64,000 nt of DNA from Microbacterium dextranolyticum (GTDB taxonomy: Bacteria; Actinomycetota; Actinomycetes; Actinomycetales; Microbacteriaceae), in contig NZ_JAFBBR010000001.1 in the NCBI RefSeq assembly GCF_016907295.1, positions 2,046,001-2,110,000 of the forward strand, written 5' to 3'. The notes below the pieces were generated by a model. It searched no databases and was not told the origin of the DNA. It saw nothing but the letters and a program-made list of their open reading frames with translations. Below are positions 1 to 64,000 of the stretch, piece after piece. The translations under genes were made by a program, and so were the position numbers. Numbering within the stretch: position 1 is the first letter of the stretch; each line of letters starts with the position of its first letter.

Positions 1-96
1 CTGTCCCAGTTTCGGCAGGGCATGTCCCACTTTCGGCGCGGCATGTCCCACAAACTGTCGCTTCGCCAGGTGCAGAACGACAGATAGTGGGACATG
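1..96 (+). repeat. 21-bp tandem unit plus 55-nt hairpin, copy 1
   Basis: Two 21-bp-spaced units with core CATGTCCCACTTTCGGC (starting near 1 and at 21) lead into a 55-nt hairpin at 42-96. The hairpin arms are CATGTCCCACAAACTGTCG (42-60) and CGACAGATAGTGGGACATG (78-96), which pair except at two positions. The left end may continue outside the window. Open frames read through this DNA look like repeat artefacts (7-residue periodicity), so I do not call a gene. Confidence 0.75.
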
Positions 97-212
97 GATG
101 CCTGGCCGCCCCGATCCAGCGCGGCGGCGGCATCCCACTGACGCAGATTCCGCGCGGGCGACCCGCCTTCGGCCGCCCATGGCGCATATGCCGCTTTCCG
201 CGACGCACCCGG

Positions 213-330
213 CATGTTCCGCTTTCGGCAGGGCATGTCCCACTTTCGGCAGGGCATGTCCCACTTTCGGCGGAGCATGTCCCAAAAACTGTCGCTTTGC
301 CGACCGGAGAACGACAGATAGTGGGACACG
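213..330 (+). repeat. 21-bp tandem unit plus 55-nt hairpin, copy 2
   Basis: Units start at 213, 234 and 255 with exact 21-bp spacing and lead into a second 55-nt hairpin at 276-330. Its arms are CATGTCCCAAAAACTGTCG and CGACAGATAGTGGGACACG. Orientation is the same as copy 1, and the hairpin length is identical. The spacing and the conserved 3' arm show a structured repeat rather than chance sequence. The DNA between copies 1 and 2 (97-212) holds nothing I recognise. Confidence 0.75.
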
Positions 331-381
331 GATGCTGCGGCGAGATCACCCCGGCCCGCCCTGCCTTTTCGCGCGCTCGGC

Positions 382-490
382 GAGAAACCACCGCAGGCTC
401 GGGAAACCACATCAGAGCTGATTTCTCGTGACCAGACTGGTTTCTCACCCGCCAGAGCTGATTTCCCGTGACCAAACTGATTTTTCGCCC
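382..490 (+). repeat. GAGAAACC-type repeat, copy upstream of the SDR/APH pair
   Basis: This stretch carries alternating GAGAAACCAC / GGTTTCTC and CTGATTTCTCGTGACCA words, giving several short inverted repeats. Its first ~34 nt match 2221-2254 in the same orientation (GAGAAACCAC, two variable bases, CAGGCTCG, then AAACC and TCAG). The two copies flank the genes at 763-2173. No coding region is visible here. Confidence 0.65.
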
Positions 491-573
491 CCTGGGGAAG
501 GGTCCACGCTCGCCCGAACAGGTTCGTCACCCACCAGAACATGCCCTCGAGGCCAGCCCGGTCGCCCGCCTCC

Positions 574-672
574 GGCACGGCTCGGCTCAGCTCGGCTCAG
601 CTCGGCACGGCTCGGCACGGCTCGGCTCAGCTCGGCTCGGCTCAGCTCGGCTCGGCTCGGCTCGGCTCGGCG
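574..672 (+). repeat. Pentanucleotide tandem repeat (GCTCG/GCTCA/GCACG)
   Basis: About twenty consecutive 5-bp units of the form GCTCG, GCTCA or GCACG run up to 90 bp before the SDR start. Open frames on both strands cross it, as expected for a stop-free repeat, and I treat these as artefacts. The rest of 491-762 holds no gene I can support. A TAACCT hexamer at 751-756 is a possible -10 for the SDR gene. Confidence 0.8.
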
Positions 673-762
673 GAGCGTGCCCTGGGCCGAGCCCGACGAG
701 CCCGACAAGCCCGATAAGAACGACGAGCCCGAACGGATGCCATGCCTCGCTAACCTGGGACG

Positions 763-1428
763 ATGCCCCTCGTTCTCGTGACCGGTGCCGCGCGCGCCGA
801 CAGCATCGCTGCAGGCGTCGTGCCGCGACTGCGCGACGACGGCTGGGACGTCGTCACCAGCGATCTGGACACGGGCGACTATCCGTGCGATCTCGCCGAT
901 CCGGATGCGCCGACCGCGCTGATCGAGCGGGTCGTCGACGAACGCGGACCCCTGTCGGGCCTCGTCCTGAGCCACGCGCACTGCGTCGAATCGGGGATCC
1001 TCGACACCAGCGCGGCGAGTTTCGACCGCCATGTCGCCGTGAACGCTCGCGCGACGCTGCTGATGATCGCGGCCTTCGCTCGGCACGCGGATGCCGGCGG
1101 AGGGGCGATCGTCGCCTACACGAGCGATCACACGACCGGCAACCTGCCCTACGGCGCATCCAAGGGTGCCCTCGATCGGATCGTGATCTCCGCCGCGCGC
1201 GAGCTCGGCCCCCGGTCGATCTCCGCGAACGTGGTCAATCCGGGCCCCATCGACACGGGATGGATGGATGCCGCGACACGCGCGGCGCTCACCGCGCAGC
1301 ATCCGCTCGGCCGCGCTGGCACGCCGCGCGATATCGCCGCGATCACCGCATTCCTCCTCTCGCCCGACGGACGATGGATCAGCGGACAGCTGCTGCACGC
1401 CGACGGCGGATTCTCCGCGCGGTTCTGA
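763..1428 (+). CDS. SDR family oxidoreductase
   Basis: A 221-residue short-chain dehydrogenase/reductase, probably a cytoplasmic NAD(P)-dependent oxidoreductase of unknown substrate. The catalytic Tyr130-x3-Lys134 (YGASK) and Ser121 are present, with the structural Asn94 (VNAR) and the NVVNPGPIDT segment typical of the family. The N-terminal dinucleotide motif is irregular: VTGAARADSIAAG lacks the usual TGxxxGxG spacing. The start at 763 follows a TAACCT -10-like hexamer (751-756) by 6 nt with no Shine-Dalgarno sequence, so the mRNA may be leaderless. The gene is separated by one base from the phosphotransferase gene, which suggests one transcript. The degenerate nucleotide motif leaves cofactor preference unclear. 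Confidence 0.85.
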   Translation: MPLVLVTGAARADSIAAGVVPRLRDDGWDVVTSDLDTGDYPCDLADPDAPTALIERVVDERGPLSGLVLSHAHCVESGILDTSAASFDRHVAVNARATLLMIAAFARHADAGGGAIVAYTSDHTTGNLPYGASKGALDRIVISAARELGPRSISANVVNPGPIDTGWMDAATRAALTAQHPLGRAGTPRDIAAITAFLLSPDGRWISGQLLHADGGFSARF

Positions 1429-1429
1429 G

Positions 1430-2173
1430 ATGCCCGACGAAGAACTCCTGAGCGGAGGCAATGTCGCGCCCGCCGTCGTGAGGATCGGACGGACGGTGCG
1501 AAAGCCCTGGACTGCGTCGACCGCGAGCGTGAGCCACTTCGTGGCGTTCCTCCGCTCCGCCGGCGTCGACGCGCCCGCCGCACACGGACGGGACGAGCAG
1601 GGACGTCACGTCCAGGAGTACGTCCCCGGCAGGCTCGCGATCGACGCGGCACCCCTGACCCACGATCAGTTGCGCCGCGTCGGTGCGATGGTGCGTGGCA
1701 TCCACGATGCGAGTGCTCATTACGTCGCCCCGCCGGATGCCGTGTGGGACAGCGCGATCCCCGCGCCCGGAGCCGAGTTCGTCTGCCACAACGATCTGGC
1801 CCCCTGGAACCTCATCCTCGGCGATCGCTGGGTGTTCATCGATTGGGATGCCGCCGCGCCGAGCACTCGGCTGTGGGATCTCGCCTATGCCGCGCAGACG
1901 TTCACCCTGAACGATCCCGGGCGCGAGCCTGCCGGCGCAGCGGAAGACCTGGCCGCCTTCATCGACGGGTACGGAGCCGAGGACGCTCTGCGCCGCCGCC
2001 TGCCAGGGGTGCTCGCTCGACGCACGGCGGCGATGTACGAACTGCTCCGCTCTTCCCGTGAGCACGGCACAGAACCCTGGGCGTCGATGTACTCGGCGGG
2101 CCACGGGGAGCACTGGCGTGCGGCGGCCGCGTACGTCGCGGCGCACAGCGCGATCTGGGCCGCCGCCTTATAG
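1430..2173 (+). CDS. APH-type phosphotransferase
   Basis: A 247-residue protein of the aminoglycoside phosphotransferase/choline kinase-like fold. It has the catalytic-loop motif HNDLAPWN (His120, Asp122, Asn127) followed by the metal-binding IDWD (Asp138, Asp140). I chose the ATG at 1430, one base after the upstream stop, because longer versions run back into the SDR gene. The family phosphorylates small molecules such as aminoglycosides, sugars or choline. Pairing with an SDR gene and enclosure by repeats give no firm clue to the substrate, and an antibiotic-resistance role should not be assumed. Confidence 0.85.
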   Translation: MPDEELLSGGNVAPAVVRIGRTVRKPWTASTASVSHFVAFLRSAGVDAPAAHGRDEQGRHVQEYVPGRLAIDAAPLTHDQLRRVGAMVRGIHDASAHYVAPPDAVWDSAIPAPGAEFVCHNDLAPWNLILGDRWVFIDWDAAAPSTRLWDLAYAAQTFTLNDPGREPAGAAEDLAAFIDGYGAEDALRRRLPGVLARRTAAMYELLRSSREHGTEPWASMYSAGHGEHWRAAAAYVAAHSAIWAAAL

Positions 2174-2220
2174 GGCGACTCCCCGGGCACCGTGCGCACC
2201 GCGCTCACCTGGCTCACGCC

Positions 2221-2290
2221 GAGAAACCACAACAGGCTCGAAAAACCGTGTCAGGCGTGGTTTCTCGCCACGGATATGGTTTCTCGTGCA
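2221..2290 (+). repeat. GAGAAACC-type repeat, copy downstream of the SDR/APH pair
   Basis: This is a direct-orientation relative of 382-490, located 48 bases after the phosphotransferase stop. It starts GAGAAACCACAACAGGCTCG and contains two GGTTTCTCG words that pair with the GAGAAACC at its left end, so it can fold as a hairpin. It could also act as a terminator-like structure between the + strand pair and tatD on the other strand. Confidence 0.6.
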
Positions 2291-2374
2291 GCTGGGGCGG
2301 CTGCCTGGGTCACGCGCCGAGCCGCAGGCTCGCCCACCCCACCGCAGACGCGCCCCGCGCCCCGGCCCCGCCGA

Positions 2375-3265
2375 TCAGTCGTCGAACGATCCGTAGACCT
2401 CGAGCGTGTTGGCAGCGAGCTGAGCGCAGAGTTCGTCGAGCGGCATCCCCAGCTCGTCGGCCATGAACCGCACCGTCACGGGCACCAGGTACGGCGCGTT
2501 CGGGCGGCCGCGCAGCGGCGTCGGGGTGAGGAACGGGGCATCCGTTTCGACAAGGATCCGCTCACGCGGCGCCACGGCCAGCGCATCGCGCAGGTTTTGG
2601 GCGTTCTTGAACGTGACGTTGCCCGCGAAGCTCAGCCAGTAGCCGCGCGCCGCGGCGATCCGCGCCATGTCGGCGTCGCCCGAGAAGCAGTGGAACACCG
2701 TCTTTTCGGGCGCGCCCACACGGCGGAGTGTCTCGAGAACCGCGTCGTGCGCGTCGCGGTCGTGGATCTGCATCGCGATCCCGTGCTTCTTCGCGAGCGC
2801 GATATGGGCTTCGAAGCTCTCGAACTGCGCGGGGCGCCCGTCCTCGGCCGTGCGGAAGAAGTCGAGTCCGGTCTCGCCGATCGCCCGCACCCGCGGCTGC
2901 GCGGCGAGTTCATCGATCACGGCGATCGCCTCATCGAGCCGACCCTCGGCGGCGTACGCAGGCGCCTCGTTGGGGTGGATCGCGACGGCGGCGAGCACGC
3001 GCCGGTGGGATGCCGCGGCCCATGCCGCCCAGCGACTCGACTCGATGTCACCGCTGGCCTGCACGACGCCGACGACGCCGACGGATGCCGCACGCTCGAG
3101 GTGCTCGTCGAGGGGCAGCCCCTCACCGTCCTCGATCTCGAGGTGGCAGTGGTTGTCGTAGACCGACACGGGGAGCGGATCGGGCAGCGGCGGGTACGAC
3201 ACGTCGCGCGAGCCCTTCTCGCGCACCCGCACGTAGCTCGACGGGTCCGAGGACGGTTCGGTCAT
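2375..3265 (-). CDS. tatD: TatD family metal-dependent hydrolase
   Basis: A 296-residue TatD-type DNase/metallohydrolase (TIM barrel, two-metal site). Visible ligand motifs are the N-terminal HCHLE (HxH), GETGLDFF with the metal-bridging Glu, HDRDAHD, HCFSG and the C-terminal ETDAP. I start it at 3265 (MTEPSSDP), where GAGGAG lies a few bases upstream; longer frames run into the repeat array. Length matches the family. It lies downstream of metG on the same strand, an arrangement common in actinobacteria, separated here by a 340-bp repeat region. Confidence 0.93.
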   Translation of the reverse strand: MTEPSSDPSSYVRVREKGSRDVSYPPLPDPLPVSVYDNHCHLEIEDGEGLPLDEHLERAASVGVVGVVQASGDIESSRWAAWAAASHRRVLAAVAIHPNEAPAYAAEGRLDEAIAVIDELAAQPRVRAIGETGLDFFRTAEDGRPAQFESFEAHIALAKKHGIAMQIHDRDAHDAVLETLRRVGAPEKTVFHCFSGDADMARIAAARGYWLSFAGNVTFKNAQNLRDALAVAPRERILVETDAPFLTPTPLRGRPNAPYLVPVTVRFMADELGMPLDELCAQLAANTLEVYGSFDD

Positions 3266-3363
3266 GGTGTGCTCCTCTGACTGTGTTCGTCGTGGATGCC
3301 TCGTTCCGGCATCCGTCGCGTGCTCGTACTCTCTCGCGGTACCACTGCCCCGCCCCCTCCGAG

Positions 3364-3590
3364 CATGTCCCACTTTCTGCTGCTCACAGCACCGGGAAGC
3401 AACACTTTTCGGGACATGCCCCGCCGAAAGTGGGACACGGCCCGCCGAAAGTGGGACACCCCCGCCGACACTCCGGCCACGCCCCGCCGAGAGCGGCATA
3501 CCCCCGCCGACACCCCAGTCACGCCCCGCCGACAGCGAGACACCCGCCGCCGCAGGCGAGACACCCCCCGCCGACAGCGGGACAGGCCAC
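3364..3590 (-). repeat. 55-nt hairpin plus eight decaying 21-bp units, copy 3 (inverted)
   Basis: A 55-nt hairpin (3364-3418, CATGTCCC to GGGACATG) is followed by about eight 21-bp units. The first two are clean (core CCGCCGAAAGTGGGACAC), and later ones degrade to CCGCCGACAGCGAGACAC-like forms. This is the reverse orientation of copies 1 and 2, where units precede the hairpin. It fills the gap between tatD and metG; I see no gene in 3266-3603. Confidence 0.75.
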
Positions 3591-3603
3591 GCGGAAGAGA
3601 AAC

Positions 3604-5166
3604 CTACTGCTCGATGCGCGGGAAGAGCGGCGCGAGGCCGTTCACCGAGGTGCCGGGCGCGAGCTGGCCCCAGCGGCCGGCGTCGCGGAGCGGCTGGTCC
3701 TGCAGTCGGCCCGGGTGCCCCAGTGCGGCCCAGAGCTTCTCGGTCGAGGCGGGCATGACGGGGCTCAGCAGCACCGCGAGAGCGCGCAGACCCTCGGCGG
3801 TCGTGTAGAGCACCGTGTTCAGGCGTGCGCGCTGAGCGTCATCTTTCGCGAGCACCCAGGGCGCGTTCTCGGTGATGTAGCCGTTGAGCGCGTCGACGAT
3901 GGTCCAGATCGCGGCGATCGCCTCGTCGGGGCGGAAGCGCTCCATCGCCGCATCGGCGTTCGCCGCGGCATCCGCCACGATCCGCTGGATCTCCAGGTCG
4001 CCGTCGGTGTAGTCGGATGCCGGGGGCACGATGCCCTCGACGTATTTCTCGATCATCGCGGTCGTCCGCGACGCGAGGTTGCCGAAGCCGTTGGCGAGTT
4101 CGGCCTGGTAGCGGGCCGACAGGTCTTCCCACGAGAACGAACCGTCCTGACCGAAGGCGATCGCCGACAAGAAATAGAACCGGTAGGCATCCGACCCGAA
4201 CACATCGGTGATCTCGGTGGGGGCGATGCCGGTGAGCTTCGACTTCGACATCTTCTCGCCACCGACCAGCAGCCAGCCATGGGCGAACACGCCTCGGGGC
4301 ACATCGAGCCCCGCCGCCATCAGCATCGCGGGCCAGATCACCGCGTGGAAGCGCAGGATGTCCTTGCCGACCACGTGATACGCCGGCCAGCGGCGCTCGA
4401 ACTGCTCGGGGTCGGTGCCGTATCCGACGGCGGTCGCGTAGTTGAGCAGCGCGTCGACCCACACGTAGATGACGTGCGACGGGTCCCACGGCACCGTGAT
4501 GCCCCAGTCGAACGCCGACCGCGAGATCGACAGGTCCTTCAGCCCCGACCGCACGAACGAGACGACTTCGTTGCGCGCCGACTCGGGGCGCACGAAGTCG
4601 GGCTCGGTCTTGTAGAGCTCGAGCAGACGGTCCTGGAACTCGCTCAGCTTGAAGAAGTAGTTCTTCTCTTGCAGCAGTTCCAGCGGCTTCGAGTGGATCG
4701 CGCAGACCTTGAGCCCCTCGAAGGCCCCCGTGCCGTCGACGATCTCGGCCTCGGGCTTGAACTCCTCACAGCCGACGCAGTACAGCGCCTCGTACTCGCC
4801 CGCGTAGATGTAGCCGCGGTCGTAGAGCGCCTTCACGAACTCCTGCACGCGCTCCTCGTGGCGCGGCTGGGTGGTGCGGATGAAGTCGTCGTTGGCGACG
4901 TCGAGGGTCCGAAGCAGCGGGAACCACGACTCGGTGACGAGCTTGTCGACCCACTCCTGCGGGGTCACGCCGTTGGCCGCGGCGGCGCGCAGCATCTTCT
5001 GACCGTGCTCGTCGGTGCCGGTGAGCATCCAGGTGTCGTCGCCTGCCTGCCGGTGCCAGCGCGCGAGGGTGTCGACGGCGACCGTCGTGTACCCGTGGCC
5101 GATGTGGGGAAGATCCGACGGGTAGTAGATCGGCGTCGTGATGTAGAAGGACTGACCGGTGCTCAC
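3604..5166 (-). CDS. metG: Methionyl-tRNA synthetase
   Basis: A 520-residue class I aminoacyl-tRNA synthetase that charges tRNA-Met. The HIGH signature is at residues 21-24 (PHIGHGY), the KMSKS loop near residue 304 (KMSKSKL) and the WVDALLNYATA region typical of MetRS. It is the short form without a C-terminal tRNA-binding extension. The GTG start at 5166 is preceded, with 6 nt between, by TAGAAT (5173-5178 on the minus strand) and by no Shine-Dalgarno sequence, so the mRNA is probably leaderless. Confidence 0.96.
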   Translation of the reverse strand: MSTGQSFYITTPIYYPSDLPHIGHGYTTVAVDTLARWHRQAGDDTWMLTGTDEHGQKMLRAAAANGVTPQEWVDKLVTESWFPLLRTLDVANDDFIRTTQPRHEERVQEFVKALYDRGYIYAGEYEALYCVGCEEFKPEAEIVDGTGAFEGLKVCAIHSKPLELLQEKNYFFKLSEFQDRLLELYKTEPDFVRPESARNEVVSFVRSGLKDLSISRSAFDWGITVPWDPSHVIYVWVDALLNYATAVGYGTDPEQFERRWPAYHVVGKDILRFHAVIWPAMLMAAGLDVPRGVFAHGWLLVGGEKMSKSKLTGIAPTEITDVFGSDAYRFYFLSAIAFGQDGSFSWEDLSARYQAELANGFGNLASRTTAMIEKYVEGIVPPASDYTDGDLEIQRIVADAAANADAAMERFRPDEAIAAIWTIVDALNGYITENAPWVLAKDDAQRARLNTVLYTTAEGLRALAVLLSPVMPASTEKLWAALGHPGRLQDQPLRDAGRWGQLAPGTSVNGLAPLFPRIEQ

Positions 5167-5215
5167 CCGAAGATTCTAGTTGGGGCTCCGGAACTCGATC
5201 GGCGTGTGACGGCGC

Positions 5216-6229
5216 TCAAGCGCTCTCGCGCACGACGAGGCTCGTCGGCAGCACGACGGGCTCGCGGGGTGTGCCGTTGATGATGTCGAGCACCATGTCG
5301 ACCATCGTCGAGCTGATCTGCGACCAGGGCTGGCGCACCGTGGTGAGCGGAGGGCGGTGGGTCTCGGCGAGCCCCGAGTCGTCGAAGCCCGCGACGGCGA
5401 CGTCCTCGGGCACGCGGCGCCCGGCACGGCGAAGGGCCTCGATCGCGCCGACGGCCATCACGTCGCTCGCCGCGAAGACCGCGTCGATGTCGGGTGCGCG
5501 TTCGAGCAGGCGCTCCATCGCGGCGTCGCCGCTCGCCGCCTCGTAGCTGCCTGTTTCGACGAGCTCCGGGTCGAAACGATCGCCGAGCTCCTCTCGGAAC
5601 CCTTCCAGACGCAGACGTCCGCCCGGCGTGTCGAGGGGTCCGGTGATGAGCGCGATCCGGCGGTGTCCACGCTCGATGAGATGACTCGTCATCGTCCGCG
5701 CCGCCTCGATCTCGTCGATGGCGACGTGCGGCACGACGACATCGCCCTGCTGGGGAATCCCCGAGCACACGGTCGGAACACCGGTGGCGACGAGCGTGGC
5801 AAGGAGCGAGTCGGATGCGTGCGACGACACCAGCAGCACACCGTCGACGTGTCCCGCGCTCACGTACCGCTCGACGCTGAGCTGCTCCTGCGCGGTGTCG
5901 GCGATGAGCAGCACGAGCGTCATCGACCGCTCGGCGAGCGCCGCCGTCGCGCCGCGGAGAAGGAGCGCGAACGTCGGGTCGGAGAAGAGGAGTTGCTGCG
6001 ACTCGGTCAACAAGAACGCGAGCGAGTTCGATTTGCCCGTCGCGAGGGTGCGTGCCGCGTGGTTGGCGGTGTACCCCGTGGTGCGGATCGCCTCTTCGAC
6101 GGCGGCGCGCGCTTCGGGAGAAACCCAGTGCCCGCCGTTGATGACCCGAGAGACCGTGCCGTGCGACACGCCCGCGACCGCCGCCACGTCGCGGATCGTG
6201 GGTTTTCTCGCACTGCCGATCGAGCTCAC
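5216..6229 (-). CDS. LacI family transcriptional regulator of the maltose module
   Basis: A 337-residue LacI/GalR regulator. The N-terminal helix-turn-helix (PTIRDVAAVAGVSHGTVSRV) is followed by a periplasmic-binding-protein-like sensor domain. It is divergent from malE, and a perfect 16-bp palindrome with the central CG typical of LacI operators lies between them. The likely role is repression of the malEFG-amylase genes, relieved by a maltose-type ligand; this is inferred from context. The GTG start at 6229 lies 8 nt after TATAGT on its strand. Confidence 0.88.
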   Translation of the reverse strand: MSSIGSARKPTIRDVAAVAGVSHGTVSRVINGGHWVSPEARAAVEEAIRTTGYTANHAARTLATGKSNSLAFLLTESQQLLFSDPTFALLLRGATAALAERSMTLVLLIADTAQEQLSVERYVSAGHVDGVLLVSSHASDSLLATLVATGVPTVCSGIPQQGDVVVPHVAIDEIEAARTMTSHLIERGHRRIALITGPLDTPGGRLRLEGFREELGDRFDPELVETGSYEAASGDAAMERLLERAPDIDAVFAASDVMAVGAIEALRRAGRRVPEDVAVAGFDDSGLAETHRPPLTTVRQPWSQISSTMVDMVLDIINGTPREPVVLPTSLVVRESA

Positions 6230-6283
6230 GACAGCCGACTATACCCTCCGCTACGGTGTGCTATCTTGGTCAGACCACAAAAC

Positions 6284-6299
6284 CTGTGACCGGTCACAG
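6284..6299. promoter_or_regulatory. LacI-type operator between lacI-like gene and malE
   Basis: CTGTGACCGGTCACAG is a perfect 16-bp palindrome with a central CG, as expected for a LacI/GalR operator. It lies 55 bp upstream of the regulator start and 133 bp upstream of malE, so one site could control both directions. Binding by the neighbouring regulator is inferred. Confidence 0.7.
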
Positions 6300-6432
6300 T
6301 TCGATAACGAACACCTCACCGACGGGCTCACGGAGCGCACAATGGCACTGCGCGCGTTCAGCGCGGTGACAGCACCAGGCGACGGGGCCGACGCACGATC
6401 GGCCTCACGCCGCAATGAAGAGAGGCACACCG

Positions 6433-7680
6433 ATGAAGGTGAAGAAGAAGGGCATGCTCGCCACGGGCATGGTCGTCGCGGCGAGCATCCTCGCCCTGGC
6501 GGGCTGCTCGAGCAGCGGGACGACGGCCACGCCGACCGACGACGGCACCGCCGCAAGCGGAACGCTGACCGTCTGGGTCGACGCCGACCGCGCCCGCGCG
6601 CTCGAAGACGTCGCGAAGACGTTCGAGCAGGAGAAGGGCGTCAAGGTCAACCTGGTCGTCAAGGACTACGGCAAGATCCGCGACGAGTTCACGGCGCAGG
6701 TTCCCACCGGCAAGGGCCCCGACATCACGATCGGCGGCCACGACTGGATCGGCGCGTTCGTCAAGGACGGCATCGTCGCCCCCGTCGAGCTCGGCGACAA
6801 GTCCGCCGACTTCGAGAAGGTCGCCGTCGAGGCGGTCACCTACGACGGCAAGACCTATGGACTGCCGTACGCGATCGAGAACATCGCCATCCTCCGCAAC
6901 ACCGCGCTGGCGTCGTCGACCCCGGCCACCTACGACGAGATGATCGCCGCCGGCCGTGCCGCGGGCACCGAGTACCCGTTCGTCGTGGGCCTCGACCCCC
7001 AGGCATCCGACCCCTACCACCTCTACCCGTTCCAGACCTCCTTCGGGAGCTCGGTCTTCGCTCGCAACGCCGACGGCTCGTACGACGCGTCGAAGCTGAC
7101 GATCGGTGACGAGTCCGGCCAGGGCTTCGCCGCGTGGCTCACCGCGCAGGGCGACACCGGCACGAAGGTGCTGAACCTCAACCTGTCGGGCGACCTCGCC
7201 AAAGAGGCCTTCAACGCCGGAAAGTCGCCGTACTTCCTGACGGGTCCGTGGAACGTCGCCGACGCTCAGAAGGCCGGCATCGACGTCTCCGTCGACGCCA
7301 TCCCGAGCGCGGGCGGGCAGACGGCCCAGCCGTTCGCCGGCGTGCAGGCGTTCTTCCTGTCGGCCAAGAGCAACAACGCGCTCATCGCCAACGAGTTCCT
7401 CGTGAACTACATCGCGACCGCCGACGTGCAGACGAAGCTGTTCGAGGCGGGGGGGCGTCCGCCCGCGCTGACCGAGTCGTTCAAGGCGGCGCAGTCCGAC
7501 CCGATCGTCGCCGGTTTCGCGGCCGTCGGCCAGAACGCCGTGCCGATGCCGAGCATCCCCGAGATGGGTTCGGTGTGGGATGACTGGGGCAAGACCGAGG
7601 CCGCGCTCATCAAGGGCTCGTCCGACCCGGCCGGTGACTGGGTCAAGATGGCTGATTCCATCCAGGCGAAGCTCGGCTGA
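6433..7680 (+). CDS. malE: Maltose/maltodextrin ABC transporter substrate-binding lipoprotein
   Basis: A 415-residue family 1 extracellular solute-binding protein. A basic N-terminus and hydrophobic stretch end in the lipobox LALAGC (lipidated Cys25), and the mature protein shows MalE-like segments such as VWVDADRAR, GPDITIGGHDWIGAF, GLPYAIEN and FLTGPWNV. I prefer the ATG at 6433 over that at 6415 because GAAGAGAGG (6417-6425) sits 7 nt before it. It should bind maltose or maltodextrins and deliver them to MalF/MalG. A strong hairpin follows the gene, which fits the usual excess of binding protein over permease. Confidence 0.92.
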   Translation: MKVKKKGMLATGMVVAASILALAGCSSSGTTATPTDDGTAASGTLTVWVDADRARALEDVAKTFEQEKGVKVNLVVKDYGKIRDEFTAQVPTGKGPDITIGGHDWIGAFVKDGIVAPVELGDKSADFEKVAVEAVTYDGKTYGLPYAIENIAILRNTALASSTPATYDEMIAAGRAAGTEYPFVVGLDPQASDPYHLYPFQTSFGSSVFARNADGSYDASKLTIGDESGQGFAAWLTAQGDTGTKVLNLNLSGDLAKEAFNAGKSPYFLTGPWNVADAQKAGIDVSVDAIPSAGGQTAQPFAGVQAFFLSAKSNNALIANEFLVNYIATADVQTKLFEAGGRPPALTESFKAAQSDPIVAGFAAVGQNAVPMPSIPEMGSVWDDWGKTEAALIKGSSDPAGDWVKMADSIQAKLG

Positions 7681-7689
7681 CCCTGACCG

Positions 7690-7718
7690 GGGGCGGCGTC
7701 CCTTGCGGACGCCGCCCC
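7690..7718 (+). terminator. Intra-operon hairpin between malE and malF
   Basis: GGGGCGGCGTCC (7690-7701) pairs perfectly with GGACGCCGCCCC (7707-7718) around a 5-nt loop. It starts ten bases after the malE stop, and only a short pyrimidine tract follows. It may act as a partial terminator or a 3' mRNA stabiliser that keeps malE expression above that of malF and malG. Confidence 0.7.
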
Positions 7719-7783
7719 TCCTCTTGCACTCTTTCCCCAGGCCCGCGGCAGCCCCGCGCCCCCTCATCCGATAGGAGTCGACG

Positions 7784-9412
7784 ATGACCGGCCCCACTCT
7801 CTACATCGAGCGCCCCCATATCACTGCTGAAGAGCGCGCCGCCCGACGCAAGCGCAAGCGTGCCGAGGCCTGGGCCGAAGCCGCCGGAGCGGGGTGGAAG
7901 GTCTGGCTCGTCAAGATCGTCTGCCTCGGCATCATCGACGCGATGGGGATCTACGCGATCCTCGTCCTCATCGGCAGCGGCTTCCTCGTGCCGCTGCTGA
8001 TCGCCGCCGCGATCCTCCTCATCAACGTCATCTATCTGAAGCCAGGACTCCTGCCGGCGAAGTACCTCACCCCCGGCCTCGTCTTCCTCTTCGTCTTCCA
8101 GATCTTCGTGGTGCTCTTCTGCATCTACATCGCGTTCACCAACTACGGGTCGGGCCACGTCTCGACGAAGGACGACGCCGTCAACGCGCTGCTCATCCAG
8201 AACCAGCAGCGCGTCGACGACTCCCCCACCTACCCGCTCTCGATCGTCGAGCAGAACGGCTCCTACTTCTTCCTCGTGACCGATCCCGACGGCGACGCGC
8301 TCGTCGGCGGCGCGGATCGGCCGCTCGAGCCGGCTGACGACGCGCAGTTCAGCGGAGACCGGGCCATCTCGCTCCCGGGCTACACCACCCTGAACTTCGC
8401 GCAGATCGTCGCCAACCAGTCGGCCATCACCGCGCTGGCCGTCCCGTTCTCCGACGATCCGAACGACGGCACCCTGCAGACCCGCGACGGGTCGGTCGCC
8501 TACCAATACACCTCGACCCTCGCCTGGGATGCGACGGCTGGCACCATGACGAACACCGAGACGGGTGTCGTCTACAAAGACAACGGCAACGGCTCGTTCG
8601 TGTCGGATGACGGACAGACCCTTGCGACGGGATGGCAGGTGTGGGTCGGCCTCGACAACTTCGTCCGCGCCTTCACCACCGAGTCCATCCGCGGTCCGTT
8701 CATCGCGGTGACGATCTGGACGTTCGCTTTCGCGATCCTGTCGGTCGCGACCACTTTCGCCCTCGGCCTCTTCCTCGCGATCGTCTTCAACGACCCCCGC
8801 ATGAAGAGCAAGAAGTACTACCGCGTGGTGATGATCCTCCCCTACGCGTTCCCCGCATTCCTGTCGGCACTCGTCTGGGCGGGCATGTTCAACCAGGACT
8901 TCGGGTTCATCAACCAGACGCTGCTCGGCGGGGCATCCATCCCCTGGCTGCAAGACCCGTTCCTCGCGAAGGTCTCGATCCTCATCGTGAACCTGTGGCT
9001 CGGGTACCCGTACATGTTCCTCGTGACCACGGGAGCGATCCAATCGATCCCCGAAGACATCCAAGAGGCGGGCAAGGTCGACGGCGCGGGCGTGTGGCAG
9101 ATCTTCCGCTACATCAAGTTCCCGCTGTTGCTCGTGGCCGTCGCACCGCTGCTGATCTCGTCGTTCGCGTTCAACTTCAACAACTTCAACCTGATCTACA
9201 TGCTCACCGGCGGCGGACCCCGCATTCCCGACGCGTCGATCAACGTCGGGCACAGCGACATCTTGATCTCGATGGTCTACAAGGTCGCGTTCGTGGGAGC
9301 CGAGCGCGATTACGGTCTGGCGAGCGCCTTCTCGATCATCATCTTCGTGCTGGTCGCCGTCATCTCGTACCTGAGCTTCCGCCAGACCAAGGTCCTCGAG
9401 GAGTTGAACTGA
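7784..9412 (+). CDS. malF: Maltose/maltodextrin ABC transporter permease MalF
   Basis: A 542-residue multi-pass membrane protein. Three hydrophobic segments lie in about residues 45-125, then a hydrophilic extracytoplasmic loop to about residue 285, then the transporter core. The EAA loop that contacts the ATPase is EAGKVDGAGVWQIFRYIKFP. The loop between the third membrane segment and the core corresponds in position to the MalF P2 domain, which contacts MalE. The gene starts 65 bp after the malE hairpin and overlaps in expression with malG, which begins one base after its stop. Confidence 0.92.
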   Translation: MTGPTLYIERPHITAEERAARRKRKRAEAWAEAAGAGWKVWLVKIVCLGIIDAMGIYAILVLIGSGFLVPLLIAAAILLINVIYLKPGLLPAKYLTPGLVFLFVFQIFVVLFCIYIAFTNYGSGHVSTKDDAVNALLIQNQQRVDDSPTYPLSIVEQNGSYFFLVTDPDGDALVGGADRPLEPADDAQFSGDRAISLPGYTTLNFAQIVANQSAITALAVPFSDDPNDGTLQTRDGSVAYQYTSTLAWDATAGTMTNTETGVVYKDNGNGSFVSDDGQTLATGWQVWVGLDNFVRAFTTESIRGPFIAVTIWTFAFAILSVATTFALGLFLAIVFNDPRMKSKKYYRVVMILPYAFPAFLSALVWAGMFNQDFGFINQTLLGGASIPWLQDPFLAKVSILIVNLWLGYPYMFLVTTGAIQSIPEDIQEAGKVDGAGVWQIFRYIKFPLLLVAVAPLLISSFAFNFNNFNLIYMLTGGGPRIPDASINVGHSDILISMVYKVAFVGAERDYGLASAFSIIIFVLVAVISYLSFRQTKVLEELN

Positions 9413-9413
9413 C

Positions 9414-10382
9414 ATGAGCATCCAAGAAGCGGTTCCCGCGGCATCCGTCGCGTCCTCGTCCGGTGACGGCGGCAGCACCGGCAAGAAGTGGGGCGACGCC
9501 GGCGTCCCCGGCGCCAAAGAGCCGCGCCGGCCCTTCGGCCGCTGGTTCCGCGAGACGGGATGGCGGCACCTGGTCGGCATCGTCATGATCGTCTTCTCGG
9601 CGTTCCCGCTCGTGTACGTGCTGTCGGCCTCCCTCAACCCCGGGGGCACCCTGCTGACGGCCAACAGCCTGTTCTCGAACTTCGACATCGGCAGCTACAT
9701 CGCGCTGTTCCAAGACCCGCTCCGGCCCTACGGGGCGTGGTTCGTCAACTCGATCTTCATCGGGCTCACCACGTCGTTCTTCACGGTGGTGCTCTGCGCC
9801 CTGGCCGCCTATGCGTTCTCGCGGATGCGTTTCCGTGGCCGGCGCGCGGGGCTTCTGACGCTGCTGCTCGTGCAGATGTTCCCGCAGCTGCTCGCGGTCG
9901 TGGCGATCTTCCTGCTGATGTCGGCGATCAGCGACGTGTTCCCGGCGCTGGGTCTGAACTCCCAGATCGGCCTCATCATGGTCTACCTCGGTGGCGCGCT
10001 GGGTGTGAACACGTTCCTCATGTACGGGTTCTTCAACACCGTCCCGGCATCGATCGACGAGGCCGCGAAGATCGACGGCGCCGGTCACGCGCGCATCTTC
10101 TTCACGATCATCCTGCGCCTGGTCGCCCCCGTCCTGGCCGTGATCGGCCTCCTCTCGTTCATCGGCACGATGAACGACTTCCTCATCGCGTCGGTCATCT
10201 TGGTCGACCCCGAGAAGCAGACGCTCGCCGTCGGGCTCTACCAGTTCGTCTCGCAAGAGACCGCGCGCAACTGGAGCGTCTTCGCCGCCGGTGCGGTCCT
10301 CGCCGCGATCCTGCCGATGGCGCTGTTCCTGTCGCTCCAGCGGTTCATCGTCGGCGGACTGACGGCGGGTTCGGTGAAGTGA
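9414..10382 (+). CDS. malG: Maltose/maltodextrin ABC transporter permease MalG
   Basis: A 322-residue inner-membrane permease with six predicted membrane segments and the EAA loop EAAKIDGAGHARIFFTIILR. It pairs with MalF to form the channel. About 45 hydrophilic residues precede the first membrane helix, longer than in E. coli MalG. The start codon is one base after the malF stop. No MalK/MsmK-type ATPase gene lies in the module; in actinobacteria a shared ATPase encoded elsewhere commonly energises such transporters. Confidence 0.92.
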   Translation: MSIQEAVPAASVASSSGDGGSTGKKWGDAGVPGAKEPRRPFGRWFRETGWRHLVGIVMIVFSAFPLVYVLSASLNPGGTLLTANSLFSNFDIGSYIALFQDPLRPYGAWFVNSIFIGLTTSFFTVVLCALAAYAFSRMRFRGRRAGLLTLLLVQMFPQLLAVVAIFLLMSAISDVFPALGLNSQIGLIMVYLGGALGVNTFLMYGFFNTVPASIDEAAKIDGAGHARIFFTIILRLVAPVLAVIGLLSFIGTMNDFLIASVILVDPEKQTLAVGLYQFVSQETARNWSVFAAGAVLAAILPMALFLSLQRFIVGGLTAGSVK

Positions 10383-10518
10383 CCCACTGAGCGCGCCGTG
10401 GCCACATCGGATGGCACTCGGTAGACTGACAACACAACTGAGGGGCTCTGTCACGCGCTCGCGTGCAACCACGTCGCATCTCGCCGACGTCGGAGTCGGT
10501 ACCCAACCGGAGGTCCTC

Positions 10519-12480
10519 ATGATGGATGCCGCACGCCGCCCGCACCACGACGGCTCGCCCCTGTACGTCTCGCACTCTGCACCCGCCCTCGGCGACGAGG
10601 TCGCCGTACGACTTCGCGTGCCGGAGGGCTACGACGCGGTGGGGCGGGTGCTCGTCCGCTCCAACCCCGACCACGAACCGGTCTGGGTCGAGGCCTCACG
10701 CGACGGCGCGGCCGACGGATGGGAGTGGTGGACCGCGCACATCGTCGTCACGAACCCTCGGCACGGCTACCGTTTCCATCTGGTGCTCGCCGACGGACGG
10801 GTGGAGATCCTCAACCAGGGCGGCCTCACCGATGTCGACGCCCTCGACGGGCAGGACTTCGCCCTCGTCGCCGAGAATCCGCCGCCGGCATGGATGGACG
10901 ACACCGTCCTCTATCAGATCTTCCCCGACCGGTTCGCCCGCTCACAGGCCGCCGATGCGCGACCCGCGCCGCACTGGGCGATCCCCGCGGCATGGGACGG
11001 ACCGCTCGACCCGGTGCACCCGGGGCGCGGGCGCCAGTTCTACGGCGGCGATCTCGACGGCGCCGCCGAGAAGCTCGACCATCTCTCCGACCTCGGGGTC
11101 ACGGCGCTGTACCACACGCCGATCTTCCCGGCGGAGTCCAACCACCGGTACGACGCCTCGCGTTTCGACGCCGTCGATCCGCTCGTCGGCGGAGACGACG
11201 CCTACCTCCGCCTGATCGAGGCGTCGCACGCGCGCGGCATCCGCATCATCGGCGACCTCACGACCAACCACTCGGGCATCGCGCACGACTGGTTCCGTGC
11301 CGCTCTCGGGCACCCCGAGGCGCCGGAGAGCGCGTTCTACTACTTTCACGACGAGGCGAACGAGACCTACGAGACGTGGCTCGACGCCGACACCCTGCCG
11401 AAGTTCGACTGGTCGAGCGCCGAGCTTCGCCGCCGCTTCATCGAGGGCCCGGACTCCGTCGTCGCGCAGTGGCTGCGTGCCCCGTACGGAATCGACGGCT
11501 GGCGGATCGACGTCGCGAACATGACCGGCCGGCTCGGCCGAGTCGATCTGAACGCCGAGGTACGGCAGACGCTTCGCCGCACCATGATCGACGTGAACCC
11601 CGACACGCTCCTGCTCGCCGAGTCGACCAACGACGCGGCATCCGATCTGCAGGGCGACGCCTGGCACGGCGGCATGACCTACCCGGCGTTCACCCGCGGC
11701 GTGTGGGCGTGGCTGGCCGACCCGCGGCGCATCCCGCACTACGGGTTCCACGGCGAGCTGAGCAACGACATGTGGTTCTTCGGGCTGCCGACGGGTATGC
11801 CGCGATACAGCGCACGCCAGTTCGTCGAGCAGTTCCAACGCTTCACCAGCCAGATCCCGTGGCGAGTGCAGCGCGGCACGATGTCGGCGCTCGACACGCA
11901 CGACACGGCACGCTTCGCGACGTACGCCTCGCCCGGCGCGGTGCCGGTGGCGCTCGGGCTGTCGATGACTCTCCCCGGCATTCCCGTGGTCTATGCCGGG
12001 GATGAGTTCGGGCTCGAGGGCGTGGACGGCGAGATGAGCCGCACGCCGATGCCGTGGGATCGCATGGCCGAGCCCGAGATCGCAGCGCGCATCGCGCTCT
12101 ACCGCGAACTCATCGCGCTGCGCCGCACGCACCCTGCACTGTCGACCGGCGGGCTGCGCTGGCTGCACGTCGACGACGCCGGAGTCGTGTTCGTACGTGA
12201 GAGCGCGGCCGAGAGCGTGCTCGTCGTCGCGACGCGCGGCGGTGTGGATGCCCGGGTCGAGGCCCCTCTCATCGTCGGTGCCGCCGCGGCGAAGCGCCTC
12301 TACGGCGACGCGGCGCTCGACGTCGACGCGGACGGAGCGGTGCGCGTCCGCGCCGAGGGGACGTCGTTCGCGGCCTTCGCCCTGCCCGGCGTCACCGCAC
12401 CGCCGATCTCTGCGGCCTCACCGGCTCTCGAAGAGATCGACCCCGAGGCGTTCGTCCAATTGGGGGCACCGTCCGAGTGA
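10519..12480 (+). CDS. GH13 alpha-amylase/maltogenic glucosidase
   Basis: About 653 residues of glycoside hydrolase family 13, with an N-terminal beta-sandwich domain like that of neopullulanase/cyclomaltodextrinase, then the TIM barrel. The conserved regions are visible: DLTTNH (I), GWRIDVANM with the nucleophile Asp (II), LLAEST with the acid/base Glu (III) and DTHDTARF (IV). No signal peptide is seen, so it should act in the cytoplasm on imported maltodextrins. GGAGG at 10509-10513 sets the start at ATG 10519 or the adjacent ATG 10522. A TAGACT hexamer at 10422-10427 may give a separate promoter with a roughly 90-nt leader. Confidence 0.88.
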   Translation: MMDAARRPHHDGSPLYVSHSAPALGDEVAVRLRVPEGYDAVGRVLVRSNPDHEPVWVEASRDGAADGWEWWTAHIVVTNPRHGYRFHLVLADGRVEILNQGGLTDVDALDGQDFALVAENPPPAWMDDTVLYQIFPDRFARSQAADARPAPHWAIPAAWDGPLDPVHPGRGRQFYGGDLDGAAEKLDHLSDLGVTALYHTPIFPAESNHRYDASRFDAVDPLVGGDDAYLRLIEASHARGIRIIGDLTTNHSGIAHDWFRAALGHPEAPESAFYYFHDEANETYETWLDADTLPKFDWSSAELRRRFIEGPDSVVAQWLRAPYGIDGWRIDVANMTGRLGRVDLNAEVRQTLRRTMIDVNPDTLLLAESTNDAASDLQGDAWHGGMTYPAFTRGVWAWLADPRRIPHYGFHGELSNDMWFFGLPTGMPRYSARQFVEQFQRFTSQIPWRVQRGTMSALDTHDTARFATYASPGAVPVALGLSMTLPGIPVVYAGDEFGLEGVDGEMSRTPMPWDRMAEPEIAARIALYRELIALRRTHPALSTGGLRWLHVDDAGVVFVRESAAESVLVVATRGGVDARVEAPLIVGAAAAKRLYGDAALDVDADGAVRVRAEGTSFAAFALPGVTAPPISAASPALEEIDPEAFVQLGAPSE

Positions 12481-12496
12481 CCGCGCCGCGCCGCGC

Positions 12497-13312
12497 TCAG
12501 CGCGCGGCGAGCGCCGCCTGGTAGAGCTCGCGCGAGCTGAGCCCGGTCTGCGCGGCGACTTCGGCCGCGGCATCCTTCAGGCGCGTGCCCGCTGCGACGA
12601 GCGCCTGCACCTGCGCGAGGGCGTCGCCTCGCGACACCTCGCGCTCGGGGGCGCCGCCGACGACGACCACGATCTCGCCGCGCACGCCGTCTTCGGCCCA
12701 GGCGGCGAGGTCGCCGAGGCTGCCCCGCACGACCTCTTCGTGCAGTTTGGTCAGCTCGCGGCAGACGGCGGCGGGGCGACCGGGGCCGAAGGCATCCGCC
12801 ATCGCGGCGAGCGTCTCGGCGAGGCGCGACGGGGCTTCGAAGAACACCATCGTGCGCGCTTCACCCGACAGCCCCGTGAGCGCGCGGCGGCGGTCGCCGG
12901 TCTTGCGGGGCAGAAATCCCTCGAACGTGAACCGGTCGGTCGGCAGGCCTGCGACGGCGAGCGCCGTGACGACGGCACTCGGGCCGGGGATCGCGGTCAC
13001 CGTGACCCCTTGCGCGACGGCCTCGGCGACGAGGCCGTAGCCGGGGTCGCTCACGGTCGGCATGCCGGCGTCGCTCAGCACCAGCAGGTCCTCGTCGCGC
13101 GCCTGCGCGACGAGCTCCGCCGCCCGCTGCTTCTCGTTGTGGTCGTGCAGGGCGATCAGCTTCGGACGGTTGGCGATCCCGAGTGCCTGCAGCAGGCGCT
13201 GGGTCGTGCGCGTGTCCTCCGCCGCGACGACCGTCGCCGCTTCGAGGGCGGCCACGAGCCGCGCCGAGGCGTCGCCGAGGTTTCCGATGGGCGTCGCGGC
13301 GAGGATGATCAC
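12497..13312 (-). CDS. rsmI: 16S rRNA 2'-O-ribose C1402 methyltransferase
   Basis: A 271-residue RsmI (tetrapyrrole methylase fold, SAM-dependent) that methylates C1402 of 16S rRNA. The N-terminal LAATPIGNLGDAS is the family signature, followed by EDTRTTQRLL, SDAGMPTVSDPGYGLV and ITAIPGPSA-like segments (here VTAIPGPSAV). The GTG start at 13312 is preceded by TAAGCT (13319-13324 on the minus strand) with 6 nt between, indicating a leaderless mRNA. It converges with the amylase gene, whose stop is only 16 bp away; GC-rich inverted sequence in that gap may terminate both. Confidence 0.95.
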   Translation of the reverse strand: MIILAATPIGNLGDASARLVAALEAATVVAAEDTRTTQRLLQALGIANRPKLIALHDHNEKQRAAELVAQARDEDLLVLSDAGMPTVSDPGYGLVAEAVAQGVTVTAIPGPSAVVTALAVAGLPTDRFTFEGFLPRKTGDRRRALTGLSGEARTMVFFEAPSRLAETLAAMADAFGPGRPAAVCRELTKLHEEVVRGSLGDLAAWAEDGVRGEIVVVVGGAPEREVSRGDALAQVQALVAAGTRLKDAAAEVAAQTGLSSRELYQAALAAR

Positions 13313-13318
13313 CCTTCC

Positions 13319-13384
13319 AGCTTAGGAGCGCACCCGACGCAGACATCGCCGGCGCAGGATCGCGCCGGCTCGACCGCTTAGGCT
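13319..13384. promoter_or_regulatory. Divergent leaderless promoters for rsmI and the mannosyltransferase gene
   Basis: On the minus strand TAAGCT (13319-13324) ends 6 nt before the rsmI GTG. On the plus strand TAGGCT (13379-13384) ends 7 nt before the GTG at 13392. In both cases transcription would start at or next to the start codon. I see no clear -35 hexamers. Confidence 0.55.
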
Positions 13385-13391
13385 GATGCCC

Positions 13392-14984
13392 GTGTCCACC
13401 GCCGTCGAGCCGCTGCTTCCCGAGCTCCGCCCGTCCCGGTACGACGCGTGGCGAACCCGCCTCGCGGGCGACGCCCGCCTGCAGCGCCTCTACGGCTGGC
13501 TGCTGCCGACGCTGATCACCCTGCTCGCCGCCGTCCTGAGGTTCTGGAACCTCGGGCATCCCCACAGCCTCGTGTTCGACGAGACGTATTACGTCAAGGA
13601 TGCCTGGAGCCAGTGGAACCTCGGCTACGCGGCGACGTGGCCCGACGGCGCCGACGCCCGCTTCGCAGCCGGTGAGACGGACATCTTCGGGGCGACGGGA
13701 AGCTTCGTCGTGCATCCGCCGCTGGGCAAGTTCCTGATCGGCGCGGGCATGGCACTCTTCGGTCCCGACAACTCCTTCGGTTGGCGTTTCGCCACAGCGT
13801 TGGCGGGTACGGCGCTCGTGCTCATCCTCTTCTTCTTCGCGCGGTCGCTGACGAACTCGATCGTGTTCGCCTCGATCGCCTCGTTCCTGCTCGCGATCGA
13901 TGGCCTCGGCATCGTGATGAGCCGCGTCGCGCTGCTGGACGTGTTCCTGGCCTTCTTCGTGCTGCTCGCCTTCTGGTTCGTCGTACTCGACCGCAGACGT
14001 GCACCGGATCGGCTGGCCGCCCGCACCGTCGCCCGAGAACGTGACGGAGCGGCCCCCGCGTGGGGCGCGATCCTGTGGAACCGCCCCTGGCTGATCGCCG
14101 CGGGCGCCGCCGCAGGGGCGGCGACCGCCGTCAAGTGGTCGGGTGTCTGGGTGCTCGCCGCGATCGGCATCTACCTGGTGGTGACCGATGCGCTCGAACG
14201 CCGCCGCCTGGGCGTGACGTTCTGGCCGATGGATGCCGTCCGGCAGGGCCTCGTCTCGTTCGTGCTGCTGGTGCCGGTCGCCCTGTGCGTCTACCTCGCC
14301 TCGTGGACGGGATGGATCGTCACCGACGGAGGGTATGACCGGCACGCCGCCGACGCCAACCCCGCGACGGGACTGTTCTCCTGGGTGCCCCTCTGGCTGC
14401 AGAGCCTGTGGAAGTACCACCAGACGATCTACACCTCGATGGCGAACATGACCTCGCCGCACAACTACGAGAGCCCGGCATGGCAGTGGGCGCTGCTGTG
14501 GCGGCCGACGTCGATGTACGCCCAGGCGACCGGCGACGGTCAGTCCGGGTGCGCGGGCGGCAGCGCGGGATGCCTGGACATCCTCTACTCCATGCCGAAC
14601 CCGCTGCTGTGGTACGCGAGCGTCGCCGCGGCCCTCTACCTCGTCTACCGCTTCGCCCTGGAGCGCAACTGGCGGCATGCGCTGATCCTCGTCGCCATCG
14701 CCGCGACCTGGCTGCCGTGGCTCGCCTTCCCGGAGCGGACGATCTTCCAGTTCTACACGATCGCGATCTGGCCGTTCCTGCTCGTCGCACTCACCTTCGC
14801 GCTGCGCGAGATCGCGGGGCCTGCGCACGCGAGTGCGACCCGCCGCCGGTCGGGTCAGCAGATCGTGCTCGTGGTTCTCATCGTCGCTGTCGCCCTGTCG
14901 ATCTTCTGGTATCCGCTCTGGTCGGCGATGCAGGTGCCCTACGACTTCTACCGTCTGCACAACTGGCTGCAGGGCTGGGTCTGA
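13392..14984 (+). CDS. Dolichyl-phosphate-mannose--protein mannosyltransferase (PMT)
   Basis: A 530-residue multi-pass membrane glycosyltransferase of the GT39/PMT family, which transfers mannose from a polyprenyl phosphate donor to exported proteins during secretion. The family motif VFDETYYVKDAWS near residue 60 holds the catalytic Asp-Glu pair. Many membrane helices are visible, with an extracytoplasmic part containing KYHQTIY and the NYESPAWQW segment. The GTG at 13392 is chosen over ATG 13386 because TAGGCT ends at 13384, so the earlier ATG would lie at or before the transcription start. Divergent from rsmI, as in other actinobacteria. Confidence 0.93.
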   Translation: MSTAVEPLLPELRPSRYDAWRTRLAGDARLQRLYGWLLPTLITLLAAVLRFWNLGHPHSLVFDETYYVKDAWSQWNLGYAATWPDGADARFAAGETDIFGATGSFVVHPPLGKFLIGAGMALFGPDNSFGWRFATALAGTALVLILFFFARSLTNSIVFASIASFLLAIDGLGIVMSRVALLDVFLAFFVLLAFWFVVLDRRRAPDRLAARTVARERDGAAPAWGAILWNRPWLIAAGAAAGAATAVKWSGVWVLAAIGIYLVVTDALERRRLGVTFWPMDAVRQGLVSFVLLVPVALCVYLASWTGWIVTDGGYDRHAADANPATGLFSWVPLWLQSLWKYHQTIYTSMANMTSPHNYESPAWQWALLWRPTSMYAQATGDGQSGCAGGSAGCLDILYSMPNPLLWYASVAAALYLVYRFALERNWRHALILVAIAATWLPWLAFPERTIFQFYTIAIWPFLLVALTFALREIAGPAHASATRRRSGQQIVLVVLIVAVALSIFWYPLWSAMQVPYDFYRLHNWLQGWV

Positions 14985-15084
14985 TCGCCGTGCCGTGGCG
15001 GTCGGGCGATGGGGAGTTCTGCCCATCGCCGGACCGCCGCGCATCTCGTACGGTGAGGGGACCGGAGCGACGACGAGGAAGAAC

Positions 15085-15516
15085 ATGGCCGACCTGAACA
15101 TCGATGTCACGGAACTGACGACGAGCGCCTCGCGGGCCGAGCGGATCGCGAGCGACTTCTCCACCGCCGAGCGCATCGCCGACGAGACCGCCGGCTACAC
15201 CGGCCACGACGGTCTCGCCGGCAAAGTGCGCGACTTCGGCGACAAGTGGGACATCGCGCGGCACAAGCTCGAGGAGAACCTCACCACGATCGCGCAGTAC
15301 CTGCGCGCCGTCGTCGACACGTTCGACGATCTGGATACGAATCTCGCGTCCTCGCTGCGAGACTCGGCCCAGGGCGACGCCGCGATGAGCCGCGAGATCG
15401 ACGACGCGGTCGTCGCGCAGTCGACACCTCCGGTGGCCCCCGCGCCCGCGCCCACGCCGTCGCCCGCCCCCGGGCCCGCACCCACGGCACCGTCGACGAA
15501 CGGAGGCGATCACTGA
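15085..15516 (+). CDS. WXG100-like small helical protein
   Basis: A 143-residue protein: an alpha-helical domain of about 100 residues with a central Trp (FGDKWDIAR), then a Pro/Ala-rich tail. Size, helical content and position before a hydrolase that also starts with a helical domain resemble WXG100/ESX partner proteins, but the exact WxG is absent, so the assignment is tentative. GAGG-type Shine-Dalgarno sequence lies just upstream of ATG 15085. Its stop overlaps the next start (TGATG), which implies translational coupling. Confidence 0.6.
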   Translation: MADLNIDVTELTTSASRAERIASDFSTAERIADETAGYTGHDGLAGKVRDFGDKWDIARHKLEENLTTIAQYLRAVVDTFDDLDTNLASSLRDSAQGDAAMSREIDDAVVAQSTPPVAPAPAPTPSPAPGPAPTAPSTNGGDH

Positions 15517-17156
15517 TGGCACTCCCGGGCAACCCCACCGCACTGGCCGAACGCGCCGCGACCTACCAGGCATCCGCGAGTCGGATCGACCGCGCCGCCG
15601 CCGACCTGCGCGCGCTGGCCTACACGAGCACCGCGAAGTCGCTGGATGCCATCCGGCAGCGCAGCGGCGAGGTCGCGGGCACCCTCAGCGAGGCCTACGG
15701 CCGCTACGCCGGCACGGCCGCCGCCCTCGTGGAGTACGCCGCAGCCCTCGGCGACGCGCACCGCCGCGCCGACGCCGCCGACGCCGCCGAGGCGACGGCC
15801 GAGAGCTACGCCGGGCAGGCCGGCTCCCGCCTCGACGCGCTCACCCGGCGCGTGCAGGGCCTGGAGGACGCCGCGGCGCCCCTCGGGGCGATCGAGGCCG
15901 CCGAGCGCGAGGTCGCCGACGCGCAGCGCGCCGCGCGCCGCTACGACGCCGCCGCGTCGAGCGCACGCGACGACCATGAGGCCGCCCGTCGCGAGATGGA
16001 GGCCGCCGCGCAGCGCGCCATGTCGCTCATCGACAGCGCGATCGACGCGACCAACGAAAGCTGGCTCGATCACGTCGGCAATTTCTTCGCCGGCGTCGGG
16101 TCGTGGCTCGCCGACCTCGGACGGTGGGTGGGCGAGTTCCTCCACGACCTCTGGGACGAGCTGCAACGTCTCGTCTCGACCGTGCTGGCACTGCTCGGCA
16201 CGATCCTCATCCTCGTGCTGGTCTATGCCCTGCTGTCCCTCATCCCCGTCATCGGCCCGCTGATCGCGGCGCTCGTCGTCGGCATCCTCGCGGGATTCCT
16301 GCTCGGCAGCATCCTCTCGGACGTCCTGAAGCCCACCCCGAAGGTCGGCGAGTACACCCGCGACGAGCGGGAGAAGCGACAGGACATGGGGCAGCCCCGC
16401 GACCTGTCGACCGCCATCAAAGAAGCGGCGTACGTCGACAAGCTCGGCCACGTCTACACCTACAACGAGGACGGCACCGTCAAGACCGATGTCGCGAACG
16501 AGTCGGTGATCAGCGTGACCAAGGTCGTCGACGCCGACGGCGTGGTGCGCTGGCGGGTGTCGCTGCCCAGCACCCAGGAGTGGCTGTCGCGGTTCGACGG
16601 AGATCAGGGCGCGACCAACGATCTCGACAGCAACCTCGCCCTCATGCTCACTCCGTCGCTGCGTTCGCAGTACGAGCGCGCCGTGCTCGACGCGATGAAG
16701 CAGGCCGGTGTCGGTCCCGAGGACCCCGTCATGCTCGTCGGCTTCAGCCAGGGCGGGATCATGGCCGGCACGCTCGCGGCGTACAACTCCGACTACAACT
16801 GGAGCGCCGTCGTCGTGGCAGGCGCCCCGATCGACAGCATGCCCATCCCCTCCACGACGCAGGTCGTCTCGGTGCAGCACGACGGGGACCTCGTGCCCCG
16901 ACTCGACAGCATCATCTCGCTCGGCACCGGTGGATACGCCCAGCACCGCCCGAACTGGACGACGATCAACGAGCCCTCACCGCTCGCGGCGGAGGGCATG
17001 GGCGGCATCCACAACGGCGCCGCGTACAACAGCACGCTGCAGAGCAACATCGGCCAGGTGCCGCCGTCGACGCGCGACGACCTGGATCGCTACTTCATCG
17101 GCGATGAGAACGCCTACGGTTACCAGGAGACGTACTACAGCTGGCAGGAGAAGTGA
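15516..17156 (+). CDS. Secreted-hydrolase candidate: helical N-domain, membrane hairpin, alpha/beta hydrolase
   Basis: A 546-residue protein. Residues 1-190 are Ala-rich helices/coiled coil like WXG/LXG leader domains. Residues about 190-270 hold amphipathic helix and two hydrophobic segments. The C-terminal half is an alpha/beta hydrolase with nucleophile elbow GFSQGG, a likely acid in HDGDLVPR and a likely catalytic His in GGIHNGAAY. No classical signal peptide is present. GGAGG (15502-15506) lies 9 nt before ATG 15516. The layout matches effectors of type VII-like systems, though none of the secretion machinery is visible in the window. A membrane-bound esterase unrelated to T7SS is the alternative. 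Confidence 0.7.
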   Translation: MALPGNPTALAERAATYQASASRIDRAAADLRALAYTSTAKSLDAIRQRSGEVAGTLSEAYGRYAGTAAALVEYAAALGDAHRRADAADAAEATAESYAGQAGSRLDALTRRVQGLEDAAAPLGAIEAAEREVADAQRAARRYDAAASSARDDHEAARREMEAAAQRAMSLIDSAIDATNESWLDHVGNFFAGVGSWLADLGRWVGEFLHDLWDELQRLVSTVLALLGTILILVLVYALLSLIPVIGPLIAALVVGILAGFLLGSILSDVLKPTPKVGEYTRDEREKRQDMGQPRDLSTAIKEAAYVDKLGHVYTYNEDGTVKTDVANESVISVTKVVDADGVVRWRVSLPSTQEWLSRFDGDQGATNDLDSNLALMLTPSLRSQYERAVLDAMKQAGVGPEDPVMLVGFSQGGIMAGTLAAYNSDYNWSAVVVAGAPIDSMPIPSTTQVVSVQHDGDLVPRLDSIISLGTGGYAQHRPNWTTINEPSPLAAEGMGGIHNGAAYNSTLQSNIGQVPPSTRDDLDRYFIGDENAYGYQETYYSWQEK

Positions 17157-17641
17157 TGCCCTCATCGAGGATCGCGCGACGAGCGCTCGCCACCGCAGCG
17201 TCCGGTGCGCTTCTGCTCGCGCTCGCCGCCGGATGCTCGGCGACGCCCCCCTTGCCCTCGTCCCCGACCACTCCCCGAGGAGAAGCCACCGTGAACGCCC
17301 TGCAGACGATGTACGACGCCGTCGCCGCCGCCGATCCGCGCGTCACGGATCCTCTCGCCACGGTGAGCCGGTCGGGCGCGAACACCGTGCTCTCCCTCAG
17401 CGTGCTCATCACCGGCGACGAGGCGGTGTCGACGCAGACGCTGAGCGCCGTCCTCCGCGCGGCGCGGGACTCGTCGATCCCCTTCGATCAGCTCGATCTC
17501 AACGCTCGCTCCGCGGCGAACTCGGAGCAGATCCTCGATCTCACCCCCGCGAGCAAGGGGCTGCCCGCCGACGCGAACGTCCTCGCCGTCGACGGCGGCG
17601 TGACGCTCATGCGCGCCGGCCTGGAGAAGATCGGCGGATGA
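17156..17641 (+). CDS. Small lipoprotein of the hydrolase operon
   Basis: A 161-residue lipoprotein: basic N-terminus, hydrophobic core and lipobox LAAGC with the lipidated Cys27, then a Pro/Ser/Thr linker and a small domain I do not recognise. I use ATG 17156 (preceded by GGCAGGAG) rather than the GTG at 17153. Start and stop codons overlap those of both neighbours, so it is coupled to the hydrolase. It could be a surface-anchored immunity or accessory protein; that is inference. Confidence 0.7.
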   Translation: MPSSRIARRALATAASGALLLALAAGCSATPPLPSSPTTPRGEATVNALQTMYDAVAAADPRVTDPLATVSRSGANTVLSLSVLITGDEAVSTQTLSAVLRAARDSSIPFDQLDLNARSAANSEQILDLTPASKGLPADANVLAVDGGVTLMRAGLEKIGG

Positions 17642-18267
17642 CCGACACTGCACCGGAGCTCGTCTTCCGGCTCATCGGCACGTGGTGGCGGGTCGATCTC
17701 GACTCCGACGAGACGGCCCGCGCCTCGGCATCCGACATCGCCCGCGGCACGCTCGGCAGCCGCGACAACGAGGCGACCGCACGTCGCCGGATACGCGAGG
17801 ACCTCGTGCGTGCGGCGGCGCGCGCGCGCGAGGCGAACGCCCGGCTCATGCTGCTGCAGACCGAGCTCGGCCCAGGAGACCCGATGTCGGCCGCCCTGAC
17901 GCTCTATGACGACGATCGGGTGCGGATGAGCCCCGCGATCGGCACGAGCCCGGACCGCGTTCTCGGAGTCCTCGAGGAGAGCCTTCCGACGATCTCGCCC
18001 GATCTCGCCGCGACCGCGGTGCGTCGCCCGTTCGAGGGCGGCGAGGCGGTGCGCGTGCACCGGATCGACGAGACCACCGAGGTCGAGGACGGCCAGGAGT
18101 TCACGCAGCGGCGGCTGGTCGCCCAGTACTGGTACCCGCAGCCCGGCTCGAAGCGGCTGGCGCTCGTCGTCCTCTCCACCCCGCTCGGCGACATCCCGCA
18201 CACCCTTCTGTCGTACTTCGACGCGATCGTCGAGGTCTCGCGGTTCGACACGCCCGTCGAGCGCTGA
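17638..18267 (+). CDS. Unknown protein, last gene of the hydrolase operon
   Basis: A 209-residue soluble protein that I do not recognise. It opens with LVFRLIGTWWRVDLD and an Arg-rich helical region, and has a mixed alpha/beta C-terminal half (VAQYWYPQPGSKRLALVVLSTP). No signal peptide or membrane segment. The start ATG 17638 overlaps the lipoprotein stop (ATGA). The four genes from 15085 form one coupled unit, so it may be a chaperone, immunity or assembly partner for the hydrolase. Confidence 0.6.
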   Translation: MTDTAPELVFRLIGTWWRVDLDSDETARASASDIARGTLGSRDNEATARRRIREDLVRAAARAREANARLMLLQTELGPGDPMSAALTLYDDDRVRMSPAIGTSPDRVLGVLEESLPTISPDLAATAVRRPFEGGEAVRVHRIDETTEVEDGQEFTQRRLVAQYWYPQPGSKRLALVVLSTPLGDIPHTLLSYFDAIVEVSRFDTPVER

Positions 18268-18312
18268 CCCCCGCCCGGTCGCCGACCGGGCACCGCGATA
18301 CGATGGAGGGCT

Positions 18313-21300
18313 ATGCCTTCCCCCGAGCCCGTGATCTCCTATCCGCCGGAGCTGCCCGTCAGCGCGGCGCGCGACGAGATCGCGCGAGCGATCGCGGACC
18401 ATCAGGTCGTGATCGTCGCCGGCGCGACCGGATCGGGCAAGACGACCCAGCTGCCGAAGATCTGCCTCGAACTCGGCCGCACCTCCATCGCGCACACGCA
18501 GCCCCGGCGCATCGCCGCACGCACGATCGCCGAGCGCATCGCGCACGAGCTGCAGGTGCCCCTCGGCGGCGCAGTGGGCTACAAGGTGCGGTTCACCGAC
18601 CAGGTGTCGGCCGACACCAAGATCGCCCTCGTCACCGACGGCATCCTGCTCAACGAGATCCATCGCGACCGGCTGCTCCGCCGCTACGACACGATCATCA
18701 TCGACGAGGCGCACGAGCGCTCCCTCAACATCGACTTCCTGCTCGGCTACCTCGCCCGCGTCCTGCCCGAGCGCCCCGATCTGAAGGTGATCGTCACCTC
18801 GGCGACGATCGATCCGGAGAGCTTCGCGCAACACTTCGCGGATGCCGCCGGCACCCCCGCACCGGTCATCGAGGTCTCGGGGCGCACCTACCCGGTCGAG
18901 ATCCGATACCGGCCCGGAACCGCGGAGAGCGAGGCCACGTCGATTCCGACGCCGGGCACGGCGCGCTCGAGCGGGCGCGCGAAGGACGACGACGCCGGCG
19001 ACGACATCGACACGCTCCTCGCTGCCCTCCGCGAACTCGACCGCGAGCCCGACGGCGACGTGCTGGTCTTCCTCCCGGGCGAAGCCGAGATCCGCGACGC
19101 CGCAGATGCCGTCCGCGGCATGTACGCGAAGGACGCCCGCCCGACGGAGGTGCTGCCCCTGTACGGCAGGCTCTCCGCCGCCGAGCAGCACCGCGTGTTC
19201 GAACCGTCGACGATCGCCGGGCTGCGTCGCCGCGTCATCCTCGCGACCAACGTGGCCGAGACGAGCCTGACCGTTCCCGGCATCCGCTACGTCATCGACG
19301 GCGGCACGGCGCGCATCTCGCGCTACAGCGCGCGCACCAAGATCCAGCAGTTGCCGATCGAGGCCATCTCGCAGGCATCCGCACAGCAGCGCTCGGGGCG
19401 CGCCGGACGCACCTCGAACGGCATCGCGATCCGCCTCTACGCCGAAGACGACTTCGACGCCCGCCCCGAGTACACCGAGCCCGAGATCCTGCGCACCTCT
19501 CTCGCCTCCGTCATCCTGCAGATGCTCGCGCTCGGCTTCGGCGACATCGAGGACTTCCCGTTCCTCACGAAGCCCGACAGCCGCGGCGTGAAGGCGGCGT
19601 TCGACCTGCTCACCGAGCTGCGCGCGGTGTCGTCGTCGCGTCGCCTCACCACGCTCGGCCGCGAGATCGCCCGTCTGCCGATCGATCCGCGGTTCGCGCG
19701 CATGCTGATCGAGGCGCGCCGGCTCGAGGTGCTGCCCGACGTGCTCGCGATCGTCGCGGGTCTGTCGATCCAGGACGTGCGCGAGCGTCCCTCCGTCGAA
19801 GACCCCGGCGCGCGGGAGCAGGCCGACCGCCTGCACGCCCGCTTCACCGACCCGACGAGCGACTTCCTCACGCTGCTGAACCTGTGGAATCACCTGCAGG
19901 AGCAGCAGCGCGAGCTCGGCTCGAGCGCGTTCCGGCGCCTGTGCCGCAGCGAGTTCCTGAACTATGTACGCGTTCGGGAATGGGCCGATGTCCACCGTCA
20001 GCTCCGGCAGCTGATGGGCACGAAGGGCGCGAAAAGCGCGCCCTCGTCGGGCGCCGCCGACCCGGCCCGGGTGCACCGCGCGATCCTGGCCGGGCTGCTC
20101 TCGCACATCGGCGTGCTCGACACCCGCTCGATCGCCCCGAAGGGAACCAAGCCCGGCGACAAGCGCAAGCCGATCGCGAGCTACCGCGGTTCGCGCGGCG
20201 CGGCGTTCGCGATCTTCCCGGGCTCGGGGCTGCGCAAGGCGACCCCCGACGCGGTGATGGCGGCCGAGCTCGTGGAGACGTCGCGGCTGTTCGCGCGGAC
20301 GGTGGCGGTGATCGATCCCGCGTGGGCGGAGGAGCTCGCCGGCGACCTCGCGCACCGACAGCTGAGCGATCCGCACTGGTCGAAGGATGCCGGGGCGGCC
20401 GTTGCCGCAGAGAAGGTGACCCTGTTCGGGGTCGAGATCATCCCCCGCCGGCGGGTGCAGCTCGCCCGCATCGACCGGACGCTCGCCCGCGAGCTGTTCG
20501 TGCGCCACGCGCTCGTCGACGGCGAGTGGAACAGCCAGCACCTCGACAAGCGTCTGACGGCGTTCGAGCGTCGGAACCTCGAGCTGCGGCGGCGCCTCGA
20601 GAAGGTCGAGGAGCGCGAGCGCCGCCGCGACATCCTGGTCGGTGACGAAGCCGTGTTCGTGTTCTACGACACGCGCCTGCCGCAGGACGTCGTCGACGTG
20701 CGCTCGTTCGAGTCGTGGTGGCGGGATGCCTCCGCGCGCACCCCGCGCCTGCTCGACATGACCGAGGCCGACCTGCTCGACGACGCGTCGCGCTCGGACG
20801 AGCGCGCGTTCCCGGGCCGGTGGCAGCAGGGCGATCAGGTGCTGTCACTGTCGTACCGCTTCGAGCCCGGCAACCCGGAGGACGGCGTGAGCGTTGTCGT
20901 GCCGTTGCCGCTGCTGGCGGGGCTGCGTGCCGACGGATTCGACTGGCAGGTGCCGGGGCTGCGTGCCGAGCTCACGACCGCGCTGCTGAAGGCGCTCCCG
21001 AAAGCGATCCGGCGACACGTCGTACCGGCCGCCGACTGGGCCGCGAAGCTCGGCGACGAACTCGCCGGGGCAGGACCCGAGCACCACGACGGACTGCCGC
21101 CGCAGACCCTGCGCGCCGCGCTCGCCGCCCGCATCCAGCGCGTCGCGAACCAGCCCGTCACGACGGACGACTTCGACCTCGATCGGGTGCCGGCGCACCT
21201 GCTCGTGACGTTCCGCGCCGTGGACCACCGCGGACGCACCGTCGGCACCTCGCGCGATCTCGCCGACCTGCAGGACCGTCTCGCCGGGCGCGCCCGCGAG

Positions 21301-22266
21301 CAGGTCGCACGCAGCCTCACACGCGAGGCCCCGCCGGCAGCGCGCGTGGCGCGCGCCTCGGGCGCCGCCGGCACCGCGTTCGCGGCGGCGGGCCCGGCGC
21401 TCGCCGAGCGTGCCGGCATCGTGACCTGGGATCTCGGCGCCCTCCCCGAGGTCGTCGACACGAGAGTCGCCGGCGGCGTCGTGCGCGGCTATCCGGCGCT
21501 CGTCGACGAGAAGGATGCCGTGGCGCTGCGCATCGAGTCGACCCCGGAGCGCGCGGCTCGCCTCACCCATGCCGGGGTTCGGCGTCTGCTGCTGCTGGCC
21601 GTCCCCTCGCCCAGCGCTTACGTCCTGGATCACCTGACCGCGGCCGAGAAGCTGTCGCTCGCGGCATCCCCGTACCCTTCCGCGAAAGCGCTGATCGAGG
21701 ATGCCCGGGTCGCCGTCGCCGACGAGGTGATGGCGCGCACGGCACCGCAGGGCGTGCGCACCGCGGAGCAGTTCGCCGCCGTCCGCGACGCGCTGTCCGC
21801 CGCCGTGGTCGACGACCTCTTCCAGGCGGTGTCACTCACGGCCCGCATCCTCACGGCGCAGCGCGACGTCGACCGTGCCGTGAAGTCGCAGAACTCCATG
21901 ACGCTGTTGGGGGCCCTCGGCGACGTGAAGTCGCAGCTGGCGGGGCTCGTCTTCCCCGGCTTCGTCTCGCGCACGGGACTCGCCCGTCTGCGGCACCTCC
22001 CCCGGTACCTGCAGGGCGCGCTCGATCGGGTGCGCGCACTCGCCGACAACCCGGGTCGCGATCGGCAGCGGCTCACCGAGTTCGAACGCGCCGCCGCACT
22101 CTACGCCGACGCCGGCGGCACGATCCCCCTGCCCGTGGATGCCCCCGCACCCCTCGCCCACGCCCGCTGGCTGCTCGAGGAGTACCGCGTGAGCCTGTTC
22201 GCCCAGCAGCTCGGCACAGCGGAGCCGGTCTCACTGCCGCGGATCACGAAGGCGCTCTCGTCCTGA
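18313..22266 (+). CDS. hrpA: ATP-dependent RNA helicase HrpA
   Basis: A 1317-residue DEAH-box RNA helicase. Walker A is GATGSGKTT (Lys43), the DEAH box lies near residue 131 (IIIDEAHERS), motif III is TSATID, and QRSGRAGRTSNGIAIRLY is motif VI. The C-terminal part holds the HA2/OB region and the long DUF3418 domain that defines HrpA. Length is normal for the family. Its role is RNA remodelling, including rescue of stalled ribosomes in E. coli. TACGAT (18299-18304) and GGAGGG precede the start closely, so either a leaderless or a very short leader mRNA is possible. Confidence 0.95.
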   Translation: MPSPEPVISYPPELPVSAARDEIARAIADHQVVIVAGATGSGKTTQLPKICLELGRTSIAHTQPRRIAARTIAERIAHELQVPLGGAVGYKVRFTDQVSADTKIALVTDGILLNEIHRDRLLRRYDTIIIDEAHERSLNIDFLLGYLARVLPERPDLKVIVTSATIDPESFAQHFADAAGTPAPVIEVSGRTYPVEIRYRPGTAESEATSIPTPGTARSSGRAKDDDAGDDIDTLLAALRELDREPDGDVLVFLPGEAEIRDAADAVRGMYAKDARPTEVLPLYGRLSAAEQHRVFEPSTIAGLRRRVILATNVAETSLTVPGIRYVIDGGTARISRYSARTKIQQLPIEAISQASAQQRSGRAGRTSNGIAIRLYAEDDFDARPEYTEPEILRTSLASVILQMLALGFGDIEDFPFLTKPDSRGVKAAFDLLTELRAVSSSRRLTTLGREIARLPIDPRFARMLIEARRLEVLPDVLAIVAGLSIQDVRERPSVEDPGAREQADRLHARFTDPTSDFLTLLNLWNHLQEQQRELGSSAFRRLCRSEFLNYVRVREWADVHRQLRQLMGTKGAKSAPSSGAADPARVHRAILAGLLSHIGVLDTRSIAPKGTKPGDKRKPIASYRGSRGAAFAIFPGSGLRKATPDAVMAAELVETSRLFARTVAVIDPAWAEELAGDLAHRQLSDPHWSKDAGAAVAAEKVTLFGVEIIPRRRVQLARIDRTLARELFVRHALVDGEWNSQHLDKRLTAFERRNLELRRRLEKVEERERRRDILVGDEAVFVFYDTRLPQDVVDVRSFESWWRDASARTPRLLDMTEADLLDDASRSDERAFPGRWQQGDQVLSLSYRFEPGNPEDGVSVVVPLPLLAGLRADGFDWQVPGLRAELTTALLKALPKAIRRHVVPAADWAAKLGDELAGAGPEHHDGLPPQTLRAALAARIQRVANQPVTTDDFDLDRVPAHLLVTFRAVDHRGRTVGTSRDLADLQDRLAGRAREQVARSLTREAPPAARVARASGAAGTAFAAAGPALAERAGIVTWDLGALPEVVDTRVAGGVVRGYPALVDEKDAVALRIESTPERAARLTHAGVRRLLLLAVPSPSAYVLDHLTAAEKLSLAASPYPSAKALIEDARVAVADEVMARTAPQGVRTAEQFAAVRDALSAAVVDDLFQAVSLTARILTAQRDVDRAVKSQNSMTLLGALGDVKSQLAGLVFPGFVSRTGLARLRHLPRYLQGALDRVRALADNPGRDRQRLTEFERAAALYADAGGTIPLPVDAPAPLAHARWLLEEYRVSLFAQQLGTAEPVSLPRITKALSS

Positions 22267-22433
22267 CCGACTGAGCGCGCCGAGTACCGCACGTCCCGGC
22301 ATCCGACCCGGCACGAACTCCGCATCCATGCGCGTACTCCGCATCCGACCCCCGCGACGGGTGCGGAGCACGCACCGATCTGAGGAGTACGCACCCCGCG
22401 GAATACGCACGGGCGCTCATGGTTGCACCCGTC

Positions 22434-23375
22434 ATGAGCACAGCGATCGTGTACACCGAGTTCGGAGGACCCGACGTCCTCACCGTCGCCGAGATCCCCA
22501 CCCCGACCCCGGGGCCCGGCGATGTCCTCGTCCATCTCGACGCGGTCGGCGTGAACCCGATCGATCACAAGCTGCGCTCGGGTCTGCGTCCGTCGGCTGT
22601 CATCACCACGCCGCGACGGCTCGGGTCGGATGCCGCAGGCACCGTCACCGCCGTCGGCGCCGAGGTCGAGGGGTTCCGCCCGGGCGACGCGGTCGTCGTC
22701 TTCGGAGCCGCCGGCGCCTACACGACCGACCTCGTCGTGACGCCGAGCTCCCTCGTTCCACGTCCGCCGCAGGTGTCGGCCGCCGCGGGCGCGGCTCTCG
22801 GCATTCCGGTGGGCACGGCGTATCAGACCCTGCGGTCGCTCGCCGTCGGCGCCGGAGACACGCTCCTCATCCACGGCGGATCGGGTGCGGTCGGTCAGGC
22901 CGCGATCCAGCATGCCGTGCTCTCGGGCGCCACCGTGCTCGCCACCACGAGCGAGCGCCGCGCCGACCGCGTGCGCTCGCTCGGAGCGACCCCGCTCCCC
23001 TACGGGCCCGGTGTCGTCGACCGCGTGCGTGAGCTCGCTCCCGAAGGCGTCACGGTCGCGATCGATCTCGCCGGCACCGACGAGGCCCTCGAGCAATCGA
23101 TCGACCTCGTCGCCGATCGCCGTCGCATCGCGACCCTCGTCCGCGGCCGCGACGCGGCCGGCCTCGGCATCCGCGCGTTCAGCGGCGGCAGTCCTGAGCC
23201 TCTCACCGCGCAGCAGCTCGCCTGGCGGGCCGAGGCGATCCCGGTGACGGTCGCGCTGCTGGCCGCGGGCCGCTTCAGCGTCGAGCTCGGTCCGCAGTTG
23301 CCGCTCGCCGACGCCGCCGAGGCCCACCGCCTCGTCGAGGCCGGCACCGACGGCAAAGTGATCCTGCTGCCCTGA
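22434..23375 (+). CDS. MDR-family NAD(P)-dependent oxidoreductase (quinone reductase-like)
   Basis: A 313-residue medium-chain dehydrogenase/reductase of the zinc-free quinone oxidoreductase type. The GroES-like domain (IVYTEFGGPDVLTVAEIP, NPIDHKLRSG) is followed by a Rossmann domain with HGGSGAVGQAAIQ. The structural zinc cysteines of alcohol dehydrogenases are absent. I start at ATG 22434 since homologues begin close to the first strand; ATG 22419 is also possible, and neither has a Shine-Dalgarno sequence. The gap after hrpA (22267-22433) has short inverted words around GAGTACGCAC and ACTCCGCATCC. Confidence 0.85.
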   Translation: MSTAIVYTEFGGPDVLTVAEIPTPTPGPGDVLVHLDAVGVNPIDHKLRSGLRPSAVITTPRRLGSDAAGTVTAVGAEVEGFRPGDAVVVFGAAGAYTTDLVVTPSSLVPRPPQVSAAAGAALGIPVGTAYQTLRSLAVGAGDTLLIHGGSGAVGQAAIQHAVLSGATVLATTSERRADRVRSLGATPLPYGPGVVDRVRELAPEGVTVAIDLAGTDEALEQSIDLVADRRRIATLVRGRDAAGLGIRAFSGGSPEPLTAQQLAWRAEAIPVTVALLAAGRFSVELGPQLPLADAAEAHRLVEAGTDGKVILLP

Positions 23376-23393
23376 TCGCCCAGCGGGAGGCGA

Positions 23394-24734
23394 TCAGCTG
23401 GCGGCGATGAGGGCGCGATAAAACCCGATCCCCCGCAGCCACACGTCGACGCGGATGCGCTCGTTGTGCGAATGCAGTGCGTCCCGCTCTGCCCGGGTCA
23501 GGTGGAACGGCGTGAAGCGGTACACGTGATCGCTGATCACCGTGAACCAGCGGCTGTCGCTCGCGCCGAGCTGGATGTACGGGGTCGTGACCACCTCATG
23601 TCCGAGTTCGTCGGCGACGGCCGTCGCGATCCGCCGCCACTGCTCCCCGCGCCAGGGCGAGACGGGCGACGGCTCCGATCCGTGCCGCAGCGTGATCTCG
23701 ACCTCGGGATCGGCGACGGCGCGACGGACGTGGGCGAGGGCTCCGGCGATCGAGTCGCCGGTCAGCAGCCGGATGTTGATCGACGCGCTCGCGGTCGTCG
23801 CGAGGACGTTCTCACCGGGTGCGCCCGAGAGCTCCGTGGCGACCGCGGTCGTTCGCACCATCGCGTTCGTCTCGGCGCCGGCGAGGGTGAGCGCCCGGGC
23901 GACCATCGGACCCGTGATCGCCAGATGACCGAGCACCCAGCGCAGCGGCTGGCGCGTGTGCGGGGCGAGGGTCGCGAACAGCGCTCGGGCCGGCGGGGTC
24001 ATGCGCACGGGGAAAGGATGCCGGTGGAGCCGGTCGACCGCACGCGCCAGCCGCACGGTCGCAGGCATCCGCGGCGGTGTCGAGGCGTGGCCGCCCGCCT
24101 CCGCGGCGGTGAGACGCACGGTCATCACGCCGCGCTCGGCGACGCCGACCATCGCGGTGGTGACGGAGATCCCGGGAACGACGCCGTCGACGACGGCCCC
24201 ACCCTCGTCGAGCACGAGCCCCGGCCGCACGCCGCGCTCAGCCAGCAGCGCCACGATGGCACGCGCTCCGCCTCCGGCCGTTTCTTCGTTGTGCCCGAAC
24301 GAGAGATAGACATCCCGCGCGGGTGAGAATCCCTCGACGACAAGTCTCTCCACCGCCTCCAGGATCGCGACGAGCGCGCCCTTGTCGTCGATCGCGCCGC
24401 GCGCGTGCACCGTGGCCTCGGCACCGTCGCCGACCACGTCGGCGGCGAAGGGCGGGTGCTCCCACTCCTCGGCCACCACGGGCACGACATCGAGATGCGC
24501 CATCAACACGAGAGGATCCGCGACATCCGCACCCGCCCATCGGTACAGCAGCGAGTGCCCGTCGACGACCTCGCGCTCGAGCGCCTCGTGCACACGCGGG
24601 TACAGACGCTCCACGGCGTCCAGGAAGTCATCGAACGGCTGCCAGTCGATGAGCGACTCATCGGCATGCGAGACGGTCGGGATCTGCAGCAGTTCTCGCA
24701 GGCGCGCGAGCGCCTCGTCATCGGGTGAGGTCAC
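23394..24734 (-). CDS. M20 family metallopeptidase
   Basis: A 446-residue M20/M25/M40 zinc peptidase of the carboxypeptidase PM20D1-like group. Metal-binding segments LMAHLDVVPV, RGAIDDKGALVA and FGHNEETAGGGA are visible, and the dimerisation domain follows. No signal peptide, so it probably acts in the cytoplasm on peptides or N-acyl amino acids. The GTG start at 24734 is preceded by TAGGCT (24741-24746, minus strand) with 6 nt between. This promoter faces that of the next gene, giving a divergent leaderless pair. Confidence 0.9.
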   Translation of the reverse strand: MTSPDDEALARLRELLQIPTVSHADESLIDWQPFDDFLDAVERLYPRVHEALEREVVDGHSLLYRWAGADVADPLVLMAHLDVVPVVAEEWEHPPFAADVVGDGAEATVHARGAIDDKGALVAILEAVERLVVEGFSPARDVYLSFGHNEETAGGGARAIVALLAERGVRPGLVLDEGGAVVDGVVPGISVTTAMVGVAERGVMTVRLTAAEAGGHASTPPRMPATVRLARAVDRLHRHPFPVRMTPPARALFATLAPHTRQPLRWVLGHLAITGPMVARALTLAGAETNAMVRTTAVATELSGAPGENVLATTASASINIRLLTGDSIAGALAHVRRAVADPEVEITLRHGSEPSPVSPWRGEQWRRIATAVADELGHEVVTTPYIQLGASDSRWFTVISDHVYRFTPFHLTRAERDALHSHNERIRVDVWLRGIGFYRALIAAS

Positions 24735-24845
24735 CCGTCGAGCCTACGCGCCGGTCGATTCGACATGCCCGACGCACGCATCGTCGCGGCGGACGGTGGG
24801 CGGGCGACCTCGCCGGACGGCGAGCGCACGCCGTAGGCTCGATGC

Positions 24846-25874
24846 ATGACCGATACCGCCGAGGGCCGGAGCCCCGAGACCGACCTGTCCGTGTCCGGAC
24901 CGCGGTGGGGCATCCTCGCCCCGGGCGGCATCGCCCACGCGTTCGCGAGCGATCTGCGAACGGCAGGGCGTCGTATCGCCGCCGTCGGCTCGCGCCGCGC
25001 GGAGGCGGCCGACGCGTTCGCCGCCGAGTTCGACATTCCCCATGCGCACGGCTCGTACGAGGATCTTGTCGCCGATCCCGACGTCGACATCGTCTACGTC
25101 GCCTCTCCGCACAGCCATCATCTCGCCCACGCGGCATTGGCGCTCGAAGCGGGCAAGCACGTCCTCATCGAGAAGCCGGTCACGCTCGACGCCGACGAGG
25201 CCATCGCGATCCGCGACCTCGCCGCGGGTCGCGGCCTGCTCGCGATGGAGGCGATGTGGACGCGCTACCTGCCGCACATGGTGCGCATCCGAGAACTCCT
25301 CGCGGACGGTGCACTGGGCCAGATCCGCACGGTGATCGCCGACCACACGCAGGCCCTCCCGACCGACCCCGCCCACCGTCTCAATGCGCTCGAGCTGGGC
25401 GGCGGTGCCCTGCTCGATCTGGGCATCTACCCCGTCTCGTTCGCAGTCGACGTGCTCGGCCCCGTGCGCGTCGCACTCGCGACCGGCCGCCTCGGTGAGA
25501 CCGGCGCCGACAACGACGTCGCGATCGCGCTCGCGCACGACTCGGGAGCTGTATCGTCGCTCGCGGTGAGCTCGCGCGGTGCCGGCCCGAACGCCGCGCA
25601 CATCGTGGGGTCGGATGCCCGTATCGAGATCGATCGCGTCTGGTACACCCCGACGTCGTTCCGAGTGATCGAGCCCGACGGCGCCGTGCGCGAGGAGTAC
25701 GTGTCGCAGGTGGAGGGGCGCGGCATGCAGTTCCAGGCGCTGTACGCCGAGCGGCTCATCGCCGAGGGAGCCACCGACAGCACGCTGTTGCCGTTCGAGC
25801 AGTCGGTGGCGATCATGCGGATCCTCGACGACATCCGGGCCCAGCTGGGCGTCGTCTACCCGAAGGGGCGCTGA
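24846..25874 (+). CDS. Gfo/Idh/MocA family oxidoreductase
   Basis: A 342-residue NAD(P)-dependent dehydrogenase: N-terminal Rossmann fold (GILAPGGIAHAFASDL), the VASPHSHH strand, and the signature HVLIEKPVTLDADEA with the catalytic Lys-Pro. The C-terminal beta-sheet domain has GGGALLDLGIYPV. The substrate is unknown; homologues act on sugars, inositols or trans-dihydrodiols. TAGGCT at 24834-24839 ends 6 nt before the ATG, so the transcript is probably leaderless. The NYN gene starts one base after its stop. Confidence 0.9.
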   Translation: MTDTAEGRSPETDLSVSGPRWGILAPGGIAHAFASDLRTAGRRIAAVGSRRAEAADAFAAEFDIPHAHGSYEDLVADPDVDIVYVASPHSHHLAHAALALEAGKHVLIEKPVTLDADEAIAIRDLAAGRGLLAMEAMWTRYLPHMVRIRELLADGALGQIRTVIADHTQALPTDPAHRLNALELGGGALLDLGIYPVSFAVDVLGPVRVALATGRLGETGADNDVAIALAHDSGAVSSLAVSSRGAGPNAAHIVGSDARIEIDRVWYTPTSFRVIEPDGAVREEYVSQVEGRGMQFQALYAERLIAEGATDSTLLPFEQSVAIMRILDDIRAQLGVVYPKGR

Positions 25875-25875
25875 C

Positions 25876-26760
25876 GTGGCCGATCTGCAGAGCAATCGCG
25901 TCGCGGTCTACCTCGACTTCGACAACATCGTGATGAGCTGGTACGACCGCGTCCACGGCCGCAACGCGTATGCGGGAGACCGGCAGAAGATCATCGCCGA
26001 TCCCGACGAGCCCACGATCGCGCAGCGTCTGAAGGACGCCACGATCGATGTCGGCGCGATCATCGACTACGCGGCATCCTTCGGCACGCTCGTGCTCACC
26101 CGCGCCTACGCGGACTGGTCCTCGCCCGTCAATGCGTTCTACCGCTCGCAGCTGGTCGCCCGCGCCGTCGACCTGGTGCAGTTGTTCCCGGCGGCGGCCT
26201 ATGCCAAGAACGGCGCCGACATCCGCCTGGCCGTCGACACCGTGGAAGACATGTTCCGCCTCCCCGACCTCACCCACGTGGTGATCGTCGCCGGCGACAG
26301 CGACTACGTGCCGCTCGCGCAGCGCTGCAAGCGTCTCGGCCGCTTCGTCGTGGGCGTCGGGGTCGCCGGCTCCACGGCGAAGTCGCTCGCCGCGGCGTGC
26401 GACCAGTTCGACGCCTACGACTCGCTGCCGGGCGTCGTGCCGCCGCAGCCGGCGGCGCAGAAGAAGACGGATGCCTCGGCATCCGCCACCACCTCCTCAC
26501 GACGCCGCAAGAAGCCCGAGGACCCGTCCGCGGAGCTGCTCGCCCGGGCGCTGCGACTCGAGCAGGAGCGCACCGACGACGAATGGGTGCACCTGTCGGC
26601 GGTGAAGAACCTGCTGAAGCGGATGGATCCGTCCTTCAGCGAGAAGTCACTCGGTCACCGGTCGTTCTCGGATTTCGTGAACGCGTACCCTCAGGTCGCC
26701 GACATCGACGAGTCGACCAACATCGTGCGCGTGCGCTCGCACGTCTCCGACGCGGGCTGA
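25876..26760 (+). CDS. NYN-domain ribonuclease-like protein with OST-HTH/LOTUS domain
   Basis: A 294-residue LabA/DUF88-type protein. The N-terminal NYN (PIN-like) domain carries the expected acidic residues: VYLDFDNIVM, NGADIRLAVDTVEDM and VAGDSDYVPLAQ. After an Ala/Lys linker (about 195-215) a helical C-terminal domain (EWVHLSAVKNLLKRMDPSFS, then FSDFVNAYPQV) looks like an OST-HTH/LOTUS RNA-binding module. It is likely an endoribonuclease, target unknown. The GTG start one base after the upstream stop suggests coupling with the oxidoreductase gene. Confidence 0.85.
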   Translation: MADLQSNRVAVYLDFDNIVMSWYDRVHGRNAYAGDRQKIIADPDEPTIAQRLKDATIDVGAIIDYAASFGTLVLTRAYADWSSPVNAFYRSQLVARAVDLVQLFPAAAYAKNGADIRLAVDTVEDMFRLPDLTHVVIVAGDSDYVPLAQRCKRLGRFVVGVGVAGSTAKSLAAACDQFDAYDSLPGVVPPQPAAQKKTDASASATTSSRRRKKPEDPSAELLARALRLEQERTDDEWVHLSAVKNLLKRMDPSFSEKSLGHRSFSDFVNAYPQVADIDESTNIVRVRSHVSDAG

Positions 26761-26774
26761 CCGACCGGAAGCGT

Positions 26775-27155
26775 TCAGTCGCGCGTCGACCAGAGCGCCC
26801 ATGCGACCAGCACAGGCTGGAAGAAGAGGCGTACGACGCGGGCGCGGTCGCTGTCGAGGCCGAACGCGGGACGCTTGTCGAGGGCCTGGGCGATGTTGCC
26901 GGGAAAGACGGCGACGAAGAACGCGGCGAGGAGCGCGCCGATGCGGCGGCGCTCGCGGGGAAGCACGACGAGAGCGGCACCGAGCATCATCTCGACCGCC
27001 CCGGATGCGACGACGACGCCGTCCTTGTCGATGGGCAGCGCGTCGGTGACGACGTCGGGCACCTGGGCCTGGAACTCGCGCCGCGCCCAGAACAGGTGAC
27101 TGAGACCCGCGAACACCATTCCGCCGGCGAGCAGCCAGCGCGCGACCGTCTTCAT
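26775..27155 (-). CDS. DoxX-like membrane protein
   Basis: A 126-residue protein with four hydrophobic segments, starting MKTVARWLLAGGMVFAGLSH, typical of small DoxX/DUF4267-like membrane proteins. VEMMLGAALVV and the FPGNIAQALDKR segment fit. Function is not established in the family. It converges with the NYN gene (14-bp gap). The start at 27155 is preceded by a GGAGG at a rather long distance of about 12 nt. Confidence 0.75.
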   Translation of the reverse strand: MKTVARWLLAGGMVFAGLSHLFWARREFQAQVPDVVTDALPIDKDGVVVASGAVEMMLGAALVVLPRERRRIGALLAAFFVAVFPGNIAQALDKRPAFGLDSDRARVVRLFFQPVLVAWALWSTRD

Positions 27156-27192
27156 AGGAGCCAGTATGCCCCCTCCGGATAGGCTGGGGGTC

Positions 27193-28494
27193 GTGAGCGA
27201 TGGCGCGAGAACCCCGATCCGCCGGATGCCCGACGGCACCGTCAAACAGGTCGGCCCCCTCACCGGGACCCAGGTGTGGACGGTCCCCGGGCGGGCGAAC
27301 CGGCCTCTGGAAGCCCCGCGCGATGCGCCCCGCCCCGTCGCTCCGGGCGAGGCCGACCGCGTGTGCGCGTTCTGCGCGACGCGCTACCTCGAGACCACGC
27401 CTGAGAAGGAACGACTGGTCGGAGAGGATGTCGAACTGCACCGTCACGTTCCGCCGGGCGACCTGTTCGACACCGTCGCGGAGTTCCGTCGCTTCGGCAA
27501 CCTGTTCGAGATCGTGTCGGCGGAGTACTGGCGCGAGAACCACGGATTCCGTCAGCCCTCCGCCATCGTCGAATGGGCGCAGGAGTACCTCTCCACCGCC
27601 GAGGGCCGTACGCACATCGAGACTCTTGCGGCGATCCGCGCCCAGGCCACGGGTGAGGAGGTCTCGCTCGAAGAGGCGGCGCTCGATCTTCTGGGCGGGT
27701 CGCACGACGTCATCGTCGCGCGCCGCCACCTCGTCGACGACGCCCGCTACGACGATCAGCTCGCCTCGGCGGGAACCCTCTCCCCCGACGAGCACGCCGC
27801 CTACACCGCGTTCACGGTACGCGCCCTCGCCGAGATCCAGGCCGCGCAGCCGAACGCCGCCTACGTCGCGGTGTTCCAGAACTGGCTGCGACCCGCCGGC
27901 GCGTCGTTCGAGCATCTGCACAAGCAGCTCGTCGCGATCGACGAGCACGGTCCGCAGGTCGACCACGAGCTGCGGCTGCTCTCGCACGACCGCGACCTGT
28001 ACCAACGCGAGCTCGCCGACCTCGCCGTGTCCGAGCGCCTGCTCGTCGCGGCGACCGACGGCGCCGTCGCCTTCGCGGGCATCGGGCACCGGTACCCGGC
28101 GTTCGAGGTGTTCTCGACCTCGGAGGCGAACCTGCCGCAGGAGCACAGCGCGGCGGGCATCCGTGCCGTCTCCGACCTCGTTCATGCGTTGCACGCCGTC
28201 TCGGGACCGCTCGTGCCCACGAATGAGGAATGGCACTACCGTCCGCCGGGAGCACCCTGGCCGATGCCGTGGCGCGTCGTGCTGAAGTGGCGCATCTCGA
28301 ACCCTGCGGGCTTCGAAGGCGGCACGAAGATCTACGTGAACACCATCGACCCGTGGGAGCTGCGGCGCCGCGCCGTCGCCGAGCTGCAGGCGCTGCGCAC
28401 CGACGGCCGGATCGCGCCGGGCATCCGGATCGGCGACGAGTGCGTCGCGAGCGACGCGACGCTGCGCTACGCCGACGCGCCGGAGCGCGCGTGA
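27193..28494 (+). CDS. DUF4921 family protein (GalT/HIT-like)
   Basis: A 433-residue protein of the DUF4921 family, related to galactose-1-phosphate uridylyltransferase/HIT nucleotidyl proteins. A CAFC pair near residue 60 and the HIT-like FEHLHKQLVAID motif support nucleotide-sugar transfer-type chemistry, but no reaction is known. I start at GTG 27193, 7 nt after TAGGCT (27180-27185), rather than ATG 27166, which lies upstream of the inferred transcription start. The stop overlaps the next start (GTGA). Confidence 0.82.
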   Translation: MSDGARTPIRRMPDGTVKQVGPLTGTQVWTVPGRANRPLEAPRDAPRPVAPGEADRVCAFCATRYLETTPEKERLVGEDVELHRHVPPGDLFDTVAEFRRFGNLFEIVSAEYWRENHGFRQPSAIVEWAQEYLSTAEGRTHIETLAAIRAQATGEEVSLEEAALDLLGGSHDVIVARRHLVDDARYDDQLASAGTLSPDEHAAYTAFTVRALAEIQAAQPNAAYVAVFQNWLRPAGASFEHLHKQLVAIDEHGPQVDHELRLLSHDRDLYQRELADLAVSERLLVAATDGAVAFAGIGHRYPAFEVFSTSEANLPQEHSAAGIRAVSDLVHALHAVSGPLVPTNEEWHYRPPGAPWPMPWRVVLKWRISNPAGFEGGTKIYVNTIDPWELRRRAVAELQALRTDGRIAPGIRIGDECVASDATLRYADAPERA

Positions 28495-29648
28495 GTCTTC
28501 CGTTCGAACGTTTGCGTCGCACCCCCGATGTCGAGGGGCCGGGGCTCGTCGCCGTCGACGCCGCCGACCGGCTTCTGCTCGACGAGTCCGCCGCGCGCAG
28601 AGCAGCCTGCGCGAGTGAGGATCTGGTCGTCATCGGCGACGCGTACGGGGCGCTCGCCCTCGGGTGCGCGTGGGAGTCGAGCGCAGGATGCCGCGCCGTG
28701 CGCGTGCACCAGGATTCGCTCACCGGCGAACGCGCTCTCGCCGCCAACGCCGCGCGCTTTCCGGAACGCCCGGACCTCGGCCGCCGCGTCGCGGCCAGCC
28801 CGACGCTCGATGCCGACCTGGTGCGCGGTGCGCGCGTCGTGCTGCTGCGTCTGCCGCGCTCCCTCGATGCGCTGCGCGACATCGCCGCTCTCATCGCCGC
28901 CCATGCCGACCCCGATGTCGTCGTCTATGCGGGCGGGCGCATCAAGCACATGAGCGTCGCGATGAACGCGGTTCTCGGCGAGTGCTTCTCACGCGTCGAC
29001 GTCACTCATGCGCGCCAGAAGTCGCGCGTGCTGATCGCGCACGGACCGCATGACGGCCACGACCCCCGTCCCGACGCCGCCTCCCTCGACACGCCGGGCG
29101 ACATCGCGCTCGAGCTGCGCGCATTCGGGGGCGCGTTCGGAGGCGCCCGGCTCGACGCCGGCACCCGGTTGCTGCTCGCCCACCTGCCGGCGCGGATCGC
29201 CGGGGGCGGGCCCGACGATCCGTTCGTCGATCTCGCGTGCGGCACCGGGGTGATCGGGGCGTGGCTGGCGCTGCGGCATTCGCAGGCGTTCGTGTGGTCG
29301 TCCGACCCGTCCGCCGCCGCGATCGCGTCGGCACGGGCGACCGCCGCCGCGAACCACGTGGACGAGCGAGTGCGGGTGGTGCGCGACGACGCGCTGTCGC
29401 TCCGGCCCGCGGGCAGCGCCTCGTTCCTCACGCTGAATCCGCCGTTCCACTCGGGCGCAGCGGTCACCGACCGCATCGCTCCGCACCTGTTCGCGGATGC
29501 CGCGCGCGTGCTGCGCCCCGGCGGCGAACTGTGGTGCGTCTGGAACTCGCCCCTCGGCTACCGCCCGATGCTCGAGCGGCTCGTCGGCCCCACCCGACAG
29601 GTGGCGCGCGATCCGCGCTTCACCGTGACGGTGTCCACACGCCGCTGA
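28491..29648 (+). CDS. RsmC/RlmG-like class I SAM-dependent methyltransferase
   Basis: A 385-residue two-domain methyltransferase. The N-terminal half is a degenerate methyltransferase-like domain, as in RsmC/RlmG. The C-terminal half has motif I DLACGTGVIGAWLA and the NPPFHSG catalytic motif used by guanine-N2/cytosine methyltransferases, so a structured RNA is the probable substrate. Start GTG 28491 overlaps the DUF4921 stop. Confidence 0.85.
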   Translation: MSLPFERLRRTPDVEGPGLVAVDAADRLLLDESAARRAACASEDLVVIGDAYGALALGCAWESSAGCRAVRVHQDSLTGERALAANAARFPERPDLGRRVAASPTLDADLVRGARVVLLRLPRSLDALRDIAALIAAHADPDVVVYAGGRIKHMSVAMNAVLGECFSRVDVTHARQKSRVLIAHGPHDGHDPRPDAASLDTPGDIALELRAFGGAFGGARLDAGTRLLLAHLPARIAGGGPDDPFVDLACGTGVIGAWLALRHSQAFVWSSDPSAAAIASARATAAANHVDERVRVVRDDALSLRPAGSASFLTLNPPFHSGAAVTDRIAPHLFADAARVLRPGGELWCVWNSPLGYRPMLERLVGPTRQVARDPRFTVTVSTRR

Positions 29649-29691
29649 GCGTGACGGTGCGAACCGGTCGGACGGTGACCGGTCAGCCAGG

Positions 29692-30102
29692 TCAGACGAT
29701 GCCGGCGCGGATGCCGTCGAGGGAGGCCGCGACGTTCGGCAGGCGCTGAGCGAGCGCGTCGTCGAGCTGGAAGAGGCGGTCGCGCGCCTCCTGCAGCACA
29801 CGCGCGCCCTTCGCCGTCACGTGCAGGTCGCTGGCGGCACCGGCGTGCGCCGTGGCATCCTGCACGAGCCCCTCGTCGACGAGACTGCGCACCGCGGTGT
29901 GCGCGGATTGCACGGTGATGTGCGAGCGACGGGCGAGCTCCGAGAACGAGATTCCGGGTTCGGCGTAGACGTGACCGAGCAGTCCGAACTTGCGCGTCGT
30001 GATCCCGAGGTCCTTGAGAATCGCCGCCAGTTGGCCCTCCCACATCGCCGACACCGCGAGCAGCGCGATGACGGGGCTGAAACGGGGGGCGTCCTGACTC
30101 AT
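29692..30102 (-). CDS. MarR family transcriptional regulator
   Basis: A 136-residue winged-helix protein of the MarR family: helical dimerisation ends and the central HTH ISFSELARRSHITVQSAHTA. TAACAT (30109-30114, minus strand) ends 6 nt before the ATG, so it is probably leaderless. It is divergent from the VOC gene, which may be its target. The ligand is unknown. Confidence 0.82.
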   Translation of the reverse strand: MSQDAPRFSPVIALLAVSAMWEGQLAAILKDLGITTRKFGLLGHVYAEPGISFSELARRSHITVQSAHTAVRSLVDEGLVQDATAHAGAASDLHVTAKGARVLQEARDRLFQLDDALAQRLPNVAASLDGIRAGIV

Positions 30103-30176
30103 GCGCCAATGTTAGCGAGGCGTTCCCTGTGTCGGCGGCTCGCCGTACCGTGATTTCCCGAGGGAGGGATCACAAC

Positions 30177-30548
30177 ATGGACTGGAGAATCGAGCTCATC
30201 TTCGTGCCGGTGACCGATGTCGACCGCGCGAAGGAGTTCTACACCCGGATCGGCTTCCATGCCGATGTCGACGTGACACCCGAGCCGGGGGTGCGCTTCG
30301 TGCAGCTGACGCCGCCGGGTTCGGCCTGCTCGATCGCGATCGGGGCGGGGCTGGGTTCGCAGGTGCCTCCGGGCACGCTCGATGTGATCCAGGTCGTCGT
30401 TCCCGATGCCGACGCAGCACTCGCCCACCTGCGCGAGCTCGGTGTCGAGGCGGAGGGCGTCGACGAGCAGGATTGGGGGCGGTTCGTCCGTTTCACCGAT
30501 CCCGACGGCAACCGCTGGGCGCTGCAGCAGCTCGTCCCCTACGACTGA
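30177..30548 (+). CDS. VOC/glyoxalase superfamily protein
   Basis: A 123-residue single vicinal-oxygen-chelate domain: IELIFVPVTDVDRAKEFYTR, a paired beta-alpha-beta repeat and the C-terminal FTDPDGNRWALQQL. Potential metal ligands are sparse, so substrate and catalysis are unclear. GGGAGGGA (30162-30169) precedes ATG 30177, which rules out the earlier start at 30129. Confidence 0.85.
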   Translation: MDWRIELIFVPVTDVDRAKEFYTRIGFHADVDVTPEPGVRFVQLTPPGSACSIAIGAGLGSQVPPGTLDVIQVVVPDADAALAHLRELGVEAEGVDEQDWGRFVRFTDPDGNRWALQQLVPYD

Positions 30549-30552
30549 GGCG

Positions 30553-31023
30553 TCACGCTTTGGTGCCGCCGGGAGGGCCGATCAGCAGCAGCGCGGCGAA
30601 CAGGGCCGCGACGAGGACCAGGATGCCCCCGACGAGCACCCACGGCCGGCGCAGGAACCACGCGAGCGGCGCGTCGTACCAGCGGCGCTCCGCATCGAGC
30701 GTGGCGGAGCTTTCCGTGCGCCATTGTCCGTCGAGCAGGCCGCGGCGGTGCAGCCAGATCTCGGCCGGGACCGTCGCATAGGGGACGATCGCAGAGACCA
30801 GCGCGGCCGCCGTCGGGCCGACGCGCCAGCGGTTGTTGAGCGCGACGAGGACGACGGTCGCGCCGTAGGAGAGGAACACGAAGCCGTGGATGCCTCCCCC
30901 GATCGTGACGGCCGGCGCCCAGCCGGTCGTGGCGCGGACGATGAGTCCGGCGATGAGGAGCGTCCACGACACGGCTTCCGCGAAGGCGAGCGTGCGGAAC
31001 AGGGTGAGGGGTGCACGGAACAT
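30553..31023 (-). CDS. DUF3817-type membrane protein
   Basis: A 156-residue integral membrane protein with the DUF3817 pattern: FRTLAFAEAVSWTLLIAGLI, then GGGIHGFVFLSYGATVV and further helices, plus an extra C-terminal membrane segment. Function unknown. TAGGCT (31030-31035, minus strand) ends 6 nt before the ATG at 31023. The stop is 4 bp from the stop of the convergent VOC gene. Confidence 0.75.
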   Translation of the reverse strand: MFRAPLTLFRTLAFAEAVSWTLLIAGLIVRATTGWAPAVTIGGGIHGFVFLSYGATVVLVALNNRWRVGPTAAALVSAIVPYATVPAEIWLHRRGLLDGQWRTESSATLDAERRWYDAPLAWFLRRPWVLVGGILVLVAALFAALLLIGPPGGTKA

Positions 31024-31169
31024 ACCTTCAGCCTACCTGAAGCAGGTGTTCGGACCGACACAGCGTGATCGAGATGACACACGCCGACGGTCGAAGCCGT
31101 CCGTCGCGTCCGCAGAGCGGACGGCCTGCTGACTCGGTTCACCTCACCGGTCGAGAGACGGGACGAGAA

Positions 31170-31205
31170 AGGCCCGGACCCGCAAGGATCTGCGGGTCCG
31201 GGCCT
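31170..31205 (-). terminator. Terminator of the nrdHIEF operon
   Basis: A perfect 15-bp stem (AGGCCCGGACCCGCA, 31170-31184, with its complement at 31191-31205) around a 6-nt loop. On the minus strand it is followed by TTTCTCG and lies about 40 nt after the nrdF stop: a rho-independent terminator. Confidence 0.88.
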
Positions 31206-31243
31206 ATGCTCGGCTTCTTACCGGAGCCGGGCTGAGATCACTC

Positions 31244-32254
<1,011 letters not shown>

Positions 32255-34411
32255 TCACAGCATGCACGAGACGCACTCGGCCATGTCGGTGCCCTCGAGC
32301 GCCAGCTGCCGCAGGCGGATGTAGTAGATCGTCTTGATGCCCTTGCGCCACGCGTAGATCTGCGCCTTGTTGATGTCGCGCGTCGTGGCGGTGTCCTTGA
32401 AGAACAGCGTCAGCGACAGACCCTGGTCGACGTGCTGCGTGGCGGCGGCGTAGGTGTCGATGACCTTCTCGTAGCCGATCTCGTACGCGTCTTCGTAGTA
32501 CTCCAGGTTCTCGTTCGTCATGAACGGGGCCGGGTAGTAGACGCGCCCGATCTTGCCCTCCTTGCGGATCTCGATCTTCGAGGCGATCGGGTGGATCGAC
32601 GACGTCGAGTTGTTGATGTACGAGATCGAGCCGGTCGGCGGCACGGCCTGCAGGTTCTGGTTGTAGATGCCGTGCTGCTGGATGGATGCCTTCAGCTCGC
32701 GCCAGTCGTCCTGCGTCGGGATGTGGATGCCGGCGAACAGCTCCTGCACGCGCGCGGTCCGGGGAACCCATTCCTGCTCGATGTACTTGTCGAAGAACTC
32801 CCCCGACGCGTAGGTCGAGTCGGCGAAGCCGTCGAAGGCGGTGGCGCGCTCGATCGCGATGCGGTTGGACGCGCGCAGCGCGTGGAAGAGCACCGTGTAG
32901 AAGTAGATGTTCGTGAAGTCGATGCCCTCGTCCGAGCCGTAGTGCACGTGCTCCCGCGCAAGATACCCGTGCAGGTTCATCTGGCCGAGGCCGATCGCGT
33001 GCGAACGGTCGTTGCCGTCCTCGATCGAACGGACGGAGCGGATGTGGCTCTGGTCGCTGACCGCAGTGAGCGCGCGGATCGAGGTCTCGACGGTGCTCGC
33101 GAGGTCCTTGCCGTCCATTGCGAGCGCGATGTTCATCGACCCCAGGTTGCAGGAGATGTCCTTGCCGACCTGGCCGTACGAGAGGTCCTCGTTGTAGGTC
33201 GTGGGCGTGTTGACCTGCAGGATCTCGCTGCAGAGGTTGGACATGTTGATCCGACCCTTGATCGGGTTGGCCTTGTTCACCGTGTCCTCGAACATGATGT
33301 ACGGGTAGCCCGACTCGAACTGGATCTCGGCGAGGGTCTGGAAGAACTCGCGCGCGTTGATCTTCGTCTTCTTGATACGAGCGTCATCGACCATCTCGCG
33401 GTACTTCTCGGTGACCGAGATGTCGCCGAACGGCACGCCGTAGACCTTCTCGACGTCGTAGGGCGAGAAGAGGTACATGTCCTCGCCGTTCTTGGCGAGC
33501 TCGAACGTGATGTCGGGGATCACGACGCCGAGCGACAGCGTCTTGATGCGGATCTTCTCGTCGGCGTTCTCGCGCTTCGTGTCGAGGAAGCGCAGGATGT
33601 CGGGGTGGTGCGCCGACAGGTAGACGGCGCCGGCGCCCTGGCGTGCGCCGAGCTGGTTGGCGTAGCTGAAGCTGTCTTCGAGCAGCTTCATGACGGGGAT
33701 GATCCCCGACGACTGGTTCTCGATCTGCTTGATCGGCGCGCCGGCCTCGCGGATGTTCGAGAGCAGCAGGGCGACGCCGCCGCCGCGCTTGGACAGCTGC
33801 AGAGCGGAGTTGATGCCGCGGGCGATCGACTCCATGTTGTCTTCGATGCGCAGCAGGAAGCAGCTGACGAGCTCTCCGCGCTGGGCCTTGCCGGCGTTCA
33901 GGAATGTCGGGGTCGCCGGCTGGAACCGGCCCGAGATGATCTCGTCGACGAGCCGCTCGGCGAGACGCTGGTCACCGTCGGCGAGCCCGAGCGCCGTCAT
34001 GACGACGCGGTCCTCGAAGCGCTCGAGGTAGCGCTTGCCGTCGAAGGTCTTGAGCGTGTAGCTCGTGTAGTACTTGAAGGCGCCGAGGAACGTCTCGAAG
34101 CGGAACTTGGCCGCATAGGCGCGGTCGTTGAGGCGCTGGATGAACTCGAACGGGTACTTCTCGAGCACCGCGCCTTCGTAGTACTCCTTCTCGACGAGGT
34201 AGTCGAGTCGCTCCTTGAGCGAGTGGAAGAACACCGTGTTCTGGTTGACGTGCTGCAGGAAGTACTCCCGCGCCGCGCGCTTGTCGGCGTCGAACTGGAT
34301 CTTGCCGTCGTCACCGTACAGATTGAGCATCGCATTGAGGGCGTGATAGTCCATGCCCTCGAAGCGAGCCTCGGTCTTGAAGGTCGCCTCGGTCACTGCA
34401 GCTTCCACCAT
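32255..34411 (-). CDS. nrdE: Class Ib ribonucleotide reductase, alpha subunit
   Basis: A 718-residue R1 protein that reduces ribonucleoside diphosphates. The protein ends ECVSCML, the C-terminal CxxC that passes electrons from NrdH. Active-site segments such as NLCSEIL and [17 protein letters not shown] are present. The start at 34411 (MVEAAVTEA) overlaps the end of nrdI by 19 bp, and longer frames run further into nrdI. No N-terminal ATP-cone is seen, as is typical of class Ib. Confidence 0.96.
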
Positions 34412-34824
34412 CGTTCCAATCCGTCGCTCACTCTCGCGACGTCGTCGGGCGTGCCGAACACTTCCAGCCGATACAGGTGCGGCACGGTGCACTTGCGGCT
34501 GATGATGTCACCGGCGAGGCAGTAGTCCTCGCCGAAATTCGTGTTGCCTGCGGAGATCACTCCGCGGATCAAGCGGCGATGCTTCTCGTCGTTGAGAAAA
34601 CGGATCACCTGTTTGGGAACCGCGCCCTTCTCCTCACCTCGCCCCTGGCCGCCCCCGTAGGTCGGGGTGACGAGCACGAACGGCTCGTCGACCTCGATCA
34701 CAGGGTCGGTCGGCAGGAGCGGGATACGGAGGGCCGGCATCCCGAGTTTCTCGATGAAACGCGCGGTGTTGCCCGACACGCTCGAGAAGAAGACGAGCAG
34801 CGGGGCGCTCGTCAATGTCGGCAT
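34393..34824 (-). CDS. nrdI: Class Ib ribonucleotide reductase assembly flavoprotein NrdI
   Basis: A 143-residue flavodoxin-like protein that supplies oxidant for the manganese-tyrosyl cofactor of Nrd[18 protein letters not shown] is the phosphate loop, and [20 protein letters not shown] and [13 protein letters not shown] are FMN-contact segments typical of NrdI. It starts one base after the nrdH stop. Confidence 0.95.
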
Positions 34825-34825
34825 G

Positions 34826-35059
34826 TCAGACCAGACGGCTCGCGAGCTCGGCGATCTTGTCGGGACGGAAGCCCGACCAGTGGTCCTCGTCCGTGACGAC
34901 GACCGGCGCCTGCAGGTAGCCGAGCGACTTCACGTGCTCGAGCGCGGCGGCATCCTCGGACAGGTCGAGAACCTCGTAATCGATGCCCTTCGAGTCCAGT
35001 GCCCGGTACGTCGCGTTGCACTGCACGCACGACGGCTTCGTGTAAACCGTGATCGCCAT
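34826..35059 (-). CDS. nrdH: Glutaredoxin-like protein NrdH
   Basis: A 77-residue redoxin with active site CVQC ([16 protein letters not shown]) and the substrate-groove residues [18 protein letters not shown]. It reduces NrdE. A GAGGGGAG purine stretch precedes the ATG at 35059, favouring this start over longer frames. First gene of nrdHIEF. Confidence 0.95.
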
Positions 35060-35120
35060 ATCGATCCGTTCTCCCCTCAATCTCAACCTTGGTGTTCGGC
35101 AGTGGCCCGCCGGGAGTCCA

Positions 35121-35136
35121 ATACTACATATGGGTA
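35121..35136. promoter_or_regulatory. NrdR-box-like sequence upstream of nrdH
   Basis: ATACTACATATGGGTA matches about 10 of 16 positions of the NrdR box consensus, 62 bp upstream of the nrdH start. NrdR boxes usually occur in pairs about 31 bp apart; I see no convincing second box, only a TAGTAG-containing stretch near 35164. Tentative. Confidence 0.35.
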
Positions 35137-35204
35137 CGGACACCTGGGCGCACCACAAGGGCTAGTAGTTACATCCGTGTAGTTTTTCACCGCTCTCCCC
35201 AGGT

Positions 35205-35358
35205 ACAACACATGTTGTCCACCGTTTCATCCACAGAAGACCGACTATCTCGCAGGCCGGAAAAGGCCGGGATCACCAGGGTTTCGACGCCCTCCGCGGC
35301 ATCCATCCACAACACGCACGCTAAAGCCGCCCCCGGACATCGATGCGGCTGTGGAAAC
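35205..35358. promoter_or_regulatory. DnaA-box-like cluster and inverted repeat upstream of nrdHIEF
   Basis: The 395-bp gap between nrdH and the MFS gene contains an ACAACA-CA-TGTTGT inverted repeat (35205-35218). It also contains near matches to DnaA boxes: TTGTCCACC (35215-35223), TCATCCACA (35227-35235), CCATCCACA (35303-35311) and, inverted, TGTGGAAAC (35350-35358). DnaA is known to control nrd genes in E. coli. Each box has at least one mismatch, so this is a suggestion. Confidence 0.35.
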
Positions 35359-35454
35359 TCCTCCTCGGCGTGTCGCGGCGTGTCTGCCGTACGCGGCATC
35401 CGGCGACATGCGGCATGGCGAACAGAGCGTCCGCCGCGGGGGTACCGTGGAGAG

Positions 35455-36678
35455 GTGTCGGCCTATCGTGATCTGCTGCGCACCCCGGGGGTCGCTCGCA
35501 TCATCGCCGCACAGCTGACCGCGCGCTTCCCGAACGGGATGACGAGCCTCGCGATCCTCCTGCACGTCGAACAGCAGACCGGCACGTACGGCGCAGCCGG
35601 CCTCGTGCTCGCCGCCGCATCGATCGGACAGGCCACGGCCGGGCCCGTCACGAGCCGGTGGATGGGCATCTGGGGCATGCGCCGTGTGCTGACCCTCACC
35701 ACCAGCGTGTGCGTGGCAGCCGTGCTCGCGCTCGCCCTGGTGCCGATGGGCGTCGCCGGATACATGGTGTTCGGGCTCATCGCCGGGCTGTCCACCCCGC
35801 CCGTGCAATCGGCCGTACGCACGATCTACCCCAAGATCGTCAACGCACGCCAGCTCACGCCCCTGTTCTCGCTCGACGCCAGCCTGCAGGAGATCATCTG
35901 GATCCTCGCGCCCGTCGTCATCACGATCGTCGCGACGCAGGTCGGCACCGTCGAAGGGCTTCTGCTCATCGCGTTCATCCTGGTCGCGGGCGGGGCGTGG
36001 TTCATCCTCTCCCCCGAGGTCGGGCGCGTCCGCATCCCCCGCAGTCGGCGCGGCTTCGGCCGCGTCCTCGGAAAACCCGTCGTGCTGCTGGCGACCGTCA
36101 TCGGCTTCCTCCTCATCGGAGCCTGCTCCGCCGTCGAGGCGGCCGTCGTCGCGACCTTCGGCCACGGCGGACTCGAAGCCGGCCTCGTCCTCGCCGTCTT
36201 CTCGGTCGGAAGCCTCGCGGGCGGCCTCGCCTTCGGGCACATCCCGATGGGTCCGTGGGCGATGGCGCGCCGGCTGAGCGTCGTCGCGGTCGGCCTCGTC
36301 ATCGCCGTCTTCGTCGTGGGCGACATCGGCCCCTCGACGCCGTGGTGGGTGGGCGCGTGCCTGGTCGTCGCGGGCATCGGGGTCGCCCCCGCGCTCGCGG
36401 TGATGTTCGCGATGACCTCGGCCTCGGTGAAGTTCAGCGAGACCGCCGAGGCCTACGGCTGGATCGGCACCGGTCAGCTCATCGGTGCCGCGCTCGGCTC
36501 GGCCGCGGCCGGCTTCCTCATCGACGGCGTCGGTCCCGCGGGAGCGTACGGGGCCGCAGCATGCTTCGCGATGGTGGGCGCGATCGTCGCGACCGCCTTC
36601 GTCCGCGGCTTCCCCGACCTGCGCGGCCGCGACGCGAGTCCCATCCCCGACACCGAGCCGGTTCCCGTCATCACCTGA
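35455..36678 (+). CDS. MFS transporter
   Basis: A 407-residue major facilitator with about 12 membrane segments, beginning MSAYRDLLRTPGVARIIAAQ. The inter-helix motif A is weakly kept. Substrate unknown; this subgroup (YfmO/arabinose-efflux-like annotations) is poorly defined. TACCGT (35443-35448) ends 6 nt before GTG 35455, so I chose this start over the very long upstream frame, which crosses the nrd control region. Confidence 0.82.
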   Translation: MSAYRDLLRTPGVARIIAAQLTARFPNGMTSLAILLHVEQQTGTYGAAGLVLAAASIGQATAGPVTSRWMGIWGMRRVLTLTTSVCVAAVLALALVPMGVAGYMVFGLIAGLSTPPVQSAVRTIYPKIVNARQLTPLFSLDASLQEIIWILAPVVITIVATQVGTVEGLLLIAFILVAGGAWFILSPEVGRVRIPRSRRGFGRVLGKPVVLLATVIGFLLIGACSAVEAAVVATFGHGGLEAGLVLAVFSVGSLAGGLAFGHIPMGPWAMARRLSVVAVGLVIAVFVVGDIGPSTPWWVGACLVVAGIGVAPALAVMFAMTSASVKFSETAEAYGWIGTGQLIGAALGSAAAGFLIDGVGPAGAYGAAACFAMVGAIVATAFVRGFPDLRGRDASPIPDTEPVPVIT

Positions 36679-36696
36679 CCCGCGGCGGGGCCCCCG

Positions 36697-37101
36697 TCAC
36701 GCGATGCGCGCGAGCACGTGCAGGAGAGCGAGCGCATAGGCATCCGCGGGTTCGGGATGCTCGAACACGGAGCGCTCCCCGGCGAACTCGATGTCGACCC
36801 GGAACGTGTCCGGCAGCCGCACGAGCGCCCGAAACGCGCCGCGCAGCAGCTCGCGCAGCTGATCTTCGCGGGGCAGCCACAGGGCGTCCTCGAGGGCGAC
36901 CGAATCGAGCGCCCACTCGGTCGTGCCGTTGAAGGCGAGAATCGTGCCGGTCGTGTAGCGCCGCGGCTCGATCGTCATCTCGCTCACCGTGAAGACGTCC
37001 GCCTCGAACTCGGGCTCGTCGAGCTGGAACCGGTCGCCCGAGGCAGGATGCCAGGCGAGGCCGGCCTCGCGCAGCGCCAGAGCGAGCTCGGTCGAGATCA
37101 T
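36697..37101 (-). CDS. Unknown small acidic protein
   Basis: A 134-residue protein that I do not recognise. It starts MISTELALALREAGL and is alpha/beta with no membrane segment. Sequences such as IEPRRYTTGTILAFNGTTEW and LREDQL-like helices suggest a small globular fold. It converges with the MFS gene. I use the ATG at 37101; longer frames run into the opposite-strand promoter of the acyl-CoA dehydrogenase. Confidence 0.6.
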   Translation of the reverse strand: MISTELALALREAGLAWHPASGDRFQLDEPEFEADVFTVSEMTIEPRRYTTGTILAFNGTTEWALDSVALEDALWLPREDQLRELLRGAFRALVRLPDTFRVDIEFAGERSVFEHPEPADAYALALLHVLARIA

Positions 37102-37280
37102 GTCTCCATCCTGCCCCGCGCGCTGCACACCGGGGCGGCCCGAACTCCTCCAGCTGACGACGCGCGGTAGCGACAGCCCCCGCGGCACCGCGCCGACCGT
37201 TCCGGTGCGACGGCGGGATGGAGGAGTCCGGACCACCCGGCCGAGGCCCTGGCCGGTGCGGGCAGGGGCAGGATAGAGGG

Positions 37281-38441
37281 GTGAGTGCATTCGACCCGGC
37301 CGCGTACCTGCCCGATGACCTGCTGGAGCGCATCCGTGCGCGTGCGGCGGCGGTCGATCGCGACAATGTCTTCCCCGACGAGGATCTCGCCGAGCTGCGC
37401 GCCGCCGGCTACCTCGCCGTCCTCGTGCCGCAAGAGCTCGGCGGAGCGGGCCTCGGCCTCGCCGAGGTCGCCGTCCTGCAGCAGCGGCTCGCCGGTGCCG
37501 CCCCGGCGACCGCCCTCGCGATCAACATGCATCTCGTCTGGACGGGCGTGGCCAAGGTCATGGCCGATCGCGGCCTCGACGCGCTCCGCTTCGTGCAGGA
37601 GGGCGCCGTCGCGGGCGACGTCTTCGCGTTCGGAATCAGCGAGGCGGGCAACGACCTCGTGCTGTTCGGCAGCGACACCGCCGCCGTCCCGGCCTCCGAC
37701 GGCTCCTACGCCTTCACCGGCACGAAGATCTTCACCTCGCTCGGTCCCGTCTGGACGCAGCTCGGTCTTCACGGGCTCGACACGACCGACCCGGAGAACC
37801 CGCAGATGGTCTACGCCTTCGTCCCGCGGACGGATGCCATCGTCACCCGGGACGACTGGGACACGATCGGCATGCGGGGCACCCAGTCACGCACGACCGA
37901 ACTGCACGGCGCCGTCGCAGCGGCCGATCGCGTCGTCCGCCGGGTCGCGCCGGGCCCGAACCCCGACCCGATCGTGTTCGGCATCTTCAGCGTGTTCGAG
38001 GTTCTCCTGGCATCCGTCTACACCGGCATCGCCCGGCGGGCGCTCGACCTCTCCGTCGCCGCCGCGAAAGCGCGCACCTCGAAGAAGACCGGCCGCCCGT
38101 ACAGCGACGATCCCGACATCCGGTGGCGCGTCGCCGAGATGGCCCTCGCCTACGACGCTCTGCCGCCGCAGATCGCTGCGGTCGCCCACGACGTCGACGG
38201 GTGCGCCGACCGCGGCGCCTTCTGGTTCCCCGCGTTGTCGGGGCTCAAGCACCGCGCCGTCGTCGCGGCGAAGCAGATCGTCGACGAGGCCATGCTCGTC
38301 GGCGGCGGGTCGTCGTACTTCGCCCGCAACGAGCTGAGCCGCCTCTATCGCGATGTGCTCGCCGGCATGTTCCACCCCTCCGACCCCGAGTCGGCGCATG
38401 CCACCGTCGCCGCCGCATGGCTCGGACCGGTCTCCGGCTGA
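37281..38441 (+). CDS. Acyl-CoA dehydrogenase family protein
   Basis: A 386-residue flavoprotein of the acyl-CoA dehydrogenase fold. Visible are N-terminal helices, the FAD-contact strand FGISEAGND and TGTKIFTSLGP, WDTIGMRGTQSRT, and the C-terminal helical domain. The catalytic Glu position cannot be fixed by eye. Substrate unknown; short-chain acyl-CoA or a related thioester is likely. GTG 37281 is preceded by a GGATAGAGGG stretch that may serve as -10 and ribosome site. Confidence 0.85.
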   Translation: MSAFDPAAYLPDDLLERIRARAAAVDRDNVFPDEDLAELRAAGYLAVLVPQELGGAGLGLAEVAVLQQRLAGAAPATALAINMHLVWTGVAKVMADRGLDALRFVQEGAVAGDVFAFGISEAGNDLVLFGSDTAAVPASDGSYAFTGTKIFTSLGPVWTQLGLHGLDTTDPENPQMVYAFVPRTDAIVTRDDWDTIGMRGTQSRTTELHGAVAAADRVVRRVAPGPNPDPIVFGIFSVFEVLLASVYTGIARRALDLSVAAAKARTSKKTGRPYSDDPDIRWRVAEMALAYDALPPQIAAVAHDVDGCADRGAFWFPALSGLKHRAVVAAKQIVDEAMLVGGGSSYFARNELSRLYRDVLAGMFHPSDPESAHATVAAAWLGPVSG

Positions 38442-38478
38442 GCCGGGCGCCGGGCATCCGTGAACCCGATCCGTCGGG

Positions 38479-39087
38479 ATGAGCAATACGGATGTGAGCA
38501 CAGACAACGAGGTGATCGAGCGATCCGCCGGCGAACCCGGCGCGTTTGCGACGCTCTACGACCGGCATGCGCGCGCGATCTACCGCTACGCGGCGCAGCG
38601 GATCGGCGATGATCGGGCCGAGGACGTCCTGTCCGAGACCTTCCTCGTGGCCTTCGAGAAGAGAGCCGTCTACGACCTCGCCGTCGTCGACGCCCGCCCG
38701 TGGCTGCTCGGGATCGCGACGCGTCTCCTCCGCAAGCACGTGCGGGTCGAGGCTCGGGCCTGGAAGGGGATGGTCGCCGACCTCGCCGCCCGGCTCGCGA
38801 CCGATCAGATCGATCAGGCGGGAGCGCGCGTGGACGCCGCACGGCGCGTGCGGAAGCTGGCGGGGGCGCTGCGTGGGCTGTCGCCGGCGGATCGAGACAC
38901 GCTTCTCCTCTATGCCTGGGGCGACCTGGACTACGCGGGGATCGCCGACGCGCTCGAGGTGCCGATCGGCACCGTGCGCTCACGACTGAACCGGGCGCGC
39001 CGTCTGCTGCGGAATGCAGCGGGCACGTCCGACACCGAACAGGAGACAGAGCATGGACGAACTGACCCTGCTGCGCAGCACGCGTAG
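38479..39087 (+). CDS. ECF-type RNA polymerase sigma factor
   Basis: A 202-residue extracytoplasmic-function sigma-70 factor. Region 2 is FATLYDRHARAIYRYAAQRI ... AEDVLSETFLVAFEKR, and region 4 is LSPADRDTLLLYAWGDLDYAGIADAL followed by GTVRSRLNRARRLL. It has no C-terminal extension. It overlaps the next gene by 35 bp, which points to co-translation with a membrane partner, the usual layout of sigma/anti-sigma pairs. Confidence 0.9.
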   Translation: MSNTDVSTDNEVIERSAGEPGAFATLYDRHARAIYRYAAQRIGDDRAEDVLSETFLVAFEKRAVYDLAVVDARPWLLGIATRLLRKHVRVEARAWKGMVADLAARLATDQIDQAGARVDAARRVRKLAGALRGLSPADRDTLLLYAWGDLDYAGIADALEVPIGTVRSRLNRARRLLRNAAGTSDTEQETEHGRTDPAAQHA

Positions 39088-40138
39088 CGATGCCGAACCG
39101 CCGCGCGACGTCCTCGACCGGGGGCGCGCCGCGCTCCTCGCGCGAGCGGCGCAGACCGACGGGCCGCTCCCGTCGCCGACCCGCCGCCCGCGCCGCGCCC
39201 GTCGACTCACGATCGGAGGCCTCAGCGCACTGGGGGCCGCAGCGCTCGTCACGGGCCTCGTGGTCACCGACCTCGTCGGCCTCGCGGGGTGGCGCGGCGG
39301 CGCGGATGCCGCGGCGGCCGCCGTCCTCGAGGACGCGAGCGTCGCGGCGATCGACACCGTCGACCCGGTGGTCGCGCCGGGTCAGTACCTGTCGGTGCAC
39401 ACGCGCGCCGTGCACCGGATGACCGGCCAACGCGGCGACATCACCGCGACGTTCCAGTACCTCGCCGACGACACGCTCTTCGTCCCCGCCGACCGCGCCG
39501 ACGACTGGGTGTGGGATCGCGGGCCCCAGTCGGTCGCCGCGACGTTCGGGCCCGACTCGCAGGCCATCGCCGACGCCTGGCAGGCGGAGGCGCCCGCGGA
39601 CGCGATCTCCGGCGGGGACCTGCTCCGCGCACCGGCGGGCGCGTTCTACGGAGGCAGCCCCGACGCGGGCTTCGACGACATCGGCGCGCTCCCGCGCGAT
39701 CCGTATCGTCTGCTCAACCACATCTACCGGGTGACGCTCGGCTCCGGGCCCTCCCCCGACACCGAGGCGCTGGTCTTCCTCGCCGACCGCCTGCGGATCG
39801 GCGACGTGCCGGCCGACCTGCGTTCGGCGATGTACCGCGCGGCGGCGATGATCCCCGGCGTCGCCCTCGTCGACGACCAGGCGACCCTCGACGGCCACCG
39901 CGGGGTCGCGATCGGCCGCGATGAGCCGGCGTGGGGCAGCCGCATCGAGATCATCATCGATCCGGCCACGGGCGCGTTCCTCGGCGAGCGGGAGACGCTG
40001 CTGCGGAGCCAGGACGGGATTCCGGCGGGCACGATCGTCAGCTGGACGGCCGTGACGACCTCGGTCGTGGACGCCGCACCCGACGGCGGGACGCCGTGCG
40101 GACGGATGGCGGACGAGTCGACGAGCGGACGGTGCTGA
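39053..40138 (+). CDS. CU044_5270-type membrane protein, putative sigma-factor partner
   Basis: A 361-residue protein: N-terminal cytoplasmic region of about 50 residues (MDELTLLRSTRSDAEPPRDV), one membrane segment (LSALGAAALVTGLVVTDLVG), and a long extracytoplasmic domain with VHTRAVHRM and VDDQATLDGHRGVAI. This matches CU044_5270-type proteins that sit beside ECF sigma genes. No HxxxCxxC zinc anti-sigma motif is present. Its role as the anti-sigma is inferred. ATG 39053 lies within the sigma gene. DNA after the stop (40139-40343) has no gene I can support. Confidence 0.75.
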   Translation: MDELTLLRSTRSDAEPPRDVLDRGRAALLARAAQTDGPLPSPTRRPRRARRLTIGGLSALGAAALVTGLVVTDLVGLAGWRGGADAAAAAVLEDASVAAIDTVDPVVAPGQYLSVHTRAVHRMTGQRGDITATFQYLADDTLFVPADRADDWVWDRGPQSVAATFGPDSQAIADAWQAEAPADAISGGDLLRAPAGAFYGGSPDAGFDDIGALPRDPYRLLNHIYRVTLGSGPSPDTEALVFLADRLRIGDVPADLRSAMYRAAAMIPGVALVDDQATLDGHRGVAIGRDEPAWGSRIEIIIDPATGAFLGERETLLRSQDGIPAGTIVSWTAVTTSVVDAAPDGGTPCGRMADESTSGRC

Positions 40139-40343
40139 CCGTGGCGCGCGGCGAAGCGGCGGCATCCCTCGGCGACGGATTCGGCGTCGGATACGGTCCC
40201 GCCGATGTCGTCCTCCCGCCGACCGAGCCGATCGCGGTCCCCACGGCACCTGCCGGGCGATGATGCCGAGGGCATCCGGTGCGCACGTCGGCGCCGGGTG
40301 CCCTCGCCGCGTCGCGCGGCGCTCTCCACGGGCTCAGCGGGTC

Positions 40344-40616
40344 TCAGCGGGTCTCGAGGTCGTACGCCTTCAGCAGTTCGGTCACGGCGCGGTCGCGCTC
40401 CTCGCCGCCCTCGGCGAACATGTGGGCGACGTGGGTACGCAGATGGTTCTCGATGAGCAACTTGTCCAATGACGCGAGAGCTTTCTGCACCGCCCGCGAC
40501 TGGGCGATGATGTCCATGCAGTAGTCCTCGTTCTCGATCATCTTGGCGAGCCCGCGCACTTGCCCCTCGAGGATGCTCGTGCGGTGCAGGGCGCGCTTCT
40601 TGATGTCGTCGATCAC
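40344..40616 (-). CDS. CsoR/RcnR family metal-sensing repressor
   Basis: A 90-residue all-helical DUF156 regulator. Metal-site positions are Cys33, His58 and His62, with spacing identical to the Cys36/His61/Cys65 of M. tuberculosis CsoR. The third ligand is His, as in the nickel/cobalt sensor RcnR. The GTG start at 40616 follows TATCCT (40623-40628, minus strand) with 6 nt between, so it is probably leaderless. No metal-efflux gene is adjacent; its target is unknown. Confidence 0.87.
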   Translation of the reverse strand: MIDDIKKRALHRTSILEGQVRGLAKMIENEDYCMDIIAQSRAVQKALASLDKLLIENHLRTHVAHMFAEGGEERDRAVTELLKAYDLETR

Positions 40617-40662
40617 GCGGTCAGGATACGCCGCCGCGGGAGCGTCGTGACACACTGGCGGG

Positions 40663-41934
40663 ATGCCACGCACCCCGACCGAACTGCTGAGCCCCGCCGA
40701 TCAGGAGCGCCGACGGTCTCTGCGCGTCATGAAGGGAGTCGCCCTCGGCGCGCTGGTCGTCATGGCGGTGCTGTTCGTGATCGCGTTCGTGACGCAGGAG
40801 CGGATCCCCGCGATGGCCTACGTCCGGGCCGCCGCCGAGGGCGGGATGGTCGGCGCGCTCGCGGACTGGTTCGCGGTGACGGCGCTGTTCCGACACCCCC
40901 TCGGCATCCCCATCCCGCACACCGCGATCATCCCGAAGCGCAAGGACGAGATCGGCCGTAGCCTCGGCGAGTTCATCGAGACGAACTTCCTCGCAGGAGA
41001 GGTCGTGCGCGCCAAGCTCGAGTCGACGCCGATCGCCGCGACCGCGGGCGCGTGGCTGCGCGATCCGGAGCATGCGGAGCTCGTCTCGCGGGAGGCGTCG
41101 ACGATGGCCGCCGGCATCTTGCGTGCCCTCAGCGACGACGAGGTGCAGGACCTCATCAGCGACCTCGCCCGCGAGCACCTGCTGAGCCCGGAGTGGGCGC
41201 CCACCCTCGGCGGCTGGCTCGAACGCGTCGTCGACGCCGGCGCCCATCACGGTGCCGTCGACCTCGGCATCGACAGCCTCTCGACGTGGCTGCGCACCAA
41301 CCGCGACTCGTTCTCGGGACTGGTGTCGCGCCGCCTGCCGTCGTGGGTGCCGTCGGTGGCGATGCGGCTGGTCGACGACACCGTCTACAACGAGGCCGTG
41401 AAGTTCGCCGCCGCCGTGCAAGCCGACCCCGAGCATCCCGCACGTCATGCGATCGACCGGTACCTCTCCCGGCTCGCGGAGAACCTGCAGCACGACCCCT
41501 CGACGATCGGCCGACTCGAAGACGCCAAGAGCGCCGTCTTCGACAGCCCGCGCGTCCGCGAGCTCGCCGCCGAGGCCTGGAACACCGCCAAGGCGGGTCT
41601 GCTCGCCTCGCTCGCCGATCCCGACAGCGCACTGCGCCGCCGCGGTGTCGCGGCCCTGCGCGAAGTGGGCGACCGGCTCGCGACCGATCCGACGCTGCAG
41701 TCGCGCGTGGATCAGCGCGTCGCCGATGCCGCGGTCTTCGTGGTCGACCGCTACCGCCACGACATCGCGTCGATCATCACCGACACGGTCGAGAAGTGGG
41801 ACCCGGCGGAGACGACCGAGAAGATCGAGCTCATGGTGGGTCGCGACCTGCAGTACATCCGCCTGAACGGCACGGTGGTGGGCGCCCTCGCCGGCGTCGC
41901 GATCTTCGCGATCGCACACGCGTTCCTCGGCTGA
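40663..41934 (+). CDS. DUF445 family membrane protein
   Basis: A 423-residue DUF445/YheB-type protein. An N-terminal membrane helix (GVALGALVVMAVLFVIAFVT) is followed by AAAEGGMVGALADWFAVTALFRHP, the family hallmark, then long helices and a C-terminal membrane helix (NGTVVGALAGVAIFAIAHAF). Function unknown. Divergent from the CsoR-type gene; a CACACT hexamer ends 6 nt before the ATG. Confidence 0.88.
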   Translation: MPRTPTELLSPADQERRRSLRVMKGVALGALVVMAVLFVIAFVTQERIPAMAYVRAAAEGGMVGALADWFAVTALFRHPLGIPIPHTAIIPKRKDEIGRSLGEFIETNFLAGEVVRAKLESTPIAATAGAWLRDPEHAELVSREASTMAAGILRALSDDEVQDLISDLAREHLLSPEWAPTLGGWLERVVDAGAHHGAVDLGIDSLSTWLRTNRDSFSGLVSRRLPSWVPSVAMRLVDDTVYNEAVKFAAAVQADPEHPARHAIDRYLSRLAENLQHDPSTIGRLEDAKSAVFDSPRVRELAAEAWNTAKAGLLASLADPDSALRRRGVAALREVGDRLATDPTLQSRVDQRVADAAVFVVDRYRHDIASIITDTVEKWDPAETTEKIELMVGRDLQYIRLNGTVVGALAGVAIFAIAHAFLG

Positions 41935-41987
41935 CCCACGGCGCGGGCCTCTCGCCGCGTTCACGACGCCGGGGGTACGGTGAAGGC

Positions 41988-42335
41988 GTGAGCGAGCACC
42001 CCGTCGAGCAGCTGCTGTTCACCTACGGCACACTTCAGTACGCCGAGGTGCAGCTCGACACGTTCGGACGGCTGCTCGCGGGTGAGCCCGACACGCTCCC
42101 GGGATACACGATCGACTACGTCGACATCGAGGATCCGCGTGTCGTCGACGTCTCGGGCCACTCCGTCCACCCGGTGATCCGTTTCACTGGAAACCCCCGC
42201 GACAAGGTGGTGGGGCGGGCCGTGCACCTGACCTCCGATGAGTTGGATGCCGCGGACGAGTACGAGGTCTCGCTCTACCGCCGTGTGCGGGTCGCGCTCG
42301 CCAGCGGACGCGAGGCCTGGGTGTACGTCGGATGA
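41988..42335 (+). CDS. Gamma-glutamylcyclotransferase-fold protein (AIG2-like)
   Basis: A 115-residue GGCT/AIG2-like domain: LLFTYGTLQ at the N-terminus and a conserved acidic residue in ELDAADEYE. These small proteins include gamma-glutamylcyclotransferases and gamma-glutamylamine cyclotransferases; the substrate here is unknown. GTG 41988 follows TACGGT (41976-41981) by 6 nt, which decides the start against a long upstream frame overlapping the DUF445 gene. Confidence 0.85.
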   Translation: MSEHPVEQLLFTYGTLQYAEVQLDTFGRLLAGEPDTLPGYTIDYVDIEDPRVVDVSGHSVHPVIRFTGNPRDKVVGRAVHLTSDELDAADEYEVSLYRRVRVALASGREAWVYVG

Positions 42336-42395
42336 CTTCGCCACGCCCACGCGCACGCGACCACGCCCCGATGACATCGAACGAAAGGAGTCCGA

Positions 42396-42869
42396 GTGAC
42401 GACTCTCGTCCTCGTCCGCCACGCCAAGAGCGACTGGGGCGACCCCGGTCTGGACGATCATGATCGCCCCCTGAACACCCGCGGCATGCGCGATGCACCG
42501 ACGCTCGCCGCTCGCCTGGCCGACTCCGGGTTGCGACCCGATGCCCTGCTGTCGTCGACAGCACTGCGGGCACGGACCACGGCGGGCTTCTTCGGATCCG
42601 CTCTGGGCCTCGACGTCGAACTCGATCCGGATCTCTACGGTGCACCGGCCTCGGCGCTGCTCGCGGCCGCCGCAGCGCGCTCCGTCGACGGTGTCATCGT
42701 CGTCGCCCACGACCCCGGCATGACCGTGCTCGCCGAGCGTCTGTCGGGCGGCGGGATCGGGCACATGCCGACGTGCGCCGTCGCGACGTTCCGCTGGAGC
42801 ACTCCCGACTGGGACGTCGCCACCTCCGTCGATCCCGACGAATGGACGTTCGACAGCCCCCGAGGCTGA
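42396..42869 (+). CDS. Histidine phosphatase family protein (SixA-like)
   Basis: A 157-residue histidine phosphatase. The catalytic motif is VRHAKSDWG at the N-terminus, and the second His lies in VVAHDPGM. SixA-type proteins dephosphorylate phosphohistidine or small substrates. AAAGGAG sits 6 nt before GTG 42396, so unlike its neighbour it has a normal ribosome-binding site. Confidence 0.87.
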   Translation: MTTLVLVRHAKSDWGDPGLDDHDRPLNTRGMRDAPTLAARLADSGLRPDALLSSTALRARTTAGFFGSALGLDVELDPDLYGAPASALLAAAAARSVDGVIVVAHDPGMTVLAERLSGGGIGHMPTCAVATFRWSTPDWDVATSVDPDEWTFDSPRG

Positions 42870-42950
42870 GCCAACGCCGCCCGGGGCAAGCGGGTGCAGC
42901 CTGGGCGGCCCGGGCGACCCCTGCTGCCCCTGCGGCCCGATCGACCGGCG

Positions 42951-44531
42951 TCAGGCGGACACGACGACATCCGCCGCGCGCGCGATCTCACCCGACAGCA
43001 CGAGCGCGGTGGCCGTCTCGATGTCGGGGCTGACGACGCGATCCGCGCCGGGTCCGTCGATTCCGGCCGCGCGCACGCGGTCCCGCACGGACGCCGTCGC
43101 CGGCGCGGGCTCCAGCGGCGCACGCAGATCGAGGGCGCGGCATCCCGTCACGATCTCGATCGCGAGCACCCGTGCGAGCCCGTCGATGCCGCGACGCAGT
43201 TTGCGCGCGGCCGCCCAGCCCATCGAGACGTGGTCCTCCTGCATCGCCGACGACGGGATCGAGTCCACCGAGGCGGGCACGGCGAGTCGCTTCAGCTCCG
43301 AGACGATGCCGGCGGCGGCATACTGCGCGATCATGAGGCCCGAATCGACGCCGACCTCGTCGGCGAGGAACGGCGGCAGCCCGTGGCTGCGGGTGCGGTC
43401 GAGCGCCCGGTCGGTGCGGCGTTCGGAGAGGGATGCCACATCGGCCACGGCGATCGCGAGGAAGTCGAGCACGTAGGCCACCGGCGCACCGTGGAAGTTG
43501 CCGTTCGATTCGACCCGTCCGTCGGGGGTGACGACGGGGTTGTCGACCGCCGCGGCCAGTTCGCGCGAGGCGATGAGCGCCGCGTGGGTCGCGGTATCGC
43601 GAGCCGCGCCGTGCACCTGCGGCGAGCAGCGCAGCGAGTAAGCATCCTGGACGCGCGTGCAGACGGCGGGATCACGGTGGCTCGCCATGATGGGCGATCC
43701 GGCCAGCAGCGCGCGCAGCCGGGCGGCCGAGTCCGCCTGGCCGATCTGGGGGCGCAGCGCCATGAGGTCGGCCGCGAACACGGCGTCCGTGCCGAGCTGA
43801 CTCTCAACCGACAGGGCGGCGGCGATGTCGGCGGTGTCGAGCAGCACGCCGAGGTCGTGGAGGGCGAGCAGCAGCATGCCGAGCATGCCGTCGGTGCCGT
43901 TGATCAGGGCGAGCCCCTCCTTCTCCTGCAGGACGAGGGGCGCGATGCCGGCGGCGGCGAGGGCGTCGTATGCCGCGACGAGCGCTCCTGACCCGTCCCG
44001 CACGTCCCCCTCGCCGATCGCCGCGAGCGCGACGTGCGAGAGCGGCGCGAGGTCGCCCGAGCATCCGAGCGACCCGTACTCGCGCACGATCGGCGTGATG
44101 TCGCTGTTGAGCATCGCCGCGTAGGTCTCGACGACGATGGCGCGCACGCCGGTGCGTCCGGTGGCGAGGGTCTGCAGACGCAGCAGCATGAGGACGCGGA
44201 TGACCTCGCGCTCGACCTCGGCGCCCGTGCCCGCGGCGTGCGAGCGGATGAGGCTCGCCTGCAGCTGGCGACGCCGCTCCGGAGCGATGAAGGTCGTCGC
44301 GAGCGCGCCGAAACCGGTCGACACGCCGTAGTGGGGCTGGGGGTCGTCTGCGAGCCGCTCGATGAGCGCGCGCGACGCCGCGACCGCATCGAGCGCTGCG
44401 GGCGAGATCGCGACGCGGGCACCGTTGCGCGCGACCGCGACGACCTCGGCCGGTGTCAGGGGATGCTCCCCGATCGTGACGGTGACGGGGGTGCGGACGG
44501 ATGCGGGCTCGAGCACGGCGGAGGAGGTCAT
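42951..44531 (-). CDS. hutH: Histidine ammonia-lyase family protein with Cys-Ser-Gly cofactor triad
   Basis: A 526-residue aromatic amino acid ammonia-lyase. The catalytic Tyr68 lies in HYGVSTGFG. The MIO-forming site reads SLGCSGDLAPL, so the triad is Cys157-Ser158-Gly159 instead of the usual Ala-Ser-Gly; QEDHVSMGW is also present. The family converts His to urocanate (or Phe/Tyr to cinnamates). No hutU, hutI or hutF gene is nearby, so the substrate is uncertain. It is divergent from an IclR gene that probably controls it. ATG 44531 is used; no Shine-Dalgarno is seen. Confidence 0.85.
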   Translation of the reverse strand: MTSSAVLEPASVRTPVTVTIGEHPLTPAEVVAVARNGARVAISPAALDAVAASRALIERLADDPQPHYGVSTGFGALATTFIAPERRRQLQASLIRSHAAGTGAEVEREVIRVLMLLRLQTLATGRTGVRAIVVETYAAMLNSDITPIVREYGSLGCSGDLAPLSHVALAAIGEGDVRDGSGALVAAYDALAAAGIAPLVLQEKEGLALINGTDGMLGMLLLALHDLGVLLDTADIAAALSVESQLGTDAVFAADLMALRPQIGQADSAARLRALLAGSPIMASHRDPAVCTRVQDAYSLRCSPQVHGAARDTATHAALIASRELAAAVDNPVVTPDGRVESNGNFHGAPVAYVLDFLAIAVADVASLSERRTDRALDRTRSHGLPPFLADEVGVDSGLMIAQYAAAGIVSELKRLAVPASVDSIPSSAMQEDHVSMGWAAARKLRRGIDGLARVLAIEIVTGCRALDLRAPLEPAPATASVRDRVRAAGIDGPGADRVVSPDIETATALVLSGEIARAADVVVSA

Positions 44532-44589
44532 GATCCGATTCCATCGCGACCCGTTCGATGATCCGGCGGTCTCGTGCGATCCTGTGTCT

Positions 44590-45375
44590 GTGATCCCAGA
44601 CATTCACGATCCGGGTGCGGCTCGTGCGCCGCAGGTCCCGGCCGCGGATCAGACCCTGCGCATCCTGTCCTTCCTCGCTCGGCAGCGCGGCCCGGCCGCG
44701 GCGCACGCGATCTCCGATCACCTCGGCATCCCCCGATCGAGCGTCTACCACCTGCTCGCCGCGATGGCCGCGCACGGTTTCGTCGTCCACATCGCCTCCG
44801 AGCGCCGCTGGGGCCTCGGGACGGCAGCGTTCGAGCTGGCCGGCGGCTACACGCGCCAGCAGCCCCTCGCCCGTCTCGGCCGCCCGCTCGTTTCGGGGCT
44901 CGCCGATCGCGTCGGCGAGAGCGCGCACCTCGCCGTTATGACGGGGCGAGACGTCCTCTACATCGTCGAGGAGCGCGCGCCACGGCGCCCCGCGCTCGTG
45001 AGCGAGGTGGGTGTGCGCCTCCCCGCGCATCTGGCGGCGACGGGCCGCGCCATGCTCGCCGCGCTGCCGCGAGAGCAGGTGCGGGCACTGTACCCGGATG
45101 CCGCGACGTTCGCCGACCGCACCGGCCGGGGCCCGCGGCGCCCGAGCGAACTGCGCGACGTGCTGCGACGCACCAGGCAAGACGGGTACGCGAGCGAGGA
45201 CGGAGAGGTCACCCTGGGGTTCCGCTCGATCGGTGTCGCCGTCCTCGACCACACCGGATGGCCCGTCGCCGCACTCGCGGTGACGTGGGAGGCCGCGGCC
45301 ACCGCCCTCGCCGGCGCGTCCGTCGCGCCGGCGGTGCGCAGCGCCGCCGATGAGCTCTCTCGGCGCCTGCGCTGA
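44590..45375 (+). CDS. IclR family transcriptional regulator
   Basis: A 261-residue IclR regulator: N-terminal winged helix (LRILSFLARQRGPAAAHAIS ... SSVYHLLAAMAAHGFV) and a GAF-like ligand domain (ALVSEVGVRLPAHLAATGRA). I choose GTG 44590, 6 nt after GATCCT, because this leaves room for promoters between the divergent genes; ATG 44530 would overlap hutH. It probably regulates the ammonia-lyase gene. Confidence 0.87.
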   Translation: MIPDIHDPGAARAPQVPAADQTLRILSFLARQRGPAAAHAISDHLGIPRSSVYHLLAAMAAHGFVVHIASERRWGLGTAAFELAGGYTRQQPLARLGRPLVSGLADRVGESAHLAVMTGRDVLYIVEERAPRRPALVSEVGVRLPAHLAATGRAMLAALPREQVRALYPDAATFADRTGRGPRRPSELRDVLRRTRQDGYASEDGEVTLGFRSIGVAVLDHTGWPVAALAVTWEAAATALAGASVAPAVRSAADELSRRLR

Positions 45376-45393
45376 GAACGATCGGACGCGCGC

Positions 45394-45879
45394 TCAGTCG
45401 ACGCGCGCGATCGTCCCGCCGGTGAGGGCGACCAGTTCGTCGAATGTCAGGGGGAAGACCGTGTGCGGGGTGCCGCCGGCGGCCCAGATCTCGGGGAACG
45501 CGGCGAGCGCCTCGTCGACGACGGTGACGAGGCGGGTCGGATGCCCGGTCGGCGCGACGCCGCCGATCGCCTGCCCGGTCGCTTCGCGCACCTGCTCGAC
45601 CGAGGCGCGCGCGATGGTTCCGCGGCCGATCCGCGCGGCGAGCGCGACCGTGTCGACGCGGTGCGCGCCACTGGTCATGACCAGCAGCGGATCGCCATCC
45701 GACCAGAACACGAGGCTGTTGGCGATCGCCCCCACCTCGATCCCGAGGGCGGCCGCGGCGAGAGCGGCCGTCGACGCGGCATCCGGCAGCACGACGATCT
45801 CCCCGCCGACACCGGCTGCGCGCAGGGCGTCGTGGACGAGTCGACTGCGTGCGGAAAGGCTCTCTGCGCTCATGCTCAC
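45394..45879 (-). CDS. YbaK/EbsC-type aminoacyl-tRNA deacylase
   Basis: A 161-residue YbaK/ProX-like editing domain. The Lys-containing pocket of YbaK is changed to NSLVFWSDGDPLLV, and GGVAPTGHPTRLVTVVDEAL matches the family GG.SP.G signature. Members deacylate mischarged Cys- or Ala-tRNA-Pro. It converges with the IclR gene. ATG 45879 or 45873 could be used. Confidence 0.82.
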   Translation of the reverse strand: MSMSAESLSARSRLVHDALRAAGVGGEIVVLPDAASTAALAAAALGIEVGAIANSLVFWSDGDPLLVMTSGAHRVDTVALAARIGRGTIARASVEQVREATGQAIGGVAPTGHPTRLVTVVDEALAAFPEIWAAGGTPHTVFPLTFDELVALTGGTIARVD

Positions 45880-45925
45880 ACCTTAGCCAGGCCGTCCGCC
45901 GCCCCCGTTCCGCCGACGCACCCTC

Positions 45926-46615
45926 GACGGCGACACCGCCGAGCTGGCGGGGCGTCGCCTCGGTGCCCGCATGATGCAGGGGTACGGCATGAGCGAGCTG
46001 AGCCCTGTCTCGCATGCGATGCCGTACACGCGCGACGACGTTCCGGTCAGCTCGGTGGGGACGATCCTGCCGAACATCGTCTGCAAACTGGTCGACACCG
46101 CCTCGGGCGAAGAGATCACCGAGGTCGAGGCGGAGGGCGTGACCCGACCGGGCGAGCTCTGGGTGAAGGGGCCGAATGTGATGCTCGGCTACCTGAATCG
46201 GCCCGAGGCCACCGCGGAGACGATCGACGCCGATGGATTCCTGCACACCGGCGACATCGCCGTCTATCACGAGGGCGGCTACTTCTCGATCGTCGACCGG
46301 GTCAAGGAACTGATCAAGTACCACGGCTACCAGATCGCCCCGGCCGAGCTCGAAGCCCTTCTGCTCGGCCATCCGCAGGTGATGGATGCCGCTGTCATCG
46401 GCGTCCTCGACGACGAACGCGAGGAGATCCCGAAGGCGTTCGTCGTCGCGGCGCCCGACTCCGGCCTCACCGCCGAGGAGGTCATGTCGTTCGTCGCCGA
46501 AAACGTCGCACCGTACAAGAAGGTGCGGAGGGTGGAGTTCGCGGACGCGATCCCGAAGTCGACGTCGGGAAAGATCCTCCGGAAGGACCTCCGCCTACGG
46601 GAGCAGGGCGCCTGA
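45926..46615 (+). pseudogene. 5'-truncated acyl-CoA ligase (4-coumarate-CoA ligase-like)
   Basis: An in-frame stretch that matches only the C-terminal part of the ANL superfamily. It starts near DGDTAELAGRRLGARMMQGY (the P-loop-side motif QGYGMSELSP), then GELWVKGPNVMLGYLN, DGFLHTGDIA, DRVKELIKYHGYQIAP and the catalytic Lys in STSGKILRK. An open frame with ATG 45971 gives 214 residues, against about 500 in the family; the ATP-binding SSGTTG motif is missing. The ybaK gene starts directly before it, so a rearrangement probably removed the first 60 %. It may be untranslated. Confidence 0.75.
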
Positions 46616-46637
46616 GCCACGCTCGCGGGCGGATTCC

Positions 46638-46676
46638 GAAGAGGGCCCCGTCTCGGCAGAAGACGGGGCCCTCTTC
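46638..46676. terminator. Bidirectional terminator
   Basis: A perfect 16-bp stem (GAAGAGGGCCCCGTCT, 46638-46653, and its complement at 46661-46676) with a 7-nt loop. It lies between the ligase remnant on the plus strand and the FMN reductase on the minus strand, 18 bp before the latter's stop, so it can serve both. Confidence 0.85.
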
Positions 46677-46693
46677 ATCGTGCGATCAGCGGG

Positions 46694-47260
46694 TCACTCG
46701 ACCGGGCTGAGGCTCTTCGCGATGTGCGTGTGGACGGCCTTCAGCCACGACAGCAGGAAATCGGCGGTCGACTCGTCGGTGACCTGGCCCTCGTCGTCGA
46801 TCAGTCCGTCGCGCAGGTGGATGTACGCCTCGGGCTGCGAGAGCTCGGGAGAGGCGAGGAAGGAGAGGATCGACCGCAGGTGCTGCTGCGCGACAGCCGT
46901 GCCGATGGCGCCGACCGAGGCGCCGATGACGGCCGACGGCTTGCCGGCGAAGCTGTTGTCGCCCCACGGACGGCTCGCCGTGTCGAGAGCGTTCTTCAGG
47001 ACGCCCGGAACGGAGCGGTTGTATTCGGGAGTGACGATCACGACGGCGTCGGCCGACTCGATCGCGGACTTGAACTCGGCGGCCTCGGCGGGAATCGCAC
47101 CGTCGTTGTCGTACGAGTAGAAGGGCAGACCCTTGATCGGGATCTCGGTGAGCGCGAGGTCGGCCTGAGGTGCGAGAGCGATGAGGGCCTTCGCGAGGCG
47201 ACGGTTGATGGACTCCGTCGCGATGGAGCCGATGATGACGCCGACGTTGTAGGTGGTCAT
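46694..47260 (-). CDS. NADPH-dependent FMN reductase family protein
   Basis: A 188-residue flavodoxin-fold reductase. The N-terminal GSIATESINRRLAKALI is the FMN phosphate loop, VTPEYNRSVPGVLKNALDTA is the family signature, and GASVGAIGTAVAQQHLR follows. Such enzymes reduce FMN, quinones or azo dyes with NAD(P)H. A modest AAGG ribosome site precedes ATG 47260. The gap to 47412 contains no gene. Confidence 0.92.
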   Translation of the reverse strand: MTTYNVGVIIGSIATESINRRLAKALIALAPQADLALTEIPIKGLPFYSYDNDGAIPAEAAEFKSAIESADAVVIVTPEYNRSVPGVLKNALDTASRPWGDNSFAGKPSAVIGASVGAIGTAVAQQHLRSILSFLASPELSQPEAYIHLRDGLIDDEGQVTDESTADFLLSWLKAVHTHIAKSLSPVE

Positions 47261-47411
47261 GAAGAACGAGCCTTTCCGAGAATCGATTCAGGTGCATACA
47301 TACTACCCGCGTATGCGAGACGCGACTGGGCACCGAGAGGTGAAACGTCGGTGACATCCGATCGAATTCCTTCGCACGACGGATGCATGCGGCGTCGCCG
47401 CGGCGAGAGCG

Positions 47412-48455
47412 TCACGCGCCGTCACGCCGCGTGGATTCGCCCTCGACCAGCGCGACGGGCAGCACCCGCGCCGAACCGTATCCCGGGGCGTGGGCTCCGT
47501 TCATGGCTTCATCGAGGAGCTCCATCGCCCGGGCGGCGATGCCCGGCCAATCCTGACGGATCGTGGTGATCGTCGGCGAGATGCGCTGTGTCCACGCGAT
47601 GCCGTCATAACCGCACAGCAGCAGATCGCCGGGAATCGATCGCCCGGACTGCTGGGCCTCGAACAGGGCGCCGATGGCCTGCATATCGCTCAACGCGAAG
47701 ACTGCATCGACGTCGGGCGCCTCTTCCAGCAGCTCCGCCATCCCCGCCTGGCCGCCGTCCATGCCGTAGGCCGACCCGGCGATGGTGACCGCCGACGCCG
47801 GTACGCCACGATCGGCGAGACCCGCCAGAAAACCGTCGCGGCGCTCCTGAGTGGAAGGCAGGTAGCCGTTGCCACCGACGAGGCCGAAACGCGTGCCCCC
47901 CGCATCGACGAGGTGGTGCGCGGCCGTCCGCCCGCCTCCGAAGTTGTCCGAGCGCACCGATCCGGCGATCAGCAGCGAATCCGCGGGCTCATCGCACGTC
48001 ACGATCGGCACCGGCGACGCGGCGAGCCGGTGCAGGCCCGACCGCGGCGGCCGGGAGGGCGAGACGATGATGCCGTCGGCGCTCTGCACGAGGGTCTCGA
48101 GAGCCTCGAGCTCCTGGTCGGGCTCATACCCCGATGACGCGAGGACGATCGACCAGTCGCGAGAGGTGCCCTCCTGCTCGAAGGCGTGCGCGAGCTCGGC
48201 GTACGCCGGGTTGCGGACATCGGGCAGCACGATGCCGACCGTGATCCGATCGGTGCGGGCGCGCCCGCGCGCCGATCCTGAGCGGGAGTATCCGAGGCTC
48301 GCCGCCGCTTCGAGGACGCGCTCGCGCAGCGCGACGCTCACGCCACGACGGCCGCTGAGCGCGTTGGATGCCGTGGCGAGCGATACTCCCGCGGCGGTGG
48401 CGACCTCTTGAAGCGTGGGTGTGCGAGTTCCTGAGTCTGCCTGCGTGTCGTCCAT
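47412..48455 (-). CDS. LacI family regulator at the end of the FolE-ABC operon
   Basis: A 347-residue LacI/GalR regulator: HTH PTLQEVATAAGVSLATASNA, hinge, then ligand domain ITVGIVLPDVRNPAYAELAH. AGGAGGGG precedes ATG 48455, which excludes the longer frame reaching 48548. It is the last gene of the minus-strand operon beginning at 53707, with an 89-bp gap after the amidohydrolase, so it may also have its own promoter. It is the obvious candidate to bind the 19-bp palindrome upstream of the operon. Confidence 0.87.
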   Translation of the reverse strand: MDDTQADSGTRTPTLQEVATAAGVSLATASNALSGRRGVSVALRERVLEAAASLGYSRSGSARGRARTDRITVGIVLPDVRNPAYAELAHAFEQEGTSRDWSIVLASSGYEPDQELEALETLVQSADGIIVSPSRPPRSGLHRLAASPVPIVTCDEPADSLLIAGSVRSDNFGGGRTAAHHLVDAGGTRFGLVGGNGYLPSTQERRDGFLAGLADRGVPASAVTIAGSAYGMDGGQAGMAELLEEAPDVDAVFALSDMQAIGALFEAQQSGRSIPGDLLLCGYDGIAWTQRISPTITTIRQDWPGIAARAMELLDEAMNGAHAPGYGSARVLPVALVEGESTRRDGA

Positions 48456-48544
48456 CGCCCCTCCTGCTGCGAGCCCGCCCGCCGGGCCGATACCCACCCC
48501 GTCCCGAGTGTAGGGGAGGCTCCGACCGCTCCCCCGCTGTGCGC

Positions 48545-49351
48545 TCATTCCAGCTCCGCTCGCAGCCGGGCGATCTCGCGAAGGACGTCGGCGAGCGCGA
48601 GACCCTGCGCATGCAGCGCCTCACGCCCCCACTCCGCCGACGCGCCGGTGGGATCACCGATCGTGCCCGATGCCGATACGTCGCGTGTACGCCACGGCAG
48701 CGGGACGGCACCGAACAGTCCCACGCTCGGAGAGACGGCGCCCGTCGCGAGGGCATCGATCCGGTCGATGCCGTCGGCCGCGGCGAGCGGCAGCCGCACC
48801 GCAGCGGGGTGGAGGGCCAGCAGCACGCTCGTCTCGTAGAAGCCGGCGTGCACATCGAGGTCGGCGCGGCCCATCTGGTCGGCGAGCGCCGCCGGCAGGG
48901 GCAGGCTGGGGCCGTGCACCGAGACGGCGAGAACACCGGTCTGATCGCGGATGTCGCGGGCGACCACCTGCAGCAGCTCGGGATTGCCGCCGTGGGCGTT
49001 GACGAAGACGAGGGTGCGGATGCCCGCCGCGGCGACGGAGCGCGCGATGTCAAGACACACCGCGAGCAGGGTCGTGGACGACAGCGTCACCGTGCCGGGA
49101 AAGCCGGCATGTTCGGGCGACAAACCGTAGGCCAGCGTCGGGAGCATCCAGAGCGATGGGGCATCCTCGTCGCCCGATGCGGCACGCGCGTGCACAGCGT
49201 CTGCCGCGGCCTCGGCCAGCGCGGTCGCGATCAGCGCATCCGTCGTCAGGGGAAGGTGCGGGCCATGCTGCTCGGTCGCGCCGATGGGTTGCACGGCGAT
49301 GCCGCCGGCGGCGGCGATCGCCGTGACGTCGGGCGACGTGGGGTCGATCAC
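48545..49351 (-). CDS. Creatininase family amidohydrolase
   Basis: A 268-residue creatininase-family metalloenzyme. The metal-binding QPIGATEQHGPHLPLTTD (Glu27, His29, Asp38), VFVNAHGGN and DVHAGFYETS are all intact, so it should be active. Known members hydrolyse creatinine, process mycofactocin (MftE) or deformylate formamidopyrimidine in archaeal flavin synthesis (ArfB). GTG 49351 lies two bases after the stop of the folE-like gene, which implies translational coupling. ArfB-like deformylation of the FolE-like product is the hypothesis I favour. Confidence 0.85.
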   Translation of the reverse strand: MIDPTSPDVTAIAAAGGIAVQPIGATEQHGPHLPLTTDALIATALAEAAADAVHARAASGDEDAPSLWMLPTLAYGLSPEHAGFPGTVTLSSTTLLAVCLDIARSVAAAGIRTLVFVNAHGGNPELLQVVARDIRDQTGVLAVSVHGPSLPLPAALADQMGRADLDVHAGFYETSVLLALHPAAVRLPLAAADGIDRIDALATGAVSPSVGLFGAVPLPWRTRDVSASGTIGDPTGASAEWGREALHAQGLALADVLREIARLRAELE

Positions 49352-49353
49352 GC

Positions 49354-49950
49354 TCAGAGCCCGATCAGGCTGCGAGCCTCGGCCCGCTGCACGGGGTCGG
49401 AGTCGTAGACGCCGCGGCTCGACACCGAGAACGCCTCCGATCCCACGGTGCGCTCGCCCCGCGCCCACATGCAGGCCTGTTCCGCCGAGAGCACGACGAG
49501 CACTCCTCGGGCGCCGATCGTGTCGACGACCGTCTGGGCGATCTGGTCGGCGAGGCGCTCCTGCATCTGCGGGCGCGCGGCGAGCACGCGGATCATCGCA
49601 TCGAAGTCGCCGATGCCGGCCAGCATCCGATCGGGCAGGTAGGCCACCGACACGACCCCCTTGAAGGGCAGCATGTGGTGCTCGCAGACGGAGGAATAGG
49701 GGATGTCGCGCACCACGACCGGTCCGGGGTAGACGCCTTCGATGGGTTCGCCTCCCCCGAGCGCACGCACCGGGTCTGCGTGCAGTCCGCGGAAGAGATC
49801 GAGTCCGGCCTGCGCGACCCGTCGAGGCGTGTCCACGATCGTCGGGTGGTCGGCGTCGAGGCCGAGCGCGATCATGAACGCGCGGTACGCGCGTTCGGCG
49901 GCGTCGAGGTCGGCGGGGGCGCCGGAGGCGGCGACGGGGGTGAGGGCCAT
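49354..49950 (-). CDS. Divergent GTP cyclohydrolase I paralogue (His179 replaced by Gln)
   Basis: A 198-residue T-fold protein of the GTP cyclohydrolase I family. Zinc ligands are kept: Cys89 and His92 in CEHHMLPF, and Cys160 in QACMWARG. The GTP-binding ARPQMQERL is present. Two catalytic surroundings differ from E. coli FolE: Gln158 stands where His179 is (two residues before the second zinc Cys), and the GLSK segment around Ser135 reads GIGDF. E. coli His179 mutants stop at the formylaminopyrimidine. A housekeeping folE is expected elsewhere in the genome. It sits between ABC transporter and amidohydrolase genes. Confidence 0.85.
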   Translation of the reverse strand: MALTPVAASGAPADLDAAERAYRAFMIALGLDADHPTIVDTPRRVAQAGLDLFRGLHADPVRALGGGEPIEGVYPGPVVVRDIPYSSVCEHHMLPFKGVVSVAYLPDRMLAGIGDFDAMIRVLAARPQMQERLADQIAQTVVDTIGARGVLVVLSAEQACMWARGERTVGSEAFSVSSRGVYDSDPVQRAEARSLIGL

Positions 49951-50000
49951 GGATCTGCCTTCTTTCGGTGCGACGGGAGGGGGGAAGGAGCGGGTGGTGT

Positions 50001-50819
50001 TCAGTGGAACAGGAGGGCGGTGGCGCGGTCGACGTAGTGGTGGAACTCGGGGGTGGCCATCATCTCGATGGTGCGCGGGCGCGGCAGGTCGACGTGGATG
50101 ACCTCTTTGATCGTTCCGGGGCGGGGACTCATGACCGCGATGATGTCCGACAGCAGAACCGCCTCGTGGATGCCGTGGGTCACCATGACGGCCGTCGCGC
50201 CCTGCTCCGACCAGAGGCGCTGCAGTTCGAGGTTGAGACGCTGGCGCGTCATGTCGTCGAGGGCGCCGAACGGCTCATCGAGGAAGAGGACGCTCGGGCG
50301 CAGCGCGAGCGCGCGCGCGATGGCCACACGCTGGCGCATGCCGCCGGACAGCTGCCAGGGGCGGGCGCGGGCGAACTCGGTCAGACCGACCAGTGCCAGC
50401 AGGTCGGCGATCCAGTCGCGGTCGACGGGGACGCCGGCGACGTCGAACGGGAAGCGCACGTTCGCCTCGACGGTGCGCCACGGCAGCAGCGCGTGATCCT
50501 GGAAGGCGATGCCCAGCTGCTTGCGCCGACGCAGCTCCGCGGGCGCCATGCCATTCACGGAGGCCTCTCCTGCCGTCGGCGTATCGAGATCGGCGAGGAT
50601 GCGCAGGATCGTCGACTTGCCGCATCCGCTGGGTCCGAGAAGCGAGAGGAAGGATCCGCGCGGGGTGTCGAGGTCGACGCCGGACACGGCGTGGACCACA
50701 CCGTGGCGGGTGACGAACTCGCGCGTGAGGCCGCGCAACCGCACCCCGACCGGGACGGCGGGTTCGATCTCATCGGCGGCCGGCGACGCGGCGGGAAGAT
50801 GTGCGGCAGCGCTCGTCAT
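50001..50819 (-). CDS. ABC transporter ATP-binding protein (nitrate/sulfonate/THI5-type)
   Basis: A 272-residue ATPase: Walker A GPSGCGKST, Q-loop FQDHALLPW, signature LSGGMRQRVAIARAL, Walker B VLFLDEPFGALD, H-loop VTHGIHEAV. The LLPW after the Q-loop is typical of the nitrate/taurine/thiamine-precursor group. Its start overlaps the permease stop (50816) by 4 bp. Confidence 0.93.
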   Translation of the reverse strand: MTSAAAHLPAASPAADEIEPAVPVGVRLRGLTREFVTRHGVVHAVSGVDLDTPRGSFLSLLGPSGCGKSTILRILADLDTPTAGEASVNGMAPAELRRRKQLGIAFQDHALLPWRTVEANVRFPFDVAGVPVDRDWIADLLALVGLTEFARARPWQLSGGMRQRVAIARALALRPSVLFLDEPFGALDDMTRQRLNLELQRLWSEQGATAVMVTHGIHEAVLLSDIIAVMSPRPGTIKEVIHVDLPRPRTIEMMATPEFHHYVDRATALLFH

Positions 50820-51646
50820 GTTGCGCCTCCTCGGCGGACGACGGTGGATGGGGGCGGGAAGCGGCCGGCGAGTGCCAGCCGTTCGGCCAGGGCGACGGCG
50901 CCGTAGGCGGCGAGGGCGAGGGCGATGGTGACGACGACCAGCGTCCACAGCAGTCCGTAGTCGGAGTAGGACTTGCTGGTCAGCAGGTTCGCTCCGAGCC
51001 CTTCGAACGAGAACAGGAACTCGTAGAGCGTCGCGGCGGAGATGGTCGCCGGAGCGGCGATCTTGAGACCCGCGAACAGGTAGGGCAGCGCGCTCGGCAG
51101 CTGCACGCGCCAGAGCAGTGTCACGCGTCCGCCGCCGTACGCGTGGACGAGGTCGACGGTCTCGGCGGATGCCGCCGCCATCCCGGTCGTCACGTTCATC
51201 AGCAGCGGGAAGAAGGTCACAACGCCGGCGATGACCGCCGCAGTGACGATCCCCGCGCCGAAGACGGCGTAGATGACGGGCGCTATGGCGATCAGCGGCA
51301 CGGTCTGCAGCACGAGCGCGATCGGCAGGAAGGTTCCGCGCAGCCCGCGCGACACCGACATCGCGATCGAGCCGACGAGGCCGAGCGAGACGCCGAATGC
51401 CAGTCCGACGCTCGCATGCAGCAGTGTGACCCCGATCATCGGTACGAGGGCTGCACGCCGGTCGGCTGCTGCGGCGGGCGTGAACCTGCCGTCGACGAGA
51501 AGGTAGTCGAACACGTCGAGCGGCGTCTTTGTGAGATACGAGCTGACGTGACTCATCGAGACGGTCAACTGCCACCCCACCAGCAGGACGACGAGAGTGG
51601 CGAGGGTCGTCAGGATCGGCACCAGCCGAGGGCGCAGTCGATTCAT
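50816..51646 (-). CDS. ABC transporter permease (second of two)
   Basis: A 276-residue permease of the BPD_transp_1 SsuC/ThiX type. About six membrane segments and an EAA-like loop SAETVDLVHAYGGGRVTLLWRV. It overlaps both neighbours by 4 bp. It resembles the other permease (51643-52491) in the EAA region, which shares VDLVHAYGG, so the two probably arose by duplication and form a heterodimer. Confidence 0.9.
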   Translation of the reverse strand: MNRLRPRLVPILTTLATLVVLLVGWQLTVSMSHVSSYLTKTPLDVFDYLLVDGRFTPAAAADRRAALVPMIGVTLLHASVGLAFGVSLGLVGSIAMSVSRGLRGTFLPIALVLQTVPLIAIAPVIYAVFGAGIVTAAVIAGVVTFFPLLMNVTTGMAAASAETVDLVHAYGGGRVTLLWRVQLPSALPYLFAGLKIAAPATISAATLYEFLFSFEGLGANLLTSKSYSDYGLLWTLVVVTIALALAAYGAVALAERLALAGRFPPPSTVVRRGGAT

Positions 51647-52491
51647 CGTCGGCCTCCGGTGACGTGGCGGGTCCAGGGCGCGATGGCGGCGGCCACCACA
51701 GCGAGGGCTGCGTAGCCCGCGGCGGAGACGGCCGTGGCCAGCAGGGCGATCGCCCACATGCCGGTGTAGTCACCCACGTACTGCTGCGAGATCAGCAGGC
51801 GACCCACTCCGGCGTCGACTCCGACGGCGAAGAACTCGCCGGTCATGGCGCCGAGGAAGGCGGCCGGTGCGCCGATCTTGAGTGCGGTCAGAAACGCCGG
51901 CAGCGCGCTGATGAGGCGGACACGTCGGATCGCGGTGAGCTCTGTGCCGCCGTACGCGTGGACGAGATCGAGTTGGGCGGGGCTGGTCGCACGCAGGCCG
52001 AGGAGGACTCCGATGATCATCGGAAAGACGACGGCGAGTACGGCCAGTACGACGCTGACCGCGCGCGAGCCCGAGGGCGAGAGCAGCACGACGATGGGGC
52101 TGATCGCGGCCACCGGGATGCACGCGGCGATGATGCCGAGCTGCGTCGCGAAGGCATCCAACACAGGCGCAAGGATCACGGCAACGCCGAGCACGAGGGC
52201 GATCGCGACCGCGATCACGTATCCGGTGAGGGCGGAACCTGCTGTCGCGGCCAGGCCCGACCAGTATCCGGCGTCGCTCAGGTTCTGCGTCACGCGCGCC
52301 AGGACGGCACCGGGAGGGGGAACGGCGCCGTAGGTGCCGTTCTCGCGGGTGAACATCGTGACAGCCACCAGTTGCCACGCGACAACGATGAGGATCGCCC
52401 CGATCAGCCCGGTGAGCGTCGTCGTCAGCACGGGCCGCGAGATGCGCACGACGCCGGGGGCACGGCGCAGGCGCAGAGAAGGAGCGGTCAT
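51643..52491 (-). CDS. ABC transporter permease (first of two)
   Basis: A 282-residue permease with about six membrane segments and the EAA-like loop PAQLDLVHAYGGTELTAIRRV. GGAGAC lies just before ATG 52491. The stop overlaps the start of the second permease by 4 bp. Two permease genes in one THI5-type operon are found in pyrimidine and riboflavin-type transporters (e.g. RibXY-like sets). Confidence 0.9.
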   Translation of the reverse strand: MTAPSLRLRRAPGVVRISRPVLTTTLTGLIGAILIVVAWQLVAVTMFTRENGTYGAVPPPGAVLARVTQNLSDAGYWSGLAATAGSALTGYVIAVAIALVLGVAVILAPVLDAFATQLGIIAACIPVAAISPIVVLLSPSGSRAVSVVLAVLAVVFPMIIGVLLGLRATSPAQLDLVHAYGGTELTAIRRVRLISALPAFLTALKIGAPAAFLGAMTGEFFAVGVDAGVGRLLISQQYVGDYTGMWAIALLATAVSAAGYAALAVVAAAIAPWTRHVTGGRR

Positions 52492-52567
52492 GATGTCTCC
52501 TGTCGCGTGTGGTGGAAGGATGCCGGGGCGAGGGGGGCGCCCCGGCATCCGGTTCGCGTCGGCGTCG

Positions 52568-53707
52568 TCAGGACGCCGGGACGGTGAAGCCGGCGATGAG
52601 ATCCGGGTTCTCCGTGTAGAGCTCGCTCAGCAGGGAGGTATCGAACTCGGAGGCGTCCGCGGTGATGCCCGCCGCCCCCAGGGAGGACACGGCCTGCGTG
52701 ACGAGGTCGGGCGTCAACGTGAAGATGCCGTTCTTGACGGTGTCGGTGGTGAGCATGAAGCTCGGCAGCACCGTCGCGCTGGAGAGCTGGAGCTTGGCGT
52801 CGAGGTCGTTGTCCTTACCGCCGTACTCCATCGCGATGTCGGCGATGCCTTGCGGCCCGGCCTTCAGCGCGGCGTTCCACCCCTGGATGACCGACTTCAT
52901 CATCGCCTTGACCTCGTCGCGGTGGTTAGCCAGCATGTCGTCGCTGACGACCACGGCGTCGCCGAACTGGGCGTAGCCGGCGTCGCTGAAGCTGAGCGTC
53001 ACGACGTCGCCGCCAGCCTGCTTCACCGCGATCGGGTAGTTGGTGAGGAACCCGACGAGTGCATCGACGTCGCCCTTCATGAGCGGGTCGATGCCGTTGG
53101 GCACCGAGACGAACGTGACCGTGTCGGCGGGCAGTTTGTTGGCGGCGAGGACCGCTTCGACAGCGAGCTTGCCACCCGCGTCCACGCCGATCTTCTTGCC
53201 CTTCAGGTCGGCGACCGAGGCGATGGGGTTGCCCTTGAGCGAGACGAAGCCGACCGGGCTCTTCACGAACTGCGCACCGATGATCTTCAACGGCGCCCCT
53301 CCGTGGATCGCGCCGGTGATACCGGTGAGGTCAGACGCGAGGCCGATCGTCGCGTTGCCGGCCAGCACGGTGTCCCACGGGTTCGTGGTGCCGCCGCCGG
53401 CGATGATGTCGACCGACGAGAAGCCGTTCTTCGTGTAGTCGCCGTTCTTGTCGGCGTAGTAGTAGCCGGCGAACTCGTAGTTCTTGATCCAGCTGAGGGC
53501 GACTCCCCCGGTGCCGAAGTCGGCGGTGCCGGCGGAACTCGTGGTCGCCTCGGGAGAGCTCGCACAGCCCGAGAGCAGGACGGCAGCGGTGGCGGCGACC
53601 GCTAGCGCGGTGGTGAGGCGGGAACGACGGGTGAAGCGGGTGGAGCGGGTGGAGCGGGAGGAACTGAGCGCCATATCGGATGCGGCGCGCGGAATCGGGT
53701 GCGTCAC
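52568..53707 (-). CDS. THI5/NMT1-type ABC substrate-binding lipoprotein
   Basis: A 379-residue lipoprotein. Lipobox LLSGC gives lipidated Cys48 after an Arg/Ser/Thr-rich n-region with repeated TRSTRFTRR. The mature part begins VALSWIKNYEFAGYYYADKN and has GVDAGGKLAVEAVL, both typical of NMT1/THI5-like proteins that bind thiamine pyrimidine precursors, riboflavin or nitrogen heterocycles. I choose GTG 53707 since GGAGGT lies 6 nt before it; ATG 53674 is the alternative. First gene of the operon down to 47412. Confidence 0.88.
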   Translation of the reverse strand: MTHPIPRAASDMALSSSRSTRSTRFTRRSRLTTALAVAATAAVLLSGCASSPEATTSSAGTADFGTGGVALSWIKNYEFAGYYYADKNGDYTKNGFSSVDIIAGGGTTNPWDTVLAGNATIGLASDLTGITGAIHGGAPLKIIGAQFVKSPVGFVSLKGNPIASVADLKGKKIGVDAGGKLAVEAVLAANKLPADTVTFVSVPNGIDPLMKGDVDALVGFLTNYPIAVKQAGGDVVTLSFSDAGYAQFGDAVVVSDDMLANHRDEVKAMMKSVIQGWNAALKAGPQGIADIAMEYGGKDNDLDAKLQLSSATVLPSFMLTTDTVKNGIFTLTPDLVTQAVSSLGAAGITADASEFDTSLLSELYTENPDLIAGFTVPAS

Positions 53708-53741
53708 TGTGAGACCTCCATCTCGTTCGCGGGACGCACTC

Positions 53742-53760
53742 AACGTAAAGTCTTTACGTT
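53742..53760. promoter_or_regulatory. 19-bp palindromic operator upstream of the FolE-ABC operon
   Basis: AACGTAAAGTCTTTACGTT is a perfect palindrome (9-bp arms around a central T), 35 bp upstream of the binding-protein start. It is much more AT-rich than its surroundings. The LacI regulator encoded at the end of the operon is the likely binder, although LacI operators usually have an even length with central CG. Confidence 0.72.
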
Positions 53761-53913
53761 TCGTGAATTGGCGACGGTTGTTTCACCGGTGTTACCTTTC
53801 GCGCCGCCCTTCGTCTGGTCGTCACGTCTGGTCGTCACGTCAGGTCATCGGCCGGCGTGCGCGAGGGAGTCCGACGAAAGGCTGTTCGGCCTGCCGTGCT
53901 CTAGCCTCGTGTC

Positions 53914-54255
53914 GTGATTCATCTCGTCGCGCGACGTATCCGCCCAGATCACCGCGATCGAGTGGTCGACTGGTTGCGTCAGGTCGATGGCCCTCGTCGC
54001 TTGGAGGCTCTGGAGTCGCTCGCCGCCGAAGGCGTCGAGCACGAAGCCGCGATGATCGTCGACACGAGCGACGGCCCCATCATCGTGTACGCAATGCAGA
54101 CCGACGACCTGGCACGTTCACGCGTCGTAGCGGACGAATCTGCGCGCTCGGTGGATGCTGAGCACCGCGCCGTGATGCGGGATGCCGATGATGGACCGGC
54201 CCGTGCCGAGATCGTGCTCGATCTGCGTCCCGAGGAACCTGGCGCCACTCGGTGA
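53914..54255 (+). CDS. DUF6176-like small protein
   Basis: A 113-residue soluble protein. The pattern of RRLEALESLAAEGVEHEAAM followed by GPIIVYAMQTDDL fits DUF6176, a small family with a ferredoxin-like fold and no known function. TAGCCT (53902-53907) ends 6 nt before GTG 53914, indicating a leaderless transcript. The 54256-54462 interval after it is lower in GC and holds no gene I can support. Confidence 0.68.
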   Translation: MIHLVARRIRPDHRDRVVDWLRQVDGPRRLEALESLAAEGVEHEAAMIVDTSDGPIIVYAMQTDDLARSRVVADESARSVDAEHRAVMRDADDGPARAEIVLDLRPEEPGATR

Positions 54256-54462
54256 GCACTCGGATACAGGTGAGTGCGGCGAGGAGGGCGATCGTGCCTC
54301 GGTCCACGACCACGGGTGTCGCAACGGATAGCTGCCCCCGCCGACACCATATTCCGTGGCATGCGAACGCAACTACGTTACGGCCCTTTTGTCAACACAA
54401 TGACTATCGACGGTCCGGTGGCAAGGTCAAGCTCCTGTGCCCGCGCTCTTGGCTGCCCGACG

Positions 54463-54921
54463 TTATCCAGTGGACGCTGATTCAGCTCTATCGAGGAACA
54501 TCTCGACTCGATCACGCACATGCCTGTGCATCTCTAAGAAGGCGGCTAGCTCGAGTCCGTGGAGCATCGCCGCACGGCCGTTGATTTGGGCAAGTTCCTG
54601 GATGTCTTGCTTGTACTGTGCGAGTTCTGCGGCCGAGAAAGGATGTGACTGCGGCTCGTAGGCCGCTGGCGTGGCGGCAGCTTCAGACTGCTCGAACGAC
54701 GCTGCCTGAGCATCCGGTGCCGTTGTTTCCAGCACATATCGAATGACCATCGCTTGATACACATCGAGCTGTTGACGGGATTGCTCAAGAGAGAGACGGG
54801 ATTGCTCGAGAGAGTGCTGAACTCTTGTCGCGGCCGATCGTTGCTGGTAGACAACCGCCCAGACGGTCGCAGCTGCGGCGAGTAGCGTTGCGACGACTCC
54901 GGAGGCTGCGAGCCAGTCCAT
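54463..54921 (-). CDS. Unknown membrane-anchored coiled-coil protein
   Basis: A 152-residue protein with an N-terminal membrane helix (ASGVVATLLAAAATVWAVVY), then a Gln/Ser/Leu-rich coiled coil (LEQSRLSLEQSRQQL) and a helical C-terminal part. Codon use is clearly less GC-rich than in neighbours, which suggests acquired DNA. I do not recognise a family; the layout resembles small anchored signalling or defence-associated proteins, but nothing more can be said. Confidence 0.55.
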   Translation of the reverse strand: MDWLAASGVVATLLAAAATVWAVVYQQRSAATRVQHSLEQSRLSLEQSRQQLDVYQAMVIRYVLETTAPDAQAASFEQSEAAATPAAYEPQSHPFSAAELAQYKQDIQELAQINGRAAMLHGLELAAFLEMHRHVRDRVEMFLDRAESASTG

Positions 54922-55240
54922 CTTTACCGTCCTTCATGTCCAGCATACGAAGAGAACTACTCGCTGGACCCGTCGCGATAATGCTAAGGCTCAGAAGTGC
55001 CCGCATACCAGGAGAGGGAGGCCGCGACGATCACTGGTTCCGGTGAACGACTACGCCCGAGCGTCGACATCCATCCGACCCGAGATGATCCTCCGCACAG
55101 CGTACGTCGCGCGTCTGACACGATGCACCGCACCGGCAACCAAGCGTTCTTCAACCGATCCGCTTTACACGCAATGAGAACGTGACAGCGCTGGTCGACA
55201 AAACCACTCGCCGGAGCGTCACTGAGACCGCAAAAGCAAA
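54922..55240. other. Lower-GC intergenic stretch
   Basis: No convincing gene is seen between the coiled-coil protein and the tRNA terminator. Short open frames exist on both strands, but none has a ribosome site or family signature. The region lies on the 3' side of tRNA-Ala, where integrated DNA often sits; I could not find a copy of the tRNA 3' end that would mark an attachment site. Confidence 0.5.
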
Positions 55241-55267
55241 CGGCGCCTCTCTGAAAGAGAGACGCCG
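55241..55267 (-). terminator. Terminator of the tRNA-Ala gene
   Basis: CGGCG and CTCTCT arms pair with AGAGAG and CGCCG (one C/A mismatch between the two stem parts). On the minus strand the hairpin is followed by TTTGCTTTTGC, eight bases after the tRNA 3' end. Confidence 0.75.
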
Positions 55268-55275
55268 CTTTGTCG

Positions 55276-55351
55276 TGGTGGACCTAAGGAGATTCGAACT
55301 CCTGACCTCCTCGATGCGAACGAGGCGCGCTACCAACTGCGCCATAGGCCC
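55276..55351 (-). tRNA. tRNA-Ala (anticodon CGC)
   Basis: A 76-nt cloverleaf with encoded CCA. Acceptor GGGCCTA pairs with TAGGTCC and contains the G3-U70 wobble that identifies alanine tRNA. The anticodon stem CCTCG/CGAGG encloses TTCGCAT (anticodon CGC), and the T loop is TTCGAAT. It reads GCG codons, common in this high-GC genome. Confidence 0.95.
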
Positions 55352-55420
55352 AATAACGTCATCTACCGTATCACGCGCCGCGGCGGCTTCCGTACACGGG
55401 ACGGCAGGCAGGATGGAGGG

Positions 55421-56626
55421 ATGAGTTCTCCCCTCTCGCCCGTGACCCTCATCCGCAATGTCCGCGTGCCGTACGGCGGCGCCGATCACGCCGTCGACAT
55501 CGCCGTCGAGGGCGACACGATCACCGCCGTCCCACCCGCAGATCGCAGCGCGGCATCCACCGCGACGGCGCCGGGCAGTTACGACGGCCGCGGACTGCTC
55601 GCACTCCCCGGCCTCGTCAACGCGCACGCGCACATCGACAAGTCGTGGTGGGGTCTGCCGTGGCAGTCCTACGGCGGCGAGGGCACCACCGAGGGCCGCA
55701 TCCGGCACGAGCGCGCGCGACGCGATGAGATCGGGATGCCCTCGGTCGAGATCACACGCCGGGTGCTCGACCAGTTCGTCGCCCACGGCACGACCGCCCT
55801 GCGCACACACGTCGACGTCGACCTCGGCCTGGGTCTGCGCGGCATCGAGGTGGTGCGTGAGGCGCTGGCGGCGTACGGCGGGGCGCTCACGGCTCAGATC
55901 GTCGCGTTCCCCCAAGACGGTGTGCTGCGCCGCCCGGGCGTGCTGGCCCTGCTCGAGCAGGCCGCACGCGAGGGAGTCGACCACATCGGCGGGCTCGACC
56001 CGGCCACGATCGATCGCGACCCGGTCGGTCAGATCGACGCGCTCGTGGGCCTCTCCGCCGAGCACGGTGTCGGCATCGACATCCACCTGCACGACCCCGC
56101 CGAGCTGGGTGCGTTCCAGATCGAGCTGGTGCTCGACCGCGTGGAGCGTCTCGGACTCGAGGGCCGCGTCACGATCGCGCACGGCTTCGCCGTCGCCCAG
56201 CTCGCCGACAGCCGCCGACGCGATCTGCTCGCCCGTATGGGAGAGGCCGGCGTCACGATGACCACGGTCGCACCTCTCCGACTCCCCCAGCTCCCGCTGC
56301 ACGAGCTCGACGAGCACGGTGTGGCCTTCGCGTTCGGCACCGACGGTGTGCGTGACCTGTGGAGCCCGTACGGCACCGGAGACCTTCTCGGCATCGCGTG
56401 GCAGTACGCGCGGGCATCCAGCCTCGTGCACGACGACGACCTGCGCCGCGTGGTCGAGATCGCAACCGGCGCCGGCGCGCCGTTCGCCGGACTGCCGGCG
56501 AACGAGCTGCGCGTCGGCGATCGGGCCGACATCGTGCTGATCGACGCCGAGAACCCGATGGATTCCCTCGTGCGCACGCCGCCGCGCGAGGCCGTGATCG
56601 CCGGCGGTCGCCTCCTCGTCGGCTGA
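55421..56626 (+). CDS. Amidohydrolase family protein (cytosine deaminase-like)
   Basis: A 401-residue metal-dependent amidohydrolase of the CodA/TrzA group. Metal-site motifs are NAHAHIDKS, LHDPAELG-type HxH in IDIHLHDP, IAHGFAVAQL and FGTDGVRD. Members deaminate cytosine, isocytosine, melamine-like or guanidine-type heterocycles; the substrate here is unknown. A GGAGGG-type ribosome site directly precedes the ATG. It is about 1.7 kb from the THI5-type transporter operon, but on the other strand and beyond the tRNA. Confidence 0.85.
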   Translation: MSSPLSPVTLIRNVRVPYGGADHAVDIAVEGDTITAVPPADRSAASTATAPGSYDGRGLLALPGLVNAHAHIDKSWWGLPWQSYGGEGTTEGRIRHERARRDEIGMPSVEITRRVLDQFVAHGTTALRTHVDVDLGLGLRGIEVVREALAAYGGALTAQIVAFPQDGVLRRPGVLALLEQAAREGVDHIGGLDPATIDRDPVGQIDALVGLSAEHGVGIDIHLHDPAELGAFQIELVLDRVERLGLEGRVTIAHGFAVAQLADSRRRDLLARMGEAGVTMTTVAPLRLPQLPLHELDEHGVAFAFGTDGVRDLWSPYGTGDLLGIAWQYARASSLVHDDDLRRVVEIATGAGAPFAGLPANELRVGDRADIVLIDAENPMDSLVRTPPREAVIAGGRLLVG

Positions 56627-56668
56627 GCCATCGAAGCCCCGGCGGCGAGAGAGCTCAGCCGGGGACGG

Positions 56669-57601
56669 TCACTGACCGGATGCCCGACGCTCGAGCAGCC
56701 GTCGAACGTGCGCCTCGATCGCCTCGTCACCCGCGGCCGGGCCGCCGGCGAACTCCGCCTCGCGCTGGGTGGTGCGGGCGGTGCGGGCGACGGCGATCGA
56801 CGTGGGGCGCTGGGCCTCGGCGCGAGCGCGCATGCGCTCGTCGAGCGCCGCGCGACGCAGGGCGTCTCTCGCGTCCGCCTGGTCGAGTACCACTGCGGCG
56901 CGCGAGCCGGCGGAAGCGGTCAACGGGCGCGGAAGCTCGCGGGGCGTCCAGGCGACACGGTCGGATGCCAGCGACACGTCCTGCAGCTCGGTCGCCGCCC
57001 GCTCCACCGCCGGGGCGGCCTCGCGCACGACGGCTCGACGACTGACGACCGACATGCGCTGCAGCACGGCGATGCTCGCGAGGGCCAGCGCGACGGCGGG
57101 CCAGAGGAGCAGCTGCGAACCCGTCGACGCCAGCTGCACACCACCCCAGGCGGCGAGAGCGACGGAGGCGATCGCGACGACGGTCGCGATCAGACGGGCG
57201 CGGCGACGCGCCCGGGCGCGACGCAGTTCCGGGCGCGCCCGCTCGGCGCGCGCGTCGGCAGCGGCGCGCTCACGGGCAGCCGCGGCGTCGGCCTTGGCCT
57301 GCAGGCGCGCGACCGCCAGTTCGGCGCGTGCACGTTCCAGGTCGGCCTGCTCGCGCTCGGCCTGGGCCTGCTTGGCCAGACGCTGCTGCGCGAGGGCCGT
57401 GCGGGCGTTGAGCTCGAGGCGGACCTCTTCGGGCGTCTCGCTCGTCTCGGCGAGCACACGCAGCGCCTGGTTCAGCCGCACCGCGTTGCGCTCTGCGGCG
57501 TTGAACTGGTGCCTGCCGTGCCACGAGGGCAGTAGATACACGAGCCACAGCACGACCGCGACGAGGACGATGACACCACCGCCGAGAACCTGCCCACCCA
57601 T
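56669..57601 (-). CDS. SepX/GlpR-like divisome membrane protein
   Basis: A 310-residue protein. An N-terminal membrane helix (VIVLVAVVLWLVYLLPSW) is followed by a charged Ala/Arg/Glu-rich coiled region (about 60-140), two further membrane segments (140-190) and a polar tail. Position next to rimJ, galU and the 5-FTHF cyclo-ligase gene, and the first helix followed by WHGRHQ, fit actinobacterial SepX/GlpR, which helps organise the division septum. The usual neighbour glp/moeA is absent. ATG 57601 is chosen because TACCGT ends 7 nt before it; the GTG at 57610 overlaps that hexamer. Confidence 0.65.
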   Translation of the reverse strand: MGGQVLGGGVIVLVAVVLWLVYLLPSWHGRHQFNAAERNAVRLNQALRVLAETSETPEEVRLELNARTALAQQRLAKQAQAEREQADLERARAELAVARLQAKADAAAARERAAADARAERARPELRRARARRRARLIATVVAIASVALAAWGGVQLASTGSQLLLWPAVALALASIAVLQRMSVVSRRAVVREAAPAVERAATELQDVSLASDRVAWTPRELPRPLTASAGSRAAVVLDQADARDALRRAALDERMRARAEAQRPTSIAVARTARTTQREAEFAGGPAAGDEAIEAHVRRLLERRASGQ

Positions 57602-57726
57602 GCCGACCACGGTACGTGTGAGAAGCGCCGTCGCCGGTCATCCGGTCCGCGTGTCTGACCTTCGAGTAGAACATGAAGGTCAGACACCGCTCCACGTCCG
57701 TGCGTGGCGAGGCTCGTCGCGCGGAC

Positions 57727-58359
57727 TCAGATCCCGCCGGGCCGATCCGCCACGGGCACCGTCGCGGCATCCGTCGGCGCTGCTCCGCGCACCCATCGCT
57801 GCAGCACACCCTCCGGCACCTCTTCGCGGACGAGCGCGAACGCGTAGTGATCGCGCCAGTCCCCCGCGATGTGGATGAAGCGTCGCCGCAGTCCCTCGTA
57901 GCGGAAGCCGAGCTTCTCGACGACCCGCAGGCTCGCCTTGTTCCCGGGCCGGATGCAGATCTCCATGCGGTGCAGGCCGAGCTCGCCGAAGCACACGTCG
58001 GTGGCGAGCGCGACAGACGTCGGTGTGATCCCGCGCCCCGCGAAGCGTTCGCTCACCCAGTATCCGATGGTCGCCGACGAGAGCGACCCGCGCGAGATCC
58101 CCCACACATTCAGCTGCCCCGTGATCTCGCCGTCGTACTCCATGACGAAGGGGACGCCGCCGCCGTCGCGATACTGCTGCAGTAGACGTCGGATGCCCAG
58201 GCGCATGTCGAACGACACGGGCCCATCGGGGCTCGTCGCCTCCCACGGGCGCAACCAGGAGCGGTTGCCCAGCAGCTCGGCCTGCAGCGCCTTCGCGTCG
58301 CGCTGTTTGACCAGCCGGATCGACACCCGCCCATGCTGGCGCGGCACCGTCAGATCCAC
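57727..58359 (-). CDS. GNAT family N-acetyltransferase (RimJ-like)
   Basis: A 210-residue GNAT acetyltransferase of the RimJ/RimL type. It has VRLVKQRDAKALQAEL-like start, YWVSERFAGRGITPTSVALA with the acetyl-CoA loop (RGxGT variant), NKASLRVVEKLGFRYEGLRR and DHYAFALVREE. It may acetylate ribosomal proteins or peptides. AAGGAG lies a few bases before GTG 58359. It follows galU in the same direction. Confidence 0.9.
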   Translation of the reverse strand: MDLTVPRQHGRVSIRLVKQRDAKALQAELLGNRSWLRPWEATSPDGPVSFDMRLGIRRLLQQYRDGGGVPFVMEYDGEITGQLNVWGISRGSLSSATIGYWVSERFAGRGITPTSVALATDVCFGELGLHRMEICIRPGNKASLRVVEKLGFRYEGLRRRFIHIAGDWRDHYAFALVREEVPEGVLQRWVRGAAPTDAATVPVADRPGGI

Positions 58360-58389
58360 GCGCTCTCCTTCACACTCGCCGCGCCGCGG

Positions 58390-59268
58390 TCACAGCCGCT
58401 GCGCGAAGTCCCTGAGCCAGGGACGCAGCTCCGGGCCGAGGTCGTCGCGGTCGGCGGCCAGCTGCACGATGGCCTTGATGTACTCGACTTTATCGCCGGT
58501 GTCGTAGCGGCGCCCCCGGAACACGACGCCGAGCACACCATCGGTCACGGCTAGCTCTTCGAGCGCGTCGGTCAGCTGGATCTCTCCGCCGCGACCGGGC
58601 GCCGTGTGCTCCAGCACGTCGAAGACCCCGGGGGTGAGCAGGTACCGGCCGATGACCGCATAGTTCGAGGGAGCGTCTTCCTTCGTCGGCTTCTCGACGA
58701 GGCCGGTGATCCGCACCACGTCGGGATCGTCGGTCGACTCGACCGCCGCGACGCCGTAGAGGTGGATGTGCTCGGGGTCGACCTCCATGAGGGCGACGAC
58801 ACTGAGGCCGGTCCGCTCGTTCTCGGCGATCATCTTCTCGAGCAGTACGTCGCGCTCGTCGATCAGGTCGTCACCCAGCAGCACGGCGAAGGTGTGGTCG
58901 CCGACGTGGTGGCGCGCCCGCAGCACGGCGTGGCCGAGGCCTTTGGGCTCGCCCTGCCGCACGAAGTGGATGTCGGCCATCTCGGTCGACGCCTGCACCC
59001 GACGGAGCTTGTCGAGGTCGCCCTTGGTGGTGAGGTTCGATTCGAGCTCGGGCACCGAGTCGAAGTGGTTCGAGATGTTGTTCTTGTTGCGCCCCAGAAT
59101 GATGAGGACGTCATCGATGCCGGCGGATACCGCCTCTTCGACGACGTACTGGATCGCCGGCTTGTCGACGACGGGGAGCATCTCCTTCGGCATCGCCTTG
59201 GTGGCGGGCAGGAATCGGGTTCCGAGTCCTGCGGCGGGGATCACAGCCTTGATGCGCGAGGTCGTCAT
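58390..59268 (-). CDS. galU: UTP-glucose-1-phosphate uridylyltransferase
   Basis: A 292-residue nucleotidyltransferase that makes UDP-glucose for cell-wall and glycolipid synthesis. Signature AAGLGTRFLPATKAMPKEML, then DKPAIQYVVEEA, LGDDLID and VEKPTKEDAPSNYAVIGRYL. TAGGGT (59275-59280, minus strand) ends 6 nt before ATG 59268, a leaderless promoter divergent from that of the cyclo-ligase gene. Confidence 0.96.
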   Translation of the reverse strand: MTTSRIKAVIPAAGLGTRFLPATKAMPKEMLPVVDKPAIQYVVEEAVSAGIDDVLIILGRNKNNISNHFDSVPELESNLTTKGDLDKLRRVQASTEMADIHFVRQGEPKGLGHAVLRARHHVGDHTFAVLLGDDLIDERDVLLEKMIAENERTGLSVVALMEVDPEHIHLYGVAAVESTDDPDVVRITGLVEKPTKEDAPSNYAVIGRYLLTPGVFDVLEHTAPGRGGEIQLTDALEELAVTDGVLGVVFRGRRYDTGDKVEYIKAIVQLAADRDDLGPELRPWLRDFAQRL

Positions 59269-59350
59269 AGCGCCACCCTATCCGCCGCGTCGCCCGGGCA
59301 ACCCGCGCGCGGGAGCCGGGCTCCGCCCTGATGACACCTACAATCGGACC

Positions 59351-59947
59351 ATGGCCGACCCGATCGACGACGCGAAGCGCGCGCTGCGCGCGGACCTCCG
59401 CGAGCGGCGTCAGCAGCGCTCCGAAGCGGCCCGCACGGCCGACGAGGCCGGCGTGAAGGGGCAGTTGGATGCCTTGGTCGCACGCCTCGGCGCCACGTCG
59501 GTGTCGTGCTTCCTGTCGACGCCCACCGAGCCCGGCACGCATGCGTTCATCGTCGACGCGGTCGCTCGAGGCATCCGCGTGCTGCTGCCGATCACACGCG
59601 CCGACGGGCTGCTCGACTGGACGATCGCCGATCCCGAGGGCGAGGTCGCCGAAGGATTGTTCGGAGTGCCCGAGCCGGTCGGCGACATTCTGAGCCCGTT
59701 GGCCGTGAACGACGTCGACCTTCTCATCATCCCCGCCGCCGCCGTGGACCGCAGCGGCATGCGTCTCGGCTGGGGGCGCGGATTCTTCGACAAGACCATC
59801 GGATCGATGGAGCGCTGCCCGCCCGTCTACGCCGTGATCTTCGACACCGAGCTCCTCGACGAGGTCCCTCGCGACCTGCACGATCAGGCCGTCTCCGGTG
59901 TCGTCACCCCTACGCAGACCCTGACCCTCACGCCGACGCGGCGCTGA
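59351..59947 (+). CDS. 5-formyltetrahydrofolate cyclo-ligase
   Basis: A 198-residue enzyme that converts 5-formyl-THF to 5,10-methenyl-THF with ATP. It begins with DDAKRALRADLRERRQQRS, and the conserved C-terminal GMRLGWGRGFFDKTI (the nucleotide/folate loop) is clear. TACAAT (59339-59344) ends 6 nt before ATG 59351, one of the clearest leaderless promoters in the window. First gene of a plus-strand run with the zinc-ribbon and mscL genes. Confidence 0.95.
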   Translation: MADPIDDAKRALRADLRERRQQRSEAARTADEAGVKGQLDALVARLGATSVSCFLSTPTEPGTHAFIVDAVARGIRVLLPITRADGLLDWTIADPEGEVAEGLFGVPEPVGDILSPLAVNDVDLLIIPAAAVDRSGMRLGWGRGFFDKTIGSMERCPPVYAVIFDTELLDEVPRDLHDQAVSGVVTPTQTLTLTPTRR

Positions 59948-59967
59948 TCTTCCCTTCAAGGAGCCCG

Positions 59968-60234
59968 ATGCCCACCTACGCCTACGCCTGCACGCAGTGC
60001 GGCCACCGATTCGACGCGGTGCAGTCTTTCAGCGACGCGGCCCTCACGCAGTGCCCCGAGTGCGGCGGAGCGCTCCGCAAGCAGTACGGCTCGGTCGGCG
60101 TGACCTTCAACGGCTCGGGCTTCTATCGCACCGACTCCCGCGCGTCGGGATCGTCGTCGGGTGGCGCGACGTCATCCGTTCCGACATCATCGAAGTCCGA
60201 GGCACCCTCGGCATCCACGTCGTCGACCTCGTGA
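59968..60234 (+). CDS. FmdB-type zinc-ribbon protein
   Basis: An 88-residue protein. An N-terminal zinc ribbon with two CxxC knuckles (CTQCG, CPECGG) starts MPTYAYACTQCGHRFD as in FmdB regulators, and the C-terminal 35 residues are Ser/Gly/Thr-rich and probably unstructured. AAGGAG precedes ATG 59968. Role unknown. It sits between the cyclo-ligase and mscL genes, as in other actinobacteria. Confidence 0.9.
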   Translation: MPTYAYACTQCGHRFDAVQSFSDAALTQCPECGGALRKQYGSVGVTFNGSGFYRTDSRASGSSSGGATSSVPTSSKSEAPSASTSSTS

Positions 60235-60268
60235 TCCCGGACCGGACCGGGCACTGTAAGGAGCAGAA

Positions 60269-60685
60269 ATGATCAAGGGCTTCAAAGACTTCATCATGCG
60301 CGGCAACGTCATCGACCTCGCGGTCGCTGTCGTCATCGGTGCAGCATTCACGGCCATCATCAATGCGATCGTCGAAGGACTGATCAACCCGCTGATCGGC
60401 GTGATCTTCCAGGTCGGCGACCTCAGCGGCTGGACGATCGATGTCCCGACGCTCAGCGGTGGCGTCTCCACGTTCCATGTCGGCGCGATCGTCGGCGCGA
60501 TCATCAACTTCGTCGCCGTCGCGGCGATCGTCTACTTCGTGTTCGTCATGCCGATGAACGTCTTCAAGGAGCGCCAGGCCGCCAAGGCCGGCGTCACCGA
60601 GGCAGAGGAGGAGAAGCTGCCGACCGAGCAGGAACTCCTCGTGCAGATCCGCGACCTCCTGGAGACCCAGAAGCGCTCGTCCTAA
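60269..60685 (+). CDS. mscL: Large-conductance mechanosensitive channel
   Basis: A 138-residue MscL. It opens KGFKDFIMRGNVIDLAVAVV (N-helix and first pore helix with the gate), a periplasmic loop, a second membrane helix (IINFVAVAAIVYFVFVMPMN) and a cytoplasmic helix ending with LVQIRDLLE. It forms a homopentamer that releases solutes on hypo-osmotic shock. AAGGAG lies 7 nt before the ATG. Confidence 0.96.
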   Translation: MIKGFKDFIMRGNVIDLAVAVVIGAAFTAIINAIVEGLINPLIGVIFQVGDLSGWTIDVPTLSGGVSTFHVGAIVGAIINFVAVAAIVYFVFVMPMNVFKERQAAKAGVTEAEEEKLPTEQELLVQIRDLLETQKRSS

Positions 60686-60728
60686 TAGTGCGGCGGCACG
60701 TCCTGCCGCAATCGCGCATCGTTCGGAC

Positions 60729-60773
60729 CGGATGCCCCGGCCCCACCCTCTCGGGGGCGGGTCGGGGCATCCG
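60729..60773. terminator. Hairpin terminator after mscL
   Basis: CGGATGCCCCGGCCC (60729-60743) pairs with GGGTCGGGGCATCCG (60759-60773) with one G-U wobble. It lies 44 bp after the mscL stop and 110 bp past the end of the convergent helicase-like gene, so it may serve both. Confidence 0.7.
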
Positions 60774-60883
60774 TGCGTCGTACCGGAATGTCGGGCGACG
60801 TGTCGGTCCCGGCGACGGCGGTCAGACGCGCTCGGCGCGCACCGCGCACCCGTTCGACGTGCTGGCGCGACGGTGCGTCCTCG

Positions 60884-63800
60884 TCAGCGCACATCGATCG
60901 GCTCGGTCTCGCCGTGAGCGGCGCCGGCCTCCGGCGGCACGCCGAGGATCGCGGCGATCCGATCGGCGACCCCTGCCGGGTCGCTGTACACGTCGAACGC
61001 GTGCACCCGGATGTAATGCCAACCGAGACGTCGCAGCACCTGCGGTCGCAGGCGCAGCGTCTCGCGCAGCGACTCGGTCGACGTGTCGGAATCACTCTCG
61101 GCGACGACGGCCTTGCCCTGGTACTGCGCGACGATCGGCAGCTGGCCACGGTAGTCGACGTCAACCGAGACACCTCGCGCCCGCAGGTGACGCGCGAGGG
61201 TAAGCGTCAACGGATCGGCCAGGTCTTCGAGGCGCGCGTCGCGGGCCCGCGCGGCGATGCCGCCGAGGATCGACATGAGCGTCGATGCCCCGGACTCGAG
61301 GCGCCCCTCGTCGAAAGCCGACGGGCGGATCGACGACACGATGACCATCGATCGCCGTGCGCGCGTCATGCCCACCGTCAGCAGGCGCTCACCGTCGGGG
61401 CCGGACAGGTCGCCGAAGTCGCTGAGGACGCGGCCGTGCTTCGTGAGACCGAACCCGAGCGAGAAGACGACACGATCGCGGCTCTCGGCGACGGAGTCGT
61501 CGAGTCCCAGCACGGCGAACGGCTCCGCCGTATCGCGGCCGACGAAATCGGCGACATCCGCGCGGCCCGCGAAGGCCGACGCGACGGCGGCGCGCACCCG
61601 CTCGGCGTGGCGGCGCGACGCGGTGACGACCATGAGCGATTCGGCGGGCCGGTTCACGGCGTGCTCGACGACGAGCGTCACGACACGCGCGACCTCGGCG
61701 TCGGGGCTCTCGACGGCACCCGAGATCGGGTCGGGCGCGCCGGTGCCGCCTTCGACGTAGTCGACGCTGAGGCTGCCGCGCCCGAGATACGAACCGGCCC
61801 ACGGCAGCGACACGAGTCGCCCGCCATAGAAGGCCGTGTTCACGAGCTCGGCGAGGTCTTCTCCCCCGGCACGGTAGCTGCGGGTGAGGGTCTCTCCGGG
61901 GAGCAACTCCGCCAGGCGCTCGAAGACACTGACGTCGTCGAACTCGGCCTGGGGTCGCTCGTCCGGCTGGCGATCGCCCGCACCGACCCGGAACGGCGTC
62001 GGTCGCTGGGTGACCGGATCACCGAAGGCCACGACGTGGCGCGCGCGCCGGAGGGACGGAGCCGCCTCGGCGAGGCAGAGCGCCGCGGCATCCGCGATGA
62101 TGACGACGTCGAACGACGCATCGGCGGGGATCGAGGGGACCTCGTACGGCGAGGCGAGCCACACCGGCGCGAGCGTGCGCACGAGAGTCGGCGCGGCGGC
62201 GACGAGTTCGCGGGGGCTCGTCGCACCCGAGCGCAGCGCATGCTTGAGGGCGTTCGCCTCGCGCGGTTCGTCGACGACCGCGATCTTCCACCGCGTCGCC
62301 AGCTCGGCCGCGAGAAGCGGCCCGGCCGACCCGGCGTGCGCCTCATCGACGAGGCGATAGTCGCGCTCGAGCCGGTCGACGATCGAGGTGTTCGCGCCCA
62401 GCAAAGCGCGATCGGTGCGCAGCATGGCTTCGAGCGCCGACTGCCACCAGGCGAACTCGAACTCCAAGGCGACCTGCGATTCGGGCACGTGCCGCACCGA
62501 CAGTTCCGTGAGCAAACCGTCGAGGCCCATGTCGGTGAGCTGTCCACGCAGCGTGGCGCGCTCGACGAGGTTGTCGAAGACCTTGGATTCGGCGGCGAGC
62601 CCCGCAAGCGTACGCAACAGGTACGGGATGGGGAGCGACGCCAGCGGCTCGGTGCGGCCGAGGGCGGCGTCGAGCGCCGTGAGGTCGGCGCTCACCCGCT
62701 GCCACGACGCGGCCACCTCATCGAGCCCGAGGGGGATCTCGGGCAGCACGCCCGGGTCGACCAGCTGCTGCCACTGCGCACGCTGGTTCTGCACGCGCAC
62801 GAGCCCCTCGTGCATGTCGGTGACGTGCATGCCGGGCCGCACGTACTCGCGCGAGAGCTGCTTGAGGCGGCGGCGCTGGGGCCCCGACATCTCGGGGGCG
62901 TCGCGGCGGGCGGCGTACGCGCTGATGAGCTCGTCGAGCGGGCGTTCGAAGACGGTCGAGCTGAACTTGTCGAGAGAGCCGCGGATGCCCTGGAGCAGGT
63001 GGATGTACGTGCCGAGGCCCGAGACCGTCGTAAAGGGACGCATGCGGGTTTGAGCGATCAGCTCGTAGCCCCGCTCGAGGATCGCCGGAACCTCGGCGCG
63101 ATGCAGCCGGACGGCGAGCGCGTGGGCGTCCGTGGCATCCTGCGTGGTGTCGAACGCCACCCCGTACCAGGGCGAATCGTCGGGACCGAACCGGAACTCT
63201 CCGAGGCGCGCGGCCGTGGCGAGCGAGTGGGCCGCCTCAGCGCGACGCGTCGCGAGCAGCTGCAGGGTGCGCATGTCGAAGCGCGTCTGCGCAGACGGCT
63301 GGGGGTCGGCACCGGCGATCGTCGTGAGGGTCCGCAGGGCTTCGAGCGGCGAAACCCCCAGCTGCGCGTGGCGCTGCGTGAGGGCGTCGCGGTAGTCGCG
63401 CAGCACCGTGCGCAGCCGCACGAGCGCGTCGTCGACTTCGGCGACCTTGGGCTGCTCGGCCTTCTCGTTGCGGCCGATCGCACGGATGAGGTCACGGTGC
63501 AGCTGCGTGGGCGAGACGGCCAGAGCGGGCAGGCCGATCCCCGCGAGCCGGTGGCGGACACCCTCGAGGGTCGAGCGGCGGGCGCTGACGACGAGGACGC
63601 GCTTGCCGGCGCGGACGAACTCGCCGATCGCGTTGATGACGGTCTGCGTGCCACCCGTCCCTGGCAGGGTCTGCACGGTGAGCGACTGACCGGCGAGGAT
63701 GCGCGCGAGCACGGCCTCCTGCTCGCTGTCGGCGTCGAGCAGCAGTCGGTCGGATGCCGGTGGGCGCTCATCGGGGCCTGCGGTCTCGGGGCGAGGACGC

Positions 63801-64000
63801 GGCAGGACCAGCTCGTCGCGGTCGGCGGCGTGGCCGGCGATCGCGTTGAGCACGGGGTGGTCGAGGTCGGCGGCGTCGCGCACCATGGCGGAGGCGACGT
63901 CGGCGAAGGTCGACACCACGAGGCGCGGAAGGACCGTGAACGTGTCGATGTGCGCGGTGAGCGCGCGCAGGTGGTCGATGACCGGCTGCGGTTTGAAGAC
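60884..64000 (-). CDS. SF1 helicase-like protein with C-terminal nuclease-like domain (5' end outside window)
   Basis: At least 1038 residues; the frame stays open to the window edge, and upstream codons look coding, so the start lies outside. A superfamily 1 (UPF1/DNA2-like) core is visible: QTLPGTGGTQTVINAI at the Walker A position, DVVIIADAAAL at Walker B, VAFGDPVTQRPTPF (motif III), FSLGFGLTKHGRVLSDFG and VGMTRARRSMVIVSS (motif VI). Walker A lacks the usual Lys and Walker B the DE pair. The last ~110 residues (VDVDYRGQLPIVAQYQGKAV) resemble DUF559/Vsr-like nuclease folds. It may be a nucleic-acid-binding scaffold or a nuclease with inactive ATPase. Confidence 0.8.
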   Translation of the reverse strand, partial: VFKPQPVIDHLRALTAHIDTFTVLPRLVVSTFADVASAMVRDAADLDHPVLNAIAGHAADRDELVLPRPRPETAGPDERPPASDRLLLDADSEQEAVLARILAGQSLTVQTLPGTGGTQTVINAIGEFVRAGKRVLVVSARRSTLEGVRHRLAGIGLPALAVSPTQLHRDLIRAIGRNEKAEQPKVAEVDDALVRLRTVLRDYRDALTQRHAQLGVSPLEALRTLTTIAGADPQPSAQTRFDMRTLQLLATRRAEAAHSLATAARLGEFRFGPDDSPWYGVAFDTTQDATDAHALAVRLHRAEVPAILERGYELIAQTRMRPFTTVSGLGTYIHLLQGIRGSLDKFSSTVFERPLDELISAYAARRDAPEMSGPQRRRLKQLSREYVRPGMHVTDMHEGLVRVQNQRAQWQQLVDPGVLPEIPLGLDEVAASWQRVSADLTALDAALGRTEPLASLPIPYLLRTLAGLAAESKVFDNLVERATLRGQLTDMGLDGLLTELSVRHVPESQVALEFEFAWWQSALEAMLRTDRALLGANTSIVDRLERDYRLVDEAHAGSAGPLLAAELATRWKIAVVDEPREANALKHALRSGATSPRELVAAAPTLVRTLAPVWLASPYEVPSIPADASFDVVIIADAAALCLAEAAPSLRRARHVVAFGDPVTQRPTPFRVGAGDRQPDERPQAEFDDVSVFERLAELLPGETLTRSYRAGGEDLAELVNTAFYGGRLVSLPWAGSYLGRGSLSVDYVEGGTGAPDPISGAVESPDAEVARVVTLVVEHAVNRPAESLMVVTASRRHAERVRAAVASAFAGRADVADFVGRDTAEPFAVLGLDDSVAESRDRVVFSLGFGLTKHGRVLSDFGDLSGPDGERLLTVGMTRARRSMVIVSSIRPSAFDEGRLESGASTLMSILGGIAARARDARLEDLADPLTLTLARHLRARGVSVDVDYRGQLPIVAQYQGKAVVAESDSDTSTESLRETLRLRPQVLRRLGWHYIRVHAFDVYSDPAGVADRIAAILGVPPEAGAAHGETEPIDVR

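Follow-up and report, generated by a model that had tools for sequence, protein, structure and literature searches.

The DNA analysed here is a stretch of 64,000 nucleotides from Microbacterium dextranolyticum (the window), in which a first-pass annotation had singled out a gene for a FolE-like protein and the adjoining gene for a creatininase-family amidohydrolase. Both genes belong to a seven-gene operon on the minus strand, on which that annotation was silent. Four genes of an NMT1/THI5-type ABC importer come first, followed by the FolE-like gene, the creatininase-family gene and a gene for a LacI-family regulator, so that the pair lies in the 3' part of the operon; a 19-bp palindrome stands in front. 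The perfect palindrome, AACGTAAANNNTTTACGTT (53742..53760, no strand), is a likely operator. It precedes the gene for the substrate-binding protein of the importer (52568..53707, minus strand; PF09084, 114.9 bits, cut-off 20.5), for which the list of open reading frames (ORFs) gives a start at 53743; from the sequence we prefer the GTG at 53707, which stands behind GGAGG. The remaining importer genes encode permease 1 (51643..52548, minus strand; PF00528, 41.8 bits, cut-off 26.4), permease 2 (50816..51646, minus strand; PF00528, 73.7 bits, scored on the longer ORF 50816-51757, with 51646 as the start predicted from the sequence) and the ATPase (50001..50789, minus strand, start predicted; PF00005, 108.2 bits, cut-off 25). 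All four proteins thus score above the cut-offs of the families that make up such an importer.

The FolE-like protein (49354..49950, minus strand) has 198 amino acids, begins with ATG and carries Gln158 at the position of E. coli His179. Two bases past its stop codon lies the GTG start of the creatininase-family gene (48545..49351, minus strand), a spacing that had been noted before and is read directly in the sequence. The ORF of the LacI-family regulator (47412..48548, minus strand; PF00356, 49.4 bits; PF13377, 90.5 bits) overlaps the creatininase stop codon, and the regulator is also present in the other 12 operons described below. Downstream of it is an FMN-reductase-family gene (46694-47260), which is probably outside the operon because the 12 other operon loci gave a single match to it (L110).

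Orthologues of the FolE-like protein, defined by E 1e-72 or better, were found in 10 of 366 genus genomes, the genome of the window among them, and in a family sample of 398 genomes in that genome and 3 further ones; the order sample (396 genomes, E 1e-45) gave no orthologue besides the window's own. All seven genes stand in one order in 13/13 loci, that is, in the window and in the 12 other genomes carrying the FolE-like gene; a contig end cuts the binding protein in L113 and the regulator in L118, and the match to the ATPase of L118 is split in two. With E of 1.6e-60 or lower, creatininase orthologues occur in the same ten genomes, of 361 from the genus. The next match, in G325, is close in E-value (8.8e-58) and has 48% identity, with no FolE-like gene adjoining. 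The proposed coupling of the two genes therefore holds, both being present in 13/13 operons and, at the cut-off used, in the same ten genomes of the genus. A scan of genome contigs returned at least 80 loci in other bacteria at 33-43% identity. Plasmid-borne orthologues were considered and rejected: the 242 plasmid records that matched all had less than 60% identity, with a best value of 41.1%.

The palindrome was found through words shared among the operon loci. It stands 34 bases ahead of the preferred first start codon, and 0 matches are expected in shuffles. In 11 of 13 genomes the pattern derived from it (at most one mismatch) occurs at the operon and nowhere else in the genome; as to the other two, the contig of G348 ends inside the binding protein gene (L113) and no site was found in G229. 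Scanning with a fixed LacI-type consensus gave no site common to the operons. We predict that the LacI protein binds the palindrome. Riboswitch control was rejected, as tRNAs alone were detected in window positions 40000-60000 and in 8 of the remaining 12 operon loci.

Alignments to solved FolEs and to E. coli FolE agree with the first-pass annotation on the main residues of the FolE-like protein: Cys89, His92 and Cys160 align on the zinc ligands of FolE, and Gln158 sits on His179. An alignment of the clade comprises 41 rows, 13 from operons and 28 from database proteins (with some proteins counted in both), and residues are given below in E. coli numbering. The zinc ligand positions Cys110, His113 and Cys181 are Cys, His and Cys in 41/41 rows, and the equivalents of His112, Gln151, Glu152, Arg65 and Arg185 are invariant as well (41/41). 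Trp183 (41/41), Ala or Thr at 139 (41/41) and Asp136 (39/41) mark the clade, and the Arg139 equivalent is gone in all 41 rows. In E. coli FolE, Arg139 and Lys136 are taken here to hold the triphosphate. PMC7750480 describes human Arg216, which we matched by numbering to the Arg185 equivalent, as holding the beta and gamma phosphates. Because Arg185 and Arg65 are kept, the loss of the phosphate grip is only partial. The GLSK segment around Ser135 had also been pointed out as altered. GIGDFDA indeed aligns on GLSKINR, but the loss of Ser135 and Lys136 is no special mark, since 25/25 canonical FolEs of the family have Gly135 and are without Lys136.

The protein scores 156.7 bits with the FolE family model PF01227 (cut-off 27) and barely passes the subfamily model NF006826 (163.8 against 162). 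With the equivalog model TIGR00063, scored on the FolE-like protein alone, it reaches 133.7 bits against a cut-off of 181.6, and the catalytic His179 of family members is Gln in the window protein. Its structure model (pLDDT 94.1) gave 50 listed Foldseek matches, all of them GTP cyclohydrolase I, and the FolE fold is predicted with confidence. In the tree, the FolE-like clade has a support of 100/100 and a stem of 0.91 and falls inside the FolE group of the family, with a nearest branch of five FolEs, two of them named Naasia; this placement makes it a duplicated and diverged folE. Likeness to GTP cyclohydrolase I (FolE) thus extends to fold, zinc ligands, the equivalents of His112, Gln151, Glu152 and Arg185 and descent from the family's own folE. 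The FolE-like protein differs from FolE in the clade marks at 136, 139 and 183 and in having Gln or His at 179, and its gene differs in forming an operon with an importer and a creatininase-family gene, while 11/13 of the genomes also have a canonical folE.

Gln at position 179 had been the starting point of the earlier interpretation, which named His in orthologues of the operon as an outcome that speaks against it. His is what 11 of the 13 operons have, and Gln is restricted to the window and its 97% relative (G200). Since Gln is not fixed among the operons, it cannot define operon function, and we discarded it as a defining mark. What does stand is that His179 is loosely held in the clade: the 41 rows divide into 30 with His and 11 with Gln, compared with 25 His and 0 Gln in 25 canonical FolEs of the family (14 of which were chosen as closest to the query) and with 80 His, 1 Asp and 0 Gln in 81 other FolEs. 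A tree made without column 179 needs three changes, of which starred branches force two, and a single origin is not rejected (p-AU 0.245). Judging from this tree, Gln arose two or three times in the FolE-like clade, though possibly only once.

The partner protein belongs to the creatininase superfamily (PF02633, 220.6 bits, cut-off 31.3) and scores below the cut-offs of three narrower models: creatininase TIGR04448 (90.3 bits, cut-off 235), MftE TIGR03964 (141.5 bits, cut-off 172) and IolN NF041098 (43.1 bits, cut-off 245). The structure model (pLDDT 95.4) has a creatininase fold, and Foldseek gave 26 matches with E of 0.001 or lower, each of them a creatininase or a creatinine amidohydrolase. 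Glu27, His29, Asp38, His120 and Glu173, presumably the metal ligands by homology, are invariant in 45 aligned homologues. The description of the metal site as intact is correct for these five residues, but Glu122 of Pseudomonas creatininase is Gly122 here, like 3lub, so the site is that of the wider family and not identical to that of creatininase. The suggested parallel with ArfB is not supported by the curated ArfB model NF033501, with which the partner scores 21 bits (cut-off 180). According to PMC9478397, the creatininase-family protein BrbF is a formamidopyrimidine formamidase, and bacterial BrbF acts on a monophosphate made by a still unidentified cyclohydrolase. The partner is like these formamidases (BrbF/ArfB) in superfamily and conserved site residues, and their formamide hydrolysis is the activity that the operon model proposed below needs. 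It differs from them in scoring far below the ArfB model, and no link to riboflavin genes was seen. Elsewhere in the genus, relatives of the creatininase-family protein (L256-L269) have ABC importer genes near in 10 of 14 loci, without a FolE-like gene; amidohydrolase, FAD-oxidase and PNPOx-type genes are near in L261, and amidase and isochorismatase-family genes in L256. By gene content, these loci may represent another uncharacterised heterocycle-type operon.

Thiamin salvage includes the uptake of formylaminopyrimidine by a ThiY-type importer, together with an amidohydrolase. At E 0.001 the binding protein has a single solved relative, 3ix1, an N-formyl-aminopyrimidine binder (E 5.5e-6), and the operon resembles the thiamin system in combining an NMT1/THI5-type importer with an amidohydrolase. 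It differs in that the hydrolase is from another family, a FolE-like enzyme is added and no thiamin riboswitch was found in window positions 40000-60000 and in 8/12 loci.

To characterise the importer relatives, 48 loci (L160-L207) were picked down the match list and searched over 12-18 kb for purine markers (adenosine deaminase, nucleoside hydrolase, xanthine dehydrogenase and XdhC), which were drawn from L160, L162 and L165, themselves counted. In the nearest large importer clade, adenosine deaminase was present in 12/16 loci, 7 of these 12 also having nucleoside hydrolase. At least one purine marker was found in 9/24 loci of the next importer clade and in 2/8 others, compared with 1/19 control loci (9-18 kb). 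Purine markers were absent in 25/48 surveyed importer loci and in 12/12 other FolE-like operon loci, and some importer relatives adjoin glycosidase, argininosuccinate synthase-type, agmatine deiminase-family or decarboxylase genes. In the binding-protein tree the sister relation is weak (88/68) and the stem long (0.94); L175, a locus with adenosine deaminase, joins the operon binding proteins at 96/93, flagged as a possible long-branch join. An importer paralogue in own genome (L160, G000:C1:3145000-3162000) adjoins adenosine deaminase (above the curated cut-off), xanthine dehydrogenase, XdhC and a MobA-like protein; a deaminase-family protein is also encoded there. This locus and L162, L163 and L165, all from Microbacteriaceae, have a homologous importer with a binding protein 41-46% identical to ours; they differ in gene order (binding protein-ATPase-permeases) and carry adenosine deaminase, nucleoside hydrolase or xanthine dehydrogenase where our operon has the FolE-like and creatininase-family genes. 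Our best guess is that the importer ligand is of purine type.

A separate canonical folE, whose presence the first-pass annotation had left to be looked for, exists in own genome, as does GTP cyclohydrolase II. No bypass of the latter is therefore needed for riboflavin, and this part of the earlier proposal falls. Of the 12 other operon genomes, 10 likewise have canonical folE; none was found in the remaining two, G229 (81% complete) and G458 (99% complete). From G458 it is cleanly missing: the start of folP lies 18 bases past the ftsH stop codon on one contig (L296, G458:C5, 7314-7343), whereas folE stands between ftsH and folP in two genomes of the same genus. G458 keeps folP, folB and folK, a search for FolE2 found none there, and its FolE-like protein (L122), which has His179, is the only FolE-family protein found. 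From this one genome, the His form may lead to pterin: the FolE-like protein of G458 may be the source of dihydroneopterin, unless the species imports pterins or folate, which is also possible.

A search of a library of open-licence papers gave no description of the operon, and the gene content of the operon suggests an undescribed uptake and opening of a purine-like ring compound. We tentatively read the locus as an operon, under local regulation, for taking up and processing an exogenous guanine-like N-heterocycle (a purine base, a nucleoside or a near relative), a reading that we consider quite possible while stopping short of calling it probable. The importer would bring in a purine-type ligand, which the LacI regulator would sense, acting at the palindrome. 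The FolE-like protein would open the imidazole ring by the zinc chemistry of FolE, as family chemistry and the kept residues suggest, on a substrate that could lack a triphosphate group. Hydrolysis of the resulting formamide (or another amide) would then fall to the creatininase-family enzyme, and because the partner can do this step, Gln179 would be tolerated. The product would be a diaminopyrimidine or, with the His179-bearing orthologues, possibly a pterin. The presence of an importer and a LacI regulator argues for an exogenous ligand rather than cellular GTP. The operon is without any enzyme for later steps, and G458, which seems to rely on the FolE-like protein as its only FolE, speaks against a purely catabolic role. 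A more specific proposal, which we judge rather unlikely, is that GTP cyclohydrolase I is split here: the FolE-like protein would open the ring of a guanine nucleoside or base imported in unphosphorylated form, and the partner would take over formamide hydrolysis, yielding a diaminopyrimidine or dihydroneopterin directly. Once that hydrolysis, normally done at FolE's own site with His179, had moved to the partner, His179 would be free to drift to Gln, which would explain both its loose conservation and the loss of canonical folE in one species. If true, such a split would give salvaged purines a new path into pyrimidine or pterin metabolism.

These proposals have to be weighed against three others. 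The FolE-like protein could be a functional second copy of GTP cyclohydrolase I, converting GTP to dihydroneopterin triphosphate, the importer and creatininase serving another step. The full set of base-binding and zinc residues, the passing NF006826 score and the retention of folP, folB and folK in a genome without canonical folE or FolE2 all speak for it; yet the Arg139 equivalent is lost in 41/41 rows and His179 in 11/41, the TIGR00063 score stays below the cut-off, 11/13 operon genomes keep a canonical folE and the tie to importer and creatininase is left unexplained, so that we regard it as unlikely. The pathway put forward by the first-pass annotation, in which the FolE-like protein turns GTP into formamidopyrimidine triphosphate and the creatininase deformylates it towards riboflavin or an unknown product, appears more doubtful than any other reading discussed here. 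In work attributed to Bracher in 1999, His179 mutants of E. coli FolE reportedly form formamidopyrimidine triphosphate, and Gln occurs in the window protein and in 11/41 clade rows; BrbF (PMC9478397) adds a precedent. Against it stand His in 11/13 operons, the GTP cyclohydrolase II in the genome, the low ArfB score and an importer and LacI regulator that are unexpected for cellular GTP. The coupling, the conserved creatininase residues and the loosely held His179 count in its favour, but the fixity of Gln, the need for a bypass and the match to ArfB do not survive. In Gln-bearing lineages the GTP route keeps some probability, although the genomic context gives it no support.

It is also improbable, in our view, that importer and creatininase handle the substrate while the FolE-like protein does a job other than purine opening, such as binding, regulation or hydrolysis of another ring in a non-purine. 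This would fit the creatininase relatives of the genus that lie near ABC importers without a FolE-like gene (10/14 loci), as well as the amidohydrolase, FAD-oxidase or amidase genes in the creatininase-relative loci scanned. However, the FolE-like protein keeps its metal and base-recognition residues unchanged in 41/41 rows, which makes a non-catalytic role unlikely, and no riboswitch in window positions 40000-60000 or in 8 of 12 related loci hints at a thiamin precursor.

FolE homologues are automatically annotated as folate enzymes. Under the uptake-and-processing reading, the association of one FolE branch with an importer, an amidohydrolase and a regulator would show ring-opening chemistry reused on imported compounds. 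The natural His/Gln variation at a catalytic position, together with a genome that lost canonical folE, offers a direct way to test which steps have to take place at the FolE site.

Among the importer relatives, most loci of the adenosine deaminase/nucleoside hydrolase clade (L162, L163, L165, L168-L174, L177, L178, L180, L181) have a gene for a luciferase-like monooxygenase next to the importer. A GH1 glycosidase gene lies beside the importer in L185, L189 and L197, with an ALO-type FAD oxidase adjoining in L185 and L197; the GH1 neighbours might point to glycosylated ligands.
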